A stretch of 64,000 nt of DNA. Source: an uncultured Campylobacterota bacterium. GTDB lineage: Bacteria > Campylobacterota > Campylobacteria > Campylobacterales > Sulfurovaceae. The first letter of the stretch is position 1, and each line of letters begins with the position of its first letter. The notes under the pieces are model-generated. The model searched no databases. It saw only the letters and a list, made by a program, of their open reading frames with translations, and had not been told where the DNA came from. Location: positions 124,001 through 188,000 of the forward strand of contig CAKZQQ010000003.1 of the NCBI GenBank assembly GCA_937141405.1, written 5' to 3'. A program made the translations under genes and the position numbers. Positions 1-64,000 of the stretch are shown piece after piece.

Positions 1-93
1 CTCCCCGTAACAGATAAAGAAGCAAAAGTAATTGGCACACTCCATATCCATGATCTTATCAATGCAGGAATCAAAGGCTCTGTAAAAAAATGA
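1..93 (+). CDS. C-terminal end of a KpsF/GutQ-type sugar-phosphate isomerase (partial)
   Basis: Only the last 30 codons and the stop lie in the window. The tail reads VTDKEAKVIGTLHIHDLIN followed by AGI, which is the usual end of the second CBS domain in arabinose-5-phosphate isomerases of the KpsF/GutQ (KdsD) family; those enzymes make the precursor of Kdo for lipopolysaccharide. The stop codon overlaps the start of the next gene (ATGA), so the two are co-transcribed. CBS tails are similar in other proteins, so the family call rests on the short HIHDL motif and is moderate. Confidence 0.6.
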   Translation, partial: LPVTDKEAKVIGTLHIHDLINAGIKGSVKK

Positions 94-860
94 GAATTAA
101 TAAATATATATCTCACAACACAAAATACTCCAGAAGAGAAGCTGATGAACTTATCATGAGCGGTGAGGTGAGAAATAACAAAGAGACGATTAGTGATCTC
201 TCCTATCAAGTAGAAGACGGCGATAAAATCTCTGTCAAGGGAAGACCTATTGAGAAGAGAAAAGAGGTCACTGTCATCGTTTACAATAAGCCAAAAGGCG
301 TACTTGTTACAAAAAAAGATGACAGGGGAAGAGCCACGATTTACCATAAGCTCTCCGGAAAATATAGACACTTTATCCCCATTGGCAGGCTTGATTATGC
401 CTCTGAGGGCCTTTTGATGCTCACCGATACACCAAAAGTAGCTGAAGTGCTCATGGAAAGCAATCTTCCTAGAAGCTACAACATAAAGATAGACAAACCA
501 CTCACTCCTGCTATGGAGCAGGCAATGCAAGAGGGGTTAGAACTTGAGGATGCTTCAAGTGGCGCGCACGAGAAGAGCAAGATAGTAAGTATGAGTTTTG
601 CTCCTTTTGAGAAGTATGAGATACGCTCGATAGGAAAAAGTTTTACAAAATTGCGCGTCGTCATCTCTGAGGGAAAAAACAGAGAACTTCGACGATTTTT
701 TGGTCATTTTGACGCCAAAGTGCTTGACCTTAAAAGGGTGGCCTTTGGCGGTATAGAGCTCAACAACCTTCCAACAAACAAAACAAGATATTTTACTCGA
801 CAAGAGTATGATGATCTTCACAAATTTCTTAAAGCGCAGGCAAAAGAAAACAAGAGATAA
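90..860 (+). CDS. rluB: 23S rRNA pseudouridine synthase, RluB/RsuA family
   Basis: 256 residues with an N-terminal S4 RNA-binding domain (about residues 1-55) and an RsuA/RluB-type pseudouridine synthase domain. The catalytic motif GRLDYASEGLL is present with the nucleophile Asp near residue 102, and the conserved YNKPKG and EGKNRELRR stretches flank it. It is expected to convert one uridine of 23S rRNA to pseudouridine. The ATG overlaps the stop of the upstream isomerase gene by four bases. The exact target (RluB versus RluE/RluF or RsuA) cannot be fixed from sequence alone; one enzyme of this type is normal in this phylum. Confidence 0.85.
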   Translation: MRINKYISHNTKYSRREADELIMSGEVRNNKETISDLSYQVEDGDKISVKGRPIEKRKEVTVIVYNKPKGVLVTKKDDRGRATIYHKLSGKYRHFIPIGRLDYASEGLLMLTDTPKVAEVLMESNLPRSYNIKIDKPLTPAMEQAMQEGLELEDASSGAHEKSKIVSMSFAPFEKYEIRSIGKSFTKLRVVISEGKNRELRRFFGHFDAKVLDLKRVAFGGIELNNLPTNKTRYFTRQEYDDLHKFLKAQAKENKR

Positions 861-869
861 GGAGTATCT

Positions 870-2048
870 TTGAGTCTTATCGCAAAATATAGACCTCAAA
901 ACATCGATGATATAGTAGGGCAAGAGAAACTTCTTGGGGAAAAAAGTCCTCTGCGAATTCTTATAGAGAAACAAAAAATGCCCCACTCCTTTTTTTGGGG
1001 TCCTGCAGGATGCGGTAAAACGACACTCGCTAGAGTCATCGCAAAACATCTTGATGCTCCCTTTTATGAGCTTAATGCAACAAGCTTTAAAATTGCAGAG
1101 CTTAGAGAGATACTTCACAGATATACAAATGCTCTACAAAAACCTCTTATATTTATCGATGAAGTGCATAGACTAAGTAAAAATCAACAAGAGACACTCC
1201 TGCCGTTTATGGAAAACTCGCAAGCCATAATACTCGGTGCCTCAACACAAAACCCCTACTACTCACTGACATCTGCCGTACGATCAAGATCCTATCTTTT
1301 TGAATTGCAACCATTAGATAGAGAGGCGATGGAAAGTCTTTTAAAAAAAGTGGGTAAAGCTGAAAAGATCACGTTTGATGATGCTGCAAAGGATTATCTG
1401 ATCGCTTCAAGTTCAGGCGATGCTAGAGCCATGCTCTACCTGCTTGAAAGCGCTAAAGAGGTAGAAAATCCTATAACCTTGGAGAACCTAAGGTCCCTGC
1501 GTCCTACAGCGATGCAAGGAGGAAGTATAGAAGATAGCATACATTATGACCTTGCTTCTGCGCTTATAAAAAGTGTGCGTGGAAGCGATATAGATGCGAG
1601 CCTCTATTACCTTGCTGCGCTTATAGATGGTGGTGAAGAGTCGGCTTTCATAGCAAGAAGGCTTGCGATCTTAGCAAGTGAAGATATCGGCAATGCCAAT
1701 CCTAACGCAGCTATTTTGGCAAGTAGCATATTAAATTCTGTCGAAAAGATAGGCTACCCGGAGGCAAGGATTCTGCTTGCTCAGCTCACAATCTATCTTG
1801 CCTCATGTCCAAAATCAAATAGTGCTTACAAAGCTATCAACGAAGCTCAAAAAGAGATACAAACAAATGGCGTCACCAGTCCGCCACACTATCTCACCGG
1901 AAAATCACCCGAGTATAAATATCCGCATGATTTTGGAGGTTGGGTAAAGCAAGTGTATAAAAAAGGGCAACAAATATTCTATAAAACAGACTCCATTGGC
2001 TTTGAAAAAACACTCAAAGAGTGGATAGAAAAAATTACAAAAAAATAA
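870..2048 (+). CDS. rarA: Replication-associated recombination protein A (RarA/MgsA AAA+ ATPase)
   Basis: 392 residues. Walker A GPAGCGKTT (about 44-52), Walker B FIDEVH (about 95-100), sensor region with SSSGDARAML and the C-terminal MgsA domain with SNSAYKAINEA and PPHYLTGKSPEYKYPHDF, all typical of RarA, a tetrameric ATPase acting at stalled replication forks. The start is TTG at 870, supported by GGAG at 861-864 five bases upstream. It follows rluB by nine bases and is part of the same operon. The protein is slightly shorter than E. coli RarA (447), as usual in this group. Confidence 0.93.
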   Translation: MSLIAKYRPQNIDDIVGQEKLLGEKSPLRILIEKQKMPHSFFWGPAGCGKTTLARVIAKHLDAPFYELNATSFKIAELREILHRYTNALQKPLIFIDEVHRLSKNQQETLLPFMENSQAIILGASTQNPYYSLTSAVRSRSYLFELQPLDREAMESLLKKVGKAEKITFDDAAKDYLIASSSGDARAMLYLLESAKEVENPITLENLRSLRPTAMQGGSIEDSIHYDLASALIKSVRGSDIDASLYYLAALIDGGEESAFIARRLAILASEDIGNANPNAAILASSILNSVEKIGYPEARILLAQLTIYLASCPKSNSAYKAINEAQKEIQTNGVTSPPHYLTGKSPEYKYPHDFGGWVKQVYKKGQQIFYKTDSIGFEKTLKEWIEKITKK

Positions 2049-2110
2049 TATTTCACAAACAAATCACTTTTCTTTGGCTATAATGATAAAAACCCTAATT
2101 GGAGGAAAAG

Positions 2111-2842
2111 ATGAAAAAAAATATGATGAAGCCTCTGCTTGCTTCAACACTTGTACTCGTACTTATGGGAGGATGTGTAAACCAAGGATTGGTTCAAGAA
2201 GATGATCCCTACAATAGAACAAAAAAAGGAGCCCTCGTAGGCGCTATAGGTGGGGCTGTCGTAGGCGCTACAACCGGGCATGGAAGTACGGATAGAAGAC
2301 AAAGGGCACTTGTAGGTGCAGCACTTGGTGGTCTTTTAGGGGCAGGAATCGGCTATAGTCTAGATCAACAAGCCAATGAGATTGCAAGAGCACTCGGCAC
2401 AGGTGTCAACAATGATCCTCTTGCTGCGCTTGATCCAAACAGAGATATTATCGTCTCAAAAACAAATACTTATGTTAAGATAATGTTTAGAGATGATATG
2501 ATGTTTGCTGTAAACTCTACGAAATTACAGCCTTCTGCGAAAACAAAAGTAGCAAAGATAGGACAACTCCTTCTAAACTATCCACAAACAATCGTGCAGA
2601 TAGCAGGGCATACCGATAATGACGGAAGCTACACATACAACCAATCGCTCTCAGAAAATAGAGCTGCAAGCGTAGCAGATACACTTGGAAGATCGGGCAT
2701 CCAAAATGTAGTAGCAACTGCCGGTTGTTCTTATAGTAATGAGCTAGCTCCAAATACATCAAGAAAAAACAAAGCACTCAATAGACGCGTTGAAATCTAT
2801 CTTTATGGCAATCAAAACCATATGATAAATCCTTGTCAATAA
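2111..2842 (+). CDS. OmpA-family peptidoglycan-associated lipoprotein (YiaD-like)
   Basis: 243 residues from the ATG at 2111, chosen because GGAGG (2101-2105) sits six bases before it; an in-frame TTG upstream would swallow that site. The N-terminus is a lipoprotein signal ending in the lipobox LMGGC. Residues about 35-85 form a glycine-zipper (repeated GAxxGxxxG) and residues about 120-235 an OmpA-like domain with the peptidoglycan-binding GHTDNDGS...SENRAASV core and NRRVEIYL end. It should be anchored in the outer membrane and bind the cell wall. It has its own promoter-like TATAAT just upstream (2080-2085). Confidence 0.85.
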   Translation: MKKNMMKPLLASTLVLVLMGGCVNQGLVQEDDPYNRTKKGALVGAIGGAVVGATTGHGSTDRRQRALVGAALGGLLGAGIGYSLDQQANEIARALGTGVNNDPLAALDPNRDIIVSKTNTYVKIMFRDDMMFAVNSTKLQPSAKTKVAKIGQLLLNYPQTIVQIAGHTDNDGSYTYNQSLSENRAASVADTLGRSGIQNVVATAGCSYSNELAPNTSRKNKALNRRVEIYLYGNQNHMINPCQ

Positions 2843-2858
2843 AAGTTTAGATATAATT

Positions 2859-2892
2859 CTCAAAGATATTCTGCAATTTTGCAGTCTTTGAG
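2859..2892 (+). other. Two-part hairpin in the leader before the TerC-like gene
   Basis: CTCAAAGA (2859-2866) pairs with TCTTTGAG (2885-2892) and, inside it, CTGCAA (2871-2876) pairs with TTGCAG (2879-2884). A TATAAT (2852-2857) lies just before it. It has no U-tract, so it is either a weak terminator of the lipoprotein gene or a structured 5' end of the next transcript. Confidence 0.45.
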
Positions 2893-2904
2893 GATTACGC
2901 GAGA

Positions 2905-3900
2905 ATGAATTACTTTTTAACCTCTTTTATACTTATGGCAATAGGGCTTGGCATAGCCTTTCTTTTGGGCGGATTTACCTTTGTCTACATAACATTTTTA
3001 CTTATCATTCTAGAGGTCTCTCTCTCTTTTGACAATGCTGTTGTCAATGCCAAAGTATTGGGTAAAATGGACCCAGTTTGGCAGAAAAGATTTATCTACT
3101 TTGGTATCCCTATTGCTGTTTTTGGCATGCGCCTCATCTTCCCGCTAGCGATAGTCGCCATAGCCACGGGAATGAATATGCTCGAGACACTCAATATGTC
3201 TCTAAATGACCCTGAAGCCTACGAAAGTGCGCTCAAATCAACCGAACAAAATATCTTTGCCTTTGGAGGCGCGTTTTTACTTATGGTCTTTTTAGACTTC
3301 TTCTTTGAAGCAAAAGAGATAGCTTGGATCAAGATTTTAGAGAGCTCCAAGTTTATCAAAAAAGCTTCTCTGATAACAAACATTGAACTTATAATAGCCA
3401 TCTCCATAGGCATCTTCCTAGGGCACGTTACGCAAGATTTTGGGATTCTTTTGGCCTACCTTTATGGGGTTCTATTGCACACGCTTCTCGGGATGGTTGA
3501 TGATCTTTTTTCAACACAAAATGTAAAAAATGGCTTAGCGGGGTTTATGTATCTTGAAGTTTTAGATGCCAGCTTTAGCTTTGATGGGGTTATCGGTGCC
3601 TTTGCGATAAGCAGCAATATCTTTGTCATTATGATAGGACTTGGCGTAGGGGCTATGTTTGTCAGAAGCCTTACGCTCTACTTTGTAGCCCATAAAACAC
3701 TCTCAAACTTTAGATATTTGGAGCATGGCGCACACTACGCTATAGGGATACTCGCCCTTATCATGCTTGCTAAAATTACGCTCCATATAAGCGAACTCTT
3801 AACCGGAACTATAGGCATTGGGCTTATCATTTTAGCTTTTGGGCACTCTGTTTGGGAAAACAAAAAAGAGGAGATTGCCTCTAAAGCTAAAAGAGGGTAA
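2905..3900 (+). CDS. TerC-superfamily (DUF475-like) integral membrane protein
   Basis: 331 residues with about nine membrane segments. Two internal motifs, [13 protein letters not shown] (about 37-49) and [15 protein letters not shown] (about 219-233), are the duplicated acidic membrane motifs of the TerC superfamily, here in the DUF475 branch. Members are linked to metal-ion export or tellurite resistance, but no substrate can be assigned to this one. The ATG at 2905 lies close after the hairpin described above and lacks a strong ribosome site. The frr gene follows after 26 bases. Confidence 0.8.
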
Positions 3901-3926
3901 AATTTCAAACAATCAAGGAGGCAAAC

Positions 3927-4484
3927 ATGGTAAATGAGATATATGATTATACAAAAGAGCATATGGACAAAAGTTTAGAGGCGCTCAAGAGAGATTTTTC
4001 TACGCTTAGAACGGGAAAAGTAACAACAAACATAGTTGATAACATCAAAGTTGACTACTATGGAACCCCTACCCCACTCAATCAAATTGGGAATGTAATT
4101 GCCCTTGATGCGGTTACGATTGCTATCACTCCTTGGGAAAAAAACATGCTAAATGACATATCAAAAGCTATACAAGAAGCAAATATCGGTGTTAACCCTA
4201 ATAGTGATGGAGATATGATAAAGCTTTTCTTTCCGCCGATGACAACAGAGCAGAGAGGTGAGATCGTCAAGCAAGCAAAAGCTATGAGTGAAAAGGCAAA
4301 AGTAGCCGTAAGAAATATCAGAAAAGATAGCAATGATAAGGTAAAAAAACTGGAAAAAGATAAAGAACTTAGCGAAGATGAGTCAAAAAAAGCTCACGAT
4401 GAAATCCAAAAGATTACAGACAATCATGTCGCCAAGATAGACGAACTGCTCAAAGTAAAAGAAGATGATATCCTTAAGGTATAA
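3927..4484 (+). CDS. frr: Ribosome recycling factor
   Basis: 185 residues, the standard family length. The sequence carries the RRF hallmarks: the tRNA-mimic three-helix bundle starting with the [13 protein letters not shown] stretch, the middle [14 protein letters not shown] beta domain and the C-terminal [17 protein letters not shown] helix. It acts with EF-G to split ribosomes after termination. The ATG has AAGGAGG (3915-3921) in front. It is followed after three bases by pyrE, so both are on one transcript. Confidence 0.97.
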
Positions 4485-4487
4485 TGG

Positions 4488-5093
4488 ATGAATATTGAAC
4501 AGATATACAAAGATGCCGGAGCGCTTTTAGAGGGCCATTTTGTCCTCTCAAGCGGGAACCACTCCAACAGATACTTGCAGAGCGCGAAGGTGCTAGAAAA
4601 TCCTCAAACATCTCAAAAACTTGCCGTTGCCTTGGCAAAACTCATTCAAGAGGCTAACATCACAGTCGAGACCGTCTGCGCACCTGCTCTTGGTGGTGTA
4701 ATCGCCGGCTATGAGCTTGCTAGAGCACTAGGTATTCGCAGTATCTTTGCAGAGAGAAAAGAAGGTTCTATGCAGCTTCGAAGAGGTTTTGATGTCAAAA
4801 AGGGCGAAAAGATAATCGTATGTGAAGATATCATAACAACAGGTGGTTCAGCGATGGAAGTTGCTACTATCCTCAGTGATCTTGGTGCAGATGTTGTAGC
4901 ATTCGCTTCATTGGCAAATAGAGGCTTTTGTAAGCGAGTTGGTAGCAACAGTGAAGCAAAACCAAACTGCAAATTGCCAAAAGATGTTCCTCTCTTTTCG
5001 CTTGAAGATTTTAGCTTCGAGATGTATGATCCCGCAGATTGCCCACTGTGCAAAGCAGGAAGTAAAGCCATAAAGCCTGGAAGTAGGAACTAG
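4488..5093 (+). CDS. pyrE: Orotate phosphoribosyltransferase
   Basis: 201 residues. It has the PRPP-binding loop [17 protein letters not shown] (about 107-123), the [10 protein letters not shown] substrate region and an ending CPLCKAG. The enzyme joins orotate to PRPP in UMP biosynthesis. The Cys-rich C-terminal extension ([16 protein letters not shown]) is common in this phylum's short-type PyrE. Its TAG stop (5091-5093) overlaps the CTA stop complement of the convergent HerA-like gene, so the tetranucleotide CTAG serves as the end of both genes. Confidence 0.95.
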
Positions 5094-7414
5094 CGTCCTG
5101 CTCTCCAAACTAACGCACATAAATCAACGCTTATATCTCTTTTGTTTGGCTTTATATTCATAGTGTTTATCGGATAATTTTCCACGGTAAAGCTATCTTC
5201 TAAAGAATCAAGCTCTTTTTGGAGAGTATTGGAAAGCTCCTGGATGTCTTCTTCAAACTCTTCGACATTCTCTTTTGCTCTATTGACATCATTTCTCTCT
5301 TTGTATGCTCTTTTTCCGGCCGTTGCAACTTTGTTCAGTTTCGTAGAGCTAGTTCCACCTAAAATTGCACTGACAATCGCAATGCCTGCACTTAAAAATG
5401 AGCTGGTTGTGTCGGCTTCTTCTTTGGCAAGTTTATCTTTTGCTCGCTCTAGCCTATCTAAAAGCTTTTTCTCATCTTTTTCAAACCGCTCCTTAAGCTT
5501 CTCTACCGTCTCTTCTCTCTTCTCTTTGAGCACATCTTGTACACGCACCGTAAAGTCGCGTTGATCCTCATTGAAATCAGATCGGAGCTTAAGCTTATCG
5601 CATGTATAAAGCTCCATATTTTGAGTCTCATAAAGCCAATCTTCCAGTCTATCACATGCCTCTTTTAAAGAGTTATCCTCTTTTATACACTCAGGCAATT
5701 TAGAAAACTGCGCATCTTTTGGCGCATCAGCTCCAAAGTTTGAGAAATCCCGATTGTCCTCTTGTGCCTGACTCCAGTCAATATAAGTCTCATCGCCATT
5801 TATAGGCAATGAAAAGATAAGCTCTTTTTTATGCTCCATCCCTTTTGATCTATCCAAAAAATAGATACCGGCTTTTGCCCCAAGTGTCGCATCAAAGTGG
5901 TTAGTATCTGTATATAAAGGCTCAAAAAACTGGGAAATGGAGGCATCAATTCTCTCAAAAATCTCATAGTCTTGCTCTATCTTCATTTCACTTTGGGTGC
6001 TCTCATATAGCTCTCTTTTATCTTTCATAAGCTCTTTAATATCATCTCTATTGAGCGGTCCTTTGAGATAGCTGAGCACCCATCTCGTTGAAAATAGCGA
6101 GAGATCATCCTTGTAAATACTTTTATAAAAGAATGTTCTTTTTGGTAAATTTGAAAGCAAGGAGCGTATCTCATCACGCTCAAAACTTGAACCAATCTTA
6201 CCGCCTAGCCCTTCTATAACTCTGTCGATATCTTGTGTCGTCTGCAATCTGCCTATAAACCATGTCCCTATATTTGCAAGTCCTTTATAGTCAAGGTCAA
6301 CAGGGTTTTGAGTGCTCAAAACAACGCCTATACCATATGCTCTTGCTTGTTTTAAGAGTGTCAGCATCGGCTCTTTACTTGGAGGATTTTTAGTCGGTGG
6401 GAAAAAGCCAAATATCTCATCCATATATAAGATGGTTTTTAAAGCGCTCGTACCGCTTTGTCTTCTCATCCAACCCACATATCGATTGAGAAGCAAAGAG
6501 ACAAAAAACATTCTATCTTCGTCGCTCAAATGCGCTATGGAAAATATCGTAATCTTAGCCTTTCCTTGCTCATCATAGAGCAGTTTTTGGATATCTAAAT
6601 TGATGCCTTGCAACCATACTTTAAAGTGGGATGAGGCTAGAAGGGAGTTAAACTTCGTCGCCAAAGAGAACCTGCTTTTTTTGTCAAAAAACTCCTCAAC
6701 AGGCAAGATACCTATCTTCTCAAATGAAGGCTCGATAATCTCTTTGATGATATCCTCTAAACCTATATCCTTCTCTTGAGTCCAAAAGTTTGAGATAATT
6801 TGCGACAGCAATATATGCTCTTTTTCGCTTGGCTCGATGTTTGAAAGCCCCACAAGCGTAAGCAAGCTCGAGACTGTTGTTTTAAGATAAGACGCATAGA
6901 TATCTGCCTCTTCCATCACTTCACTTGGCGGCACTTCAAGGGAGCTCATGATGTTAACAGGGATTCCCGATAAACTTCCCGGCGTACAGATAATCTTTTC
7001 AACATCATGTAGTTTCTGAACTCTTGCGGCATCTTGATGCCAGCTCTCAATGCCCTCTTTCCACATCGTTGCAACATCTTTTGCGTATGTATCAGCATCT
7101 ATCCCCTTGAGCCGCGCCTCATCTTTAACCCATGGAAGAAAATTTTGTGGAGAAAATGCAGGATCAGTAAGACAAAGATTGCCCATATCACCTTTTGGGT
7201 CTATGATGATAGAGGGGATATTATCAATCGCTGCTTCTTCTATGAGCCCTACACCAAGACCGGTCTTCCCCGAACCCGTCATACCGATAATAGTTGCGTG
7301 TGTGGTAAAATTCTTATCTTTGATGAGCGTGAGCATCTCTTGTGTTTGCAATGTCTCCTTGTCAACATCCTTCCCCGCATAAAAAAGCCCTAGTTTTTCA
7401 TATATTTCTTGCAT
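5090..7414 (-). CDS. HerA/VirB4-type P-loop ATPase (DUF853-like helicase HerA C-terminal family)
   Basis: 774 residues. Walker [10 protein letters not shown] (about 44-52) and Walker [12 protein letters not shown] (about 330-340) with the downstream [20 protein letters not shown] region identify the HerA/FtsK ATPase core; the latter resembles the arginine-finger/sensor portion of the HerA branch. The last 200 residues are a charged coiled coil interrupted by a Gly/Ala-rich hydrophobic patch ([16 protein letters not shown]). Its role in DNA processing or transport is not known. It is in an operon with the MscS gene just upstream (eight-base gap). It is a common gene of unknown function in bacteria, so nothing about it suggests a mobile element. 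Confidence 0.8.
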
Positions 7415-7422
7415 TATTACTC

Positions 7423-9243
7423 CTATATGTTATCTTTGTTATCCTCTTTGCTGTCTCTTTTAATGTGCATATCGAGCTGAGGGAAAGGCATGCTAATGCC
7501 ATTTTTCTGCAGTGTCTCATAGATGAGTATAAGCAGGTTTGATCTGGTTGAAGGACGCAACCCCTCTATCCAAACAAGGAGATCAAGTTCGATATAGCTC
7601 TCCGACATACTTCTCATCCAAACATTTGGCTTGCGACGAAACGGCTCTCTAAATAGCTTGATGTCTGACTCCATAACAGCATCAATGATAAGCTTTTTTA
7701 CATGCGGTATATCTTCTCCATAACCCACTTTAAAAGGGATGTATATCCTTCTTATCCTATCGTGAAGCGTAAGGTTTATCACTCTATTATCGGTCAATTC
7801 ACTATTTGGTACGATGATGTGAATATTGTCAATAGTTCTTATGTTAGAAGCGCGAAAACCTATGTCCATCACCTTACCCACAATACTATCGGCACCAAAT
7901 TTGATATAATCACCGACCTTAATATAGTTCTCTCCGAAAATCACCATACCCGAAACCATACTAGAGACTATGCCTTTGAGTGCAAACCCAAGCCCTATCG
8001 ATATCACCCCGGCGATAACAGCTAAGTTTGTAATACTAAGCCCAATACTTGCAATTGCTATCACTAAAGCACTAAAAACGATGAGGATGAAGCCTAAGTT
8101 CGCTATCGTTTTTATCCAAACATATGGCGAATCTTTTCTCTTCGAGTAAAGCTTAGACATTAAAAGAAGATAGAGTCTTGCTGTAAGTATTCCAAGGATA
8201 AAAATAGCAAAAACTTTAAGTATGCTCAACAAACTAATAGGCACCTCATCCACCACAAGAAGTGGTGCAGAAGCTGCAGAAGATATATGCTCGCCTATTG
8301 AGAAAATTGCGCTTTTAAATTTTGGAAACATATACTCAGAAGCGCTTGTGCTCTTTGTAACGATCTCCTCTAAAAGCTCCGCTTTACAGCGGTATAGAGT
8401 ACTTTTTTTATCTAATTTTCCCTCAAGCTTTTCGATATAATCTTGTGTCTCTATCGTCTTTTTGATGTTATTACTTTTAACATAATAGAGCGTTGCAATT
8501 ATCGACTTATCTATAAGCTCTTTAATCTTTGTATTACGTCTTTTTTGTAACTGTTTTATCTTAATTAAAAGCTCTTTAGAGACCTCTTCTTGCGACAATA
8601 GCTCTCGCTCTTTATTGAGGTTGAGCGCGACAAGTTTTTTATCCAAAAGTCCGATCTCATTTTCCAAAACAGCATTATAATCTTCGTCTATCTTAAACTC
8701 AACCTTACTTGCAGCCTCCAAGAAGACCTCTTTTGCCTTTTTTACATAAGCTCTATATGCCTTTATATCACTCTTGTCTTTTTTCTGCTTCAGCTTATAG
8801 TAGGCAAATTGCAATTGAAATAGTCTTAGATTTGCACTCTCGTCAGTTGTTGAGTTTTCTATCTCTTTATTGAGATATGCCAACTTGTCTTGAATGCGTT
8901 GCTGGTTTGCATCGAGTCGTTTTACTCTTTTTATAGAGAGGGCAATTTTATTAAAAAGTGCTATAACAGAGTTTGGATTTATATCTTTTGTACTAAGTTT
9001 TTCTACCCCAATCTCATGCTCTTCGTAGGATGATTTTACGATATCTTTAAGCTTTTGCAGCAGTGCCTTTTCATTCTTGATTCTTTCAGTTGCCTCTATG
9101 CTCTCAGCCGTTTCTTCTGAAAGTATAAGTTCAATCTGATCATAATAATCTAGAAGATTATTCCCATCATACAATTTATTGTCAGGTTGAGCACAAAATG
9201 CAATAGAAATGAACAGCAGAAAAGAAGATAATATTTTTAGCAC
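7423..9243 (-). CDS. Large MscS-family mechanosensitive channel
   Basis: 606 residues. A cleavable signal peptide (residues 1-17, ending FCA) is followed by about 270 residues of charged, coiled-coil-rich periplasmic domain, a cluster of membrane helices (about 330-430) and the MscS core. The pore helix region IGLGFALKGIVSSMVSGMVIFGENYIKVGDYIKFG and the beta domain with VPNSELTDNRVIN match MscS. It should open under membrane tension to release solutes. The start is GTG at 9243, with GGAG upstream on the minus strand. A long periplasmic domain is also seen in MscK/YnaI-type members. Confidence 0.9.
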   Translation of the reverse strand: MLKILSSFLLFISIAFCAQPDNKLYDGNNLLDYYDQIELILSEETAESIEATERIKNEKALLQKLKDIVKSSYEEHEIGVEKLSTKDINPNSVIALFNKIALSIKRVKRLDANQQRIQDKLAYLNKEIENSTTDESANLRLFQLQFAYYKLKQKKDKSDIKAYRAYVKKAKEVFLEAASKVEFKIDEDYNAVLENEIGLLDKKLVALNLNKERELLSQEEVSKELLIKIKQLQKRRNTKIKELIDKSIIATLYYVKSNNIKKTIETQDYIEKLEGKLDKKSTLYRCKAELLEEIVTKSTSASEYMFPKFKSAIFSIGEHISSAASAPLLVVDEVPISLLSILKVFAIFILGILTARLYLLLMSKLYSKRKDSPYVWIKTIANLGFILIVFSALVIAIASIGLSITNLAVIAGVISIGLGFALKGIVSSMVSGMVIFGENYIKVGDYIKFGADSIVGKVMDIGFRASNIRTIDNIHIIVPNSELTDNRVINLTLHDRIRRIYIPFKVGYGEDIPHVKKLIIDAVMESDIKLFREPFRRKPNVWMRSMSESYIELDLLVWIEGLRPSTRSNLLILIYETLQKNGISMPFPQLDMHIKRDSKEDNKDNI

Positions 9244-9321
9244 CCTTGCTCCAATAATAATTTTTAAAATGATACCATTTTTTGCCTATTTTTCTTGATT
9301 GGTTTGCAAAAGAGATTTCGA

Positions 9322-9327
9322 TATAAT
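9322..9327 (+). promoter_or_regulatory. -10 box (TATAAT) for the RDD-MFS-mobA operon
   Basis: A perfect TATAAT lies 32 bases before the start at 9360. No convincing -35 at 17 bases is seen; this is normal for sigma-70 promoters of this phylum. Confidence 0.5.
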
Positions 9328-9359
9328 GAGACCAAAATAACCTGCTAGAGGGAATGTGT

Positions 9360-9833
9360 ATGGCAAAAAAAGAGAGATTTAGAAATATCAAGCAACAAAA
9401 AACCAAAGAAACACCCAAGGTGGTTGCAGACAATAACGCTCACTCTCTTATAAAAATAAAAGCTTTTATCACGGATAGCTTCCTCCTTCTTATGCCAATT
9501 ATGTATATCGTTTTCTATCTTATCATGGGAGGTAGAGAGGATTTTGCTCAGCACAAAATGATAGGGTGGGTCGCTATACTCATTCCCCTGATTATAATTC
9601 AAAGTATATTTTTCTATGTTTCCGGACAGACTCCCGGCTACAAAGCCTATGGCATAAAACTTATCGACACTACAACAAAAGCAAAGCCCTCTTTAGGAGT
9701 TATCCTATTTAGAAACCTAGCTGCTATTCTCTCTTTTTTTAGTATCTTTGGTTGGATGATGATGTTCTTTAGGAAAGATTATAAAAATCTTCATGATCTT
9801 CTAGCCAATACAGCAACTGTTTATGAAAAATAA
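9360..9833 (+). CDS. RDD-family membrane protein
   Basis: 157 residues from the ATG at 9360. I prefer this start because AGAGGGA (9347-9353) is six bases before it, while it would touch the ATG at 9354. After a basic N-terminus (KKERFRNIKQQK) there are three membrane segments with the RDD signature elements: a first helix following Thr-Asp (ITDSFLLLMP), a GQTPGYKAYGIKLID loop, and RNLAAILS plus a final LHDLLANTATV. RDD proteins are of unknown or transport-related function. Its end overlaps the MFS gene by 11 bases. Confidence 0.8.
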   Translation: MAKKERFRNIKQQKTKETPKVVADNNAHSLIKIKAFITDSFLLLMPIMYIVFYLIMGGREDFAQHKMIGWVAILIPLIIIQSIFFYVSGQTPGYKAYGIKLIDTTTKAKPSLGVILFRNLAAILSFFSIFGWMMMFFRKDYKNLHDLLANTATVYEK

Positions 9834-10917
9834 TGTACGCTCACTCTCGCTCCTTCTTGGCGGGTTTTACTTCTTCTATTTTGCGCTCATCGGAATATAC
9901 ATTGTTTTTTTACCGAAAATACTCAGTGATCTAGACTACAGCGCCTTCGATGTGGGCATCATTTATGCCGCGGCGGCATTGATGCGTTTCGTAACCCCCT
10001 TTATCTTTAAGCATCTCTTTCATCTTGACTATAGAGTTTATCTCTATTCACTCTTGGTGATTTTACTAAGCGTTTTACTCTTTTCATGGAGTATGGAGCA
10101 CTTTTGGTTTTACTTAATCGCAAATCTAATATTTGGTGCGGCGATGGGGATATCTTTGCCCTATGTTGAGGCTATATCGCTCAAGGCTTTATCAAAACTC
10201 AGATATGGCAAAGTAAGACTTTGGGGTTCGATTGGATTTATGGCGATCGTGCTTGGTCTCTCTTTGGAGCATCTCTTTGCTTCGCTTATCGTAGTTGCTT
10301 CACTTATACTCCTCTTTGGTGCAATAGCAGGCAAGGAACACCCTTCGCAGATAAAAAGTGAGGGGGAGCACAACAGCTCATTTTCTTTAATAAAATATGC
10401 ACCTCTTTGGATATCTCTATTTTTGATGCAGTTGAGTTTTGGAGGATTTTATAACTTTTTTACTATCTATGAATCCGAGATTGGCATATCCTTGGATATG
10501 ATTCGATGGATGTGGATATTTGGCGTGATTTGCGAGATAGTTATGCTCTATTTTCAGGGTCCGCTCCTTCAAAAAAACTTGCTGCAAGTCATAAAAATCA
10601 CAACGCTAATCACTGCGCTAAGATGGTTTATACTCTATCTTTTCGGTCAAAATGTCTCTATGGTGTTTCTCTCACAATCTTTACATGCTTTTAGTTTTGC
10701 ACTCTATCATACTGCCGTTATCAGCTATCTTTTTTTGCTCTACAGTCAAAAAAAACTTGCGCAACAGTTCTATCTCGGCATCTCCTTTGGTCTTGGAGGA
10801 TCACTGGGGGCGCTTTTAGCAGGTAAACTCTATGGCGATAATCTCTTTTTATATGAGTCTCTTATTGCTCTTCTCGCGTTTGGAATTCTCTATTTTACAA
10901 AAAAGGAGCAAACATGA
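9823..10917 (+). CDS. MFS carrier, HcaT/nucleoside-symporter-like
   Basis: 364 residues with about twelve membrane helices; short for an MFS protein and without a long central loop. The motif LPYVEAISLKALSKLRYGKVRLWGSIGF is characteristic of the MFS_1-like/HcaT family (E. coli HcaT, LacY/NupG relatives), where the fourth-fifth helix junction bears YG..R.WGS.G. The substrate cannot be told. It overlaps the RDD gene and its stop overlaps the ATG of mobA, so all three are translated from one message. Confidence 0.8.
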   Translation: MKNNVRSLSLLLGGFYFFYFALIGIYIVFLPKILSDLDYSAFDVGIIYAAAALMRFVTPFIFKHLFHLDYRVYLYSLLVILLSVLLFSWSMEHFWFYLIANLIFGAAMGISLPYVEAISLKALSKLRYGKVRLWGSIGFMAIVLGLSLEHLFASLIVVASLILLFGAIAGKEHPSQIKSEGEHNSSFSLIKYAPLWISLFLMQLSFGGFYNFFTIYESEIGISLDMIRWMWIFGVICEIVMLYFQGPLLQKNLLQVIKITTLITALRWFILYLFGQNVSMVFLSQSLHAFSFALYHTAVISYLFLLYSQKKLAQQFYLGISFGLGGSLGALLAGKLYGDNLFLYESLIALLAFGILYFTKKEQT

Positions 10918-11477
10918 TAAAAGATGCCATCATCCTTGCAGGAGGCAAAAGCAGTCGCATGGGCAAAGACAAAGCGCTCTTACCTTTTAGAGAGTTTGCA
11001 AGTATGAGCGAGTTCCAGTATAGAAAGCTCGAAAAACTATTTTCAAACGTTTACATCTGCGCAAAAGAGGAGAAGTTTGACTTTAATGCTGCTATTATCA
11101 GAGATATCTACCCCATCCACTCACCACTTGCCGGGCTAATATCTATCTTTGAAACATTAGATGTCGATAGTGTGTTTATTTTGAGTGTTGATGCGCCGTT
11201 TGTAGATGAAGCAATCATTGAGACGATTAGGAATCAAGCTCAAAAGAGTAGTAGCCATGATGCCTTTATTGCTCTTAGCCCGAGCGGGCTTGAGCCTTTA
11301 TGCGGTGTTTATAGAAGATCAATTCTTCCATTAGCAAAAGAGCTTTTTAGTAAAGATATTCACAAGCTCAATCACCTCTTGAAACTCTCCAAGATGAAAG
11401 AGATTGCATTTGAAGAACAAGATAAATTCCTCAACCTCAACACACCCCAAGAGTATGAGGTAGCGCGTAGTTTATAG
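10914..11477 (+). CDS. mobA: Molybdenum cofactor guanylyltransferase
   Basis: 187 residues. The nucleotide-binding signature LAGGKSSRMGKDKALLPF (about 8-25) and the metal-binding SVDAPFVDEAII (about 99-110) are those of MobA, which attaches GMP to Mo-molybdopterin to give the bis-MGD cofactor. That cofactor is needed by the Psr-type molybdoenzyme encoded at 34.4-36.8 kb. It overlaps the MFS gene by four bases (ATGA). Two bases separate its stop from the convergent Sel1 gene. Confidence 0.93.
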   Translation: MIKDAIILAGGKSSRMGKDKALLPFREFASMSEFQYRKLEKLFSNVYICAKEEKFDFNAAIIRDIYPIHSPLAGLISIFETLDVDSVFILSVDAPFVDEAIIETIRNQAQKSSSHDAFIALSPSGLEPLCGVYRRSILPLAKELFSKDIHKLNHLLKLSKMKEIAFEEQDKFLNLNTPQEYEVARSL

Positions 11478-11479
11478 TC

Positions 11480-12208
11480 CTATTTTTTGAGCTTACCGTA
11501 GTATTCGCAGCCTTGTTTATCGCCAAGGTCACACCCTTTTTTGTAGAGCTTAAGCGCCGTATCTTTATCTTTTTTTACTGCATCTCCATACTCATACATA
11601 CCGCCCAAGTTTGAACACCCCACGGCAACATCTCCATCGCATGCCTCTTTGTAATACTCAACAGCTTTATAGAGATCACGCTCAACACCCTCGCCTCTAT
11701 CGTATAAAAGTCCAAGGTTGTTACACCCAATCTTCGTTCCTCCTTTGCATGCTCTATCATAATACATATAAGCTTTTTTGAAATCTTTTTCTACGCCGGT
11801 CTCATTGTAGTTCATAAAACCTGCATTGAAACAACTGAGTGCATCGCCTCCATTACAGCCTTTTACATAAAGATCATAAGCCTTTTGATAGTCTTGCTTG
11901 AGTGTTTTTCCATTTTCATACATCTTTGCAAGATTATAGCACCCTAAAGAGTCTTTGAGTTCGCATGCTTTTTCATAATACTCAGAAGCCGTTTTTGGAT
12001 CTTCTGCGGTCCCTTCGCCATTATAATTCATAACACCGTATTCATTGCAGCTATAGGCCTCGCCTTTTTCGCAAGACTCCTTAAAAATAGAGAGCGCTTT
12101 TTCATAATTCTCTTTTTCAAGCTCTTTTTGCCCATCCTCAAAACCCGCGGCACCACTTACACTAAAAATGCCCGCAACAAATACTGCTAGTACAAAAAAC
12201 TTCTTCAT
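11480..12208 (-). CDS. Secreted Sel1-repeat protein, HcpA-like (Cys-rich)
   Basis: 242 residues with a signal peptide (cleavage near SGAAG). It consists of about six Sel1-like repeats of 36 residues, each with the paired Cys pattern of the Helicobacter Hcp family (A..YY..AC..G...GC.NLG..Y..G). In that family the Cys pairs form disulfides across each helix pair; several members bind penicillin-like ligands or act as secreted effectors. No partner is obvious from the neighbourhood. Its promoter must lie in the 12209-12387 region shared with divergent hcp. Confidence 0.85.
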   Translation of the reverse strand: MKKFFVLAVFVAGIFSVSGAAGFEDGQKELEKENYEKALSIFKESCEKGEAYSCNEYGVMNYNGEGTAEDPKTASEYYEKACELKDSLGCYNLAKMYENGKTLKQDYQKAYDLYVKGCNGGDALSCFNAGFMNYNETGVEKDFKKAYMYYDRACKGGTKIGCNNLGLLYDRGEGVERDLYKAVEYYKEACDGDVAVGCSNLGGMYEYGDAVKKDKDTALKLYKKGCDLGDKQGCEYYGKLKK

Positions 12209-12314
12209 GGTCTAATCCTTTTATTTTTACGCCGAATTCTAGGATAATTTTACAATATAAATATAAAAGAATAGTGTTTAAGTCGCACTGATTCTAATCA
12301 AAATATACAATTTT

Positions 12315-12330
12315 ATTGATATTGGTCAAT
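12315..12330 (+). promoter_or_regulatory. FNR/Crp-type operator upstream of hcp
   Basis: ATTGAT-ATTG-GTCAAT is a palindrome with one mismatch to the FNR consensus TTGAT-N4-ATCAA. Its centre (12322.5) is 41.5 bases before the start of transcription expected from the -10 box at 12352-12357, the class II activator position. Confidence 0.75.
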
Positions 12331-12351
12331 GATTTAATCTTTTATAGCAAA

Positions 12352-12357
12352 TATAAT
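12352..12357 (+). promoter_or_regulatory. -10 box of the hcp promoter
   Basis: Perfect TATAAT, 31 bases before the hcp ATG; predicted transcription start about 12364. No -35 box is visible, consistent with dependence on an activator bound at 12315-12330. Confidence 0.65.
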
Positions 12358-12387
12358 AGACCTTGCATTTCACATAAAGGAGTAAAA

Positions 12388-13818
12388 ATGTTTGATATGT
12401 TTAGTGGTAAAAAAGAGGATGTAGCGAGTAAAAATATCGATATGTTTTGTTATCAATGCGAGATGAGTATGGTTGGTGGCTGTGGTTCTAACGGTCAAGA
12501 TATCGGCATTTGCGGCAAGAGTGCACTTGAGTCAAGATTGCAAGATATGATGATTTTTGGAGTAAAAGGATTGGCTGCTTATAGATCACACGCAAGAGAA
12601 CTTATCAATGAGGGCTCCCAAGAAGACAGAGATAGACTTTTAAAAATCGATGATGTGATATCCCAGAGTATGTATTTTACGCTTACTAATGTCAATTTCA
12701 ACTTTGATGAGCATATAGCACAGCTTATGAAACTTGGAAGTGCAGGCGTTGAGGTATTGGATCTCTTAAGTGATTCACACACAAAACATTTTGGGGTTCC
12801 AACACCTGTAAAAATCACGCAAAACAGAGCTGAAGGGCATGCCATCTTAGTAAGTGGTCATAATCTTGATATGCTTAGCGAGCTTCTAAAAAGGATAAAA
12901 GAGAGAAGATTGGAGGAAAAGATAAATGTCTATACGCATTCTGAGATGCTGCCGGCACACGGATATCCTCACTTAAGAGAATACAAAAATCTTAAGGGAA
13001 ATATCGGCAAGGCATGGTTTGATCAAACGGGACTTTTTAGCAAATGGCAAGGTGCTATCGTGGTCAATACGAACTGTATCGTCCCTAGAGATAAATCTAC
13101 CAAAGTCGACAATTATATAGACAGAATCTACACCTATGATATAGTCGGTATAGAGGGAGCAAAAAAAATAGAAAACAATGATTATGATGCATTGATTGAT
13201 CATGCACTACAGCTACCTAAAGTAAGTGGTTTTGAGAGTGATGAGACGTTAACTACAGGGCATCACTATAAAACTATTTTGACGCTTGCCCCACAAATTC
13301 TTGAAGCGGTAAGCGAAGGCAAGATAACAAAATTCTTTGTCATCGCAGGCTGTGACGCACCGGGTAAGGGCGGTGAATATTTTAGAGAAATGGCAAAAGA
13401 GTTACCGCCAAGTGCTGTTATCATCACATCTAGTTGTGGAAAATTTAGATTTAATGATATAGATTTCGGAAATGTTCCCGGCACACAGATTCCTAGATAT
13501 TTAGATCTAGGACAATGCAATGATTCTAATGGCGCTGTTCATATAGCAATAGCTGTTGCGAATGCTTTAGGAGTAAAAGACCTCAATGATCTGCCTGTAG
13601 AGATAGTTCTAAGCTGGATGGAACAAAAAGCCGTCATTATACTTTTGGCACTATTTAGTTTGGGGATTAAAAATATATATTTAGGCCCGAAAGCCCCGCA
13701 ATTTATCAATAGTGATATAGCAAAATTTTTAGTTGATACTTTTAATATTCATGTTATCGACAACCCAAAAGAACCTCAAATTCAAGCCAAAAAAGACTTA
13801 GAAGAATTACTTGCATAA
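12388..13818 (+). CDS. hcp: Hybrid-cluster protein (hydroxylamine / NO reductase)
   Basis: 476 residues from the ATG at 12388, chosen for the AAAGGAG at 12376-12382; a longer reading frame starts inside the promoter. The N-terminal cluster motif is C-x2-C-x7-C-x9-C (Cys 21, 24, 32, 42). Hybrid-cluster ligands are seen in SEMLPAHGYPHL, VNTNCIVP, IAGCDAPGKGGEYF, SSCGKFRFND and LGQCNDSNGA. Hcp reduces hydroxylamine and NO in the cytosol under anaerobic nitrosative stress. It is shorter than E. coli Hcp (550), matching the reduced class III type. A Crp/Fnr gene follows convergently, and an FNR-type site precedes it. Confidence 0.95.
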   Translation: MFDMFSGKKEDVASKNIDMFCYQCEMSMVGGCGSNGQDIGICGKSALESRLQDMMIFGVKGLAAYRSHARELINEGSQEDRDRLLKIDDVISQSMYFTLTNVNFNFDEHIAQLMKLGSAGVEVLDLLSDSHTKHFGVPTPVKITQNRAEGHAILVSGHNLDMLSELLKRIKERRLEEKINVYTHSEMLPAHGYPHLREYKNLKGNIGKAWFDQTGLFSKWQGAIVVNTNCIVPRDKSTKVDNYIDRIYTYDIVGIEGAKKIENNDYDALIDHALQLPKVSGFESDETLTTGHHYKTILTLAPQILEAVSEGKITKFFVIAGCDAPGKGGEYFREMAKELPPSAVIITSSCGKFRFNDIDFGNVPGTQIPRYLDLGQCNDSNGAVHIAIAVANALGVKDLNDLPVEIVLSWMEQKAVIILLALFSLGIKNIYLGPKAPQFINSDIAKFLVDTFNIHVIDNPKEPQIQAKKDLEELLA

Positions 13819-13825
13819 ATATGAC

Positions 13826-13851
13826 AGCTCCTCTTTTAAAAGAGAGGGGCT
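13826..13851. terminator. Hairpin between hcp and the convergent Crp/Fnr gene
   Basis: AGCTCCTCT and AGAGGGGCT pair (one G-U) around TTTAAAAG. It overlaps the stop of the regulator gene. There is no U-tract in the hcp direction, so its strength as a terminator is uncertain. Confidence 0.5.
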
Positions 13852-14482
13852 AAAAAAACTCTTTTAATTTTTCTCTATCTATGACGGTAAATTTATTTTT
13901 ATTGTTTTCCAATATCCCGTATTCTTTGAATTTTTTCAGATTTCTTGAGAGTGTCTCGGGGGTTATAAACAGCATTGAAGCAATTTGATGTTGTTTTTGA
14001 GCGACAAAGACATCTTCATTTTCATAGATGAAATTGGCTATTTTTGCCTGTGAGCTTAAAAGAAGATTTTGCTGAATGACCGTATCTAAAAACTTCATTT
14101 TTTTAGTCAATGAGCCTATAACTTGCATAGACAGTGCCGGATATCGCTGCAACAATATTTGAAAATCTGTAAATTTTATCTTTGCTATATAGCCTTCGGT
14201 AATCATCTTACAGCTAGCCGGGAAGCACATATTCTCAAAGTTAGCCAGCTCTGCAATCAGAGACTGTGCTTTGAAGTTATGGAGCAAAAGCTCATTGCCT
14301 TTGTTATCAACCCTATAAACTTTTGCTGTTCCTTCAAGAAGCATATGCAGATAGTCAGAATTTTCACCCTCAAGAAAGATAGTATCATTTTTATTTTTAT
14401 GTAAAATATTTACTACTTTGTTAACATATTCTAGTTGATGTTTTGGTAACATTTGAAATAGCTTAATATGGTTGATTTGCAT
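13850..14482 (-). CDS. Crp/Fnr-family transcription regulator (likely controls hcp)
   Basis: 210 residues: cyclic-nucleotide-binding-like beta barrel (about 10-120), a long dimer helix and a C-terminal winged helix. The recognition helix region TPETLSRNLKKF carries E-x2-SR, the FNR-type residues that read TTGAT, in keeping with the operator before hcp. The N-terminus lacks the Cys cluster of oxygen-sensing FNR; only Cys 86 and 91 (MCFPASC) are near each other. By position and site it is an HcpR/NssR-like NO or nitrosative-stress regulator. The effector is unknown; the protein could bind haem or a metal instead. Confidence 0.8.
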   Translation of the reverse strand: MQINHIKLFQMLPKHQLEYVNKVVNILHKNKNDTIFLEGENSDYLHMLLEGTAKVYRVDNKGNELLLHNFKAQSLIAELANFENMCFPASCKMITEGYIAKIKFTDFQILLQRYPALSMQVIGSLTKKMKFLDTVIQQNLLLSSQAKIANFIYENEDVFVAQKQHQIASMLFITPETLSRNLKKFKEYGILENNKNKFTVIDREKLKEFF

Positions 14483-14633
14483 CTACGCCGTATCCTTCCG
14501 ATTAATAAATTAGTCTATAGCACTAATGTTAATTGGAGATTAAGCAGTATCGCTTTTTTTAAGAAAACGCTAAATAAATCTTGTGGGAGGGGATGAAATA
14601 TCTTATAGATAATTTAAGTATGCTCAAAGAGAA

Positions 14634-15527
14634 TTACTTCTCTTCGATCATACTCGCCATCATCTTTTTGGTAAAGAATGTAAATTTGTCAAAAAGCTCG
14701 CTGTGGAATTTATCTTTATGATAGACCATAGAAAACTCTCTTTTGCAGTCAAACTTTTTCACAGGAACCTGATAAAGCTTCCCTGCTTTGATATCTTCTT
14801 CAACTGCAACTTTTGAAAGGCAGGAAAATGTCTCCTTGCCTTTAAGTATGCTTTTTATAGACTCAGTATGCCCAAGCTCTAGAAAGATGTTGAGATTGTT
14901 GATTTTCCCCTTGATGCACTCTAAAAATGTATCTCTTGTGCCACTCCCGTTTTCTCTAAGTACCCATTTTTGTGAATCAAGAGAATCGATAAAGCAAGGC
15001 TCCTCAAAGCCCTCTTTTGCGGTAACAATAATCAGCTCATCCAGTGCTACCTTCTCGGCGATAACTTCAGGATCTTTTACGTTTCCTTCAACAAATCCTA
15101 CATCAAGTTGTCCCTCTTTTATAAGATCGACAATCTTTTTAGTATTGCCCTCTTTAAGGGATATCTTAACTTCCGGGTAGCTTTGCATATATCCACAGAC
15201 GATGCTCGGCATAAAATAATCAACTATTGTGGTACTTGCTCCAACTCTAATCATCCCCTTGTTCACAGAATTTTGGAACTCATGTTCGATGTCATAAACT
15301 TTTTTATATAACGGTTTGATCTCTTTACAAAAAGCTCTTCCGGTTTCATTTAAGATTAGTTTTTTATTCATCCTATCAAAGAGAGGACGCCCCAAAACAG
15401 ACTCTAATTCCTTAATCGACATTGAAATTGCCGATTGACTCAACCCCATCTCCTTGGCTACATTCGTCAAATGCCCCAATTCGACTACGTTCAAAAATAT
15501 TTCCACTTGTCTTAGTGTAATACTCAT
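14634..15527 (-). CDS. LysR-type transcriptional regulator (YeiE-like)
   Basis: 297 residues. The helix-turn-helix (residues about 15-45, AKEMGLSQSAISMSIKELE) and the periplasmic-binding-fold effector domain are typical of LysR regulators; GASTTIVDYFMPSIV and GQLDVGFVEG match the CysB/CbbR/YeiE group. It is divergent from a YeiH-type membrane protein, the same arrangement as yeiE-yeiH in E. coli, so it most likely controls that gene and itself. The effector is not known. Confidence 0.85.
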   Translation of the reverse strand: MSITLRQVEIFLNVVELGHLTNVAKEMGLSQSAISMSIKELESVLGRPLFDRMNKKLILNETGRAFCKEIKPLYKKVYDIEHEFQNSVNKGMIRVGASTTIVDYFMPSIVCGYMQSYPEVKISLKEGNTKKIVDLIKEGQLDVGFVEGNVKDPEVIAEKVALDELIIVTAKEGFEEPCFIDSLDSQKWVLRENGSGTRDTFLECIKGKINNLNIFLELGHTESIKSILKGKETFSCLSKVAVEEDIKAGKLYQVPVKKFDCKREFSMVYHKDKFHSELFDKFTFFTKKMMASMIEEK

Positions 15528-15605
15528 ATCATTTCCTTTTTTGCATCAGTTATTTTTATAATGATTAAATTATTTATTAATTTTACTATTATACAGATTT
15601 TAACT

Positions 15606-15627
15606 ATAATTTTGTTTATAAAATTAT
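15606..15627. promoter_or_regulatory. Inverted repeat between the LysR and YeiH-like genes
   Basis: ATAATTTT-N6-AAAATTAT is a perfect 8-base inverted repeat in the 124-base divergent spacer, 25 bases before the YeiH-like start. It has the T-N11-A form of a LysR site, but it is pure AT, so chance is possible. Confidence 0.4.
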
Positions 15628-15651
15628 AATAGTACAAAAAAGGAAGTTATT

Positions 15652-16704
15652 TTGTTTAAAAAAATAGACAAAGGGATGATTTTAGGCATCTTTTTAGTCG
15701 CCATATTCTCATTATTAGCGACAATTATATCACATATTGACTTTATAGAAAGATATGGAATATCCGCTTTAGTAATAGGTATTGTCATGGGTATGATATA
15801 TGCAAATAGCGTTGGGCACATAGAGCCTAAGGAGTGGGGGAAAGGGATAACTTTTAGTGCCAAAAAGATTCTTCGGTTTGCCATTGTGTTTTATGGGTTT
15901 AGAATAACATTTCAAGAGATAGCCTCCGTAGGTGCCGAAGGGGCTCTCGTTTCACTCATAATGTTAAGCTCAACTTTTATATTGGGTATATTTGCAGGAG
16001 TTAAGCTTCTAAAAATGGATAGAGACACCTCTATCCTCAACGCAGCAGGCGCTTCTGTCTGTGGTGCGGCAGCGGTTCTTGCAACAGAGCCTGTTCTCAA
16101 AGCCCAAGAGTATAAGGTAGCAATTGCCGTATCTATGGTTGTCCTCTTTGGGACAATCTCCATGTTTCTCTATCCTGCGCTTTACTCATTATTAATCGAA
16201 AATCCGAATAGCATCTTTCATATGAGCCCAAAAGAGTTTGGTATCTACACCGGCGGAAGTATCCATGAAGTTGCACAAGTTGTTGCTGTGCCTTTTTCCA
16301 TTCCAAATCATCCTGAGATTATGGCAAATAGTGCCATAATCGTTAAAATGACTCGGGTGATGATGATTGCTCCTTTGCTTATCATCCTTGGGCTGTGGTT
16401 GAGTCTAAAAGAGAGTGAGTCCAAATCAAATAAAGTAAAACTTGTTATCCCTTGGTTCGCTGTTTATTTTATCGCTGTTGCAGGCTTTCACTCTTTAAAT
16501 ATCGTTCCAAAAAATATCGTGGAGATGATTAACTACGTAGATACTTTTTTGCTTACTATGGCTATGACGGCTCTTGGTATGGGGACAAAGTTTGCAAACT
16601 TTAAGACTGCAGGAGCGGCTCCATTTTATGGAGCCCTTATTATGTTTGTTTGGCTTGTGATTGGTGGATTTTTAGTCACGAAAATGGTCTGCTCTGTTAT
16701 CTAA
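15652..16704 (+). CDS. YeiH-family (UPF0324) membrane transporter, putative sulfate/sulfite exporter
   Basis: 350 residues with about ten membrane helices. The GASVCGAAAVLATEPVLKA segment (about 134-152) and GGSIHEVAQVVA (about 201-212) are the two hallmark loops of the YeiH/UPF0324 family, sometimes annotated as sulfate exporters. The start is TTG at 15652, with AAGGAAG seven bases upstream. It is divergent from the LysR gene that probably regulates it. The transported compound is not established for this family. Confidence 0.85.
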   Translation: MFKKIDKGMILGIFLVAIFSLLATIISHIDFIERYGISALVIGIVMGMIYANSVGHIEPKEWGKGITFSAKKILRFAIVFYGFRITFQEIASVGAEGALVSLIMLSSTFILGIFAGVKLLKMDRDTSILNAAGASVCGAAAVLATEPVLKAQEYKVAIAVSMVVLFGTISMFLYPALYSLLIENPNSIFHMSPKEFGIYTGGSIHEVAQVVAVPFSIPNHPEIMANSAIIVKMTRVMMIAPLLIILGLWLSLKESESKSNKVKLVIPWFAVYFIAVAGFHSLNIVPKNIVEMINYVDTFLLTMAMTALGMGTKFANFKTAGAAPFYGALIMFVWLVIGGFLVTKMVCSVI

Positions 16705-16714
16705 GGGCAGAGAA

Positions 16715-17884
16715 TCATCTTTCGTGAAACGCCTCAGATACGGTTTTGATAATCGGTTTGGCGATATACTCAAATACCGTTCTATTTCCGGTAATGATAT
16801 CAACATTGGTTGTCATACCCGGAGTCACCTCTATCTTTTTCCCTGTTTTTGAGATAAGCTCTGTATTGTCAAGTTTGATACGAACCGTAAAATAACTCTT
16901 CTCTCCATCGGAAGTCTTCTCTTTGAGTGCATCAGGGGAGATATAGATAACCTCTCCATCAAATATTCCGTAGATTGTGTAGTCATACGCATCAAGTTTT
17001 ACAGCAGCCTTTTGCCCTTTTTTGATAAATGAAATATCTGCAGGCTCTAGCTTCGCCTCGACTATAAGCTGATCCCCAAAAGGAACAAGCTCCATAATCA
17101 CATCGCCGGGTCTTACTCTAGCACCTTTTGTAGTGATAAGAATATTTTTGACGATAGAGTCAATAGGCGCATAGATATCTGTTCTCTCCAACGTGATTTT
17201 TTTATCCGCAAACTCTTGCAGTTTTGTTGAGAGCTCCTCTTCTGCTTTTGTCATATCTGTCTGTGAATCTTGAAAATATTTATTTCTTATGTTGGATATT
17301 TTTCCTTTAAGCTCCGATACCTTTGCTTTGAGTCGGATAATCTCGGTTGCACCGATATCGCCGGTTTCAAGAAGCGGCATATTGAGAGCAAGCTCTTGGT
17401 TGGCAAGATCCAAAGATTCATTGAGTGCAGATATCTCATCATTAAGCACTTGTTGTCTTCTTTGGAAGAGCTGTGTTTGGTTAGAGATAAACTCGGGGTA
17501 ATCATGCACGCTTTTAGGGAACTCCGGCTTACCGCCAAAAACCTCCGCCTTGAGCCTCGCGAGTGTTGCTTGAAGTGCTGCGACTTTCGCCTTGGCATCT
17601 TCATAGGCGGCTTCTGCTCTCTCTTTTTGCAAAGAGACCAACATCTCGCCTCTGTGAACAAACTGCCCCTCTTTTACATCTATCTTCTCGATAACACCAT
17701 CGTCATACGCTTGTATCTCTTGTGTTTTAGCAGTTGCAACTATCTGTCCCGGAGCCTTGGAGGTTCTATTGATTGAGGCAATATTTGACCAAATCAAAAA
17801 TGGTATGATAAGCAAAAAGAGAGAACCGTATACGATCCATGTTGGATTCATTTTGACCATGTAAGGAAGATTATTTTGGTTCAT
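16715..17884 (-). CDS. Type I secretion membrane-fusion protein (HlyD family)
   Basis: 389 residues: a short cytoplasmic N-terminus, one membrane helix (about 15-33), a beta-barrel/lipoyl half motif (APGQIVATAKTQEIQAYDDGVIEKIDVKEGQFVHRGEMLVSL in pieces), a long coiled coil (about 85-220) and the second lipoyl half ending in the beta-barrel with GMTTNVDIITGNRTVFEYI. It should bridge the inner-membrane ABC exporter and the TolC channel. It overlaps the upstream ABC gene by 14 bases. Length and motifs fit LapC/HlyD of large-adhesin or RTX exporters. Confidence 0.9.
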   Translation of the reverse strand: MNQNNLPYMVKMNPTWIVYGSLFLLIIPFLIWSNIASINRTSKAPGQIVATAKTQEIQAYDDGVIEKIDVKEGQFVHRGEMLVSLQKERAEAAYEDAKAKVAALQATLARLKAEVFGGKPEFPKSVHDYPEFISNQTQLFQRRQQVLNDEISALNESLDLANQELALNMPLLETGDIGATEIIRLKAKVSELKGKISNIRNKYFQDSQTDMTKAEEELSTKLQEFADKKITLERTDIYAPIDSIVKNILITTKGARVRPGDVIMELVPFGDQLIVEAKLEPADISFIKKGQKAAVKLDAYDYTIYGIFDGEVIYISPDALKEKTSDGEKSYFTVRIKLDNTELISKTGKKIEVTPGMTTNVDIITGNRTVFEYIAKPIIKTVSEAFHER

Positions 17885-20102
17885 TTGTTGTCTCCTTTTT
17901 AGCTTGGGCTACTTTTGGTACAACAACTTTTTTTACACCCGCTTTTGCCTCTTGCGGTGAAGGTGACGCTCCTTGTGCTTTTTGCTGGGCTCGTACTTGT
18001 TGATTCTCTTTAAGTTTTTGCAATACCGCATTTTTTGGACCATCTGCAACGATACCGTCATTTGTTACGATAATAAGTCTATCGACTACACTCAAAAGTG
18101 CCGGTTTATGAGTTACTAAAACAAGTGTTTGCTCTTTCGAGATATTTTCATTTAACACTTTCAGAAGATATCTTTCTGTTGCATCATCCATATTTGCCGT
18201 AGGCTCATCCAAAAGCCATACCAAAGGCGACCAAAGGATGAGTCTTGTCAAAGCAAAGAGCTGCTTTTGCCCGCCCGAGACACTCTCCCCGCCTTCCGGC
18301 ACTAAAGTATCGAGTCCTTGAGGGAGCATATTGATTAGCCTGTCCAAGCCCGTCTTTTTAGCAGCTTCCATTATCGACATATCGTCGATACCAACTAGTC
18401 CTAACAACAAATTATCCCTGAGTGTACCGGAGATAAGCTTGGTGCTCTGCGGCAAATAGCCAACAATACTTGAAACCCTATCTCTTGATATGTGCTGCAT
18501 ATCGATTGAATCAAGCAGTATGTTTCCGCTTTGTGGCGCATACATTCCCGATAATAGCTTGAGGAGTGTTGATTTGCCCGAACCAATTGGCCCCAACACC
18601 CCTATCCTCTCTCCTTTTTTGATAGAGAGCCTTTTAAAGCTGATAGGTCTTGACTCTTCAGAATATGCAAACACTACATTTTGAAGATCATAGGTAGGCT
18701 CGATGTGTTGAGGCATAAGCGGTCTTTCAATGCCCTCATTGTCCATCGGTAATTGATATATCTGCTCTAAATTATCAACAGCCTCTTTTGCTCTACCCCA
18801 CTGCACAAACAGTCCCGGGAGTTGCGCAACAGGAGCGAGTACTCTTCCTGAGATAATCGCAATAGCTATGAGTGAACCCATTGTGATTTTATCTGTTGAT
18901 GTAGCGAGATATGCACCCCAAGCTATGAGCGAAACATAACTAACCTGTTGGAAAAAAGCAGCAAGAAATGTTGCTCTCTCTGTGTAGTGTTTTATGTTAA
19001 TATCATCATGAATAACATCCTCAGTAAGAGCATTCCATCTATTTTGGATAGAGTATGAGCCCCCTGTTGCTTTGATATTTTCCGAGTTCTCAACTGCTTC
19101 TACTAAGACGCCCAATTTTTTGTGTGAAGCAAAGGTGGAGTCCTTGGTGAGCTGCTCTATCTTCCCCTTATATTTCAATGCAGTGATCAAAGAGACAATC
19201 AAGAAAACAAGAGGAATCATCCCCATGCTAAAACCACCGAGCATAATAATAACAGAGATAAAAAGCAAAACAAACGGAAAATCTATGACGATATAGAGCG
19301 CAGCCGAAGAGATAAAGCCTCTCACAAAAGCATAACTTTGCAACTGTCCCGAAAGTGTTCCTATACTTTTTGGTAATGCATCGGAACGAACCTTCAAAAA
19401 CCTGCTAAATATATCATGCGAATACCTTCTATCCATATCTGTTGAGGCATGGTCTAGGATAACCGATCTTGATATCTTGATGATTGTCTCAAGAGAGATA
19501 GCGATAAATACACCAAATGCCAAAGAGACAAGTGTTGATAATCCCTTGGTTGGAATAACCCTATCATAAACCTGCATACTAAAAAATGAGGAAGAGAGCG
19601 CTAGGATATTGATACTGATGGTTGCGATAGCCGCTTGCATAATAAACTTCTTTTGATCAAACGCAATAGTTTTAAACATCTCATATGCTGAGCGTTTTCT
19701 TGTGCCGCCTCTCTCGGTTCTAATGGGGGCAAATATAGAACTTGGCAAGAAGAGATCATAGTACTTTATCCCATCAGGTCCGTCACATTTCCATGTCCCG
19801 TCGCCTACTCTCTCTAAAACTATTTTGAGTCCAATCTCGGGAATAAACACAATTGCAGGGAGCATATCTTCGTTGAGTTCACTCGTCCACTCCGGCGCTT
19901 TAAGGTTGTATGAACTAAAGAGATTTTCATAAAGCTCCATTGTAAACTCTTTAGAAGGTTGCGCCTCCTCGAGTGCCATATTATCAAATTTTTCATACTC
20001 ATATTTTGATATTCTTGAGTTAGCAAACTGAGGAATAAAGCATGAATTAATCAACCAATCAAGATCGTCTCTTTGTGTCTTCGCATCATTATATATATTC
20101 AT
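17871..20102 (-). CDS. Type I secretion ABC exporter (LapB/HlyB-like) with degenerate C39 domain
   Basis: 743 residues. The N-terminal 150 residues resemble the inactive C39-like domain of RTX/adhesin exporters (no catalytic Cys-His motif seen). Six membrane helices follow (about 160-430), then the ATPase: Walker A GPIGSGKST, signature SVSGGQKQ, Walker B WLLDEPTANMD, and H-loop VTHKPAL. The C-terminal 40 residues are Lys/Ala/Pro-rich. It exports unfolded protein substrates carrying a C-terminal signal. The gene starts in the stop of the TolC gene (ATGA). Confidence 0.92.
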   Translation of the reverse strand: MNIYNDAKTQRDDLDWLINSCFIPQFANSRISKYEYEKFDNMALEEAQPSKEFTMELYENLFSSYNLKAPEWTSELNEDMLPAIVFIPEIGLKIVLERVGDGTWKCDGPDGIKYYDLFLPSSIFAPIRTERGGTRKRSAYEMFKTIAFDQKKFIMQAAIATISINILALSSSFFSMQVYDRVIPTKGLSTLVSLAFGVFIAISLETIIKISRSVILDHASTDMDRRYSHDIFSRFLKVRSDALPKSIGTLSGQLQSYAFVRGFISSAALYIVIDFPFVLLFISVIIMLGGFSMGMIPLVFLIVSLITALKYKGKIEQLTKDSTFASHKKLGVLVEAVENSENIKATGGSYSIQNRWNALTEDVIHDDINIKHYTERATFLAAFFQQVSYVSLIAWGAYLATSTDKITMGSLIAIAIISGRVLAPVAQLPGLFVQWGRAKEAVDNLEQIYQLPMDNEGIERPLMPQHIEPTYDLQNVVFAYSEESRPISFKRLSIKKGERIGVLGPIGSGKSTLLKLLSGMYAPQSGNILLDSIDMQHISRDRVSSIVGYLPQSTKLISGTLRDNLLLGLVGIDDMSIMEAAKKTGLDRLINMLPQGLDTLVPEGGESVSGGQKQLFALTRLILWSPLVWLLDEPTANMDDATERYLLKVLNENISKEQTLVLVTHKPALLSVVDRLIIVTNDGIVADGPKNAVLQKLKENQQVRAQQKAQGASPSPQEAKAGVKKVVVPKVAQAKKETTNEPK

Positions 20103-21661
20103 CTTTTTTGCTCCAAACTATTTTTATCTTTAAATTTAATTGGTGATGCATTTTTATCTACCTCTGCTTTAACAACGCCGAGGTCTTCATACAGCTCTTT
20201 TTTGTCCAAATAAGGTCCTATAACCAACCGCCCGCCAATAAGGTTACTCTTATACCCTGCTGCTTGTGCTTTTTTGATGATTTCGTCCTTATTTTCTGCC
20301 GATTCGATCTGGATATAGTACTCATCTTTTGTCTTAATTACATCTGCATTCTCTAGAGGGGCTTTATTTTCAGCACGAAGAATCTCTGATGATTTCGAAG
20401 AAGATGTATTGGCCCCTAAGATGCCACCCCTTACATCTATGTTGCCCGATAAAAGCTCCAATGTGTAGCCCGAACTTATGAGAACACTATTGAGCTGTGA
20501 ATAGGCCATCTTTGTATTTGTAAGCTCTCTAGATGTATTGACCATATCAAGCCACTGCTTCTTGCCGGCCAAAAACAATCTTTTATACGATGCCATCACC
20601 TTTGTCGAAGCATCAATGTTGCTCTTTTGGGATTTTAATCTATAAAGCGCCGAAGTATAATCGTTGTATGCAAAGCGTATCGCATCGGTTAAGTCTCTCT
20701 GCTTGGACTCTTTTTCATAAACAAGCTTCATCACTTTAGCTTCCGCCTCCTGCACACCCGAATATGCCGAGAGGCCGGCACCCGGAGATGCACTCAAGGA
20801 GAGATAGACTGATGTGTCACTATTGTATCCCGTATCAAAAGGATCTGTTCCTGCCGTTCTTTTCTCAACGATAACGGAAACATCAGGCCATATCGCCGCT
20901 TTTGCTACAGATTTTTCTGCCTTTGCATTTTCGACCTGTGCCTCTATCTTTCTAAGTGCGGGATGCGTCTCCACCATCTTATCCACATAATAATTGACCG
21001 GACTAAGCATCTCTTTTTGCCTACTACTATAGATATCAATATTTTCAGCAAAATGTTTGTTTGTTAAAAGCTCCATCTGAGAAAGGGCAGAGTTCATTGT
21101 TGAACGTGCATAATTCAAATCACTCTCGGCTTGATAAATTCTTGATTTTAAAAGCTCTAGATCAGCTCTTGAAGAGACTCCGGCTTTTATCCTTCTCTCA
21201 AGCATAGCACGCAAATCATTGAGCTCATCAAGCCCATCTTTGAGAGATTTAACACTCCCTTTTGCTTCAAGATACGACTTGATTGCGCCTATGAGAGTCT
21301 GTACCAAGATATAGGCATTTTCTCTAAGCTCAAATCTTGATGCTTTTTCCGAAGCCACTGCGGCATTGTGTTTAGCGTTGAGCTTACCGCCTGTCCAAAT
21401 TGGTTGACTCAATGCCAAGGTAAGTCCCTGTTCGCCGTTATCTGTCCTATATCCACTTGCCCTTGGCGTAGGAAAATAAGCCCACTTTGCCGTATCTACC
21501 CGTGCACTTGAACCTCTGAGCAGTTGTTCATATATCTTGATATTCGGATGCGTTTTAATAGCTGATCTTATAAGCTCATCAACACTGTAAGAGTTCTTTG
21601 TCTTGTAATCGGCCGCCAAAAAAGAGGCCATTACAAAAAAGAAAATAACCAATATTCGCAT
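20099..21661 (-). CDS. TolC-family outer membrane channel with C-terminal SPOR-like extension
   Basis: 520 residues: signal peptide (1-17), then the two repeated outer-membrane-efflux helical/barrel halves (about 25-420) that form the trimeric TolC channel. After a linker, residues about 445-510 (DEYYIQIESAENKDEIIKKAQAAGY ... LVIGPYLDKKE in pieces) look like a SPOR domain, which binds denuded peptidoglycan. It is the first gene of the type I secretion operon. SPOR fusion is uncommon for a TolC protein and could hold the exporter at particular wall sites. Confidence 0.85.
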   Translation of the reverse strand: MRILVIFFFVMASFLAADYKTKNSYSVDELIRSAIKTHPNIKIYEQLLRGSSARVDTAKWAYFPTPRASGYRTDNGEQGLTLALSQPIWTGGKLNAKHNAAVASEKASRFELRENAYILVQTLIGAIKSYLEAKGSVKSLKDGLDELNDLRAMLERRIKAGVSSRADLELLKSRIYQAESDLNYARSTMNSALSQMELLTNKHFAENIDIYSSRQKEMLSPVNYYVDKMVETHPALRKIEAQVENAKAEKSVAKAAIWPDVSVIVEKRTAGTDPFDTGYNSDTSVYLSLSASPGAGLSAYSGVQEAEAKVMKLVYEKESKQRDLTDAIRFAYNDYTSALYRLKSQKSNIDASTKVMASYKRLFLAGKKQWLDMVNTSRELTNTKMAYSQLNSVLISSGYTLELLSGNIDVRGGILGANTSSSKSSEILRAENKAPLENADVIKTKDEYYIQIESAENKDEIIKKAQAAGYKSNLIGGRLVIGPYLDKKELYEDLGVVKAEVDKNASPIKFKDKNSLEQKR

Positions 21662-21947
21662 CTAACCCCTTCTTTGTTAGCTTTATAGTCGTAAATATCG
21701 ATAATTATATCAAAAATATAAAAAAATAAAATTAATTAGAATATATTAAGTTGTTAATCGATTTTCACAAATTCCTCTACTTAAAATAGCTTGATTAGCC
21801 CGTTGATAGCATTGATACAAATTCAAAACGACTCTAACAATAAATATATTAATTATCAAATTTTATCGTCCAAAATGACCATCATTATGCAAGTTTAATA
21901 GACTTAACATATAATTAGAGAAAAAAATTGACTCTTTTTGGAGATTT

Positions 21948-23657
21948 ATGCGAATTGTTCCTTTTTTGTTTTTCATATTTGCAACTGTTCTTTTTTCAGA
22001 CCAAATAGCTCTCAATTCTGTCTCAAATGAGATACGCTATTCGCTCAATAAAAAAATCAGTGATTCTAAATATAAAAATATAATCAGAAGTATCTATGCG
22101 GCAAACAATTATGCACCCCTATGGACAAACATTTCACAAAGGGAGAGACTCTCACAACTTTTAAGTGCACTCAATAATCCTACATTCAATTATAAACAAA
22201 AAAGTTTTGGGCAAGGAAGCATAAAAAAACTCTTCTACTATCTTGATAACAATCAAGTGCCTGAAAAAAATAAGGCTGCGGTGTATGGCAGACTTGATGT
22301 GGCTCTCACAAACAGTTTTGTCTCTCTTATCGACTTTGTCGTTGTCGGCGATGTTGATTGGAATCTTGTTCAAAAAAAGATAGCACGGCTTAAAGATGAT
22401 GAAGATATAAAATCAAATTGGGAACTACAAGGAAAATCTTTTCCGAGCATTGCGCCTATCATTCGTGCAATTAATGAAAATAAAATAGAGGCGTACCTAG
22501 AAAATCAACTGCCACTCAAAAAAAGATACTTAGCGCTTATCGATACCTATAAAAAATATAAAGCGATGGATAAATTTAAAGAGATTCCTTATGCGTATGA
22601 GGATCTACAAGAGGGCAGTTCGTCAGCGCGTGTCATTCTTGTCAAAACGCTTTTAGGAGAGTTAGGAGATTACCCAAAAAATGTGAAGATTACAAAAGGC
22701 TTTGGTCCTCTTCTTAAAAAAGCTGTCTTACAGTATCAAGATCGCTATAACATAGAAAAAACCGGAACAGTAGAAAAAGTAACAAACTACTACATGAACC
22801 AAGACCTTCAAAAACATATCCAAAGCATCATCGTTAATCTAGATAAAACTAAAATCTATCCGAACTCTTTTGAGGATGAGTATGTTGAGGTAAACATCCC
22901 ACACTATGAGATGAACTATTACAAAAATGGCAAAAAACGGTTCAATACAAAATTGGTCGTCGGAAGAATCGATAGACCTACGCCTATCTTTAATGATGCG
23001 ATTAAGTATATGGTCATCAATCCAACATGGACAATCCCCGATAGTCTTATCAAAAGAGATCTCATCGGTGTCCTAAGAGAACATCCTGATTACCTCAAAG
23101 AGAATAACATAAGAGTATTCTCCGGCAACAAAGAGGTCAAGATTACGGTCGATGATATAGCTGAGTATGAAAAGAGTACAAGAAATGTCCCTTATAGGTT
23201 TGTGCAATACCCCGGTGATAACAATGCGCTTGGAAGAGTTAAGTTTATGTTTCCAAATAGATACGCCGTTTACCTACACGATACTGATAACAAAAGTCTC
23301 TTTTCTCGAAGATATAGAGTTTATAGCTCGGGTTGTATGCGCCTAAAGAATCCTTTTACATTTGCTAGCTATCTCCTTGAGCATGCCACAAAAAAATATG
23401 ATAAAAATAAAATAAAAGAGATTATAGCAACTGATAAACCCACAACGATTAACCTAAAAAAGAGTGTGCCTGTGCATATCGTCTACTTTACCGTCAACAG
23501 AAAAAACGGGCTTGACTATTTTGATTATGATATCTATATGTATGATCAAATCATCTGGGAGTCAACGAAGCAAAACTATAAGAAAAAATTTGAAGCACCT
23601 AAAAAACGGATGATTCGAGTAGAAAAGAACGCCAAGGATGAAACCCCGGCACCTTAA
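21948..23657 (+). CDS. L,D-transpeptidase (YcbB/LdtD-like)
   Basis: 569 residues with a signal peptide (1-17). Residues about 225-285 are a peptidoglycan-binding helical domain (SSARVILVKTLLGELGDYP, KAVLQYQDRYNIEKTG) and residues about 305-500 a YkuD catalytic domain with YAVYLHDTDN and the active-site motif SSGCMRL (Cys near 464). It should form 3-3 crosslinks or attach proteins in the periplasmic wall. It is divergent from the type I secretion operon (286-base spacer). Its TAA shares TTAA with the stop of the convergent oxidoreductase gene. Confidence 0.93.
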   Translation: MRIVPFLFFIFATVLFSDQIALNSVSNEIRYSLNKKISDSKYKNIIRSIYAANNYAPLWTNISQRERLSQLLSALNNPTFNYKQKSFGQGSIKKLFYYLDNNQVPEKNKAAVYGRLDVALTNSFVSLIDFVVVGDVDWNLVQKKIARLKDDEDIKSNWELQGKSFPSIAPIIRAINENKIEAYLENQLPLKKRYLALIDTYKKYKAMDKFKEIPYAYEDLQEGSSSARVILVKTLLGELGDYPKNVKITKGFGPLLKKAVLQYQDRYNIEKTGTVEKVTNYYMNQDLQKHIQSIIVNLDKTKIYPNSFEDEYVEVNIPHYEMNYYKNGKKRFNTKLVVGRIDRPTPIFNDAIKYMVINPTWTIPDSLIKRDLIGVLREHPDYLKENNIRVFSGNKEVKITVDDIAEYEKSTRNVPYRFVQYPGDNNALGRVKFMFPNRYAVYLHDTDNKSLFSRRYRVYSSGCMRLKNPFTFASYLLEHATKKYDKNKIKEIIATDKPTTINLKKSVPVHIVYFTVNRKNGLDYFDYDIYMYDQIIWESTKQNYKKKFEAPKKRMIRVEKNAKDETPAP

Positions 23658-24607
23658 CTATTTGCTAAAATATCAGTTGCTATTTTATGTCCGTGATTGA
23701 GCGCTATGGCGATACTGCCCCCACTTTTAAATGCTATATCACCTGCGATATAAAGACCCTTTGTGGGCGTTTGGTAATTTGCATCAAAGATAGGTTCATT
23801 TTTCTCATTGAGGGGAACACCACATTTTTTTAAAAAATCTACAGGTGTTGAGCCACCTATTGCATAGATAACTCTATCATACTCTCTGACATCGTTATCG
23901 CTAAAAGAGACTTTTATTTTACCGCGTTCATTCTCTAGCCCGAGAATACCAACTCCAAATTTTGCGCTTAAGCGCTCATCCTCTAAAAAGCTAGAGAACA
24001 TCTCTTGATTTGTAGGATTTGGGCGGGTGAGCATCTCCCGTCTGTATGTAAGCGTCACCTCATTTGTTTTTGAAAGCTCACAAGCATACTCAATAGAGCT
24101 ATCACCTCCCCCTACAATGAGTATATTCTCACCGTTGCTACATCTATCAAGGTTGAAGTTTACAACCGTTTTAAGCGAAAGAGGGATGGTATAAGACGGC
24201 ATATTGGGTTTTCCCATTCTTCCTACACCTATCACGACATTTTTAGCCAAAAATGTTCCCTCTGAGCTAATCACCTCAAAAATCCCATTCTCTTTTTTAA
24301 CACTATCAACTTCACAATTAAATTTCGCTTCAATCAAATGATTATCAAGCAAGGAATCAAAGTAGTTCAATGTAGACTCTTTTGTCCCATCCTTAAAATC
24401 TATACTTCCGATAAGCTCAACACTTTTGCCTTGCCAATCTTTATCAACTCTTTTTTGATCTTTATAAAATTTACGGATTGTTTGAGAGTGGTTGCAGCCC
24501 TTTTCTATAATCATTATATTTTCTATTCCGAGTATCTTGGATTCAACTGCTACACCGATACCGCCGGGACCACCGCCGATGATGATAAGATCATAAATAT
24601 TGTTCAT
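23654..24607 (-). CDS. NAD(P)/FAD-dependent pyridine-nucleotide oxidoreductase (YpdA-like)
   Basis: 317 residues. FAD site IIGGGPGGIGVAVES (about 9-23), second nucleotide-binding GGGDSSIEYACEL (about 166-178), and the FAD end GLYIAGDI followed by SIAIALNHGHKIA. There is no redox CxxC as in thioredoxin reductase, which fits the YpdA/bacillithiol-disulfide-reductase-like or ferredoxin-NADP reductase-like branch. The electron acceptor is unknown. It is followed by ruvC in the same direction with 24 bases between. Confidence 0.78.
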   Translation of the reverse strand: MNNIYDLIIIGGGPGGIGVAVESKILGIENIMIIEKGCNHSQTIRKFYKDQKRVDKDWQGKSVELIGSIDFKDGTKESTLNYFDSLLDNHLIEAKFNCEVDSVKKENGIFEVISSEGTFLAKNVVIGVGRMGKPNMPSYTIPLSLKTVVNFNLDRCSNGENILIVGGGDSSIEYACELSKTNEVTLTYRREMLTRPNPTNQEMFSSFLEDERLSAKFGVGILGLENERGKIKVSFSDNDVREYDRVIYAIGGSTPVDFLKKCGVPLNEKNEPIFDANYQTPTKGLYIAGDIAFKSGGSIAIALNHGHKIATDILANS

Positions 24608-24631
24608 TCTGTTCTCCTAAAAAATTATATC

Positions 24632-25108
24632 CTATTTTCTTAACTTTACTCTTTGGGTATGTGTAAGTGCGATTGCCATAGCATCTGTGATATCAAGCGG
24701 TTTTATCTCTTTTTGAATTTTGAGCAATTTTTTAACCATAAAAGCAACCTGTTCTTTGTTCGCTTTCCCATGACCTGTAACTGCTTTTTTTACCTGAAGT
24801 GGAGTGTATTCATAAAAATATCCCACCTCTTGAAGTATCTTCAAAGAGAGTGCACCTCTAAATTGTGCTAACTTTATAACACTCTTTGGATTAAATGCAT
24901 AAAATATATCCTCTATAGCAACTTCGTCTATTTTATTTGATTTGAGGATGATATCAAGCCCCTCTACAAGCTCTACTATCTGCTCTTGAAGGCAGGAGCT
25001 CTTTAATTTAAGCAAACCAGCCTCCACCAAAGAAATTTTCACGCCATCATATGAGAGTATACAATACCCTAAATTACGACTTCCCGGGTCTATTCCAAGT
25101 ATATTCAT
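24632..25108 (-). CDS. ruvC: Holliday junction resolvase RuvC
   Basis: 158 residues. The catalytic acidic residues are present: Asp 7 in [11 protein letters not shown], Glu in [10 protein letters not shown] (about 65) and the Asp pair in [14 protein letters not shown]. RuvC cuts Holliday junctions made by RecA and RuvAB. It sits divergent from dnaA, a placement common in this phylum. The translation start lies among DnaA boxes of the upstream origin element, so its promoter overlaps the replication origin. Confidence 0.96.
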
Positions 25109-25203
25109 TCACACCTTTTTTCACATAGTGAACAATTTTGTTCAACTTGATTTTATACCCTTATATTAACTAAATTTAGATAAAATATTGAAAGTTATTC
25201 ACA
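25105..25203. other. Upstream origin element with DnaA boxes (oriC1)
   Basis: Three DnaA-type boxes in the same direction lie at 25105-25113 (TCATTCACA), 25117-25125 (TTTTTCACA) and 25195-25203 (TTATTCACA, the exact consensus). The first overlaps the ruvC start. A bipartite origin flanking dnaA is known for this phylum. Confidence 0.6.
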
Positions 25204-25230
25204 TTAAGTTTTAAAATTATGGAGTGCCGC

Positions 25231-26559
25231 ATGAACATTGGAGAAAAAGTCTTAAATGAGCTCAAAAAAGAGATTCCTGCCAATGAATATGAGAAATATA
25301 TAAAAAAACTTATCTATGATACGAAAAGATCAAGAAGCAATCTTGCCTATTTTTTTGCGCCCAATCTCATCGTCGCAAAGTGGGTCAATACAAAATATAA
25401 AAAAACTCTAGAGCATCTTTTTGAGCTTCAAAGCGGCATCAAACCGGAAATTCATATCTCTATAAACGAAAATAGCAACACGACAATAAAAGTAGATGTA
25501 CAAAATACAAAAGCAGTTGATAAAAATCAACAAAAGAGTAGTTACCTCAACCCCTCTTTAATCTTTGATAGTTTCATCGTAGGAAGTTCAAATCAGTTTG
25601 CATATACTGCTGCTAAAAGTGTTGCCGATAAACCCGGACAAATCTATAACCCTCTTTTTTTATACGGCGGAGTAGGGTTAGGTAAAACACACCTGCTTCA
25701 AGCAATTGGCAATCACCAAGTCTCCCTTGGCAAAAAGGTTATCTACACAACTCTTGAGATGTTTATGAACTCTTTTATATCCCATATCCAATCAAAAACA
25801 ATGGATAGATTTAGAGAAAAATTTCGTGAATGTGATCTACTGCTTATCGATGATATCCAATTTTTAAGCCGAAAAAATGAAACGCAAGAGGAGTTTTTCC
25901 ACACTTTTAATGAGCTTTATAATGCAAAAAAACAGATTGTTATCACCTCTGATCGACCACCAAATAAGATTGCCGGACTTGTTGATAGGCTTAAAAGTAG
26001 ATTTGAATGGGGGCTTATGGCCGATATCCAACCTCCGGGACTTGAAACAAAGATAGAGATTATCAAGAAAAAATGCGAACTCGACGGTATCAAGCTCAAT
26101 AGTGATATCATTAACTACATTGCAACGAATATGGGAGATAACATTCGAGAGATAGAAGGAACTATCATAAAACTCAATGCCTTAAGCTCAATGCTCAATC
26201 AAAAAATCACACTTGATTTTGCTCAAAATGCTATCAAAGATCAAATACGAGAAAAGAGAGAAAATATCACCATCGATCATATTGTAGAGGTTGTCTCAAG
26301 AGAACTCAATATAAAGCCTTCAGATATCAAATCTAAAAAAAGAACACAAGCCATTGCAAATGCAAGAAGAATTGTGATCTATTTAGCTCGTAATCTTACA
26401 CCAAACTCAATGCCGCAAATTGCCGTCTATTTTGGAATGAAAGACCATACTGCCATCAGTCACGCTATGAGAAAGATAAATGAGATCATTGATAACAATG
26501 AAAATTTTAAAGTTACTCTTGAAGAGTTATCAAATAAAATAAACACCAAAGAAAAATGA
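25231..26559 (+). CDS. dnaA: Chromosomal replication initiator DnaA
   Basis: 442 residues from the ATG at 25231 (GGAG at 25221-25224 six bases before it; an earlier in-frame ATG at 25219 has no site). Domain I with DnaB-loading features (residues about 1-80), the AAA+ core with Walker A GGVGLGKTHLL and Walker B LLLIDDIQFL, and domain IV with the DnaA signature DHTAISHAMRKI. It recognises DnaA boxes such as those on both sides of its gene. It is followed by the 159-base spacer containing the second origin element, then dnaN. Confidence 0.97.
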   Translation: MNIGEKVLNELKKEIPANEYEKYIKKLIYDTKRSRSNLAYFFAPNLIVAKWVNTKYKKTLEHLFELQSGIKPEIHISINENSNTTIKVDVQNTKAVDKNQQKSSYLNPSLIFDSFIVGSSNQFAYTAAKSVADKPGQIYNPLFLYGGVGLGKTHLLQAIGNHQVSLGKKVIYTTLEMFMNSFISHIQSKTMDRFREKFRECDLLLIDDIQFLSRKNETQEEFFHTFNELYNAKKQIVITSDRPPNKIAGLVDRLKSRFEWGLMADIQPPGLETKIEIIKKKCELDGIKLNSDIINYIATNMGDNIREIEGTIIKLNALSSMLNQKITLDFAQNAIKDQIREKRENITIDHIVEVVSRELNIKPSDIKSKKRTQAIANARRIVIYLARNLTPNSMPQIAVYFGMKDHTAISHAMRKINEIIDNNENFKVTLEELSNKINTKEK

Positions 26560-26718
26560 AACAAAAAAAGATATAATTTTAGAAGTGAGACTATGTGAAT
26601 AGATATTTTTTGAACCTTGATCAAAAATTTCCGTTGGAAAAGGAGATTAAAACTCTTTTCACATATTCATCAAGTACTACTACTATTACTACCTTAATTT
26701 TTATATAAAGGAGAGACG
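26560..26718. other. Downstream origin element (oriC2): DnaA boxes, DnaA-trios and AT-rich unwinding region
   Basis: This dnaA-dnaN spacer holds a minus-strand DnaA box at 26594-26602 (CTATTCACA), a plus-strand box at 26655-26663 (CTTTTCACA) and a weaker one (TATTCATCA) at 26664-26672. They are followed directly by six triplets, TAC TAC TAC TAT TAC TAC (26675-26692), which is the DnaA-trio motif known from Bacillus oriC, and by an AT-rich run (26694-26709). The order box, trio, AT-rich DNA is that of a working unwinding element. Confidence 0.8.
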
Positions 26719-27786
26719 ATGAAGTTGAAAGTGCAAAAACAAAGTATAGAATCTATACTAGTAAACTTGCAACCCTTTCTGGAGAAAAAAGATGCTAGTC
26801 AAATAACATCTCATGTACTATTTGAAACTCAAGACAATATCTGTTCTATAAAAGCAACAGACCTTGAGATTGGTTTGGAGATTAAAACCGATAATCTTTC
26901 TATAGAACAAAATGGTAGTTGTACAGCTAATGGAAAAAAACTACTTGATATTGTCAGAATGTTAAAAGATGATGAAATTACTTTAGAATTTCTAGATAAT
27001 ACACTTATTATCAAACAAAAACACTCTAAATTTAAACTTCCGACTTTTGATGTAACCTCTTTTCCTGCTTTTCCAAAAACAGAAGATAAACCTCAAATCT
27101 CTTTAGATTCATTGAGTTTGATTCAAAGCTTTAAAAAAATCTCTCCTGCTATTGATACAAACAATCCAAAGTTTGAACTTAATGGTGCTCTATTGAGTAT
27201 AAAAAATGAATATACCGATATAGTTGGTACGGATACAAGAAGACTTGCCATTGCAACAATAGAGAATAAAAGTGAAAAAGAGCTCTCACTTATCATTCCA
27301 AAAAAAGCAATCATGGAGATACAAAAACTCTTTTTAGACAAAATAGATATCTTTTATGATGAGGTAAATCTTATCATAGAGGATAATAATTTCTATTTCT
27401 ATTCAAGACTTATCAATGGAAAATATCCCGATTATGATCGTATCGTGCCAAAAACTACAAAACAGACTCTCGTACTTCCTAGAAAAGATATGATTGATAC
27501 GATTCGAATGATTACAACTATTTCTCAAGATATCAAAATGACGATACTTCCTGATGTTGTTATCTTTAATTCACTCAGTAGCGAAAATGTTGAAGCAAAA
27601 ACTGAGTTAGAGGTAGAGACAAAATTCGATGAAAAATTTGAGATAAATTTTAATAGTAGATATCTTTTAGATTTTATCACACAGATTGAAAAAAACGAAT
27701 TCGAATTGCAATTCAATGAGCCTAACTTACCTTTCATTGCAAAAGATGATAATTTTATAACTATTATTATGCCGATTGTTATGTAA
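26719..27786 (+). CDS. dnaN: DNA polymerase III beta clamp
   Basis: 355 residues, the usual length for this phylum. The three clamp domains are visible by the family pattern, e.g. [29 protein letters not shown] and the end [12 protein letters not shown]-like ...[10 protein letters not shown]. The clamp encircles DNA and tethers polymerase. The AAAGGAGAGA site precedes the ATG by a few bases. It is immediately followed by pyrG, an unusual neighbour compared with gyrB in related genera. Confidence 0.96.
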
Positions 27787-27788
27787 GG

Positions 27789-29423
27789 ATGAGTGTGCCT
27801 TCAGAAAAAACAAAATATATATTTATTACAGGTGGAGTTCTTAGTTCTTTAGGTAAAGGGATAAGTGCAGCGAGTATTGCAACACTTTTAAAACATTCAG
27901 GTTTTGGGATTGGGATATTAAAACTCGATCCTTATATCAATGTAGACCCGGGAACCATGAGCCCGCTAGAACACGGTGAAGTTTTTGTAACAAAAGACGG
28001 TGCCGAGACCGATTTGGATCTTGGACATTATGAGCGTTTTATCGATACCTCTTTGACAAAAAATAACAACTTTACAACAGGTCAAGTCTATAAAAGAGTT
28101 ATTGAAAATGAGAGAAAAGGGAAATATCTCGGTAAAACTATACAGGTTGTCCCTCATATTGTAAATGAGATTAAAGAGCGAATATTTTTAGCCGGCAAAG
28201 GCAAAGATATACTTATCGTAGAACTTGGCGGGACAACAGGGGATATAGAAGGACTCCCGTTCTTAGAGACGATTCGACAGATAAAACATGAATTAGGCTC
28301 TGAGAGAGTTATGAATATCCATGTAACATTGTTGCCTTTTATAAAAGTCGCAGGGGAGCTTAAAACAAAGCCTACACAGCACTCTGTCCAAGAACTTAGA
28401 AGAATCGGTATATCACCGCACATGTTAATCCTTAGGGCTGAACAACCGGTACCAAAAGAGCTTAAAAGAAAAATCGCTTATAGCTGTGATGTTGATCAAG
28501 AGAGTGTTATAGATGCGATTGATGAGAAGACTATCTATAAAGTTCCGCTCAATCTACTCTCACAAAATATACTCAAGCCGATAGCTAAACAGCTCAATCT
28601 TGGTGAGATAAAACCCAATATGGAGCAGTGGACAAATCTTGTCAGTAAGATTATTATGCCTTCGCATGAAGTACGTATTGCATTTGTAGGGAAATATCTT
28701 GATCTTAAAGAGTCCTACAAGTCGCTTACTGAAGCGCTTGTGCATGCCGGAGCAAATCTAGATAGCAGAGTCAATATCAAGTGGATTGATAGCGAAAAGC
28801 TAGAACATGAAAATGATCCCGAAAAACATTTTAAAGACTGTGACGGTATTTTAGTCGCCGGCGGATTTGGACAAAGAGGTGTTGAGGGTAAAATGATTGC
28901 TATCAAATATGCAAGGGAAAATAAAATTCCATTTCTTGGAATCTGTCTCGGAATGCAACTTGCTATCATTGAGTATGCAAGAAATGTTTTAAAATTAAAA
29001 GAGGCAGATTCTGCAGAGTTTAATACAACTTGTGAAAATCCTATGATCTATCTTATCGATGAGTTTATCGACTCAAGCGGCAATAAACAGATACGCACTA
29101 CCAAATCGCCTCTTGGCGGGACATTGAGACTCGGTGAATATAGATGTGAGACAAAAAAAGGCTCAAACTTGCAAAAAGCATACGGTGAAGATATCATCCA
29201 TGAGCGTCATCGCCATAGATATGAGGCCAATGCAAAATATAGAGAGTTGCTTGAAAAAAACGGCATGATTGTCACGGGTGAATCAAATGGTCTTATCGAA
29301 GCAGTAGAAGTGGCTGATCACCCATGGTTTTTAGGAGTTCAATTCCACCCGGAATTTACCTCTAGACTTCAAAATCCGAACCTTGCAATCCTTGCATTTA
29401 TCAAAGCAAGCATGAAGATCTAA
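27789..29423 (+). CDS. pyrG: CTP synthase
   Basis: 544 residues. The amidoligase domain begins [12 protein letters not shown] with the P-loop and ends around residue 270; the glutaminase domain has GICLGMQLA with the nucleophile Cys, and the HPEF motif near the end. It makes CTP from UTP and glutamine. The ATG at 27789 directly abuts the AAGG (27785-27788), so the in-frame GTG at 27795 (spacing about 6) may be the real start, removing two residues. It is two bases after the dnaN stop. Confidence 0.95.
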
Positions 29424-29429
29424 TCTCTT

Positions 29430-31019
29430 ATGTCTGCAGAGATATATAAAGAGATAGAGCAAAAACTTAAAAAAAGGTTTGAGAGTAGCGGGGGATTTCT
29501 CACACTTGGTGACCTCCCGGCTCCCCATAGTCTCAAAGATCTTACACAAAGTGCCCTGCGGATAAAAGAGGCTATCAGTAATCGTGAAAAGATTATTATT
29601 GTCGGTGATTATGATGTTGATGGAGTGGTTGCAACCTCACTTTTGCTTGATTTTTTTGATGCGATTGACTATGAGGTTGATTGGTTTATTCCAAATAGGT
29701 TTGAGCATGGCTATGGACTCTCTACAAAGATACTCTCTTCACTACAAGAGCATGATGTGATCATCACTGTAGATAATGGCATTAATGCTAACGATGTTGC
29801 TCTATGGTGTAAGCAGAACAATAAAACGCTTATAATTACCGATCACCATACCCCAAAAGAGGCACTTCCTGAGGCTTTTAGCATCGTAGATCCAAAGCGT
29901 GACGATTGCGATTTTGTTTATCCCGATATATGCGGTGCTGCAGTTGCTTGGTATCTTATCGCCGGTATCAAAAAAGAGCTCTCGCTTGAGATTGAACTTA
30001 GATCCTATCTGCTTTTAGTTGCCGTTGCAACCATCGCGGATATGATGCCGCTTTTGCATATCAATAGAGCCATAGTAACTGCCGGTCTTAAAGAGTTCGA
30101 AAAAAACGAGCGCGCTTTCGCGCGCGCCCTAAAAGAACATTTTCAAAAGGAGAACTTTACATCCGAAGATATATCATTTTTAATCGCACCGCTTTTAAAT
30201 AGTGCAGGCAGGATGGATGATGCATCGCTTGGCGTGAATTTTTTAAGAAGCCCCAATGTCTATGAAGCAAGAACATATCTGCAAAAATTGGTACAAAAAA
30301 ACGAAATGAGAAAAGAGAAAGAAAAGAGCATTTTTCAAGAATCCTTACACCACATCCTAAATCCTAATGATGCTATTTTAGTTGCTTATAAAGATGATTG
30401 GCACGAAGGGGTTATAGGTATCGTTGCAGCAAGATTGGCAAAACATTTTGATAAGCCCGCTATCGTTTTATGCAAAGGCGGTGATACTCTTCTAAAGGGG
30501 AGTGGACGATCATCACTAGCGTGTAATCTTTTTGAGAGCGTGCGATATTGTGAGCACGTATTGGAAAAATTTGGTGGCCATACTTTTGCTATTGGCGTTA
30601 GCTTAATGGAAAAAAATCTCCCGTCTTTTATAGAAAAGTTAAAAGAGGGCTATGTAAAGAGTACAGGTGATAATCTAGGAGATAAATATATCTACAATCT
30701 AAAATTTGAGCATATTGATTTTGCTCTTACGGATGTCTTTAAAAAATATGAGCCTTTCGGGGAAGCAAATCCTTATCCGACATTTTTTGCAGAGAGTATT
30801 GAGGTGTTAAGCGCATCACCAATGGGTAAAAATGCAGAGCATATGCGGTACATTTTAAGACAAGATCAACACACTTTTGAAGCCATTGAGTTTAGGGCAA
30901 AAGAGCCCATAGAATCAGGAGAAAAGATAGATTTTATCTATAAAATTGATGTAAATATTTTTAGGGGTATCACTAAATTACAATTAATTATAGATAATAT
31001 TACTTTTGTATATAAATAA
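29430..31019 (+). CDS. recJ: Single-stranded-DNA exonuclease RecJ
   Basis: 529 residues. The DHH motifs are all visible: DYDVDG (about 67-72), ITVDNG, ITDHHTP (about 134-140), and the DHHA1 motif with GRMDDASLGV. RecJ degrades single-stranded DNA 5' to 3' in recombination and repair. It is six bases after pyrG and ends the operon. The C-terminal OB-like domain is present, so the protein looks complete; it lacks the longer tail of E. coli RecJ (577). Confidence 0.95.
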   Translation: MSAEIYKEIEQKLKKRFESSGGFLTLGDLPAPHSLKDLTQSALRIKEAISNREKIIIVGDYDVDGVVATSLLLDFFDAIDYEVDWFIPNRFEHGYGLSTKILSSLQEHDVIITVDNGINANDVALWCKQNNKTLIITDHHTPKEALPEAFSIVDPKRDDCDFVYPDICGAAVAWYLIAGIKKELSLEIELRSYLLLVAVATIADMMPLLHINRAIVTAGLKEFEKNERAFARALKEHFQKENFTSEDISFLIAPLLNSAGRMDDASLGVNFLRSPNVYEARTYLQKLVQKNEMRKEKEKSIFQESLHHILNPNDAILVAYKDDWHEGVIGIVAARLAKHFDKPAIVLCKGGDTLLKGSGRSSLACNLFESVRYCEHVLEKFGGHTFAIGVSLMEKNLPSFIEKLKEGYVKSTGDNLGDKYIYNLKFEHIDFALTDVFKKYEPFGEANPYPTFFAESIEVLSASPMGKNAEHMRYILRQDQHTFEAIEFRAKEPIESGEKIDFIYKIDVNIFRGITKLQLIIDNITFVYK

Positions 31020-31121
31020 CTAAAAAAATATTATTATTTGTAATAATTAAATATATATATAGAGTAATCCGTTATAATTTAATCCGAGACATCACTATTA
31101 TATAGACTTAAGGAGGAAATT

Positions 31122-32582
31122 TTGGATAAAAAATTTTTGAATGACGGCATGGAACAAATCGATGCCATACTCAAAGAAGAGGGGATATCGAGAAGAGACG
31201 CCATGAAAATGTTTGGTTTGGGCGGAGCTGCTATGATGATGGGTAGCGGCGCTGTAACAGAAGCCAAAGCAAGTTCATCGGCTAAAGGGAAAATATTGAT
31301 TGTCGGCGGCGGACTCTCAGGTATCGCAGCAGCATCTCTTTTGATGCGATCGCTTGATGAGCCGGATATTACTATCATTGAGCCAAATGAGAAATCAGCA
31401 TCTTATCAGCCCGGGCAAACGCTTGTCGGCGGTGGTGTATGGGAAAATAGTGATACAGAGTATATGACGGAAGATTTTATGCCTGATGGCGTAACTTGGA
31501 TTAAAGAGAAAGCTGTAGAGTTTGACCCTGACAATAATGTAGTAAAAACAAGTGGCGGACAAAGTGTTCCTTATGACTATATGATTGTTGCGGCAGGGTT
31601 GAAGCTTGACTTTGCTCAGATTGAAGGGCTAGGCATCACAGATTCCATAACATCAAGAGGTGATGATGGCGCCGTTAAAAATGCCATAGGAAAGAACGGA
31701 ATCGGCTCTATCTATTTTGCAAATGGAGCGACCAATACATGGAAGTTGATGCAAGAGTTCATAGAAAAGGCCAAAAGCGGTCAAAAGGTACAAGGTGTCT
31801 TTACGCACCCGAATACACCTATCAAATGCGGCGGGGCTCCTAAGAAGATCATGTATCTAACAGATGCAAGACTCAGAGAGGCAGATGCGAGAGATAACGC
31901 TGAACTCACATTCTATCCAAATGGTGGTAAGATGTTTGGTGTGCCTGAGTATCATGAGGCGATCGTTAAACAGTTCGAAGCACGTGATATGAAATGGAAC
32001 TACAAGCATAATCTTATAGGCGTTGATCCACAAGCAAAGATAGCAACATTTTATAAGCACTGGCTTGAAAAAGGCGAGTATGATGATGTGCTTGACGAGT
32101 ATTCCATGGTTGCTCGAGGTGAAAAAGTTGAGGTGCCTTATGATTTCTTGCATATAACGCCTCCTATGAAAGCAGCTGAAGAGATAGCAAATTCTCCTAT
32201 AGGTTCAGATAAGGGATGGGTGCCTGTAGTCAAAGAGACACTTCAGCATGTCAAATACCCTAATGTTTTTGCATTAGGTGATATCGCAGCTGTTCCGATG
32301 GGTAAAACCGGTGGGAGCGCAAGAAAACAGTATAAAGTTGTTGTTGAAAATCTTATCTCCGTTATGGAGGGTAAAGAGCTTACGGCCGAGTACGGCGGTT
32401 ATACGGTTTGCCCACTTATTACGAGCTTGAGTACGGTTATGTTGGCTGAGTTTGATTGGAGCGGGAAACCGACTCCTTCATTCCCGTTGGATCCGACTCA
32501 AGAGCGATGGATATGGTGGTTGCTTAAAGTATATTTACTAAAACCAATGACGCAATATGGTATGCTTTCGGGTAGAGCATAA
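31122..32582 (+). CDS. sqr: Tat-exported sulfide:quinone reductase-like flavoprotein
   Basis: 486 residues from a TTG start after AAGGAGGA. A twin-arginine signal (SRRDAMKMFG, about 24-33) shows export to the periplasm. The FAD fold begins VGGGLSGIAAASLL. The two conserved Cys are found in HPNTPIKCGGAPKKIMYL and GYTVCPLITS, which line up with the redox pair of the SQOR/type II SQR branch (human Cys 201 and 379), and the C-terminus has the membrane-associated helix (ERWIWWLLKVYLLKP). It should oxidise sulfide and pass electrons to quinone. It is followed by a small cytochrome c. A flavocytochrome c sulfide dehydrogenase flavin subunit is the alternative. Confidence 0.78.
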   Translation: MDKKFLNDGMEQIDAILKEEGISRRDAMKMFGLGGAAMMMGSGAVTEAKASSSAKGKILIVGGGLSGIAAASLLMRSLDEPDITIIEPNEKSASYQPGQTLVGGGVWENSDTEYMTEDFMPDGVTWIKEKAVEFDPDNNVVKTSGGQSVPYDYMIVAAGLKLDFAQIEGLGITDSITSRGDDGAVKNAIGKNGIGSIYFANGATNTWKLMQEFIEKAKSGQKVQGVFTHPNTPIKCGGAPKKIMYLTDARLREADARDNAELTFYPNGGKMFGVPEYHEAIVKQFEARDMKWNYKHNLIGVDPQAKIATFYKHWLEKGEYDDVLDEYSMVARGEKVEVPYDFLHITPPMKAAEEIANSPIGSDKGWVPVVKETLQHVKYPNVFALGDIAAVPMGKTGGSARKQYKVVVENLISVMEGKELTAEYGGYTVCPLITSLSTVMLAEFDWSGKPTPSFPLDPTQERWIWWLLKVYLLKPMTQYGMLSGRA

Positions 32583-32596
32583 TGAAAGGAGAGAAT

Positions 32597-32980
32597 ATGA
32601 AAAAAGCAGCAGCAATATTTTTTGGAACACTTATGATGATGGCACTCAGCGGATGTGGTGATGACAACAATGCAAAACATGAAGTAAAAAATTATAAATA
32701 CACAACAGCAGAAGTCTATGCAAAAATGTGTGTAAAATGCCATGGAGAAAAGGGCGAAGGCGTTAAAAAAGAGAAAGGTCCTGCACTCAATGACCAAGAG
32801 GTCTATGAGCTTAAAACGGGAATTACCGATATAAAAATGGGTGGTATCGGCGGACACTCAGGTGGTACTGAACATGAGATTATGGAGCACAATATGCAAA
32901 AGATCATAGAAAAAGGTATGGATTATGATACTGATGCTATGGCGCAATATATCTACGACAACTTCAATATCAACAAATAA
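32597..32980 (+). CDS. Lipid-anchored monohaem cytochrome c
   Basis: 127 residues from the ATG at 32597, preceded by AAAGGAGA; an earlier ATG at 32582 overlaps the SQR stop and lacks such a site. A lipoprotein signal ends in LSGCGDDNN and one haem c site CVKCH follows (about 44-48). The Met-rich GHSGG.EHE.MEHNM segment may supply the axial Met. It is likely the electron acceptor of, or a companion to, the preceding flavoprotein, held on the outer face of the inner membrane. Confidence 0.85.
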   Translation: MKKAAAIFFGTLMMMALSGCGDDNNAKHEVKNYKYTTAEVYAKMCVKCHGEKGEGVKKEKGPALNDQEVYELKTGITDIKMGGIGGHSGGTEHEIMEHNMQKIIEKGMDYDTDAMAQYIYDNFNINK

Positions 32981-32981
32981 G

Positions 32982-33012
32982 CTTCTCTCCTCTTCGGAGA
33001 GATAAGTTTTTC
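32982..33012 (+). terminator. Rho-independent terminator of the sqr-cytochrome operon
   Basis: TCTCTCC (32984-32990) and GGAGAGA (32996-33002) form a 7-base stem with loop TCTTC, extended by CTT/AAG with a bulge, followed by TTTTTCT. Confidence 0.85.
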
Positions 33013-33082
33013 TAAACTTTTTTTTAAATAATACTGATAAAATACCCTGCATAAGGTATTTTTATAGATTGATGGGGGATGA

Positions 33083-34222
33083 GTGAACAGAAAAGAGGGA
33101 AAAGTATTTGTCTGGCCGATCTGTACTCGAATAATCCATTGGACGATTGGACTCTCTTTTTTTGCATCCTTTACTACATCTTTTTTTAAAGAGTATATTC
33201 ACTACCATATAGCCTTTGGATGGATATTTGGGGTAATGCTCTGTTACCGTGTCATATGGGGATTTATCGGACCACGGTATGCAACCTTTAATACATTTCG
33301 ATTTAATCTACGCGAACTTAAATGGTATTTTCAAGAAAAGATTATTGATAGATATAGAAAGATTCCCCCAGGACACAATCCCGCTTCAAGCTGGTATACA
33401 ATCATCGTTCTCTCTTTTGGTATATTGATTGTTGTCAGCGGTATACTACTCTATGGGATACAAGATGGTGCCGGAATATTTGGCTACCTCAACAAAAAAT
33501 ATTATGCCACCATGGATATGTGGCACAATTTGCACCTCTATCTCTCCTATATACTTGTTGCTTGGGCGTTTATTCACATCGCCGGAGTTTCTGTCGAGCA
33601 GTTTTATCATAAAACAGGCATGATATTTGTTATGCTCACGGGATACAAAAAAAGCGAAGGAGAAGACACTGATATCACAAGATGTAGCAATATCGCAAGT
33701 TATGTCTTTATCGTTATCTCTTTCTCTCTTTTTGTCTATATTATAAGTACCTATGACAATGTAGTAACCAAAAGCGTCTTCACGGCGATTAATTATGAGA
33801 ATGAGAACGGTGTTTTTTATGTGGATTGTGGTGATTGCCATGAGATATATCCTCCTTATTTGCTTCCAAAAAGATCGTGGCAGAGGATTATGAAGCGGTT
33901 AGATAACCATTTTGGTGAAGAGATTACAGATGCAAATATCTCTAAAAAAGCGAGAGTATCTATATTGAAATATCTTGAAGAAAATGCCGCCGAAAACTCT
34001 ACGCATAAAGTCTCCTTTCGAGTGCTTCGCTCACTTTTACCCGAGCAAGCTCCAAAGTCCATCACTAAGGTAGAGTATTGGAGAAATGCACACAAAGATA
34101 TAGATAGAGCTCTGTATAAAAATCCGAAAGTTAAAAACCAATCAAACTGTTTTGCCTGCCATATCGGGCTTGAGAATGGAATATTTTTAAATGAGAAAAT
34201 AGTGTTACCCAAAGTAAAATAA
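33083..34222 (+). CDS. Cytochrome b561-type membrane protein fused to a dihaem cytochrome c (DHC) domain
   Basis: 379 residues from a GTG with GGGGG upstream. Residues about 1-190 are a four-helix cytochrome b (WPICTRIIHW, WHNLHLYLSY, AFIHIAG supply His ligands). A further helix (about 203-224) leads to a periplasmic part with two haem c sites, CGDCH (about 250) and CFACH (about 359). The intervening LLPKRSWQRIMKRLDNHFGEE and KVEYWRNAH are typical of the DHC dihaem family. It should move electrons between the quinone pool and periplasmic proteins. It stands alone between the SQR operon and the Psr operon. Confidence 0.82.
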   Translation: MNRKEGKVFVWPICTRIIHWTIGLSFFASFTTSFFKEYIHYHIAFGWIFGVMLCYRVIWGFIGPRYATFNTFRFNLRELKWYFQEKIIDRYRKIPPGHNPASSWYTIIVLSFGILIVVSGILLYGIQDGAGIFGYLNKKYYATMDMWHNLHLYLSYILVAWAFIHIAGVSVEQFYHKTGMIFVMLTGYKKSEGEDTDITRCSNIASYVFIVISFSLFVYIISTYDNVVTKSVFTAINYENENGVFYVDCGDCHEIYPPYLLPKRSWQRIMKRLDNHFGEEITDANISKKARVSILKYLEENAAENSTHKVSFRVLRSLLPEQAPKSITKVEYWRNAHKDIDRALYKNPKVKNQSNCFACHIGLENGIFLNEKIVLPKVK

Positions 34223-34368
34223 GACGAAACTATCTGACGCATTAATTTTTTTTATCTTCGTTATTAAGATTAATCGTGTATAATTTTTTGGAGCTTAAAA
34301 TTGGTGGTATAGATTTATTTAATTTTTTACAGTAAGCTTGTATTATCTATCTATATGGAGGAGACTAA

Positions 34369-36834
34369 ATGGATGTAGGGATTTCCAGAAGACGCTTCTT
34401 AAAAGGAAGCGCAGCACTGACGGTTTTAGGTGGAGGCACTATAGGATTGACTCCACTGCTTGGGAATGAAGAGGGGGATCATGAGGCAGCTGCCGTCATG
34501 ACAAAAACAAGTACAAAAGAGGCGAAGCTCGTGCCGACTCTTTGTGAGATGTGTGTAAATAAATGCGCGGCAATTGCTAGAGTTGAAGATGGTGTTGTGG
34601 TAAAGCTAGATCCAAATCCGCTCTTTCCAAAATCAAAAAATATGCTTTGCCCTAGAGGCAATGCGGGAATACAAGCACTTTATGATCCGGATCGATTGAA
34701 ACGACCGATGATTAGAACGGGCGAAAAAGGTAAGGGTGAATTTAAAGAAGTCTCTTGGGAAGAGGCATATGATGCGATACTCAATGGTACAGATAAATTT
34801 CCGGGAATGGCAAAGATATTGGATGAAGAAGAAGACAATAGGTCAAGTTTTCTTTTCTGTGCCGGCGAGGGGATGGCCGAGCATACATTTAAGATGTTCT
34901 ATGAAGCGTTTGGTTCTGCAAACTGGCTCAACCACGCTTCTATCTGTTTGCAAACTGTTGCGTCTGCATACGGTGTCACGATAGGCGCGTATCCGCAGGC
35001 CGATCTTGAAAATGCTGAGTATGTCATCATGGCAGGAGCAAATAGAGCTGAGGCTATCGTGACTCCCGATACTATGGATATCTTTAAAAGAACAAAAGGC
35101 AGAGGTGCAAAGCTCATCTGTGTTGATCCAAGGTTCACTAATACAGCAGCAAAAGCAGATAAATGGTTGGGGATTAAGCCGGGAACCGATCTTGCTTTTG
35201 TGCTAGCGCTTACATATGTAACGATCGATGAAGAGCTCTACAACAAAGAGTATGTGGCAAATAATTTCAATGATTTTGATCTCTATAAAGAGCATATACT
35301 TAGTAGTGGCTATACACCGAAATGGGCAGCAGAAATTACGGGACTTAAAGAGAGTGATATCTATGAGATAGCAAGAGAGTTCGCAGCACATGCACCAAGA
35401 GCAATCTACTATCCAGGAAGAAGAAGTACCTTTTCAAAAAATGACTTTCAGCTTAGACGTGCTATGGCAATTTTTCAAGCACTAAGCGGCGGTATAGATA
35501 CTAAAGGTGGCTTGGTCTTTGGAAGTAAATTGCCACTTGGTGAGCATAAAGGTGTTGTGCCTATGTACTACCAAGCAAGAGAGAGAGCTGTCAATAAAAA
35601 CAAGCAAAATGACGGTTATGACCACTGTGTTGTCGTAAGTGGTGGCGGTTCTTGGATCGCATGGAGAAATAGATTTTTAGAAAATGCGATGTCTTATAAG
35701 GTAAGAGGAGCATTTATCTATAAACATAATCCGATGCTCAATATGCCAAATACGGCGAAAACTGCAGAGATGTTTAAAAAGATGGAGCTTGTTATTGCGA
35801 TTGATACGATGCCAAGCGATACTGTGATGTATGCTGATGTTGTATTGCCAGAATGTACCTATCTTGAGCGTACCGATCCGGTATTTAGTTTTGGCGGTGT
35901 GGAGCCTGCGATTGCTCAAAGAAATAAAGTAATCGAGCCGATGTATGATACAAAACCGGTGAATGAGATACTTTATGGCTTGACAAAGAAGATATCGAAA
36001 CCGCTTTTTGAGATCACGAAAAAGCATGATATGTTTCTTCAAGACGAGATAACAGCAACCGAAAGTGAACTTGATGAAAATAGCACGGTGACGCTTGCAG
36101 AACTCTCGAAACAAAAAGAAGAGACAATGTATACCGATGAATTTGATCTCACGAAGGTCTTCGAGCACTCTCAAGAAGAGGTCAATGAGCATATGGTTGC
36201 TGCAAAGCATGGGGAAGAGGCAGCTAAGCAGATCAAAGAACACGGCATCTTCTATCCTAATATGGAGAAATACTATAAACAGTTAGGAGAAAATAAATTC
36301 CAATACTATCCAGAAAATAAAAAGTCTTATAGTGTCAATGGCGGAGCTCCAAAAACACCAAGCAAAAAAGTAGAGTGTAATTTGGCAAACCTAGCTTCAA
36401 AAGGCGTCGATCCGATGCCGACATGGAAAGATGAGTATGGCTTTAAAGTACCAAGCGGTAAATTTAAACTGCTCACGGGAAGACATGCACAATTTACACA
36501 AACAGGGACTTCAAACAACATTGCGCTTCACGATCTTATGCATACGAATTATATTTGGATCAATGAAAAGATTGCCAGAGAGCAGGGTATTGCTTTTGGA
36601 GATAAAGTGGAAGTGAGTAGTGCAGCAGGTAAGACGATTATTAGAGCCTATCCGACAGAAAAGATAGCGCCGGATACCGTTTTCTTTGTCCACGGTTTCG
36701 GAGAAGAGAGCGAAAGACTTACCATGGCATATAAAAATGGTGGATGCGATAATGTAGTTATCGAAGATAACATTGAGCCGGTGTATGGGGCAGCGGCGAT
36801 GCATGAGACAAATGTTGAGATAAGAAAGGTGTAA
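34369..36834 (+). CDS. psrA: Psr/Phs-type molybdopterin oxidoreductase catalytic subunit
   Basis: 821 residues. A Tat signal (ISRRRFLKGSAAL, about 5-17) sends it to the periplasm. The [4Fe-4S] motif is LCEMCVNKC with the fourth Cys in LCPRGNAG, and the Mo-ligand region NHASICLQT carries a Cys, as in polysulfide, thiosulfate and related reductases of the DMSO-reductase superfamily. It binds bis-MGD (mobA is in the window). It is followed by FeS and NrfD-like membrane subunits. Direction (reduction of polysulfide/sulfur or oxidation) and exact substrate cannot be fixed; tetrathionate or thiosulfate reductases are alternatives. Confidence 0.85.
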   Translation: MDVGISRRRFLKGSAALTVLGGGTIGLTPLLGNEEGDHEAAAVMTKTSTKEAKLVPTLCEMCVNKCAAIARVEDGVVVKLDPNPLFPKSKNMLCPRGNAGIQALYDPDRLKRPMIRTGEKGKGEFKEVSWEEAYDAILNGTDKFPGMAKILDEEEDNRSSFLFCAGEGMAEHTFKMFYEAFGSANWLNHASICLQTVASAYGVTIGAYPQADLENAEYVIMAGANRAEAIVTPDTMDIFKRTKGRGAKLICVDPRFTNTAAKADKWLGIKPGTDLAFVLALTYVTIDEELYNKEYVANNFNDFDLYKEHILSSGYTPKWAAEITGLKESDIYEIAREFAAHAPRAIYYPGRRSTFSKNDFQLRRAMAIFQALSGGIDTKGGLVFGSKLPLGEHKGVVPMYYQARERAVNKNKQNDGYDHCVVVSGGGSWIAWRNRFLENAMSYKVRGAFIYKHNPMLNMPNTAKTAEMFKKMELVIAIDTMPSDTVMYADVVLPECTYLERTDPVFSFGGVEPAIAQRNKVIEPMYDTKPVNEILYGLTKKISKPLFEITKKHDMFLQDEITATESELDENSTVTLAELSKQKEETMYTDEFDLTKVFEHSQEEVNEHMVAAKHGEEAAKQIKEHGIFYPNMEKYYKQLGENKFQYYPENKKSYSVNGGAPKTPSKKVECNLANLASKGVDPMPTWKDEYGFKVPSGKFKLLTGRHAQFTQTGTSNNIALHDLMHTNYIWINEKIAREQGIAFGDKVEVSSAAGKTIIRAYPTEKIAPDTVFFVHGFGEESERLTMAYKNGGCDNVVIEDNIEPVYGAAAMHETNVEIRKV

Positions 36835-36835
36835 T

Positions 36836-37399
36836 ATGGCAAATTATGTAATGGTACTTGATTATAAAAATTGTATAAATTGTAAAGCTTGTGAGATAGC
36901 TTGCAAGGAAGAGAATGGGGTGTTGCTAGGCGCTGATAAACATCGTATCTGGGTTGGCTCAAACAATCCAAAAGGAGAGTGGCCAAAGCTCGATATCGCT
37001 TCAGCTGCATTTTTGCCAAGCCAGTGTCAACAGTGTGAAAATGCGCCATGCCAAGATGTTTGTCCTACGAACGCAACATATTATGATGAAAACGGTGTGG
37101 TGCAGGTTGATAGTGATAAGTGTATCTTGTGTAGTTACTGCATGGTTGCATGCCCTTATGATGCGAGATATGTTGATGATAGAACGGTAACGGTTGATAA
37201 ATGTACTTTTTGTAGTGATACAAGATTGGCTCGCGGAGAGGTTACGACGGCATGTCAAAATACCTGTCCGACAAAAGTAAGAACATTTGGAGATATCGAT
37301 GATCCTGACAGTGAGGTAAGTGAGTTGCTCAGAACAAGAGAGCATTTTTCACTCAAAAGCAATCTTGGCACAAAACCAAAACTATTTTATCTAACATAA
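36836..37399 (+). CDS. psrB: Four-cluster ferredoxin subunit (PsrB-like)
   Basis: 187 residues. Four cysteine sets (CINCKACEIAC, CQQCENAPCQDVC, CILCSYCMVAC, CTFCSDTRLARG...CQNTC) bind four [4Fe-4S] clusters, as in the electron-transfer subunits of Psr, Phs, NrfC and DmsB. It follows psrA by one base, so translation is coupled. It has no signal and must be carried across by the Tat subunit psrA. It passes electrons between the membrane subunit and the Mo centre. Confidence 0.92.
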   Translation: MANYVMVLDYKNCINCKACEIACKEENGVLLGADKHRIWVGSNNPKGEWPKLDIASAAFLPSQCQQCENAPCQDVCPTNATYYDENGVVQVDSDKCILCSYCMVACPYDARYVDDRTVTVDKCTFCSDTRLARGEVTTACQNTCPTKVRTFGDIDDPDSEVSELLRTREHFSLKSNLGTKPKLFYLT

Positions 37400-37406
37400 G
37401 GGGGAG

Positions 37407-38621
37407 ATGATGGAAACTGTAGCAAAAAAAAGCAGTACAATCAAAGAGTTTATAAGATCAATACCTATTAATAAAATAGGCGTAAAGGATCTTCTAAATT
37501 TTGAAAAAAGCCCTCTCAATTTGTTTTTGGCGGCTTTGACTTTAGTATTTTTGGGGCTTTTTGTCGTAGGTGTCTTGTTCTATCTTTTGCATGGACATCA
37601 CGCATATAATGTAACACGAGAGCATCCTTGGGGATTGCTTATAGCGGTATATATCTTTTTCGTTGTAAGCTCAACGGGGCTTTGTATCGTAGGGTCACTC
37701 GGTGATGTATTTGGTTTTAAAGACTATATGGCGATATCAAAAAGAGCAATTTTTGGCTCTATCGTAACGATTGTTGCCGGTTTTGTTGTTATCGCTTTTG
37801 AAATCGGCCACCCTATTACGATGATGATATATAATGTCCTCACCCCAGGACTTACAAGTGCGATATGGTGGATGGGTACACTTTATGGGCTCTATCTCAC
37901 ATTTATGATTATCGAATTTGTTTTCCTTTTGAAGAACGATATGAAAAGTGCAAAAACATTTGGGCTTATAGGTCTTTTAGTGGGTCTTGCCGCGCACTCA
38001 AATCTTGGTGGTGTTTTTGGATTTTTAAATGCCAGAACGATCTCAAACGGTGTTTTTTATCCGACATACTTTATCTTGACCGCGTTTATCACGGGAGTCT
38101 TTATAGCATATATAATGATGGGCTTTCGATATAAACTGAGTTTTCCAAAAGAGATACAAACGATGCTAGGCGGACTTGCAAAGATACAAGCACTTTTGAT
38201 ATCTATCCTTATATTTTTCGTTACATGGAAATTTTTAACGGATGTCTATGGCGGTATGCCAAATCGTGCAGAAGTTGCTGAGCATATTCTTGGTTCTTGG
38301 ACATTTTGGGCAGAGGTAATTTTGGCGATGCTTATCCCATTGACTATCATACTTGCTTCCAAGGCAAGTGCATATAAGGCAATCTTCTTTGCTTCACTTA
38401 GTGGTATGGTAGGGATATTCTTTATGCGTTATAACCTCGTGCACGATACACAGCTAAAACCGCTTCAAGAGATGAAGATACGAGAGTATCAGCTTCCCCC
38501 TGAGTGGATACACTATTTTCCAAGTGCAACTGAGATTATGATATCCTTAGGTGGTCTTGGATTGTGCTTAGCACTCTATTATGTAGGTACAAAACTTTTT
38601 AGTCTCGATACAGAACACTAA
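37407..38621 (+). CDS. psrC: NrfD/PsrC-like membrane subunit
   Basis: 404 residues with about nine membrane helices and the pattern of the NrfD/PsrC quinone-binding family (segments with SPLNLFLAALTLVFLG, STGLCIVGSLGDVFG and WWMGTLYGLYLTFM). It should anchor the complex in the membrane and exchange electrons with quinone. The ATG has GGGGGAG upstream and lies seven bases after psrB. The short gap and the order A-B-C are those of polysulfide reductase operons. Confidence 0.88.
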   Translation: MMETVAKKSSTIKEFIRSIPINKIGVKDLLNFEKSPLNLFLAALTLVFLGLFVVGVLFYLLHGHHAYNVTREHPWGLLIAVYIFFVVSSTGLCIVGSLGDVFGFKDYMAISKRAIFGSIVTIVAGFVVIAFEIGHPITMMIYNVLTPGLTSAIWWMGTLYGLYLTFMIIEFVFLLKNDMKSAKTFGLIGLLVGLAAHSNLGGVFGFLNARTISNGVFYPTYFILTAFITGVFIAYIMMGFRYKLSFPKEIQTMLGGLAKIQALLISILIFFVTWKFLTDVYGGMPNRAEVAEHILGSWTFWAEVILAMLIPLTIILASKASAYKAIFFASLSGMVGIFFMRYNLVHDTQLKPLQEMKIREYQLPPEWIHYFPSATEIMISLGGLGLCLALYYVGTKLFSLDTEH

Positions 38622-38688
38622 AATAGCTTCCGCCTTTAGATTGTTTATACTTTTTTGGTATTATTGCACAATCTTTTAAGGCGGGACT

Positions 38689-38916
38689 ATGAAGAAAGAA
38701 CTCTCAATATTTATAATACTATTTCTATTTTTAAGCATTGCGGTGCATTTTGAAGCATGGATGTCGCACCCGATCGATCAGATAAAAGCACTTCCGCAGG
38801 GTGGAGCATTAGGACTTGGCGAGTGGCACCCGCTTGTTTTTACATTTTTGGCTTATCTTGTTGCGTGGGCGTTTCGATTGATAGGAAGAGGAGCTAAAAA
38901 AATTTTTGGAAAGTGA
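38689..38916 (+). CDS. Small two-helix membrane protein, function unknown
   Basis: 75 residues with two predicted membrane helices (about 5-23 and 48-63) separated by a Pro/Gly-rich loop (SHPIDQIKALPQGGALG), and a basic tail. I do not recognise the family. It has AAGGCGGG eight bases before its ATG and lies 67 bases after psrC, so it could be co-transcribed, but a separate promoter cannot be excluded. A bidirectional terminator covers its stop. Confidence 0.6.
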   Translation: MKKELSIFIILFLFLSIAVHFEAWMSHPIDQIKALPQGGALGLGEWHPLVFTFLAYLVAWAFRLIGRGAKKIFGK

Positions 38917-38938
38917 TGCCTCTTAAAGAGGAATCACT
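38912..38938. terminator. Bidirectional terminator between the small membrane gene and nifU
   Basis: AGTGATGCCTCTT (38912-38924) and AAGAGGAATCACT (38926-38938) form a 13-base arm pair with one mismatch around a single A. It contains both stop codons. A T-rich tail follows on the minus strand. Confidence 0.8.
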
Positions 38939-39885
38939 CTAATATTTTGATCGAGTTTTTCTCGTAGAATATTTTCTATAGCAAAAAGCGTGCCTGTATT
39001 TGAGCTCGCACAACCGCTACATGCACCGAGGTATTTGATGTAAATATCAAAGTTGGAACCATTCTCTTTGATGTCAAGTATCTCAACATTCCCGCCATCC
39101 ATCACAAGCATTTGTCGGATATTGTCATCTATGATTCTCTCAACTGCTTTGAGTTTTTGCACAACGGTCATCTGCGCGAAATCTACATCCTCCGCTGTTT
39201 GGGAGCTAGCAAGCACTTTCTCTTTTTCATACTCGGCCAATAGGTCAACAAGATAGATGTCTTTCTTCTCATGCCCTCCTGGTCTGATACAGGATTTACA
39301 AAATGCTCCTGCTTTGGTGTAGTCTGTTATCTGCTCGATAGTGGTAAGATCATTGAGTCTGATGACCTCTTTAAGCGTTGAAAGAGAGATGCGCGCGCAT
39401 TCACATACGATAATGTCGTGCTCAAAGCTCTCCATCTCGACACCTTTGTATTGTGCTGCTGCTTTTTTGATGACATCATAGGCCATAACAGAGCAGTGCA
39501 TTTTTTGAGGTGGCACGGCAGGAACATCAGGGGTGTCACGCATCGCTTTTTCGACATCGATATTGGTGATTTTGACTGCCTCATCAACAGTTTTTCCTTT
39601 GCACAGATCGGCCATCGTATCACTACTGGCTATGGCTGTTCCGCATCCAAAACTTTTAAATTTTGATTCTAGTATGATGTCGCTTTTTGGATCAACCGCC
39701 CAGTAGAGTCTCACAGCATCGCCACAACTCTCAGCGCCAAAGTCAGCAACGATAAGTTTCGCCCCCATTGCTTCGGCTTGCTCCTCTGTGATCTCTCCCA
39801 TATTTTGGGGATTGTTCATAAGTTCCGTTACTTTTTGGCTATACTCATCCCAGATAGTACCGCCTATTAAACTGTCTATTCCCAT
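38923..39885 (-). CDS. nifU: Three-domain iron-sulfur scaffold NifU
   Basis: 320 residues. The N-terminal IscU-like domain has the three ligand Cys in ESCGDAVRLY, FGCGTAIASSD and HCSVMAYDVIKKA. The central BFD-type [2Fe-2S] domain has VCECARIS and CKSCIRPGG. The C-terminal Nfu domain has CSGCASS. This full-length NifU is the general FeS assembly protein of Campylobacterota (NIF-type system), which lack ISC, and is not proof of nitrogen fixation. It follows nifS by 12 bases. Confidence 0.95.
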   Translation of the reverse strand: MGIDSLIGGTIWDEYSQKVTELMNNPQNMGEITEEQAEAMGAKLIVADFGAESCGDAVRLYWAVDPKSDIILESKFKSFGCGTAIASSDTMADLCKGKTVDEAVKITNIDVEKAMRDTPDVPAVPPQKMHCSVMAYDVIKKAAAQYKGVEMESFEHDIIVCECARISLSTLKEVIRLNDLTTIEQITDYTKAGAFCKSCIRPGGHEKKDIYLVDLLAEYEKEKVLASSQTAEDVDFAQMTVVQKLKAVERIIDDNIRQMLVMDGGNVEILDIKENGSNFDIYIKYLGACSGCASSNTGTLFAIENILREKLDQNIRVIPL

Positions 39886-39897
39886 CCTCTTGTCCTT

Positions 39898-41112
<1,215 letters not shown>

Positions 41113-41113
41113 T

Positions 41114-41140
41114 TAAATAAGACAATTTTTATCTTATTTA
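41114..41140. promoter_or_regulatory. Palindrome in the nifS promoter region, candidate operator
   Basis: TAAATAAGA-N9-TCTTATTTA is a perfect 9-base inverted repeat, 23 bases before the nifS start on the minus strand and overlapping the likely -10. No known regulator site was identified; an iron or FeS regulator such as Fur is a candidate because nifSU is iron-related. Confidence 0.5.
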
Positions 41141-41211
41141 GCCATATTACATTAATTATTCTTAAAGTTTTATAAAGATGCAATTAAGAAGAGTATTATA
41201 CCCGCACACCA

Positions 41212-41799
41212 TTAAAAGTTCGAAGGCGTGTGTGTATTGATGAGATTATAAAACTCACTCCTCGTTCTTTTATCACTCTTAAAAAGACCCCGAAGTGCTG
41301 AGCTGACCGTTGTTGAGTTTATCTTCTCGACGCCTCGCATCTCCATACACATATGCCTTGCGTGCACCACAACGGCGACACCTTTTGGCTTGATGACTTC
41401 ACTGATTGCATCGGCGATTTGCTCTGTAAGTTGCTCTTGAATCTGCAAGCGTCTTGCAAATATATTGACAATTCTCGGTATCTTTGAGAGCCCGACCACT
41501 TTTCCGTCAGGGATATAAGCCACATGCACTCTTCCGATGATAGGAAGCATATGGTGCTCGCACAAAGAGTAGAATTCGATATCTCTTACAAGAACCATCT
41601 CATCATTACTCGTAGTAAAAAGCGCCTGATTTAGCACCTCTTTTGGGTTCTCATGATAACCGCTTGTTAAAAACTCTAGAGATTTTGCAACGCGCATCGG
41701 GGTCTTTTCAAGCCCCTCTCTGCTATTATCTTCGCCCAAAAGCTCAAGTATCTCTTGAGTATTTTTTGCAATCTTGTTTAATTTCTCTTCATTTGTCAT
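41212..41799 (-). CDS. folE: GTP cyclohydrolase I
   Basis: 195 residues from the ATG at 41799, the usual start in this family ([10 protein letters not shown]); a TTG at 41832 would add 11 residues that are not conserved in the family. The zinc ligands are in LCEHHMLP and [11 protein letters not shown], and the catalytic loop [18 protein letters not shown] is present. The enzyme makes dihydroneopterin triphosphate, the first step in folate and pterin synthesis. It stands alone upstream of the nifSU operon, on the same strand. Confidence 0.94.
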
Positions 41800-41944
41800 T
41801 GCAACTCGCTTTACTTTTTTAGATTGTATCAAAAAAGTGTAAGATTATTATAATGACTTTATATTGCATTGCATCTTTTTGTATACTTTAATGTTTACCA
41901 GATTTCCTAGATAAAAATCGTATACACAAGAGAGCATTCATAAA

Positions 41945-42787
41945 TCATTCCATGTAGAGTTTTGTACCGAGGTTGGCTATGCCACACGAATATATCTTGC
42001 TTGTGATGATACCGTCTAGATTGCAGCTTGCATACTCCTTGGCATTTTCTTTGTGGATGCCGCCGGAAGCGAGTATCTTGATGTGAGGATAGTTTGCATC
42101 TCGTGCGGCAATGATCTTCTTGAGCTCTTCAATGCTGATTTTATCTGTTTGTAAAACATCAGCGCCATGCTCCATGAGATTAAGAGCATCTTCGTAGGAT
42201 TCGGTTTCAATAGCTACTTTTTTTTCAGGCACTTTAATCTTAAAATTTTTTATCTCTTTGTAGAAATTTTCAGTATTGTCATAAGCAGCTCTGTGGTGAT
42301 TAAAAAAGAGGATAGTTTCACTTAGATTGAGTCTGTGTGGGAGTGCACCACCCGTGATAACGGATTTTATGCAGAATTTTTTAGCAAAAGGAAATGTTTT
42401 TCTTGTTGTGAGTAATTCACATTTTTGATTGAGCGTGCGAATTTGAGCAAGCATTTCATCTGTATAGGTTGCTATCTTGCAACTATACTCTAGGAGGATT
42501 TGCGCGCTCCTCCATGCTTTGTGAATATCATTATAATCGCCCTCAAAAGAGAGCAGCACATCCCCTTTTTTGGCATGCTGTTTTGAGCTTAAAAAAGATA
42601 AAACTTTACATCCTAAAAGCTCAGCTATTCTTGCGGCTTCTTCAGAGCAAGAGACGAGAATCTCATCTCTAGTATAGATATCAAGTCTCGCTTTTTTACC
42701 GCTAATCTCTTGAATGTGTGTGGTTAGATCATAAAAAGGGGTATCCTCTTGTATATATCTCCAAAGCTCATCGTCGCTAAAATTCAT
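41945..42787 (-). CDS. modD: ModD, NadC-like phosphoribosyltransferase of molybdenum operons
   Basis: 280 residues from the ATG at 42787, preceded by AAAGGAA on the minus strand; an upstream in-frame ATG at 42838 lies within the globin gene. The protein has the quinolinate phosphoribosyltransferase fold (start DDELWRYIQEDTPFYDLTT, then LLEYSCKIATYTDEML, TRKTFPFAKKF, and ILASGGIHKENAKEYA). ModD is a NadC paralogue encoded in molybdenum-transport operons of many bacteria; its own function is not established. Here it ends the ModE-preceded TonB/ABC operon. Confidence 0.82.
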   Translation of the reverse strand: MNFSDDELWRYIQEDTPFYDLTTHIQEISGKKARLDIYTRDEILVSCSEEAARIAELLGCKVLSFLSSKQHAKKGDVLLSFEGDYNDIHKAWRSAQILLEYSCKIATYTDEMLAQIRTLNQKCELLTTRKTFPFAKKFCIKSVITGGALPHRLNLSETILFFNHHRAAYDNTENFYKEIKNFKIKVPEKKVAIETESYEDALNLMEHGADVLQTDKISIEELKKIIAARDANYPHIKILASGGIHKENAKEYASCNLDGIITSKIYSCGIANLGTKLYME

Positions 42788-42797
42788 ATCATTCCTT

Positions 42798-43346
42798 TTA
42801 CTGTTCTTTGTCGTATGGCACTCTTTTTGGTGACTCAAATGTGGTTCTACGATTGATCATGCGAATAGAAAGTGCCTCTATCCAGTCCCAAAAAGGTTGT
42901 CTATATTCTATCGGAAAATCTATATCTTTAAGAACTTTTTTAAATACTTGTAGCCATATCTCTCTATCTTTTTCGTCAATCGTCGCTACAAAATGTCTGC
43001 TTCTAAGATGGGGTTCGCCATGCTTGTCTGTAAAAATAGTATCACCGCCTAAAGCTTGGACATAAAAATCAGCGGCTTTTTCTACAGTCTCATCAAACTT
43101 TGCCTTATCGGTCGGAAAAAGTCTACCGATTTTAGTTTTTGCAAGTAGGTCGTGATGATACTTTACCATATAGCGTATCTTCTCTTCGCCTAAAACCTTA
43201 TAGAGCTCTTTGGGCGGGAATCGTACTTCAGGGTAGATGAAGTCTATAAAAGCTTGAGGGCCTTTGAAATTTTTATCCGTAAAGCTTGGATGATGATTTT
43301 TATTCTCTTTGTCTGATAATTGTGAAAATGTGTTAATGCAATTCAT
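42798..43346 (-). CDS. Truncated (2/2) haemoglobin-like globin
   Basis: 182 residues from the ATG at 43346, with 1-base overlap of the upstream stop (TAATG). Residues about 45-150 show the truncated-haemoglobin pattern: LYKVLGEEKIRYMVKYHHDLLAKTKIGRLFP, then AADFYVQALGGDTIFTDKHGEPHLRSRHFVATIDEKDREIW, including the His region expected at the haem proximal site (LRSRHF). Such globins bind O2 or NO. The N-terminal 40 residues and the C-terminal tail are extra. Its position in a molybdenum-related operon is unusual and may mean O2/NO protection or redox handling of a metal ligand. Confidence 0.78.
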   Translation of the reverse strand: MNCINTFSQLSDKENKNHHPSFTDKNFKGPQAFIDFIYPEVRFPPKELYKVLGEEKIRYMVKYHHDLLAKTKIGRLFPTDKAKFDETVEKAADFYVQALGGDTIFTDKHGEPHLRSRHFVATIDEKDREIWLQVFKKVLKDIDFPIEYRQPFWDWIEALSIRMINRRTTFESPKRVPYDKEQ

Positions 43347-44152
43347 TATTTGTTTACCTCCCAAGAGACAAGCGCCCATCGTATGTAGCTTGCCTCTTTT
43401 TTGAATTTATATATTGTATTATAGTACTCTTTTAAGATAATTTTCTCCTCGTCGCTCAGTGTTCCCAGGCTCCACTCCACTTTTTCTACGAATTCATCAT
43501 CACCTTTGCTTAAAAACTTTTTGTTTTCAGCGGGTAAGAAATCCACAGTAGCATAGATTCCCATCGAGTGGAGGATGTTGACAAGATATATATAGTCCGG
43601 CCTTGGTATGATCTCTCGTTTTAGCTGTGCTAAGATATCATTTTCTACGAAGCTACCACCGGCTTTGAAGGAGATGTAGATGCGTTTATTTGCCTTATCA
43701 TTGAGTTTCAATAGCGCTTTTTTGATATCTTTAACCTCCATCGATCGTGAGGCAACGATGATATCGCACTCTGGAATATCGCTCCAGTCATCTTCCCATG
43801 ACTTGTGTACGGGAGTAATGTTTTTGATGCCTCTCTCCTCACAGTTACTTTTCAAAAACTCGAGCATCCCTGAAGAGTAATCGAGCCCATACACTGCATC
43901 AAGATGTGGAGCTGCCTCTAAAGCAATTGTTCCGGGACCACAGCCGACATCAAGGAGACTCTTGGCACCCTCAAAGTTTATTTTACTAACAAACTCTTTT
44001 GGGTAGCTACTTGTTTGAACATTCTCATTGAAATTTTTAGCTCTCTTGTTCCAATCTTCCCCGCTCTTTCCTTTGAAGGTAGAGTTTGTTTTTTGCTCTT
44101 GATAAAGTTTTGCAAAATCGATAGACTCCAAATTTGTTTTAATTAACCCCAT
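43346..44152 (-). CDS. SAM-dependent methyltransferase
   Basis: 268 residues with a class I methyltransferase fold. Motif I is SLLDVGCGPGTIALEA (about 66-81), followed by VYGLDYSSGMLEF and CDIIVASRSMEV. It has no recognised target. It lies between the ABC ATPase and the globin, in the same operon (1-base overlap with the globin). In metal uptake operons such enzymes sometimes modify a small-molecule ligand, but no direct evidence is seen here. Confidence 0.8.
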   Translation of the reverse strand: MGLIKTNLESIDFAKLYQEQKTNSTFKGKSGEDWNKRAKNFNENVQTSSYPKEFVSKINFEGAKSLLDVGCGPGTIALEAAPHLDAVYGLDYSSGMLEFLKSNCEERGIKNITPVHKSWEDDWSDIPECDIIVASRSMEVKDIKKALLKLNDKANKRIYISFKAGGSFVENDILAQLKREIIPRPDYIYLVNILHSMGIYATVDFLPAENKKFLSKGDDEFVEKVEWSLGTLSDEEKIILKEYYNTIYKFKKEASYIRWALVSWEVNK

Positions 44153-44161
44153 AGTATCTCC

Positions 44162-44920
44162 TTAAAATGTTGGTATACAAAATTTGTACCCGTTTTTTTG
44201 AATGATCTCAACATCAACTCCATAGAGCGCCTCTATGCTTTTCTCGTTGAGCTCTTCGAGCAATCCGTCTTTGAAGATGCTTCCGTCTTTGATCATTGTG
44301 ATTCTATTTGAAGCATATAAGGCATGATCGGGATAATGTGTCGTCTTTAAAAATGTATATCCTTCTTTTTGAAAATCTTTTAAGAGTTTGAGAAACTTTA
44401 TCTGATTTCCATAGTCAAGTCCGTTGATAGGCTCGTCCATAAATATTATTTTAGCATCTTGTGCGATTGCTCTTGCTATAAAGACAAGCTGTCGCTCTCC
44501 TCCACTTATTTTGGAGTATATCTTCTGCGTAAAGCTTTCCATGCCAACTCTTTTTAGGGAGTTTAGGGCGATATCTTTGTCTTCTTGTGAATATTTGGAA
44601 AAAAGTCCAATATGCGGTAATCGCCCCATAAGCACGACATCAAAAACCGTGTAATCAAAAGGTATCTTGTGTACCTGCGGGATATAGGCTATGAGTTTTG
44701 CTATATCTTTTCTACTATATGATTTTAGGTCTTTGCCGTAAAGTTTTATCTCACCACTGCTTTTGCAGATCCCAAGAAGAATCTTAAGCAGTGTAGTTTT
44801 TCCACACCCATTTTTACCGAGCAAAGAGAGGATGTCGCCATCTTTCAGATAGAAATCAACGCCCTTTAGCACCTCTTTTTTGCCATACGAAAAGGAGATA
44901 TTTTTTGCTTCTAGTATCAT
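44162..44920 (-). CDS. FecE/BtuD-type ABC ATPase
   Basis: 252 residues. Walker A LLGKNGCGKTTLL, Q-loop IPQVH, signature ISGGERQLVFIARAIAQ and Walker B IIFMDEPINGLD with H-loop TTHYPDHAL identify an ABC ATPase of the iron-siderophore/vitamin B12/MolC family. It overlaps the permease gene by four bases, so the two are made together. Transport substrate is inferred from the operon and its ModE sites, not from this sequence. Confidence 0.93.
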   Translation of the reverse strand: MILEAKNISFSYGKKEVLKGVDFYLKDGDILSLLGKNGCGKTTLLKILLGICKSSGEIKLYGKDLKSYSRKDIAKLIAYIPQVHKIPFDYTVFDVVLMGRLPHIGLFSKYSQEDKDIALNSLKRVGMESFTQKIYSKISGGERQLVFIARAIAQDAKIIFMDEPINGLDYGNQIKFLKLLKDFQKEGYTFLKTTHYPDHALYASNRITMIKDGSIFKDGLLEELNEKSIEALYGVDVEIIQKNGYKFCIPTF

Positions 44921-45930
44921 CGTATGCTCCTATTCGCATTGTGCAGTGCGATGATAAAGATCGGGATGCCGATGAGGGCTGTGAGTATCCCGATTGGCAC
45001 TTCAAAGCTAAAGAGGACTCTTGCCATGCTATCGACACTCAAGAGAAAGAGCGCGCCGATTAAAGCACTTGCAAATACCACTTTTGTATTTTCGGCACCG
45101 AAAATCATCCTAGTAATATGAGGAATGATCAGCCCAACCCAGCCAATGATTCCTGCCATGACGACACTAAGTGCACTGATGAGTGTCGCAAGGAAGATGA
45201 TGCTTAACTTGATAGCAACGATATTGACACCTAGTGCTTTTGCCTCTTCATCTCCCATAGAGAGTGCATTGAGGTATTTTGAGAGAGAGATAATCCCCAA
45301 AATTCCTAAAATCATCGGTGTTGCTACCCAGCCTATCATGTTAAAATCTCCATAGGAGAGACTTCCCATGAGCCAGTAGGTGATAGCCGGAAGTTTATCA
45401 TCCGGATCGGCAGTGTATTTGACGATGGACAAAAGTGCGCCAAAGAGTGAGCTACTGATGATACCTCCAAGGACAAGCATAATCATCGAATCAGACCTCT
45501 TTGCATATATAAGCGAGATAACAAGCGCAATGCTAACTGCGATAAAGCCAAAAGTGAATGTAAATATGTTGATCCAAAACCAGCTTACTCCAAGCAAGAT
45601 ACCAAGGGCAGCTCCAAACGAAGCACCCGATAAAACACCTAAGACACCGGGAGAGACGAGCGGGTTAACAAAGATTGCTTGAAAGGCGCTTCCTGCAACA
45701 GCCAAGGAGGCACCAATTAAGAGTGCCAAGACGATACGGGGGAGTCTGATCTCTTTTATGATGTTCCTGATAGTCTCGTACTGATCAAAATCCACAGGCG
45801 TAGCGCTAAAGGTATTTTGAAATAGGAGCCAATATTGATGTAAACTTATAGGGTATTTGCCTATAAAAAGTGACGCATTGATCACAACAAAGAGGGCAAC
45901 TAAAAGGAGAATAATCTTTATCTTATACAT
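44917..45930 (-). CDS. FecCD/BtuC-type ABC permease
   Basis: 337 residues with ten membrane helices and the FecCD signature, e.g. IRLPRIVLALLIGASLAVAGSAFQAIFVNPLVSPG, VSIALVISLIYAKRSDS and the G(I/L)IIPHITRM motif (WVGLIIPHITRMIFG). It forms the inner membrane channel for the periplasmic-binding-protein-dependent uptake. The best functional guess, a MolB-like molybdate/tungstate permease, comes from the two upstream ModE boxes and modD. Confidence 0.92.
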   Translation of the reverse strand: MYKIKIILLLVALFVVINASLFIGKYPISLHQYWLLFQNTFSATPVDFDQYETIRNIIKEIRLPRIVLALLIGASLAVAGSAFQAIFVNPLVSPGVLGVLSGASFGAALGILLGVSWFWINIFTFTFGFIAVSIALVISLIYAKRSDSMIMLVLGGIISSSLFGALLSIVKYTADPDDKLPAITYWLMGSLSYGDFNMIGWVATPMILGILGIISLSKYLNALSMGDEEAKALGVNIVAIKLSIIFLATLISALSVVMAGIIGWVGLIIPHITRMIFGAENTKVVFASALIGALFLLSVDSMARVLFSFEVPIGILTALIGIPIFIIALHNANRSIR

Positions 45931-45933
45931 ACG

Positions 45934-46935
45934 CTATCGTCCTAATATTCGCGTTATCTCATCATCATTCAAATCGATGTTGAGATAGAGTTTATAAAAA
46001 CTCTTTGCGCTCTGTTTGATATCTACTTTTGTCATCTCGGGATGCAAAATATTTGCAAGCCATTGATATCCTAGTATCTTCATAAAAGATGGAGGTCTAT
46101 CAAACCAATTAAAAGGCTCATTTGGGATGAGATAGATACTTTTGTTTTTTACCGCGCGGAGTGTTTTCCATTTTGCACTTTGGTATATTGTATCGTAAAA
46201 TGTTTTTTCAAAGACCAAGATTATATCCGGATCGTAAGTCGCCAATTGCTCAAAATTGATAGCCTCTTTCCCATACATCGTCTTTTGCTCACATTGATGA
46301 ACATTTATGCCTCCGGCGAGGTTGATGAGCTCAGTATGCAAAGAGTTGTTGCACTCAGTCTCTAGTCCCGTGAGTCCTTGGGCGTAATAGACTCTAGGTT
46401 TTTTCTCAAGTCCCATAAGCTCTTGAGCACCCTCAAGTCGTTTCTTTGCATCAAGCGTAAGCTCTTTTGCTCTTTGCTCTTTGCCGGTTATTTTTCCTAG
46501 GTACTCAAAGGAATTTACAATCTCTTGGAGAGAGGTGGATTTTATATAAAAAATTGTTATTTTTGCATCTCCAAATATGGAGAGCATTTTCTTTTCGATT
46601 TGTTTAATATTATCGGGCAGGATGATGATGTCAGGGTTGACCTTGAGAATCATCTCGGCATTGGGTATCTTGCCTTGCCCAAACCAGCCTCCAAGAACAG
46701 GGAGATCGCAGATTTTTTTATCTATGTATTTTCGCTCCTTCTTATTAAAAGGAAAGTTAAGGCCTGCGATCTTATCTTTATCGATGGCATACAAGGAGTA
46801 AAGAGCGATGGGGCTCGAAGAGTATATCTTCGTAACATTATCATCGATTGCAACTGTGCGTCCAAGCATATCCTTGACATTTTGCGCGCAGAGTTCAAAA
46901 GTGATGATGAGACAGAGAAAGATTATTTTTTTCAT
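45934..46935 (-). CDS. BtuF/FecB-type substrate-binding protein, copy 1
   Basis: 333 residues from the ATG at 46935 (MKKIIFLCLI signal); four bases overlap the upstream gene (ATGA). Periplasmic-binding fold of the TroA/BtuF type with motifs GLNFPFNKKERKYIDKK, NPDIIILPDNI and PFNWFDRPPSFMKILGYQWLA. It is clearly related to the first gene of the operon (copy 2), sharing ECN/D-S-LHTELINLAGG, YDPDIILV and the PFNW-RPPSFMK motif. The ligand is unknown; the copies may serve different substrates. Confidence 0.88.
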   Translation of the reverse strand: MKKIIFLCLIITFELCAQNVKDMLGRTVAIDDNVTKIYSSSPIALYSLYAIDKDKIAGLNFPFNKKERKYIDKKICDLPVLGGWFGQGKIPNAEMILKVNPDIIILPDNIKQIEKKMLSIFGDAKITIFYIKSTSLQEIVNSFEYLGKITGKEQRAKELTLDAKKRLEGAQELMGLEKKPRVYYAQGLTGLETECNNSLHTELINLAGGINVHQCEQKTMYGKEAINFEQLATYDPDIILVFEKTFYDTIYQSAKWKTLRAVKNKSIYLIPNEPFNWFDRPPSFMKILGYQWLANILHPEMTKVDIKQSAKSFYKLYLNIDLNDDEITRILGR

Positions 46936-47459
46936 GAGTATCTCCATGTTTTTATCTGCATCCGCCACATATTTTTTGGTGCAAAAGCTTTCCATTCGGG
47001 ACGCTCTAAGATCATATTTATAATCTTGGTTATCTCATAATCATTTTCTGATGCTATCTTTTCCAAAGTGCTTTGCATATCGCATTTATATATCTTCTTT
47101 TGTAGCAATATAGGAACCATCGTTGCTTTATCGACTTCAAAAAAATCGCAAATCTCTTGCAGAGATTTTTTCTTGAGAGCATTTGGAAGCAACTCGGAGG
47201 TGCAAGTATGAGCATACTCCTTTTGGAGTGCCATATGATATATCTGCTTGAAAAGTCGTACAAGCCATCTGCGCATCAAAAAAATATGAATAGGCAGAGT
47301 GATTGCAAAAATGATACCCGCATAGTAATGCCACGATACTACCTCAAGATCGTATCCGAGCATTTTATTGATCGTAGCGGTAGTTATAACCGCAATGACA
47401 CAAGAGAGCATCAAGACGATAGTCGCGGCTTTAAGTATGATTGTAGTTTTGCTATCCAT
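46932..47459 (-). CDS. Small membrane protein with two helices and a soluble domain (DUF4405-like)
   Basis: 175 residues. Two membrane helices (about 8-29 and 44-64), the second with His in SWHYYAGIIFAITLPIHIFL, resemble the haem-binding DUF4405 helix pair, followed by a basic patch (MRRWLVRLFKQ) and a soluble C-terminus with an EICDFFEVDKATMVPILLQKKIY stretch. I do not recognise the C-terminal domain. It lies between the TonB receptor and the binding protein. It could be a haem-linked electron donor for reductive release of metal, but that is a guess. Confidence 0.55.
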   Translation of the reverse strand: MDSKTTIILKAATIVLMLSCVIAVITTATINKMLGYDLEVVSWHYYAGIIFAITLPIHIFLMRRWLVRLFKQIYHMALQKEYAHTCTSELLPNALKKKSLQEICDFFEVDKATMVPILLQKKIYKCDMQSTLEKIASENDYEITKIINMILERPEWKAFAPKNMWRMQIKTWRYS

Positions 47460-47473
47460 CTTTTTTCCTTATT

Positions 47474-49711
47474 TTAGAATTTCATTGTTAAGTTACAGTA
47501 AACCCCGCGAGGTTCGCCCGTTAGATAGGTACTCGCTGTTCCGGTGGCTGCGAGGAAGTTATCTGCTGCAATAATCGTAGATATATACTCTTTGTCCGTC
47601 AAGTTTGTAGCACCAAGGCTGATGATGCTCTCTTTGCTGCCCAAAAAGTCCTCTAACTTGTAGGATATGTCAAGATCAAAGACGGTAAATCCTCCGATTT
47701 TTTGCGTATTGGCAGCATCTCCCCATCTACTTGATGTATATCGCATACTTGGCGTAAATGTCCATCCTGCTTTCTGATATGAAAGAGCAAGTTTTGCTAA
47801 GTATTTTGGTGCATCGGGAAGCTGTTTGCCGTCTGTTTCGACAGTTGTGCCTCCGGCTCCGTCAAAATCTTGAGTAAAGTGAAACTTGTTGTATGAGAGT
47901 GAACCCATAAAGTTGAGATTATCCGTGATTTTTCCATAAGCACTCAGCTCGGCACCGTATCCTAAAGCATCACCGACATTAGCAGGATAGTTCACTCCAA
48001 GTGAAGTATCATACACGTTTGCCTGTTTATTTTTCACAAACGAGACAAAAACATTTGGTTCTATGGAGATATCGCCGATTCTTGTTTTTACTCCAAGCTC
48101 AACATTGTCAGAGAGTTCAAGATCAAGATCATTCCAAAGTTGTTGGAGTGTGACACCTTGGGCTACAAAAGAGCCTCTATTTTTGATATAGGTCGGAAAA
48201 AGATTGACATCAAACCCATAGGTTCTAGAGTAGTCTAAATAGACATTTGAATCTCCTCCTAGTTTATAGTCCAAATATAAAGAGGGGATAAATGTATAGA
48301 ATGTTTTTGAGTCTACACTTGCCCACGGGTCTATGGTGCCGTTACTGATTGCCGTATCATAATCTATGCTTGTACTTGCGCTTGTGCCGTTCGTGTAGCT
48401 TGTGAGTGAGCCGATTTTAAAGGACTGATATTGGAGCCCTAGCACATAGCTAAACTTGTTAATCTCTCCTGAGAACTCTATAAAAGGTGCTTGAAGTATA
48501 TGATCTCCGTTTACTGAGAGAATGCCATAGCCGTCATATACTAAGCTCCCGCCAACCACTCTGTATTTGATCTGATTATTTGGAGGCCCAGGAGGTGTCT
48601 GTTTGTGGTACCAGTATCCCACTTTTGCTTTGAGTGCTTGGGAGAATATGTGCTCATACTCAGCCGTTGCTCCGATAAGGTCATGATCAACACGCCAATT
48701 CATTACCCGTTGTCTTGCAGCAGTAGAATTAAATTTCGAAAACCAATAGTTCCCTTTATCTTTTTTGTAATAAGGACGCAATGTGAAGCGATTATCGGCA
48801 TCCGGAGTATAGCTTGCTTCCCCGATGATTGCTAGCGTATCAAAATCTTGTTTGTTATAGTCATAATAGTCAACATCATTGTCACTGCCCGAGAGCACAG
48901 TGCCAAAGTCTTTATCGTAGTAAGTGCCCAAATCCGATGCTTCATCATACGAAAGAGCATAGTAGTTGTGGTGCTCATCCGAATTTTTGATGATAAAGAG
49001 TTTGCTCTCAAAGAGATCGTTTGGTTTGTAAGCAAGTCCTAGTGTGGCATTTGTTCTCTCCAAATCTCCCTCACCTTTATGTTTTTCGTTGCCAAGATAT
49101 GAAAATGAGCCAAATGCCTTAAAGTCTCCCATCTTTCCTGAATCAACCCGAATGAATGAGCGGTTAAGGTTGTTGCTTCCAAGCGATTGAGAGAAGGTTG
49201 TCCCAAATGCATCGCTTGGGTCAAGTAGGTTGATATCAACCTTTCCTATCAAGCTTGAAAATCCAAGATTTTTAGCAACGGGGATGTAGCCTTTATAGAG
49301 ATCGATCGATGCCATATTTTCTACATCAATCATCTGTTTTCCACCACCGGGGTTACTTGAAATAGGTGTCGCGTTGATCATGAAGACACCTCCGGGACCC
49401 GATTGGGATTTGCCTCGTATACGCAATGGATCATGATAAGAAGATTCGTTTGAACCTGCTTGATCGGTTGGCGTAAAGTTGACAGAAGGCGCATACTGAA
49501 TCACTGAGTAGGGATTGATGCCCGATTGATTCGAGAGCGTTTGTATGCCGTTGCTGCTAAAAGTCTGTTTTGCTTTTGTTGTGTTTGTATCATTTACAAA
49601 GAAGCCTTCCTTCTCATAAGACTCTATGACATCGATATTTCCTAGATTTACCGAGTCTGCATAGAGTAGAGATGAGGCTGCTATTGATAGCCCAAAGATT
49701 ATCTGTTTCAT
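47474..49711 (-). CDS. TonB-dependent outer membrane receptor, molybdenum-island type
   Basis: 745 residues: signal peptide (1-18), a TonB-box-like start (NIDVIES), the plug domain (about 60-180, with the conserved RIRGKSQSGPGGVFMINATP and IDLYKGYIPV) and a 22-strand barrel ending in the terminal Phe (GVYCNLTMKF). It should take up a metal complex in an energy-dependent way. The operon it shares has a binding protein on either side, a FecCD permease and modD, and is preceded by ModE boxes, which points to a molybdenum or tungsten complex. The TonB/ExbBD genes are not in this window. Confidence 0.9.
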   Translation of the reverse strand: MKQIIFGLSIAASSLLYADSVNLGNIDVIESYEKEGFFVNDTNTTKAKQTFSSNGIQTLSNQSGINPYSVIQYAPSVNFTPTDQAGSNESSYHDPLRIRGKSQSGPGGVFMINATPISSNPGGGKQMIDVENMASIDLYKGYIPVAKNLGFSSLIGKVDINLLDPSDAFGTTFSQSLGSNNLNRSFIRVDSGKMGDFKAFGSFSYLGNEKHKGEGDLERTNATLGLAYKPNDLFESKLFIIKNSDEHHNYYALSYDEASDLGTYYDKDFGTVLSGSDNDVDYYDYNKQDFDTLAIIGEASYTPDADNRFTLRPYYKKDKGNYWFSKFNSTAARQRVMNWRVDHDLIGATAEYEHIFSQALKAKVGYWYHKQTPPGPPNNQIKYRVVGGSLVYDGYGILSVNGDHILQAPFIEFSGEINKFSYVLGLQYQSFKIGSLTSYTNGTSASTSIDYDTAISNGTIDPWASVDSKTFYTFIPSLYLDYKLGGDSNVYLDYSRTYGFDVNLFPTYIKNRGSFVAQGVTLQQLWNDLDLELSDNVELGVKTRIGDISIEPNVFVSFVKNKQANVYDTSLGVNYPANVGDALGYGAELSAYGKITDNLNFMGSLSYNKFHFTQDFDGAGGTTVETDGKQLPDAPKYLAKLALSYQKAGWTFTPSMRYTSSRWGDAANTQKIGGFTVFDLDISYKLEDFLGSKESIISLGATNLTDKEYISTIIAADNFLAATGTASTYLTGEPRGVYCNLTMKF

Positions 49712-50724
49712 TGTTTTTCTCCCAATATAGTATCTATCTGTTTGTTATCAAGCTCTACATTAAAAAAAAGTTTGTAGAACTCTTTTGTCTGTTTTTTTAT
49801 ATCAACATCGTAAACATCAGGATGTAGCTTGCTTGCTAGCCACTGTATGCCCATTGCCTTCATGAAAGAGGGCGGTCTATCAATCCAGTTAAAAGGTTGC
49901 GCCGGTACGAGATAGACCTTGTTGTTTTTTACAGCTTTGAGGTTTTGCCACATGGAGTCTATATGGATCTCATCATAAGCAATCTTTGTCTGAACAAAGA
50001 TGATATCCGGATCATAAACCATAAGTGTCTCAAATGATATCTTCTCAAGTCCTAACAGTCCTGTCTGTTTACATTTGTGGACATTCTCTCCGCCTGCAAA
50101 ATTGATTGCTTCGACATGAAACGATGTGTCGCATTCTGTTGAGAGTCCGTCAATACCCTCCGCATAATAGTATTTAGTAGGGGTTGCATCTTTTGTTTTG
50201 CTCTTTAGCTCATCTATGCTCTTTTCGATATAGCTTGCCAAGAGTTCTCCCCGCTCTTTTTCCCCGATGGCATCGCCAACCTTTCTGATAGAGTTTGCCA
50301 TATCGATTGTATTACGAAAAGGCACAACGAGTGTCGAGATGTGTGTTTTTGCCACTCTCTCTTTTATCGTTTGAACCATCATGTCATCTTCCCAGATAAG
50401 GATCAACTGCGGATCACGCTCCAGAAGTGTTTCTAGGTTTATGCCCACGCCTCCCCCGTGAAATGAGCCGATTACTGGGAGTGAGAGAAACTTTTCATCA
50501 AGCAAAAAATCATTTGCTTTGTTAAAAGGGTTTCTTGCATTAAAATTGAGCCCTATCATTTTGTTTGGATTAAGCGCATAGATAAGATAATTCATAGGCG
50601 GAGAAGAGCCAAACACTCTCTCGATCTTTTGATTTGTCGCCGTCGGTAATTGTTCGTTAGTGTCTGCCGTTGCACATATCATATTGAGTGATAAAACAGA
50701 CAAAATATAAAATACTATTTTCAA
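49708..50724 (-). CDS. BtuF/FecB-type substrate-binding protein, copy 2 (first gene of the operon)
   Basis: 338 residues with a signal peptide (ending CATA). Same family as the binding protein at 45934-46935: FNARNPFNKANDF, LLERDPQLILIW, ECDTSFHVEAINFAGGENVHKCKQ, and PFNWIDRPPSFMKAMGIQWLA. It overlaps the TonB receptor gene by four bases. The start lies 22 bases after the ModE box at 50747-50770. Two related binding proteins for one permease suggest either two substrates or a periplasmic relay from the TonB receptor. Confidence 0.88.
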   Translation of the reverse strand: MKIVFYILSVLSLNMICATADTNEQLPTATNQKIERVFGSSPPMNYLIYALNPNKMIGLNFNARNPFNKANDFLLDEKFLSLPVIGSFHGGGVGINLETLLERDPQLILIWEDDMMVQTIKERVAKTHISTLVVPFRNTIDMANSIRKVGDAIGEKERGELLASYIEKSIDELKSKTKDATPTKYYYAEGIDGLSTECDTSFHVEAINFAGGENVHKCKQTGLLGLEKISFETLMVYDPDIIFVQTKIAYDEIHIDSMWQNLKAVKNNKVYLVPAQPFNWIDRPPSFMKAMGIQWLASKLHPDVYDVDIKKQTKEFYKLFFNVELDNKQIDTILGEKQ

Positions 50725-50746
50725 AACTCCCTCCTTACACTTATTA

Positions 50747-50770
50747 CGCTATATTTATGATTATATAACG
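50747..50770. promoter_or_regulatory. ModE operator A1 before the TonB/ABC operon
   Basis: CGCTATATT-TATGAT-TATATAACG (9-6-9) fits the ModE consensus CGnTATATA-N6-TATATAnCG, with one mismatch in the first arm. It overlaps the -10 region of the operon on the minus strand (TATAAT on that strand). Confidence 0.8.
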
Positions 50771-50858
50771 ATAATTAAAATGCAAATTCTGTTCCATTAG
50801 AATGAACTTAATCGTTATGTAAAGAATAATATAATGAAATTGCTTACAATCAAATTAT
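50761..50858. repeat. Control-region copy A, about 98 bases, partner at 55887-55983
   Basis: This stretch and 55887-55983 align over their whole length with about four in five bases identical, including both ModE half-site rows, the middle AATTAAAATGCAA...GTTCCAT block and an ATTGCTTACAAT block beyond the second box. Shared blocks outside the operators suggest duplication plus selection on the promoter. Confidence 0.75.
50813..50836. promoter_or_regulatory. ModE operator A2
   Basis: CGTTATGTA-AAGAAT-AATATAATG has the same 9-6-9 layout with three mismatches to the consensus. It lies 66 bases from A1. The pair is repeated with almost the same spacing before the porin-mod operon. Confidence 0.65.
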
Positions 50859-50870
50859 CACAAAGGTTTT

Positions 50871-50933
50871 TTATGCTCGAAACAAAAGCACAATAATTGT
50901 CGGTATCGGCAACTCCCCATAGCCAAGAGTTAT
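50871..50933 (-). pseudogene. Relic of a TauE/SafE permease
   Basis: On the minus strand 20 codons ending in TAA read ITLGYGELPIPTIIVLLFRA. They match the TSUP motif GGELLIPTIVLLYG of the adjacent complete gene (residues about 148-161 there). It lies just after the stop of that gene and before the ModE sites. This looks like the remains of a second copy, perhaps from a duplication that brought the control region here. The match is short, so chance is possible. Confidence 0.4.
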
Positions 50934-50938
50934 CTTTT

Positions 50939-51706
50939 TTACCTTTTCCTAAACAATTTATACGCCGAGATTAAAAGGATAACACCCAACAACACCTCTA
51001 TATACACGGCACTAACAATACCAAATAACAAAGCTCCTAAAAAAGCTCCGATTATTGAACCAATCGCCATAAACACTATCACATCACGAAAGCCAAAAAC
51101 CTCTCTTAGCCTTCCTGTTTTGTTATATCTGTAAAGCCCCACTAAAAGTGTTGGGAATGAGATAGTTAGACTTAAAGTCCCCGCTATTTTTATATCCACT
51201 CCATAGAGCAATACGATAGTTGGTATTAGCAACTCTCCACCAGCCACACCCAACAAAGAGCTAATGATTCCAATACCAATACCAAGGAGAAAACCAAAAC
51301 CAATCTGTAAAAAAGTAGGCAAGACAAATGAAGAGCTAAAATCAAAAAAGATATGACTAAAAAGGACAAAACTCAAAAAGACCAACAAAATAAAGATGTA
51401 GCTATTGAGCTTTTGTTTATCTACTTTTGTAGCATAGTTTGCCCCAATCCAAGCACCTATAAGAGTTCCTGATAAAAGATTTACCACGATATAACCGTTT
51501 GAAAACAGACTCTCATCAACACCACGAAAAAGGAGGGCAAACAAAACAGTCACAAGTGAGATGATGATATTGAGCATCACCGCATGAAGGGTGTCTATTT
51601 TAAGCACACCCACCAAAAAAGGGAGTCGAAACTCCGCCCCACCAAGCCCTATAAGCCCACCAAGAGAGCCTATTGAAGTTCCACCTATTAATGACTTTAG
51701 TTTCAT
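50939..51706 (-). CDS. TauE/SafE (TSUP) anion permease in the mod operon
   Basis: 255 residues with about eight membrane helices. The two TSUP repeats start at GLGGAEFRLPFLVGVL (about 20-35) and LLGVAGGELLIPTIVLLYG (about 143-161). The family moves organosulfonates, sulfite or sulfoacetate, and some members are implicated in export of such oxyanions. It is the last gene of the porin-modA-TOBE-modB-modC operon, one base after modC, which makes a molybdate or sulfate-type oxyanion a fair but unproven guess. Confidence 0.85.
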   Translation of the reverse strand: MKLKSLIGGTSIGSLGGLIGLGGAEFRLPFLVGVLKIDTLHAVMLNIIISLVTVLFALLFRGVDESLFSNGYIVVNLLSGTLIGAWIGANYATKVDKQKLNSYIFILLVFLSFVLFSHIFFDFSSSFVLPTFLQIGFGFLLGIGIGIISSLLGVAGGELLIPTIVLLYGVDIKIAGTLSLTISFPTLLVGLYRYNKTGRLREVFGFRDVIVFMAIGSIIGAFLGALLFGIVSAVYIEVLLGVILLISAYKLFRKR

Positions 51707-51707
51707 C

Positions 51708-52580
51708 TTAAATCTTTGTCAAAATAGGATTAAAAGCTTTACTTGAAAGCAATATTTTATCTCCTATATTTAGGGCTTCAATATCACTTTTAACCGCCGT
51801 TACTTTGATAATCTCATTGTGGGCTAAAACTTCTACAATATATAAAATATCACTTTTTACGATACTAAGCACCTCTCCTACTACCTTAAACTTGCCACTG
51901 ATATTTTGGTTAGCAAACACCTCACTTGGATTTCCATCATCAGTGATTTGCCCCAAAGATATCTTAAATACACGATTACTTAGACGAAACACTTCACTAA
52001 TATCGTGACTGACTAAAATAGAGGTGATGTTAAATCTCTGATGGATACTATGAAGTTCATCTTGAAGCTTAAGCCGCATCGCACTATCTAGGGCCGAGAG
52101 TGGTTCATCAAGAAGCAGCATCTTTGGACTACTCATCAGTGACCTTGCGACTGCCACTCGCTGTTTTTGCCCACCGCTTAAGTGTTCTGGTTTCATTTGT
52201 GAGAGGTTTTCTATCTCCATAATTTCAAGTATTTCATCTACTTTATTGGTATCTTTTTTATCTTTAAGAGCAAATTCTAAGTTTTTCCGCACGCTCATAT
52301 TGGGAAAAAGTGCATAATCTTGAAACACAAGCCCTACTTCCCTTTTTTGTGGTGGAAGATTGATTTTTTTTTCACTATCAAACCAAACTACATCATCTAC
52401 TATTATTTTCCCACTTTTTGGTGTTTCTAGTCCTGCTAAAATCCGCAGAAGTGTAGTTTTTCCACTGCCACTTTTTCCAAAAAGAGTCAAAAAGTCACCG
52501 TTTTGTATCTCTTTGTTTACGATTAAATCTATCGTTCCGTCACTTGTATGAAGCGGTTTTATTATATCTATTTGTATCAT
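51708..52580 (-). CDS. modC: Molybdate ABC transporter ATPase ModC
   Basis: 290 residues. Walker A FGKSGSGKTTLL, Q-loop VFQDYALFPNMSV, signature LSGGQKQRVAVARSLM, Walker B LLLDEPLSALD, and H-loop VSHDISE; the C-terminal 80 residues form a molybdate-binding TOBE/Mop domain. It powers molybdate uptake with ModB. It overlaps modB by four bases. Sulfate/thiosulfate CysA is the nearest alternative, made unlikely by modA, the Mop-type partner and modE. Confidence 0.92.
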   Translation of the reverse strand: MIQIDIIKPLHTSDGTIDLIVNKEIQNGDFLTLFGKSGSGKTTLLRILAGLETPKSGKIIVDDVVWFDSEKKINLPPQKREVGLVFQDYALFPNMSVRKNLEFALKDKKDTNKVDEILEIMEIENLSQMKPEHLSGGQKQRVAVARSLMSSPKMLLLDEPLSALDSAMRLKLQDELHSIHQRFNITSILVSHDISEVFRLSNRVFKISLGQITDDGNPSEVFANQNISGKFKVVGEVLSIVKSDILYIVEVLAHNEIIKVTAVKSDIEALNIGDKILLSSKAFNPILTKI

Positions 52581-53257
52581 TGAAATTTGCTTCTTACCAT
52601 AGATTTATTCAGCGCATAAACAAAAAGCAAAATAGCAAAAGAGATAGCAAAAAGACTAAAAGCATACTGATTTGCTAAGCTATAATTGAGTGCTTCCACC
52701 TCATCGTATATCGCGATACTTGCTACTTTGGTCTCTCCTGCCTTGTTGCCCCCTATCATCAAAACCACTCCAAACTCTCCAACCGTGTGAGCAAATGTAA
52801 TCACAATTCCTGTAAGAATTGATGGTTTCATATTTGGTAAAAGCACTGAGTATATTGTTCGTAATTTACTTTTACCCAAGACATAAGAAGCCTCCGAAAG
52901 TGATTTGTTTAAACTGCTAAAACCACTCTGGATTGGATGCACCATAAAGGGGAGGCTAAATATCACGCTTGCTACAACAAGCCCTTCAAAACTAAATACC
53001 AATCTGAGGCTAAATATCTCATCAAGCCAAGCCCCAAAACCATTTTTTGGGCTAAAAGCAAGAAGCAGATAGAACCCCAAAACAGAAGGTGGCAATACCA
53101 ATGGCATCGAAACTATCGTTTCAGCTATTGGTTTCAATTTTGATTTGGTTTGGGACAAAAAATACCCAAGCGGGATGCCAATGCAAAGTAAGATAACGGT
53201 AGTAACACCAGCTAATTTAAAAGTAAGTAGCATCGTTTGAATAAATGATTCATCCAT
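52577..53257 (-). CDS. modB: Molybdate ABC transporter permease ModB
   Basis: 226 residues with five to six membrane helices and the permease EAA-type motif (EASYVLGKSKLRTIYSVLLPNMKPSILTG, about 140-168). Motifs such as SMPLVLPPSVLGFYLLLAFSP match ModB. It forms the channel for molybdate. It follows the TOBE gene by three bases and overlaps modC. Confidence 0.93.
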   Translation of the reverse strand: MDESFIQTMLLTFKLAGVTTVILLCIGIPLGYFLSQTKSKLKPIAETIVSMPLVLPPSVLGFYLLLAFSPKNGFGAWLDEIFSLRLVFSFEGLVVASVIFSLPFMVHPIQSGFSSLNKSLSEASYVLGKSKLRTIYSVLLPNMKPSILTGIVITFAHTVGEFGVVLMIGGNKAGETKVASIAIYDEVEALNYSLANQYAFSLFAISFAILLFVYALNKSMVRSKFQ

Positions 53258-53260
53258 TAT

Positions 53261-53650
53261 TTACCCTTTTTGTATCGAGATTTCATTTGATTTGACAAGC
53301 CATCGAAACTCATCATCAACTTGGCATTTTAATTCATTTAAAGCCCCCCTTGTGATGATTGAGGTTATCTTTTTTCCATAAAAATCAAACGCAACTTCCG
53401 CCAAAATCTCCTCTATACTAATAGATGTAATGCGAGAAACAAAGGAATTTCTCGCACTCACTTGTGACTCTGGTGTCGCTATCATCACTTCTGTCTCTTT
53501 GAAAAGAAGATTTACTCTCTCCCCCTCTTTGTGCTCCTCGTCGCCACTTAAAATCAAAACACTCAAGATTTTATCTTCAACTTCTACAAAAACTTGTGTG
53601 ATTCCCTCAACACTTTTTATCTCCTCTATCACTCCAGTAAGCTGGTTCAT
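53261..53650 (-). CDS. Small double TOBE/Mop-type molybdate-binding protein
   Basis: 129 residues made of two Mop-like halves (NQLTGVIEEIKSVEGITQVFVEV and SRITSISIEEILAEVAFDFYG). Such proteins bind molybdate or tungstate in the cytosol and may store or hand it on. It sits between modA and modB, overlapping modA by four bases. It resembles the C-terminal part of ModE and ModC, with which it may have a common origin. Confidence 0.85.
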   Translation of the reverse strand: MNQLTGVIEEIKSVEGITQVFVEVEDKILSVLILSGDEEHKEGERVNLLFKETEVMIATPESQVSARNSFVSRITSISIEEILAEVAFDFYGKKITSIITRGALNELKCQVDDEFRWLVKSNEISIQKG

Positions 53651-54396
53651 TTTGCTTTTCCAAAGCCGTATTCTTCAAAAATATTTTGCGCAAAATCTAA
53701 GAGTAAAAAATCTCCAAATTTTTTCGCCAATGGTTTATCTTTTGCATATTTTGTCAACACAAACGCTTGCTCCATAGGGGTGTATTTTGCCGGATCAATC
53801 AAGATATATTCACTCTCTTTTTTAGTTGTTTTGATAAGCGAAAACGCCACAAGTCCTACTTCTGCTGCGCCACTATCAACGAATTGAACACTTTGAGCAA
53901 TATTGTCTCCAAGGACTAGTTTATCTTTTGCCACCTCTTCGAGACCATAATTTTCAAGTATCTCCAAAGCCGCTACACCATAAGGAGCCAACCGTGGATT
54001 GGCAATCGATAAATGTTTGATTTTTTTATCTTTTATCACTTCGATTCCATCCTTTATAAAAGCTCCATCATGACTAAAAAGTGCTACCGCTCCCATCGCA
54101 TAAGTTTTAGGCTCTGTTATAGCATTCCCGTCACTGACTATTTTGGCAGGATAGGCGGTATCTGCTGCTAAAAAAATATCATAATCAAGTCCATTGGAAA
54201 ATTGGGCATACGCTTTACCGGTAGCACTATAAGTCACCACTATTTCATCATTTGGGTTAAGTTTTTGAAACTCACTTACAATCTCTTGCATCGCAAGCTT
54301 TGTACTGCTTGCAGCAAATACTGTTATTTTATCTGCAAACAAACTTCCATTTAGCCCCAACACTAAAAGTGTTGCTACTATTATCTTTTTCATCAT
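53647..54396 (-). CDS. modA: Molybdate-binding protein ModA
   Basis: 249 residues with a signal peptide (ending LFA). The ModA pattern includes VFAASSTKLAMQEI (the Ser/Thr anion loop), YSATGKAYAQFSNGLDYDIFLAAD and SGAAEVGLVAFSLI. It captures molybdate or tungstate in the periplasm for ModBC. It lies six bases after the porin gene, so an outer membrane channel and the binding protein are made together. Confidence 0.94.
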   Translation of the reverse strand: MMKKIIVATLLVLGLNGSLFADKITVFAASSTKLAMQEIVSEFQKLNPNDEIVVTYSATGKAYAQFSNGLDYDIFLAADTAYPAKIVSDGNAITEPKTYAMGAVALFSHDGAFIKDGIEVIKDKKIKHLSIANPRLAPYGVAALEILENYGLEEVAKDKLVLGDNIAQSVQFVDSGAAEVGLVAFSLIKTTKKESEYILIDPAKYTPMEQAFVLTKYAKDKPLAKKFGDFLLLDFAQNIFEEYGFGKAK

Positions 54397-54402
54397 CTCT
54401 CC

Positions 54403-55863
54403 TTAAAATAGATAGTTAAGCTCCAGCCTATACTCATTATAGGATGGGTCGGATTTGAGTTTACCGTTTGAAGCAACGGTATCGGTATCGCCTTTCACAA
54501 AAGCACATCTAAACTTCGCATAGAGTCCGGGGATTGAGTCAAACTTCTTTATGGCATCAAGTGTTAAGACTTTTGAGTCTGCTTGTACGCCACTTTTACC
54601 ATCATCAAAATCTTGAATCACAAATCGTGTAAATGCACTTACTCCATCGATAAGTCCTGCTTTATCAAAATCGTAATCAAATCTTATCATAGAAGACTTG
54701 GTATTTGCATACCAGTTGTACTGCGCCATCGCTCTTGTGTAGCCACCTGTCGGGAAGCCTCTCCATGGCGTTACAAGATCAGCTTTGTCGGCAACTTCAG
54801 AGTAGCCAATCCTTGTTTTAAAAGCACCGTAACTGAGATCGAGTTTGGCTGCAAACATAGAGCCATCAAGAGAATTCGGACTCTTATAATCTACTGTGTC
54901 GCATTTGAGATTGGCGCCTGCGAATGCTCCTGCACCCTCATCAAGCTGTCGTATATAACGTAAAGCAGGGGAGAGTGTGAGCACATTATTGATCATGAAA
55001 TTGTACTTTGCTTCAATCATTGCGAGCGTGATAAGCTCAGGAGCTGCAGTGATATTGAGCTTGATTTCGCTATTTGGTAAAGACTTGTTTGTAAATTCGG
55101 CGATATAGAGCACATCATCGATACCTCTTTGTTTCAATGCACTCATAGTGATACCATGATGCATGGCGGCATCATCATTTTGAGTGTATTGAGAGTAAGC
55201 ACCACCTCCATCCCCGTAAGCAAAAAGATGATGAAAGTTGCTGTGGTCTCTAAGTTTCTCTTTTGTAAGGTAAGCAAGCTTTATATCGGTATCGGGCAGA
55301 AAACCTGTTTGAAGTGTGAGTCCTTCAAAACTATTTGGGATCATCTTCGTATCGTTGCTTGCCGTGAAGGTGCTTTCAAAAAGTTGGCGACCTATTTTGA
55401 TATCAAGAGCATCATTTTTGTACTGAAGATACGCTACAGCCAAAGAGTTGATGCCATAATCATCTTTTGTTAGCACATCGTATCGGCTCAAAACGCCTTT
55501 GCCTGCTTTGTAAAACGGTGCATAGCTATCATTCATATGCCATGGATTTTGTGCCGTATAGAGTCCGGTCTCAAAACCAAAGCCATGGAGGCGTGCACTT
55601 TTAAAAATAAGACTCCCCCCGATACCGGTAACATAATGGTTTTCTCTGCTTGCACTGCTTTCATCATCCCACTCAAAGAGAAAACTATTGGCTCTTAATC
55701 TTCCGTAAAAGGTTCCTTTTGAAAACAGTTCTTCAAAATTTTCAGCAGCGTTTGGTGTTTGAAGGTAGTTGATTTGCATATTGGATTTGAGTTCTACTTT
55801 TTCGTTTCCGTAAAGACCCACTCCGCAACACAAAAGTAAAAATGATAGACTCAAACCTTTCAA
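54403..55863 (-). CDS. OprD-like outer membrane porin
   Basis: 486 residues, signal peptide of about 20 residues, a beta-barrel protein ending in Phe (RLELNYLF) with the RPL-type pattern of epsilonproteobacterial OprD-family porins (IGRQLFESTFTASNDTKMIPNSFEGLT). The start is a TTG at 55863; AAGGAA lies about eight bases upstream and overlaps ModE box B1, so repressor binding would also affect the leader. It is the first gene of the mod operon, suggesting that it passes molybdate or another oxyanion across the outer membrane. Confidence 0.83.
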   Translation of the reverse strand: MKGLSLSFLLLCCGVGLYGNEKVELKSNMQINYLQTPNAAENFEELFSKGTFYGRLRANSFLFEWDDESSASRENHYVTGIGGSLIFKSARLHGFGFETGLYTAQNPWHMNDSYAPFYKAGKGVLSRYDVLTKDDYGINSLAVAYLQYKNDALDIKIGRQLFESTFTASNDTKMIPNSFEGLTLQTGFLPDTDIKLAYLTKEKLRDHSNFHHLFAYGDGGGAYSQYTQNDDAAMHHGITMSALKQRGIDDVLYIAEFTNKSLPNSEIKLNITAAPELITLAMIEAKYNFMINNVLTLSPALRYIRQLDEGAGAFAGANLKCDTVDYKSPNSLDGSMFAAKLDLSYGAFKTRIGYSEVADKADLVTPWRGFPTGGYTRAMAQYNWYANTKSSMIRFDYDFDKAGLIDGVSAFTRFVIQDFDDGKSGVQADSKVLTLDAIKKFDSIPGLYAKFRCAFVKGDTDTVASNGKLKSDPSYNEYRLELNYLF

Positions 55864-55872
55864 ACCCGTATT

Positions 55873-55896
55873 CCTTATATACTAAATTACATAACG
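55873..55896. promoter_or_regulatory. ModE operator B1 before the porin-mod operon
   Basis: CCTTATATA-CTAAAT-TACATAACG (9-6-9) fits the ModE consensus with two or three mismatches. It lies ten bases before the porin start and covers its ribosome site. Confidence 0.7.
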
Positions 55897-55983
55897 AAAA
55901 ATTAAAATGCAAGTTCCGTTCCATAAATCAAAACAACCGTTATGTAAAGGATAATATAATGATATTGCTTACAATAAAGTTAT
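55887..55983. repeat. Control-region copy B, partner of 50761-50858
   Basis: Second copy of the duplicated control region; see the partner. The two copies keep both ModE boxes and the same blocks between and beyond them. Confidence 0.75.
55938..55961. promoter_or_regulatory. ModE operator B2
   Basis: CGTTATGTA-AAGGAT-AATATAATG differs from operator A2 at one base. It is 65 bases from B1 (A1-A2: 66). Outer arms TTACATAACG and CGTTATGTAA are perfect inverted copies. Confidence 0.7.
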
Positions 55984-55997
55984 TGTTTAGTTTTTTC

Positions 55998-56777
55998 TTA
56001 CATGCCTATGAGTATATTGTCATACTCTATGAGTGCAAAAGCTTGGGTGTTGTTTGAGAGTTTTATATCCACTTTGCTTTCCAAAAGGGCGGTGAGCATC
56101 AAGCCTTTATCGCTCTTGAAAGTTACCTCGATGTTCTCTTCAGATTTCTCCACAAGTTCTATGTCTCCTTTGAGAACATTGATATTATCTGGATTTTTTG
56201 GAGCATCAAAAACGATTTTTATGTCGCTTGATTTGATGATAGCATAGAGGCTTGTTTTTGGTGTTACTCCCATGTTTTTTAGAGATTTTGTTGTGATCTT
56301 TGATTTGAGCACCTCTCCATCTTTTGTTTTGAGCGAAAGAAGCGAGCTTAATTTATGCTCTTCTATATTCATGATTTCGCAGAGCGGCTGATTTCTCGCG
56401 CTTGTGGTTAAAAAGGTTCGGTTTAAGATCATTTTGAGTTTTTCGGGATTATCACCTGCCTCTTTGAAGCGCTCTATGAACTCTCTGTGGAGTTTATGGA
56501 AGTTATCATAAGTTGCTATCATCTCACGTGCATAAGGTGTTAGCTTTGCTCCGCCACCACCTTTACCGCCGATCTGTTTTTCTAAAAATGGAGCTTTTGA
56601 GAGTTTGTCGATATCACGAAGCATATCCCATGCGGCTTTGTAGCTCATCTTCATCGCCTTGCTTGCTGCGTGTATCGAGCCGACTTCATCTATCTTTTTA
56701 AGGAGCCGTACTCGCCCTTCACCCAAGAAGGGTTTATTGTCTTTATTGAGCCAAAATCGCCCGTCAATCTCCATCAT
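55998..56777 (-). CDS. modE: Molybdate-responsive regulator ModE
   Basis: 259 residues: winged helix (about 18-85, with GSIHAASKAMKMSYKAAWDML and the GGKGGGGAKLT wing), then two TOBE domains (about 120-185 and 190-259, e.g. ARNQPLCEIMNIEEHKLSSLLSLKT). This is the full E. coli-type architecture (262 residues). With molybdate or tungstate it should bind the four operators listed here and repress both uptake operons. It is transcribed leftward next to operator B, 134 bases beyond the porin start. Confidence 0.93.
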   Translation of the reverse strand: MMEIDGRFWLNKDNKPFLGEGRVRLLKKIDEVGSIHAASKAMKMSYKAAWDMLRDIDKLSKAPFLEKQIGGKGGGGAKLTPYAREMIATYDNFHKLHREFIERFKEAGDNPEKLKMILNRTFLTTSARNQPLCEIMNIEEHKLSSLLSLKTKDGEVLKSKITTKSLKNMGVTPKTSLYAIIKSSDIKIVFDAPKNPDNINVLKGDIELVEKSEENIEVTFKSDKGLMLTALLESKVDIKLSNNTQAFALIEYDNILIGM

Positions 56778-56818
56778 TTATATGCTCCGTTTCTTCTGCT
56801 CTCTTTTAGTTATTATAG

Positions 56819-56824
56819 TATAAT
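56819..56824 (+). promoter_or_regulatory. -10 box for the beta-propeller-like gene
   Basis: TATAAT preceded by a TTATTATAG stretch, 80 bases before the ATG at 56904. The same TTATAG-TATAAT string occurs at 60752-60762 before the aldo/keto reductase gene. Confidence 0.45.
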
Positions 56825-56903
56825 TTATTGAGAGTTGGTATTTTACAAGTGAAGTTGTTGCGGGAATGAAAAAGAATATGAGAACTACCAAAAGGAGGTT
56901 CAA

Positions 56904-57719
56904 ATGGCAAAGATAGCTTTTACTTTGGATTATGATAGCAATATCTACGAGATTGATCTGAGTGTTCATACGCCCCAAGTCATTTTTGATACGATTACCT
57001 ATCCGGTTGTTGTTGCTTGGTTGGGGAATGGAAGTTTTGCTTATATAGATAGCAATGGAAACAAAAGTATCCTTCGAGAAGACCCACCGTATGAGTGGTA
57101 TCCAACCGGACCGGATAAAGTGATATACACGCATCCAACTTGGATAAGAGATATCAAGATACGTTATAAAGCGGTACGATATAATTTTTTCTTAAGTGCA
57201 TACCACACAGATACATCGGTTCGAATATTCTATCTAGACGAGATGGACAATCCGGTGCCTTATTGCACGATAGAAGGAAGTCAACTCAAAGTAATTGACC
57301 CGTGTCATCCCGAGGGAGAAACATATTTTGGCACCTGGGGCGGGAATTTTACATTTGATGATAAAGACAATATGTACATCTCTTCAGGGAATAATGTCTC
57401 ATCAGGGCTCTTCAAGATAGGTGGTGCCGGCACAGAGGAAGTCACCGGAGAGATCGAACGAATCGTTACTTCTCCCAATGAGCCTATCACCTCTATAGAA
57501 TTTATCGGCAATAATCAACTGCTGTATGTGCAGGGAAAGCAGAGAATATATAAACTTGATCTGCAGACTTTAACATCAACATTAGTGTATGATGCTACAC
57601 AATTTTCTTCTCATGCTCTTGGCTCTCTCTCTTTGATGAAAGAAGATGCAAAGTTCGATTTACATAAAAAGAAAAAGTTTGATATGTTCAAAAAAAAGAG
57701 TGTTTTTGATGTAGGCTGA
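56904..57719 (+). CDS. Beta-propeller-like protein of unknown function
   Basis: 271 residues, no signal peptide or membrane helix. It is built of short beta-strand repeats (e.g. FAYIDSNGN, NFTFDDKDNMYISSG, EFIGNNQLLYVQGKQRIYKLDLQTL) of the kind found in NHL/YVTN-type propellers, but the blades are irregular and I do not recognise the family. The last 20 residues are Lys-rich (HKKKKFDMFKKKS). AAGGAGG lies before the ATG. It is divergent from modE; no functional link is evident. Confidence 0.6.
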   Translation: MAKIAFTLDYDSNIYEIDLSVHTPQVIFDTITYPVVVAWLGNGSFAYIDSNGNKSILREDPPYEWYPTGPDKVIYTHPTWIRDIKIRYKAVRYNFFLSAYHTDTSVRIFYLDEMDNPVPYCTIEGSQLKVIDPCHPEGETYFGTWGGNFTFDDKDNMYISSGNNVSSGLFKIGGAGTEEVTGEIERIVTSPNEPITSIEFIGNNQLLYVQGKQRIYKLDLQTLTSTLVYDATQFSSHALGSLSLMKEDAKFDLHKKKKFDMFKKKSVFDVG

Positions 57720-58100
57720 AGCATACTAGAAGCAAGAACTCTAGGGACTGGTAGTCAAAATAAATTTATAATATTCCAATCAAGAGCGAGAAACAATGCC
57801 TTTTGAGATAGCAGTGACTAATTGCTATATTATTATCAAATTTATTGTAATTAATAAATATTTTTGATATAATATATTGACGGGTTAACAAATCTGTTAT
57901 TTGCTTGGGTAGCATATTTTAGATGGCTACAATAAGTCTGCAGCGTTATAAAAAGAGTCGGTATTAAAATAATTTTTATATCGGGTTTTCAATTTATATA
58001 GTGGATTTATCAAGGATAGGTTACTCTAATGCCACAACGCATAATGAGTTATATCAAAATCAATAACCAGCAAAAAGCATGGTTCAAAAGGATCCATATC
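57720..58100. other. 381-base spacer with promoter and leader of the small secreted protein
   Basis: TTGTAA (57845-57850) and TATAAT (57868-57873) are 17 bases apart, an excellent promoter. The transcript would have a leader of about 220 bases before the ATG at 58101, with small inverted repeats: TAACA/TGTTA and GTAGC/GCTAC (about 57886-57933). Left of the promoter, ATAGCA-N9-TGCTAT (57808-57828) could end the upstream gene. No other gene is seen. Confidence 0.55.
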
Positions 58101-58427
58101 ATGACAATCAAAAATACGCTAGTAGCAGTTGCTATTTTTATCGGGCTAGTATCTTTAGTAAATGCCGACTCTGTTAATGTCGTTACAACAGCTGATGTTG
58201 CAGGACAAACAGTCACAACTGAAAAAGAGATTGGGTTTACGCCGACAACGGATAAGATTACCGTAAAAGTTGCAGGCAAAACATGCACTATGGGGTCATC
58301 TACTCTTGGTTCTGCACCGCAGGGATGCAATTATATTATAAATGTTGATGTAAGCGGCGTTTCGGCAACATTAAAAGAAGACTCCACCGTCGCAGTTTGC
58401 AGTAGAATTCCGGCAGTATGCGAGTAA
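58101..58427 (+). CDS. Small secreted protein with four cysteines, function unknown
   Basis: 108 residues from the ATG at 58101 (AAAGGA at 58087-58092; an earlier ATG lacks one). A signal peptide (KNTLVAVAIFIGLVSLVNA) is followed by a beta-rich domain of about 85 residues rich in Thr and Val with four Cys (KTCTMG, GCNY, VCSRIPAVCE), so two disulfides are likely. I do not recognise the family. Its own strong promoter and long leader suggest separate control. A hairpin terminator follows. Confidence 0.7.
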   Translation: MTIKNTLVAVAIFIGLVSLVNADSVNVVTTADVAGQTVTTEKEIGFTPTTDKITVKVAGKTCTMGSSTLGSAPQGCNYIINVDVSGVSATLKEDSTVAVCSRIPAVCE

Positions 58428-58436
58428 AATAGCGTT

Positions 58437-58462
58437 GAACACTTGGAGCTTTTCAAGTGTTC
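58437..58462 (+). terminator. Terminator hairpin after the small secreted protein gene
   Basis: GAACACTTG (58437-58445) and CAAGTGTTC (58454-58462) form a perfect 9-base stem with loop GAGCTTTT, followed by ATTCATTTT. Confidence 0.75.
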
Positions 58463-58709
58463 ATTCATTTTGCATCTCTTTGATGCGAAATGCACATGTT
58501 GCCCAACATTATAAGCCCAACGAAAAGATCTTTATATTGGTGGCATGCAAAAGAAATACATTTTTCTTGAGTATATAATCTTACGCAAAGTGAAATGCAT
58601 ATAATGATAAGCCAATTTAGACTACAATACTCAAACCAAATGAGCAAGATATAAGCATCTGATATTTGCCCATAACTTTATATCACAAATTAAAACTAGG
58701 CAAAAAATA

Positions 58710-59786
58710 ATGAAGAATTTTTTCGATGCAAGTAAACTATCCGGACTAGAGTCGCAATATGAGGCTCAAAAGATAGCTTTTGCACCAGTTGTGTTTCAAG
58801 TAGCTAGAGTGCTTAGAGATAGCGGCATATTAAAACTGTTAGAAGAGGCAAAAGATGGTTTAGAGATTGGCAACATAGCCAAAAAACTTTCCATGAGTGA
58901 TTATGCTGTCAATGTTTTGTTAGAGTCCGGTTTGAGCGCAGGGATTGTATCGAAAGATGCAGAGAGATTTTTTTCTACAAAGATAGGATACTTTATCTTA
59001 AATGATGAAATGACTCGTATCAATATGGATTTTAATCATTATGTAAATTATCTAGGTCTGTATGAGTTGGAAGATTCTATCAAAACTCAAAAACCATGCG
59101 GGTTAAAAACCTTTAACGATGACGACACTATATACCCCGGCTTATCAAAGCTACCGAAAGATGTGAAAAAAGCTTGGTTTGATTTTGACCATTTTTACTC
59201 AGATTCTGCATTTGCTGAAGCTATCGAGATGCTTAAAAAACATAAAATTAGAAAACTTTTAGAGATAGGGGGCAATACCGGTAAATTTGCCACGCTTTGC
59301 GCCAAGGGTATCCCGGAGTGTCATATAACTTTAGCGGATCTTCCCGGACAATTAGACGAAGCCGATCGAACGATAAAAGAGTTAGGGTTATCAGATCAGA
59401 TAGATACATATTTTGCAAATATGCTCGATGAGTCAACAGAGCTCCCAAGTGGGTTTGATTCTGTTTGGATGAGTCAATTTTTAGACTGTTTTTGTGAAGA
59501 AGATATCATCAAGATACTCAAAAAAGCATCCAATGCTATAGGAGATGATGGTAAGATATTTATCTTAGAGCCTATATGGGACCGTCAACGATATGAAACA
59601 TCGGCGTATTGCATCATCAACACCTCGCCTTATTTTACGGCACTTGCTAATGGCAATAGTAAAATGTTTAATTTTGGAGAGCTCAACAAACTGATAACAA
59701 AATCAGGTCTATATGTAGATGAAATCTATGATGATTTGGGTTTTTCGCATTCGCTGATAGTATGTAAAAAGATAGGAAAAGTATAA
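58710..59786 (+). CDS. SAM-dependent O-methyltransferase-like protein
   Basis: 358 residues. An N-terminal winged-helix dimerisation domain (about 30-95, e.g. LKLLEEAKDGLEIGNIAKKL) precedes a class I methyltransferase fold with motif I KLLEIGGNTGKFATLC (about 178-193), LADLPGQLDEA and SQFLDCFCEEDIIKIL. This is the plant O-methyltransferase/CrtF/hydroxyindole methyltransferase arrangement. The substrate is unknown. It stands alone with weak ribosome site, flanked by spacers. Confidence 0.82.
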   Translation: MKNFFDASKLSGLESQYEAQKIAFAPVVFQVARVLRDSGILKLLEEAKDGLEIGNIAKKLSMSDYAVNVLLESGLSAGIVSKDAERFFSTKIGYFILNDEMTRINMDFNHYVNYLGLYELEDSIKTQKPCGLKTFNDDDTIYPGLSKLPKDVKKAWFDFDHFYSDSAFAEAIEMLKKHKIRKLLEIGGNTGKFATLCAKGIPECHITLADLPGQLDEADRTIKELGLSDQIDTYFANMLDESTELPSGFDSVWMSQFLDCFCEEDIIKILKKASNAIGDDGKIFILEPIWDRQRYETSAYCIINTSPYFTALANGNSKMFNFGELNKLITKSGLYVDEIYDDLGFSHSLIVCKKIGKV

Positions 59787-59795
59787 TGGAGTATG

Positions 59796-59820
59796 CGTTC
59801 CCGCGCAGAGCACGGGAACG
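59796..59820. repeat. GC-rich palindromic repeat of the dispersed type
   Basis: CGTTCCCG-N9-CGGGAACG is a perfect 8-base pair inverted repeat in an otherwise AT-rich spacer. Short palindromes of this CGTTCCC...GGGAACG form are known as dispersed intergenic repeats in many proteobacteria. Confidence 0.65.
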
Positions 59821-59910
59821 AGAGGCAGAGTTTGAATGAATTAGCTCGTGCCACCTTTTTGAAAGTAAAATGTAGATATCACGATAGAAATAAAATTGCT
59901 ACACACGTCT

Positions 59911-59932
59911 CTCTTACGCATAGGCGTAAGAG
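59911..59932. other. Hairpin after the repeat lipoprotein gene
   Basis: CTCTTACGC-ATAG-GCGTAAGAG is a perfect 9-base stem and tetraloop, 10 bases after the stop of the minus-strand lipoprotein gene. No U-tract follows, so termination is uncertain. Confidence 0.5.
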
Positions 59933-59941
59933 AAATGCTTT

Positions 59942-60622
59942 TTAGTGGCAATGGCTATATCCATAATTCCATCCATTTCGATAATTGGAATTGTGATTGT
60001 ATAGGTATGTATTTTTCTTTGTTCCGGTGTGTTGTCTCGACCAACAACCGTCATTTTTACCTTGTTGATAAAAATTGGTTGAACCTGATGCGCAATGGCT
60101 ATATCCATAGTTCCATCCATTTCGATAATTGGAATTGTGATTGTACAGGTATGTATTTTTCTTTGTTCCGGCGTGTTGTTTTGACCAGCAACCGTCATTT
60201 TTGCCTTGTTGGTAAAAGTTAGTTGAACCTGATGCGCAATGGCTATATCCATAGTTCCATCCATTTCGATAATTGGAATTGTGATTGTACAGGTATGTAT
60301 TTTTCTTTGTTCCGGCGTGTTGTTTTGACCAGCAACCGTCATTTTTGCCTTGTTGGTAAAAGTTAGTTGAACCTGATGCGCAATGGCTATATCCATAATT
60401 CCATCCGTCTCTATAGTTGCCGCTATGGTTATAGAGATAGGTATCTTTTTTGGTTCCGGCGTTTTGTTTTGACCAGCAACCGTCATTTTCGCCTTGTTGA
60501 TAGGAGCCATTGTCCATAGTGCCGTTTGCACCTGGTGCTAAAATGATGCCTTGCGGCGGTACACACCCCACTATGATAAACATCATAAACAGAGAGTAGA
60601 TGAGCGTTCTTAACTTAAACAT
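59942..60622 (-). CDS. Lipoprotein with four 48-residue Gly/Asn/Tyr-rich repeats
   Basis: 226 residues. A lipoprotein signal ends in IVGCVPP, then four repeats of 48 residues each with YQQGKNDGCWSKQ, GTKKNTYLYN, YRNGWNYGYSHC. Each repeat holds two Cys, which may pair. DNA copies 2 and 3 (60087-60230, 60231-60374) look identical over 144 bases, so the array has expanded or been homogenised recently. The related single motif YxxGYxDGC..GWxxGY occurs in other proteobacterial envelope proteins of unknown role. Copy number may vary among strains. Confidence 0.8.
   Translation of the reverse strand: MFKLRTLIYSLFMMFIIVGCVPPQGIILAPGANGTMDNGSYQQGENDGCWSKQNAGTKKDTYLYNHSGNYRDGWNYGYSHCASGSTNFYQQGKNDGCWSKQHAGTKKNTYLYNHNSNYRNGWNYGYSHCASGSTNFYQQGKNDGCWSKQHAGTKKNTYLYNHNSNYRNGWNYGYSHCASGSTNFYQQGKNDGCWSRQHTGTKKNTYLYNHNSNYRNGWNYGYSHCH
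59945..60520. repeat. Tandem 144-base repeat array, four copies
   Basis: Four tandem copies of a 144-base unit inside the lipoprotein gene. The two central copies are identical by eye; the outer two differ at scattered bases. Confidence 0.8.
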
Positions 60623-60811
60623 GTTTTCTCCTTTTTGAGTTTTTCTATCTACTTTAATTATATCAAAATTTTCATCTTGCCTATTTTGAAAAAATCGCCT
60701 ATCCCTTCAGCCTAAATCTAGAGCTTCTTTTTTGTGCAGTCTCTTCTTTTGTTATAGTATAATATATCAAAGGTTTATGCATCTGAAATGTGTTGAAGAT
60801 AGGAACACTTT

Positions 60812-61966
60812 ATGCATATAAGAAGTGAAAAATTGATGGATAAAAGTATAGCTATGAATTGTGCGACGCCAAGTGCCACTTATCAGTTTGCAAAGAAGTT
60901 TTCACACTATAAGGATTTCTATGCAAAGTCAAACGATCTCATCTTCTCAAAGCTTGGGCTTGGAACCTTCAACAAAGAGCCTTACAAAGAGGAGAATTAT
61001 GTTTTTCACTACATCGAGGGTGTGAAACAGGCGATCAGAAGTGGTATCAATCTCATTGATACGGCATCAAATTATCGATACGGCGAGAGCGAAAAAGAGA
61101 TCGGCGAAGCACTTAGAGAGCTTTTTGAGAGTGGCGAGGTAGGCAGAGAAGAGCTTATCATCTGCTCAAAAGGTGGTTTCATCCCCCTTTGTTATCCCTT
61201 CCCTAAAAATCCTTATGTGTGGATAGAAGAAAATATACTCAAGCCAAAGCTTGCTTCCAAAGAGGAGATCGAGCTTGATCAGCACTGTATGAGCCCTGAT
61301 TTTTTGGAGTATTCCTGTAGGGGTTCATTGGAGAGGCTCGGGGTTGATGCACTTGACATCTACTTTTTACACAATCCGGAGATGCAACTTAAAAGGCTTG
61401 GCAAAAAGGCTTTTTACGAGGCGATAGAGAAGATATTTGAGCGTTTCGAGTTGCTTAGAGCGCAGGGGCTTTTTCATTATTATGGTGTGGCAACTTGGAA
61501 TGCATTTTTGCTTGATGAGACACACGAAGAGCACATCAGCTTAGAGCGATTGATGGATGCGGCACAAAAAGTTGGTGGTAAAGAGCATGGATTTAGGTAT
61601 ATCCAAGCGCCTTTTAACCTCGCAAAAACACACGCCTACACACTCCAAACTCAAAAGGTAAAGGGCGAGGCATGTACGCTGATGCAAGCAGCGAAGAGAG
61701 TTGGTGTCGACATGATAGGCAGCTCATCGCTTTTGCAGATGAATCTTTTTAAAAAATCATTTACTCCCGAGGTGGGCTTCATCTTGGATAAGCAGATGAT
61801 ACTCAAAAATGACATCCAGCTTGCATTGCAGTTTGTGCGCTCAACAAGAGGCATACTCAGTGGGCTTTTTGCTTCAAAAGTACCGGTACATATCAAAGAA
61901 AATGTAGAGATAGGAAAGATTAGTGCGACACCGCAAAATCTTTATGACCTTCTCTATAAGGTGTAG
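60812..61966 (+). CDS. Aldo/keto reductase
   Basis: 384 residues. The (alpha/beta)8 aldo/keto reductase fold starts with FSKLGLGTFN and shows GINLIDTASNYRYGESEKEIGEAL (catalytic Asp and Tyr), ICSKGGFIPL, LDIYFLHNPE, GVATWNAF and MIGSSSLLQ. A cofactor-binding Arg/Asn pattern is weaker than usual. Longer than the typical 330 residues because of an N-terminal extension and an insert at about 120-150. It is followed by the FAD protein gene two bases later. Substrate unknown. The first ATG (60812) is used; a second at 60836 is possible. Confidence 0.78.
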   Translation: MHIRSEKLMDKSIAMNCATPSATYQFAKKFSHYKDFYAKSNDLIFSKLGLGTFNKEPYKEENYVFHYIEGVKQAIRSGINLIDTASNYRYGESEKEIGEALRELFESGEVGREELIICSKGGFIPLCYPFPKNPYVWIEENILKPKLASKEEIELDQHCMSPDFLEYSCRGSLERLGVDALDIYFLHNPEMQLKRLGKKAFYEAIEKIFERFELLRAQGLFHYYGVATWNAFLLDETHEEHISLERLMDAAQKVGGKEHGFRYIQAPFNLAKTHAYTLQTQKVKGEACTLMQAAKRVGVDMIGSSSLLQMNLFKKSFTPEVGFILDKQMILKNDIQLALQFVRSTRGILSGLFASKVPVHIKENVEIGKISATPQNLYDLLYKV

Positions 61967-61968
61967 CT

Positions 61969-63621
61969 ATGATCTATGATGTTGTGGTCGTTGGAGGTGG
62001 CATCGCCGGATTGATGGCGGCTATCGAAGCGAAAAGCTCTACAAATAGGGTTGCTATCATCACAAAAGGCAATCTCTTCAAATCAAATAGTTCACTCGCG
62101 AGTGGTGGGATCAACGCTGTTTTAGACCCCTATGATCATGGCGAGTTGCAAAAACATATGGATGATACGCTCAAAAGTGCAGCAGGGCTCGGAGATAAAA
62201 AAAGCATAGAGTATATGTGCAAAAGGGCACCGCATATCATCAAAAAATTGACGGAGTTTGGTGTCGAGTTTGACAAAGATGACGCAGGCAATATCGCACA
62301 AAGAAGTTTTGGCGGCGGGAGTGCTAAAAGAACATGCTATGTGGGCGATAAAACGGGTGCAGCGATCACGCAAGCACTTATCAAGCATGCAAAAAGCTTA
62401 GGCGTGCAGTTCTTGGTCAATAACTTCATCATGAATCTAGCCCTCCACCATTCCAAGGTAAGTGGCGTCGTCTCATTGAGACGATTTGACTCAAGTGTGG
62501 TTGTCTATCCGGCCAAAGCAGTTATCTTAGCAGGGGGTGGATACGCCGGTATCTATAGAGGTTTTAGTACCAATGCCGTTGACTATACGGGCGATCTGCT
62601 TGCTATCGCTCTGCGTGCCGGATTGCGTCTGCAAGATATGGAGTTTGTGCAGTTTCATCCAACGGGATTTGCAAAGAGTAGCAATCTTGTGAGTGAAGCC
62701 GCGAGAGGCGAAGGTGGCTATCTCGTCAATGATGAGGGTGAGCGATTTGTTGATGAGTTAGAGCGAAGAGATGTAGTCTCAAGAGCAATCGCCGAACAGA
62801 TAGAAAACGGCAAAAAAGTCTTTATCGACCTGAGGCATCTTGGCAAAGAGCTCATAGAGAAGAAGCTTCCCTCTCTCTATAAAAGTGCTTTTTTACAAGC
62901 AGGGATTGATGTGACATGCGAGCTTCTACCCATCAAGCCTGTAGCGCACTATACGATGGGGGGTATCGAGACAAGCAATAGAGTCAATACAGAGATAAAA
63001 GGACTTTTTGTTTGTGGTGAGTGTGCCGCAAATGGTGTGCATGGTGCCAATAGGCTCGGTGGCAATTCACTGCTGGAAGGAGCCGTCTTTGGGGAGCTTG
63101 CAGGCACAAGAGCACTTGCATATAGTAGGACGAAAGATTTTTACCCGATAGACTATAGCAAAGTGATAAAAGATATAGAACTTGTCGATAAGATATTTGA
63201 TAAAGATACCTCCAAAAACTTCAATGCGATGCGCATTAGTCTTGGAAATACAATGTTCTCTAATGTCGGTATCAAAAGAACACAAGAGGGGCTGGAGAAA
63301 GCATATGACTATATCAGTTACCTCAGAAGTGAAGTGCCGACACTGCACTGTATAGGCAAGGAGCGTACCAATAATGTCGAGCTTATCTCTATCTTAGAGC
63401 TTAGAAATGTGACCGAGATAGCAGAAGCCGTGATACTCTCAGCACTCAAACGTGAGGAGAGTAGAGGCGCTCATTTTAGAGTAGACCATGAAGAGAGTAA
63501 TCCTAAATATGCCGAATCAATCGTCGTTCAAGAGCTCAAAAGAGCTATCTTGAGAGTGTTTTTCAAAGAACATAAATTGCTCTATAAGATTCGAAAGATT
63601 TTTAACGTAAAAACAAATTAA
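61969..63621 (+). CDS. FrdA/NadB-family FAD-binding oxidoreductase
   Basis: 550 residues. FAD motif VVGGGIAGLMAAIEA, second loop SLASGGINAVLDPYDHG, active-site-type VQFHPTG, EAARGEGGYLVNDEGERF, HYTMGGIET, GLFVCGECAANGVHGANRLGGNSLLEG and the end RGAHFRVDHEESNP are those of succinate dehydrogenase/fumarate reductase and L-aspartate oxidase. Where SdhA has the flavin-linking His, this has a Leu-Ala-Ser (SLASGG), so FAD is not covalent, as in NadB. The catalytic Arg region RGAHFR fits. It could be an aspartate oxidase or a special oxidase tied to the reductase gene before it. Confidence 0.78.
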   Translation: MIYDVVVVGGGIAGLMAAIEAKSSTNRVAIITKGNLFKSNSSLASGGINAVLDPYDHGELQKHMDDTLKSAAGLGDKKSIEYMCKRAPHIIKKLTEFGVEFDKDDAGNIAQRSFGGGSAKRTCYVGDKTGAAITQALIKHAKSLGVQFLVNNFIMNLALHHSKVSGVVSLRRFDSSVVVYPAKAVILAGGGYAGIYRGFSTNAVDYTGDLLAIALRAGLRLQDMEFVQFHPTGFAKSSNLVSEAARGEGGYLVNDEGERFVDELERRDVVSRAIAEQIENGKKVFIDLRHLGKELIEKKLPSLYKSAFLQAGIDVTCELLPIKPVAHYTMGGIETSNRVNTEIKGLFVCGECAANGVHGANRLGGNSLLEGAVFGELAGTRALAYSRTKDFYPIDYSKVIKDIELVDKIFDKDTSKNFNAMRISLGNTMFSNVGIKRTQEGLEKAYDYISYLRSEVPTLHCIGKERTNNVELISILELRNVTEIAEAVILSALKREESRGAHFRVDHEESNPKYAESIVVQELKRAILRVFFKEHKLLYKIRKIFNVKTN

Positions 63622-63642
63622 CTTAAAACAAAAGGAGAAAAG

Positions 63643-63852
63643 ATGGCAAAGGTTATGTTAAGAGAAAACGATGGAGAGATATATTTCTATATCGCAAAGA
63701 AAGATATGGAGGAGATTATCAAAACTATAGAGTTTGATAGTGATGAAGAGTGGGGCGGTGAGGTCGAGCTTAGCAACGGTGAGACTTGGTGGATAAAGCC
63801 CGGACCAAAAAATCTTCCAAAAGAAGAGGTGTGCAAAAAAATATCTGATTGA
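63643..63852 (+). CDS. nifT: NifT/FixU-type small protein
   Basis: 69 residues. The pattern KVMLREN...IYFYIAKKDMEE.I...E.....WGG.V.LSNG..W.I.P.P..LP matches NifT/FixU, a small protein of nitrogen-fixation operons (usual length about 70). AAAGGAGAAA precedes the ATG at 63643. Its function is unknown even in model diazotrophs. Its presence suggests that a nif cluster continues beyond the right end, and that this DNA belongs to a diazotroph. Confidence 0.78.
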   Translation: MAKVMLRENDGEIYFYIAKKDMEEIIKTIEFDSDEEWGGEVELSNGETWWIKPGPKNLPKEEVCKKISD

Positions 63853-63897
63853 TGCTTTTTTAATCATAGTAAACTGCCAAAATAGGCGCAATAGCTG

Positions 63898-63903
63898 TAT
63901 AAT
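63898..63903 (+). promoter_or_regulatory. -10 box of the last partial gene
   Basis: TATAAT, 35 bases before the ATG at 63938. Confidence 0.4.
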
Positions 63904-63937
63904 AAATAAACAAATTTGAGCCATAATAGGAGAATGT

Positions 63938-64000
63938 ATGAAAGCAGAGTGCGATATTTGTCTGATACAAAAAGAGCTCTCTACGCTCTATGATATCGCA
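63938..64000 (+). CDS. Start of an unknown gene, cut by the window end
   Basis: 21 codons are visible (MKAECDICLIQKELSTLYDIA) from an ATG preceded by AGGAGA. There is a Cys-x2-Cys at residues 5-8. Too little is present for a family call. It lies downstream of nifT and may be part of the nif region. Confidence 0.5.
   Translation, partial: MKAECDICLIQKELSTLYDIA

Follow-up and report, generated by a model that had tools for sequence, protein, structure and literature searches.

In Haemophilus influenzae, molybdate is transported by MolBC-A (HI1470-HI1472), and the mol genes are repressed by molybdenum; MolBC-A has been described as a low-affinity molybdate system, and a TonB receptor is not mentioned in the deleted cluster HI1469-HI1473 (PMC4031551). 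In Escherichia coli, the prrA-modD-yc73-fepC locus (UPEC CFT073; O157 S-loop 83/OI 55) has long been listed and was proposed to serve iron uptake (PMC1890555, PMC12928451). In Azotobacter vinelandii, the class B promoters of VnfA1 turn on operons for TonB siderophore receptors and ABC transporters when Mo and V are absent, a control that uses the sigma-54 activators VnfA1 and VnfA3 instead of ModE operators (PMC9542535). Among papers readable without a subscription, we found none that joins TonB transport with ModE.

We analyzed a 64-kb window, the whole stretch of DNA considered here. Its host is a sulfur-cycle bacterium. The window contains a nine-gene block that is, with good probability, a ModE-repressed, TonB-dependent operon for scavenging Mo/W that reaches to the outer membrane. 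The features of the block and of the neighboring mod operon are as follows.

41945..42787, minus strand: ModD, a NadC-like phosphoribosyltransferase paralog (TIGR01334, above cut-off)
42798..43379, minus strand: truncated (bacterial-like) globin with an N-terminal extension (PF01152, 6.8e-15)
43346..44152, minus strand: class I SAM methyltransferase (PF13649, 3.3e-11)
44162..44920, minus strand: ABC ATPase (PF00005, 4.4e-30)
44917..45930, minus strand: FecCD-type permease, MolB-like (PF01032, 2.4e-79)
45934..46938, minus strand: SBP2, second Peripla_BP_2 binding protein (PF01497, 1.1e-19)
46932..47459, minus strand: small membrane protein, weakly cytochrome b561-like (PF01292, 3.9e-4, sub-threshold)
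47474..49711, minus strand: TonB-dependent outer-membrane receptor (PF00593, 6.6e-29)
49708..50724, minus strand: SBP1, Peripla_BP_2 binding protein (PF01497, 2.5e-18)
50745..50772, no strand: ModE-type operator 1, 28 bp, TACGCTATATTTATGATTATATAACGAT (17/20)
50811..50838, no strand: ModE-type operator 2 (distal), 28 bp, ATCGTTATGTAAAGAATAATATAATGAA (16/20)
50939..51706, minus strand: TauE/SafE-like permease, end of the neighboring mod operon (PF01925, 6.7e-26)
51708..54396, minus strand: modC, modB, Mop-domain gene and modA (modA TIGR01256, Mop TIGR00638; modB and modC from translations)
54403..55863, minus strand: porin-like gene, first in the mod operon (label from translation; no NCBIfam match)
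55871..55963, no strand: ModE-type operators at 55871 and 55936, ahead of the mod operon (both 16/20)
55998..56777, minus strand: modE, DNA-binding domain and Mop domain (PRK10676 4e-37, ModE_repress, Mop)

All nine leftward genes (41945-50724) were confirmed in position and strand, and neighbors either overlap or are separated by no more than 14 bp, so the tight packing described in a sequence-only reading of this DNA holds. Eight of the nine gene labels in that reading agree with Pfam and NCBIfam (SBP1, TonB receptor barrel, SBP2, FecCD, ABC ATPase, class I methyltransferase, bacterial-like globin, and ModD). The “DUF4405-like” label of the small membrane protein was not confirmed; the sub-threshold PF01292 hit was its only match, and a low-confidence model of the protein (pLDDT 56.5) has two N-terminal helices. 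Just beyond the block, on the same strand, lies the complete mod operon with modE, whose product is 29% identical to ModE of E. coli K-12. ModABC shares its regulator and operator type with the block; unlike the block, it is a type I molybdate transporter with ModA and without an outer-membrane receptor.

ModE sites were scored as matches out of 20 to ATCGNTATATA-N6-TATATANCGAT. Only the four sites at 50745, 50811, 55871, and 55936 reach at least 16/20 in the 64 kb, while shuffled sequences give an expectation of ~0.1; the experimentally known modA operator of K-12 scores 16 under the same scheme. An AT-rich artefact is ruled out by the shuffles, a Markov model, and this positive control. The two operators that had been noticed ahead of the block were thus borne out, and operator 1 sits 20 bp 5' of the first start codon of the operon.

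The block could instead be an ordinary operon for uptake of iron-siderophore (or heme or cobalamin) that stands beside the mod genes by chance. Its proteins do match generic siderophore receptor, FecCD, and BtuC/FhuB profiles, and the homologous E. coli locus has been put forward as a cluster for iron uptake. The promoter, however, carries ModE sites, and its best Fur match (13/19) does not exceed the 95% background level of 13, which rules out a Fur box above background. The permease also departs from the iron types: its best solved structure is HI1471/MolB (7.2e-66), with bit scores of 226 for HI1471 versus 188 for FhuB and 129 for BtuC, and in a tree it splits from the Fe, heme, and B12 permeases with a support of 0.999, although it is not the sister of HI1471. 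A cobalamin or heme permease is ruled out by the tree and the best solved structure, and the assignment to a MolB-type FecCD permease made earlier is supported at the level of sequence affinity. The other clear FecCD permease of the host groups with heme permeases, and no site with two or fewer core mismatches is found near it among the sites listed. We therefore consider the iron reading highly unlikely. Relationships of the binding proteins are looser: SBP1 is closest to the solved chains 4pag and 4ovk and then to HI_1472 MolA (3psa), SBP2 matches 4pag at 9.5e-72 and HI_1472 at 1.5e-8, and the similarity of both to MolA, while detectable, is distant only.

Conservation across Campylobacterales bears on the same question. 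Orthologs or relatives of the receptor were found in 25 of 299 genomes. Across the order, relatives retain ModE sites ahead of genes for receptors, FecCD, and TonB/ExbBD and ahead of mod/wtp genes, which sets these apart from other operons nearby. A site of at least 15 precedes 14/29 receptor operons of the relatives versus 5/112 “other” operons (Mann-Whitney p = 3e-7), and all five of the latter are TonB/ExbBD or FecCD-SBP-globin operons. Sites lie ahead of TonB/ExbBD in loci L043, L045, and L049 and ahead of TonB in L044. Nine of the 29 receptor operons lack any site of at least 14, partly because operon starts in the relatives were called mechanically. The proposed ModE control is supported by this recurrence before orthologous operons, for which the sequence-only reading had suggested a check.

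It may be argued that a ModE-controlled operon imports not Mo but some other nutrient that is needed when molybdoenzymes fail. In some bacteria, the genes under ModE do extend beyond transport, as its binding sites at vnfA1 and anfA illustrate (PMC9542535). Against this stand the MolB-like permease and the neighborhood of the related receptors: genes for WtpA/WtpBC, ModABC, or TupA-like binding proteins adjoin them, and mod or wtp genes lie near the block in many relatives. We regard import of another nutrient as very improbable. We infer the metal from the ModE sites, the lack of standout Fur sites, the permease split, and the mod/wtp neighbors, which together favor the predicted Mo/W role over iron, as had been proposed.

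In all, the host genome encodes 11 TonB receptors, of which 4 lie in ModE-site operons. Genome-wide, there are five near-perfect sites (at most one core mismatch), operator 1 among them, where 0.05 are expected, and all five precede TonB-receptor operons. No excess over control was seen genome-wide when up to three core mismatches were allowed; therefore, only strong ModE sites count. The cognate energizing genes belong to the same predicted regulon, as the ModE-site operon G000:C5 terminates in ExbB-ExbD-TonB. A third ModE-site operon of the bacterium, G000:C8, encodes a TonB receptor, a TupA-like SBP, a 298-aa protein (with a predicted structure of poor quality), a racemase-like protein, an AMP ligase, a 401-aa protein, and a MATE-like exporter. 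Conservation of its biosynthetic cassette within the system is not supported because the two related cassettes in other genomes have neither the receptor nor the ModE context.

The sequence-only reading had held that such a system was not known, which needs correction in view of the long-listed prrA-modD-yc73-fepC operon. In Proteus and E. coli, genes for SBP, FecCD, ABC ATPase, methyltransferase, and ModD occur in the same order together with a TonB receptor, and ModE sites of 17-18/20 lie ahead, in E. coli upstream of the SBP gene; the E. coli operon is the very locus labeled as iron uptake. Its genes are 27-41% identical to those of the window, with equal order except for inserted genes. 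The E. coli locus differs in lacking the globin, the second SBP, and the small membrane protein, and its receptor belongs to another subfamily: neither the E. coli nor the Proteus receptor gave a BLAST match to that of the window, and the E. coli receptor matches the type found in G000:C8 and L034. The operon is present in 2,102 of 5,426 complete E. coli genomes (about 39%) and absent from K-12. At least its promoter and first part are present in the laboratory reference strain ATCC 25922. Related gene sets are present on alphaproteobacterial plasmids. In 7.3 Gb of plasmid records, the methyltransferase, a homolog of the one in the E. coli locus, was found in 11 records, only of E. coli and Proteus. 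No plasmid record had the globin.

In the sequence-only reading, the globin, the methyltransferase, and ModD were inferred to process or protect the imported complex. ModD scores 188.3 bits against TIGR01334 (curated cut-off, 178.85); the Lys of the NadC motif LKDxH is replaced, and LQxxK is invariant in ModDs. A role as the sole NadC of the cell is ruled out, as a true NadC is encoded separately in the genome. Plain ModE-modABC operons without a TonB receptor or FecCD gene in the vicinity also terminate in the methyltransferase and ModD genes, and so the two enzymes are not chelate-specific and need not act on a chelate; here the proposal was partly wrong. Both would be general Mo-handling enzymes, while the globin (best solved chain 4nk1, 2.8e-50) would be an accessory.

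We propose that upon Mo shortage ModE would leave the two operators and the operon would be made. The substrate of the TonB receptor would be a Mo/W compound, most likely a chelate, that is either too big to enter through porins or too scarce for them to suffice. The two binding proteins would ferry this compound through the periplasm for import by the MolB-like permease and its ATPase. Within this scheme, and without excluding it, the receptor itself might catch free molybdate or tungstate, or another inorganic species, with no organic chelator involved and with the methyltransferase and ModD as mere Mo-homeostasis genes. Molybdate is small and passes porins, and free molybdate needs no TonB receptor. 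In the islands, moreover, LLM monooxygenases recur alongside second methyltransferases and multiple receptors, which fits the handling of an organic ligand. The inorganic version nevertheless agrees with the ModE-modABC operons that end in the two enzyme genes without TonB genes and with the transport of molybdate by H. influenzae MolBC-A (PMC4031551), and it keeps a minor share of the probability. Scavenging of a chelate might also be part of a full ModE-controlled metallophore cycle, with a chelator of the cell's own made and exported from G000:C8, the loaded chelate retaken via the ModE-controlled TonB receptors, and dismantling by LLM monooxygenase, methyltransferase, globin, and ModD; we find this rather unlikely.

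With the preferred reading of a Mo/W scavenging operon, scattered “iron” receptors and permeases of Campylobacterales, Proteus, and E. coli become a predicted TonB-dependent Mo/W route with ModE as its switch. The ModE of K-12 is well studied, and the operon is absent from that strain and carried by many others; therefore, its control is immediately testable in E. coli. Molybdate is scarce in sulfidic waters, and the route, if true, would provide a genetic basis for Mo supply there.

Nine leftward open reading frames (ORFs), each overlapping its neighbor or separated from it by no more than 14 bp, fill positions 41945 to 50724 of the window, as the sequence-only reading described, and its family assignments also stood: two Peripla_BP_2 binding proteins (SBPs), a TonB receptor barrel, a FecCD permease, an ABC ATPase, a class I methyltransferase, a bacterial-like globin, and ModD. 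The exception is the small membrane protein at 46932 to 47459, whose “DUF4405-like” label was not borne out, a sub-threshold cytochrome b561 being the sole match. Judging from the translations, the true starts of ModD, the second SBP, and the globin probably lie inside the longest ORF. Both SBPs find their best PDB match in 4pag, which we take to be a Sulfurospirillum protein crystallized with citrate. The window, part of a contig in a 1.75-Mb genome, also encodes a molybdopterin oxidoreductase (34690 to 36000; nearest, thiosulfate reductase PhsA, 458.8 bits, under the cut-off); the genome has five molybdopterin-family matches above cut-off, this protein being counted among them. The product of 59942 to 60622 is a small protein in which a nearly identical repeat (QQGKNDGCWSKQHAGTKKNTYLYNHNSNYRNGWNYGYSHC) occurs about four times.

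Sites were scored against the ModE pattern ATCGNTATATA-N6-TATATANCGAT (20 scored positions), by which the known K-12 modA operator scores 16. The two operators reported before the block were recovered at 50745 (17) and 50811 (16). Together with 55871 and 55936 (16 each), which precede the mod operon, they are the top four sites in the 64 kb, where shuffles predict 0.1 site of at least 16. Across the genome, five sites show one core mismatch or none, versus 0.05 expected under an order-2 Markov model built from the window sequence. Weak sites were given no weight, since at up to three mismatches genome-wide sites were not in excess over a reversed-pattern control. The five near-perfect sites front three operons, which together contain 4 of the 11 TonB receptors of the genome; besides the window operon these are:

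G000:C5:576414-585900 (L054 5413-14901), LLM monooxygenase-FecCD-ABC-receptor-SBP-receptor-ExbB-ExbD-TonB, second TonB locus with ModE sites (18/20 and 16/20)
G000:C8:34055-42780 (L090 56-8779), receptor-TupA-like SBP and five more genes, third operon with ModE sites

The five further genes on contig C8 encode a 298-aa helical protein, a racemase-like protein, an AMP ligase, a 401-aa protein, and a MATE-like exporter, and may serve small-molecule biosynthesis. The core of four genes also occurs in two other genomes (G116 and G214), where it lacks a receptor and any clear ModE setting.

Receptor relatives (E up to 1e-40) are present in 25 of 299 Campylobacterales genomes, surrounded by genes for SBPs, FecCD, ABC, TauE, ModABC/Mop, WtpA/WtpBC, further receptors, TonB/ExbB/ExbD, globins (about 51 to 56% identical), ModD, a methyltransferase, a second methyltransferase, ModE, FdhD, and LLM monooxygenase. 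ModE sites recur before operons of these relatives, a point that the sequence-only reading had suggested testing: within a 360-bp span at operon starts, the highest score was at least 15 in 14 of 29 receptor operons versus 5 of 112 others, and all five of the latter are TonB/ExbBD or FecCD-SBP-globin operons. The p-values (Mann-Whitney, 3e-7; Fisher at ≥14, 5e-9) are indicative, since relatedness among the loci makes them non-independent. Islands in G244 and G139 hold between three and five sites scoring at least 15, together with receptor, FecCD, ABC, LLM, globin, and SBP genes, and that of G139 adds TonB/ExbBD, ModE, and WtpBC-like genes. Among related gene sets on alphaproteobacterial plasmids, a Paracoccus receptor-MT (methyltransferase)-FecCD-ABC-SBP locus has one 15/20 site within it, and a Rhizobium leguminosarum SBP-FecCD-ABC-ModA-like set has a 15/20 site in front; no site of at least 14 was found at the receptor-SBP-FecCD-LLM plasmid sets of Methylocystis and Methylosinus or at the Bartonella LLM/receptor/FecCD set, which lies beside a second ABC system.

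Compared with solved structures, the window permease best matches the Haemophilus influenzae molybdate permease MolB (HI1471; 226 bits, versus 188 for FhuB, 154 for BhuU, and 129 for BtuC). In a FastTree tree, read from its Newick, the Fe, heme, and B12 permeases and the other clear FecCD of the genome form one side of a split (support 0.999); the Mo-linked permeases do not group into a single neat clade. Besides ModD, a true NadC is encoded in the genome, and the ModDs have in common the loss of the NadC lysine of LKDxH and the gain of LQxxK, so that from these residues the acceptor is probably not quinolinate. Two loci hold modABC operons ending in a methyltransferase, and neither has TonB or FecCD genes in its vicinity:

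L133 4607-10143, ModE-ModA-Mop-ModB-ModC-MT-ModD, two 17/20 ModE sites in front
L134 about 5000-11459, modABC operon ending in a methyltransferase, ModE sites in front

Since methyltransferase and ModD end the L133 operon in a stretch without TonB genes, they are probably general Mo-handling genes.

In 7.3 Gb of plasmid records, the window methyltransferase matched 11, all E. coli or Proteus. A Proteus mirabilis record reads ModE site (18/20)-SBP-FecCD-ABC-methyltransferase-ModD (397.7 bits)-ModE site (18/20)-receptor; it is one of two PLSDB “plasmid” records, L116 (NZ_OL790811.1, 4.1 Mb) and L126 (NZ_CP134663.1, 4.9 Mb), that resemble mislabeled chromosomes. The E. coli counterpart has the order SBP-FecCD-ABC-methyltransferase-ModD-receptor between treA and ymgE:

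L125 4178-10654; NZ_CP033092.2 2795521-2801947, operon annotated as iron transport, ModE operator 17/20

Both share the core order SBP-FecCD-ABC-MT-ModD with the window operon, which differs in its inserted globin and a receptor from a different subfamily. The E. coli operon is carried by 2,102 of 5,426 complete genomes; K-12 lacks it, ycgY occupying its place. Its ModE site (17 to 18/20) ends 22 bp upstream of the SBP start, and among seven alleles operator differences are confined to unspecified positions, changes toward consensus, or an outer position.

Under low Mo, ModE repression would be lifted, and the receptor, SBPs, and MolB-like permease would scavenge Mo or W species until returning Mo lets ModE shut the operon, the direction of regulation being taken from known ModE biology. 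The use of a TonB receptor makes a chelate the likely imported species; thiomolybdates of sulfidic water could be imported instead. The H. influenzae mol cluster is Mo-repressed via an unknown factor (PMC4031551), and Azotobacter vinelandii TonB receptor-ABC operons are on without Mo and V, through VnfA1 (PMC9542535). Our literature search found no paper linking TonB receptors with ModE operators. The E. coli prrA-modD-yc73-fepC locus has been described and proposed for iron uptake (PMC1890555, PMC12928451); this common locus now receives a testable reassignment.
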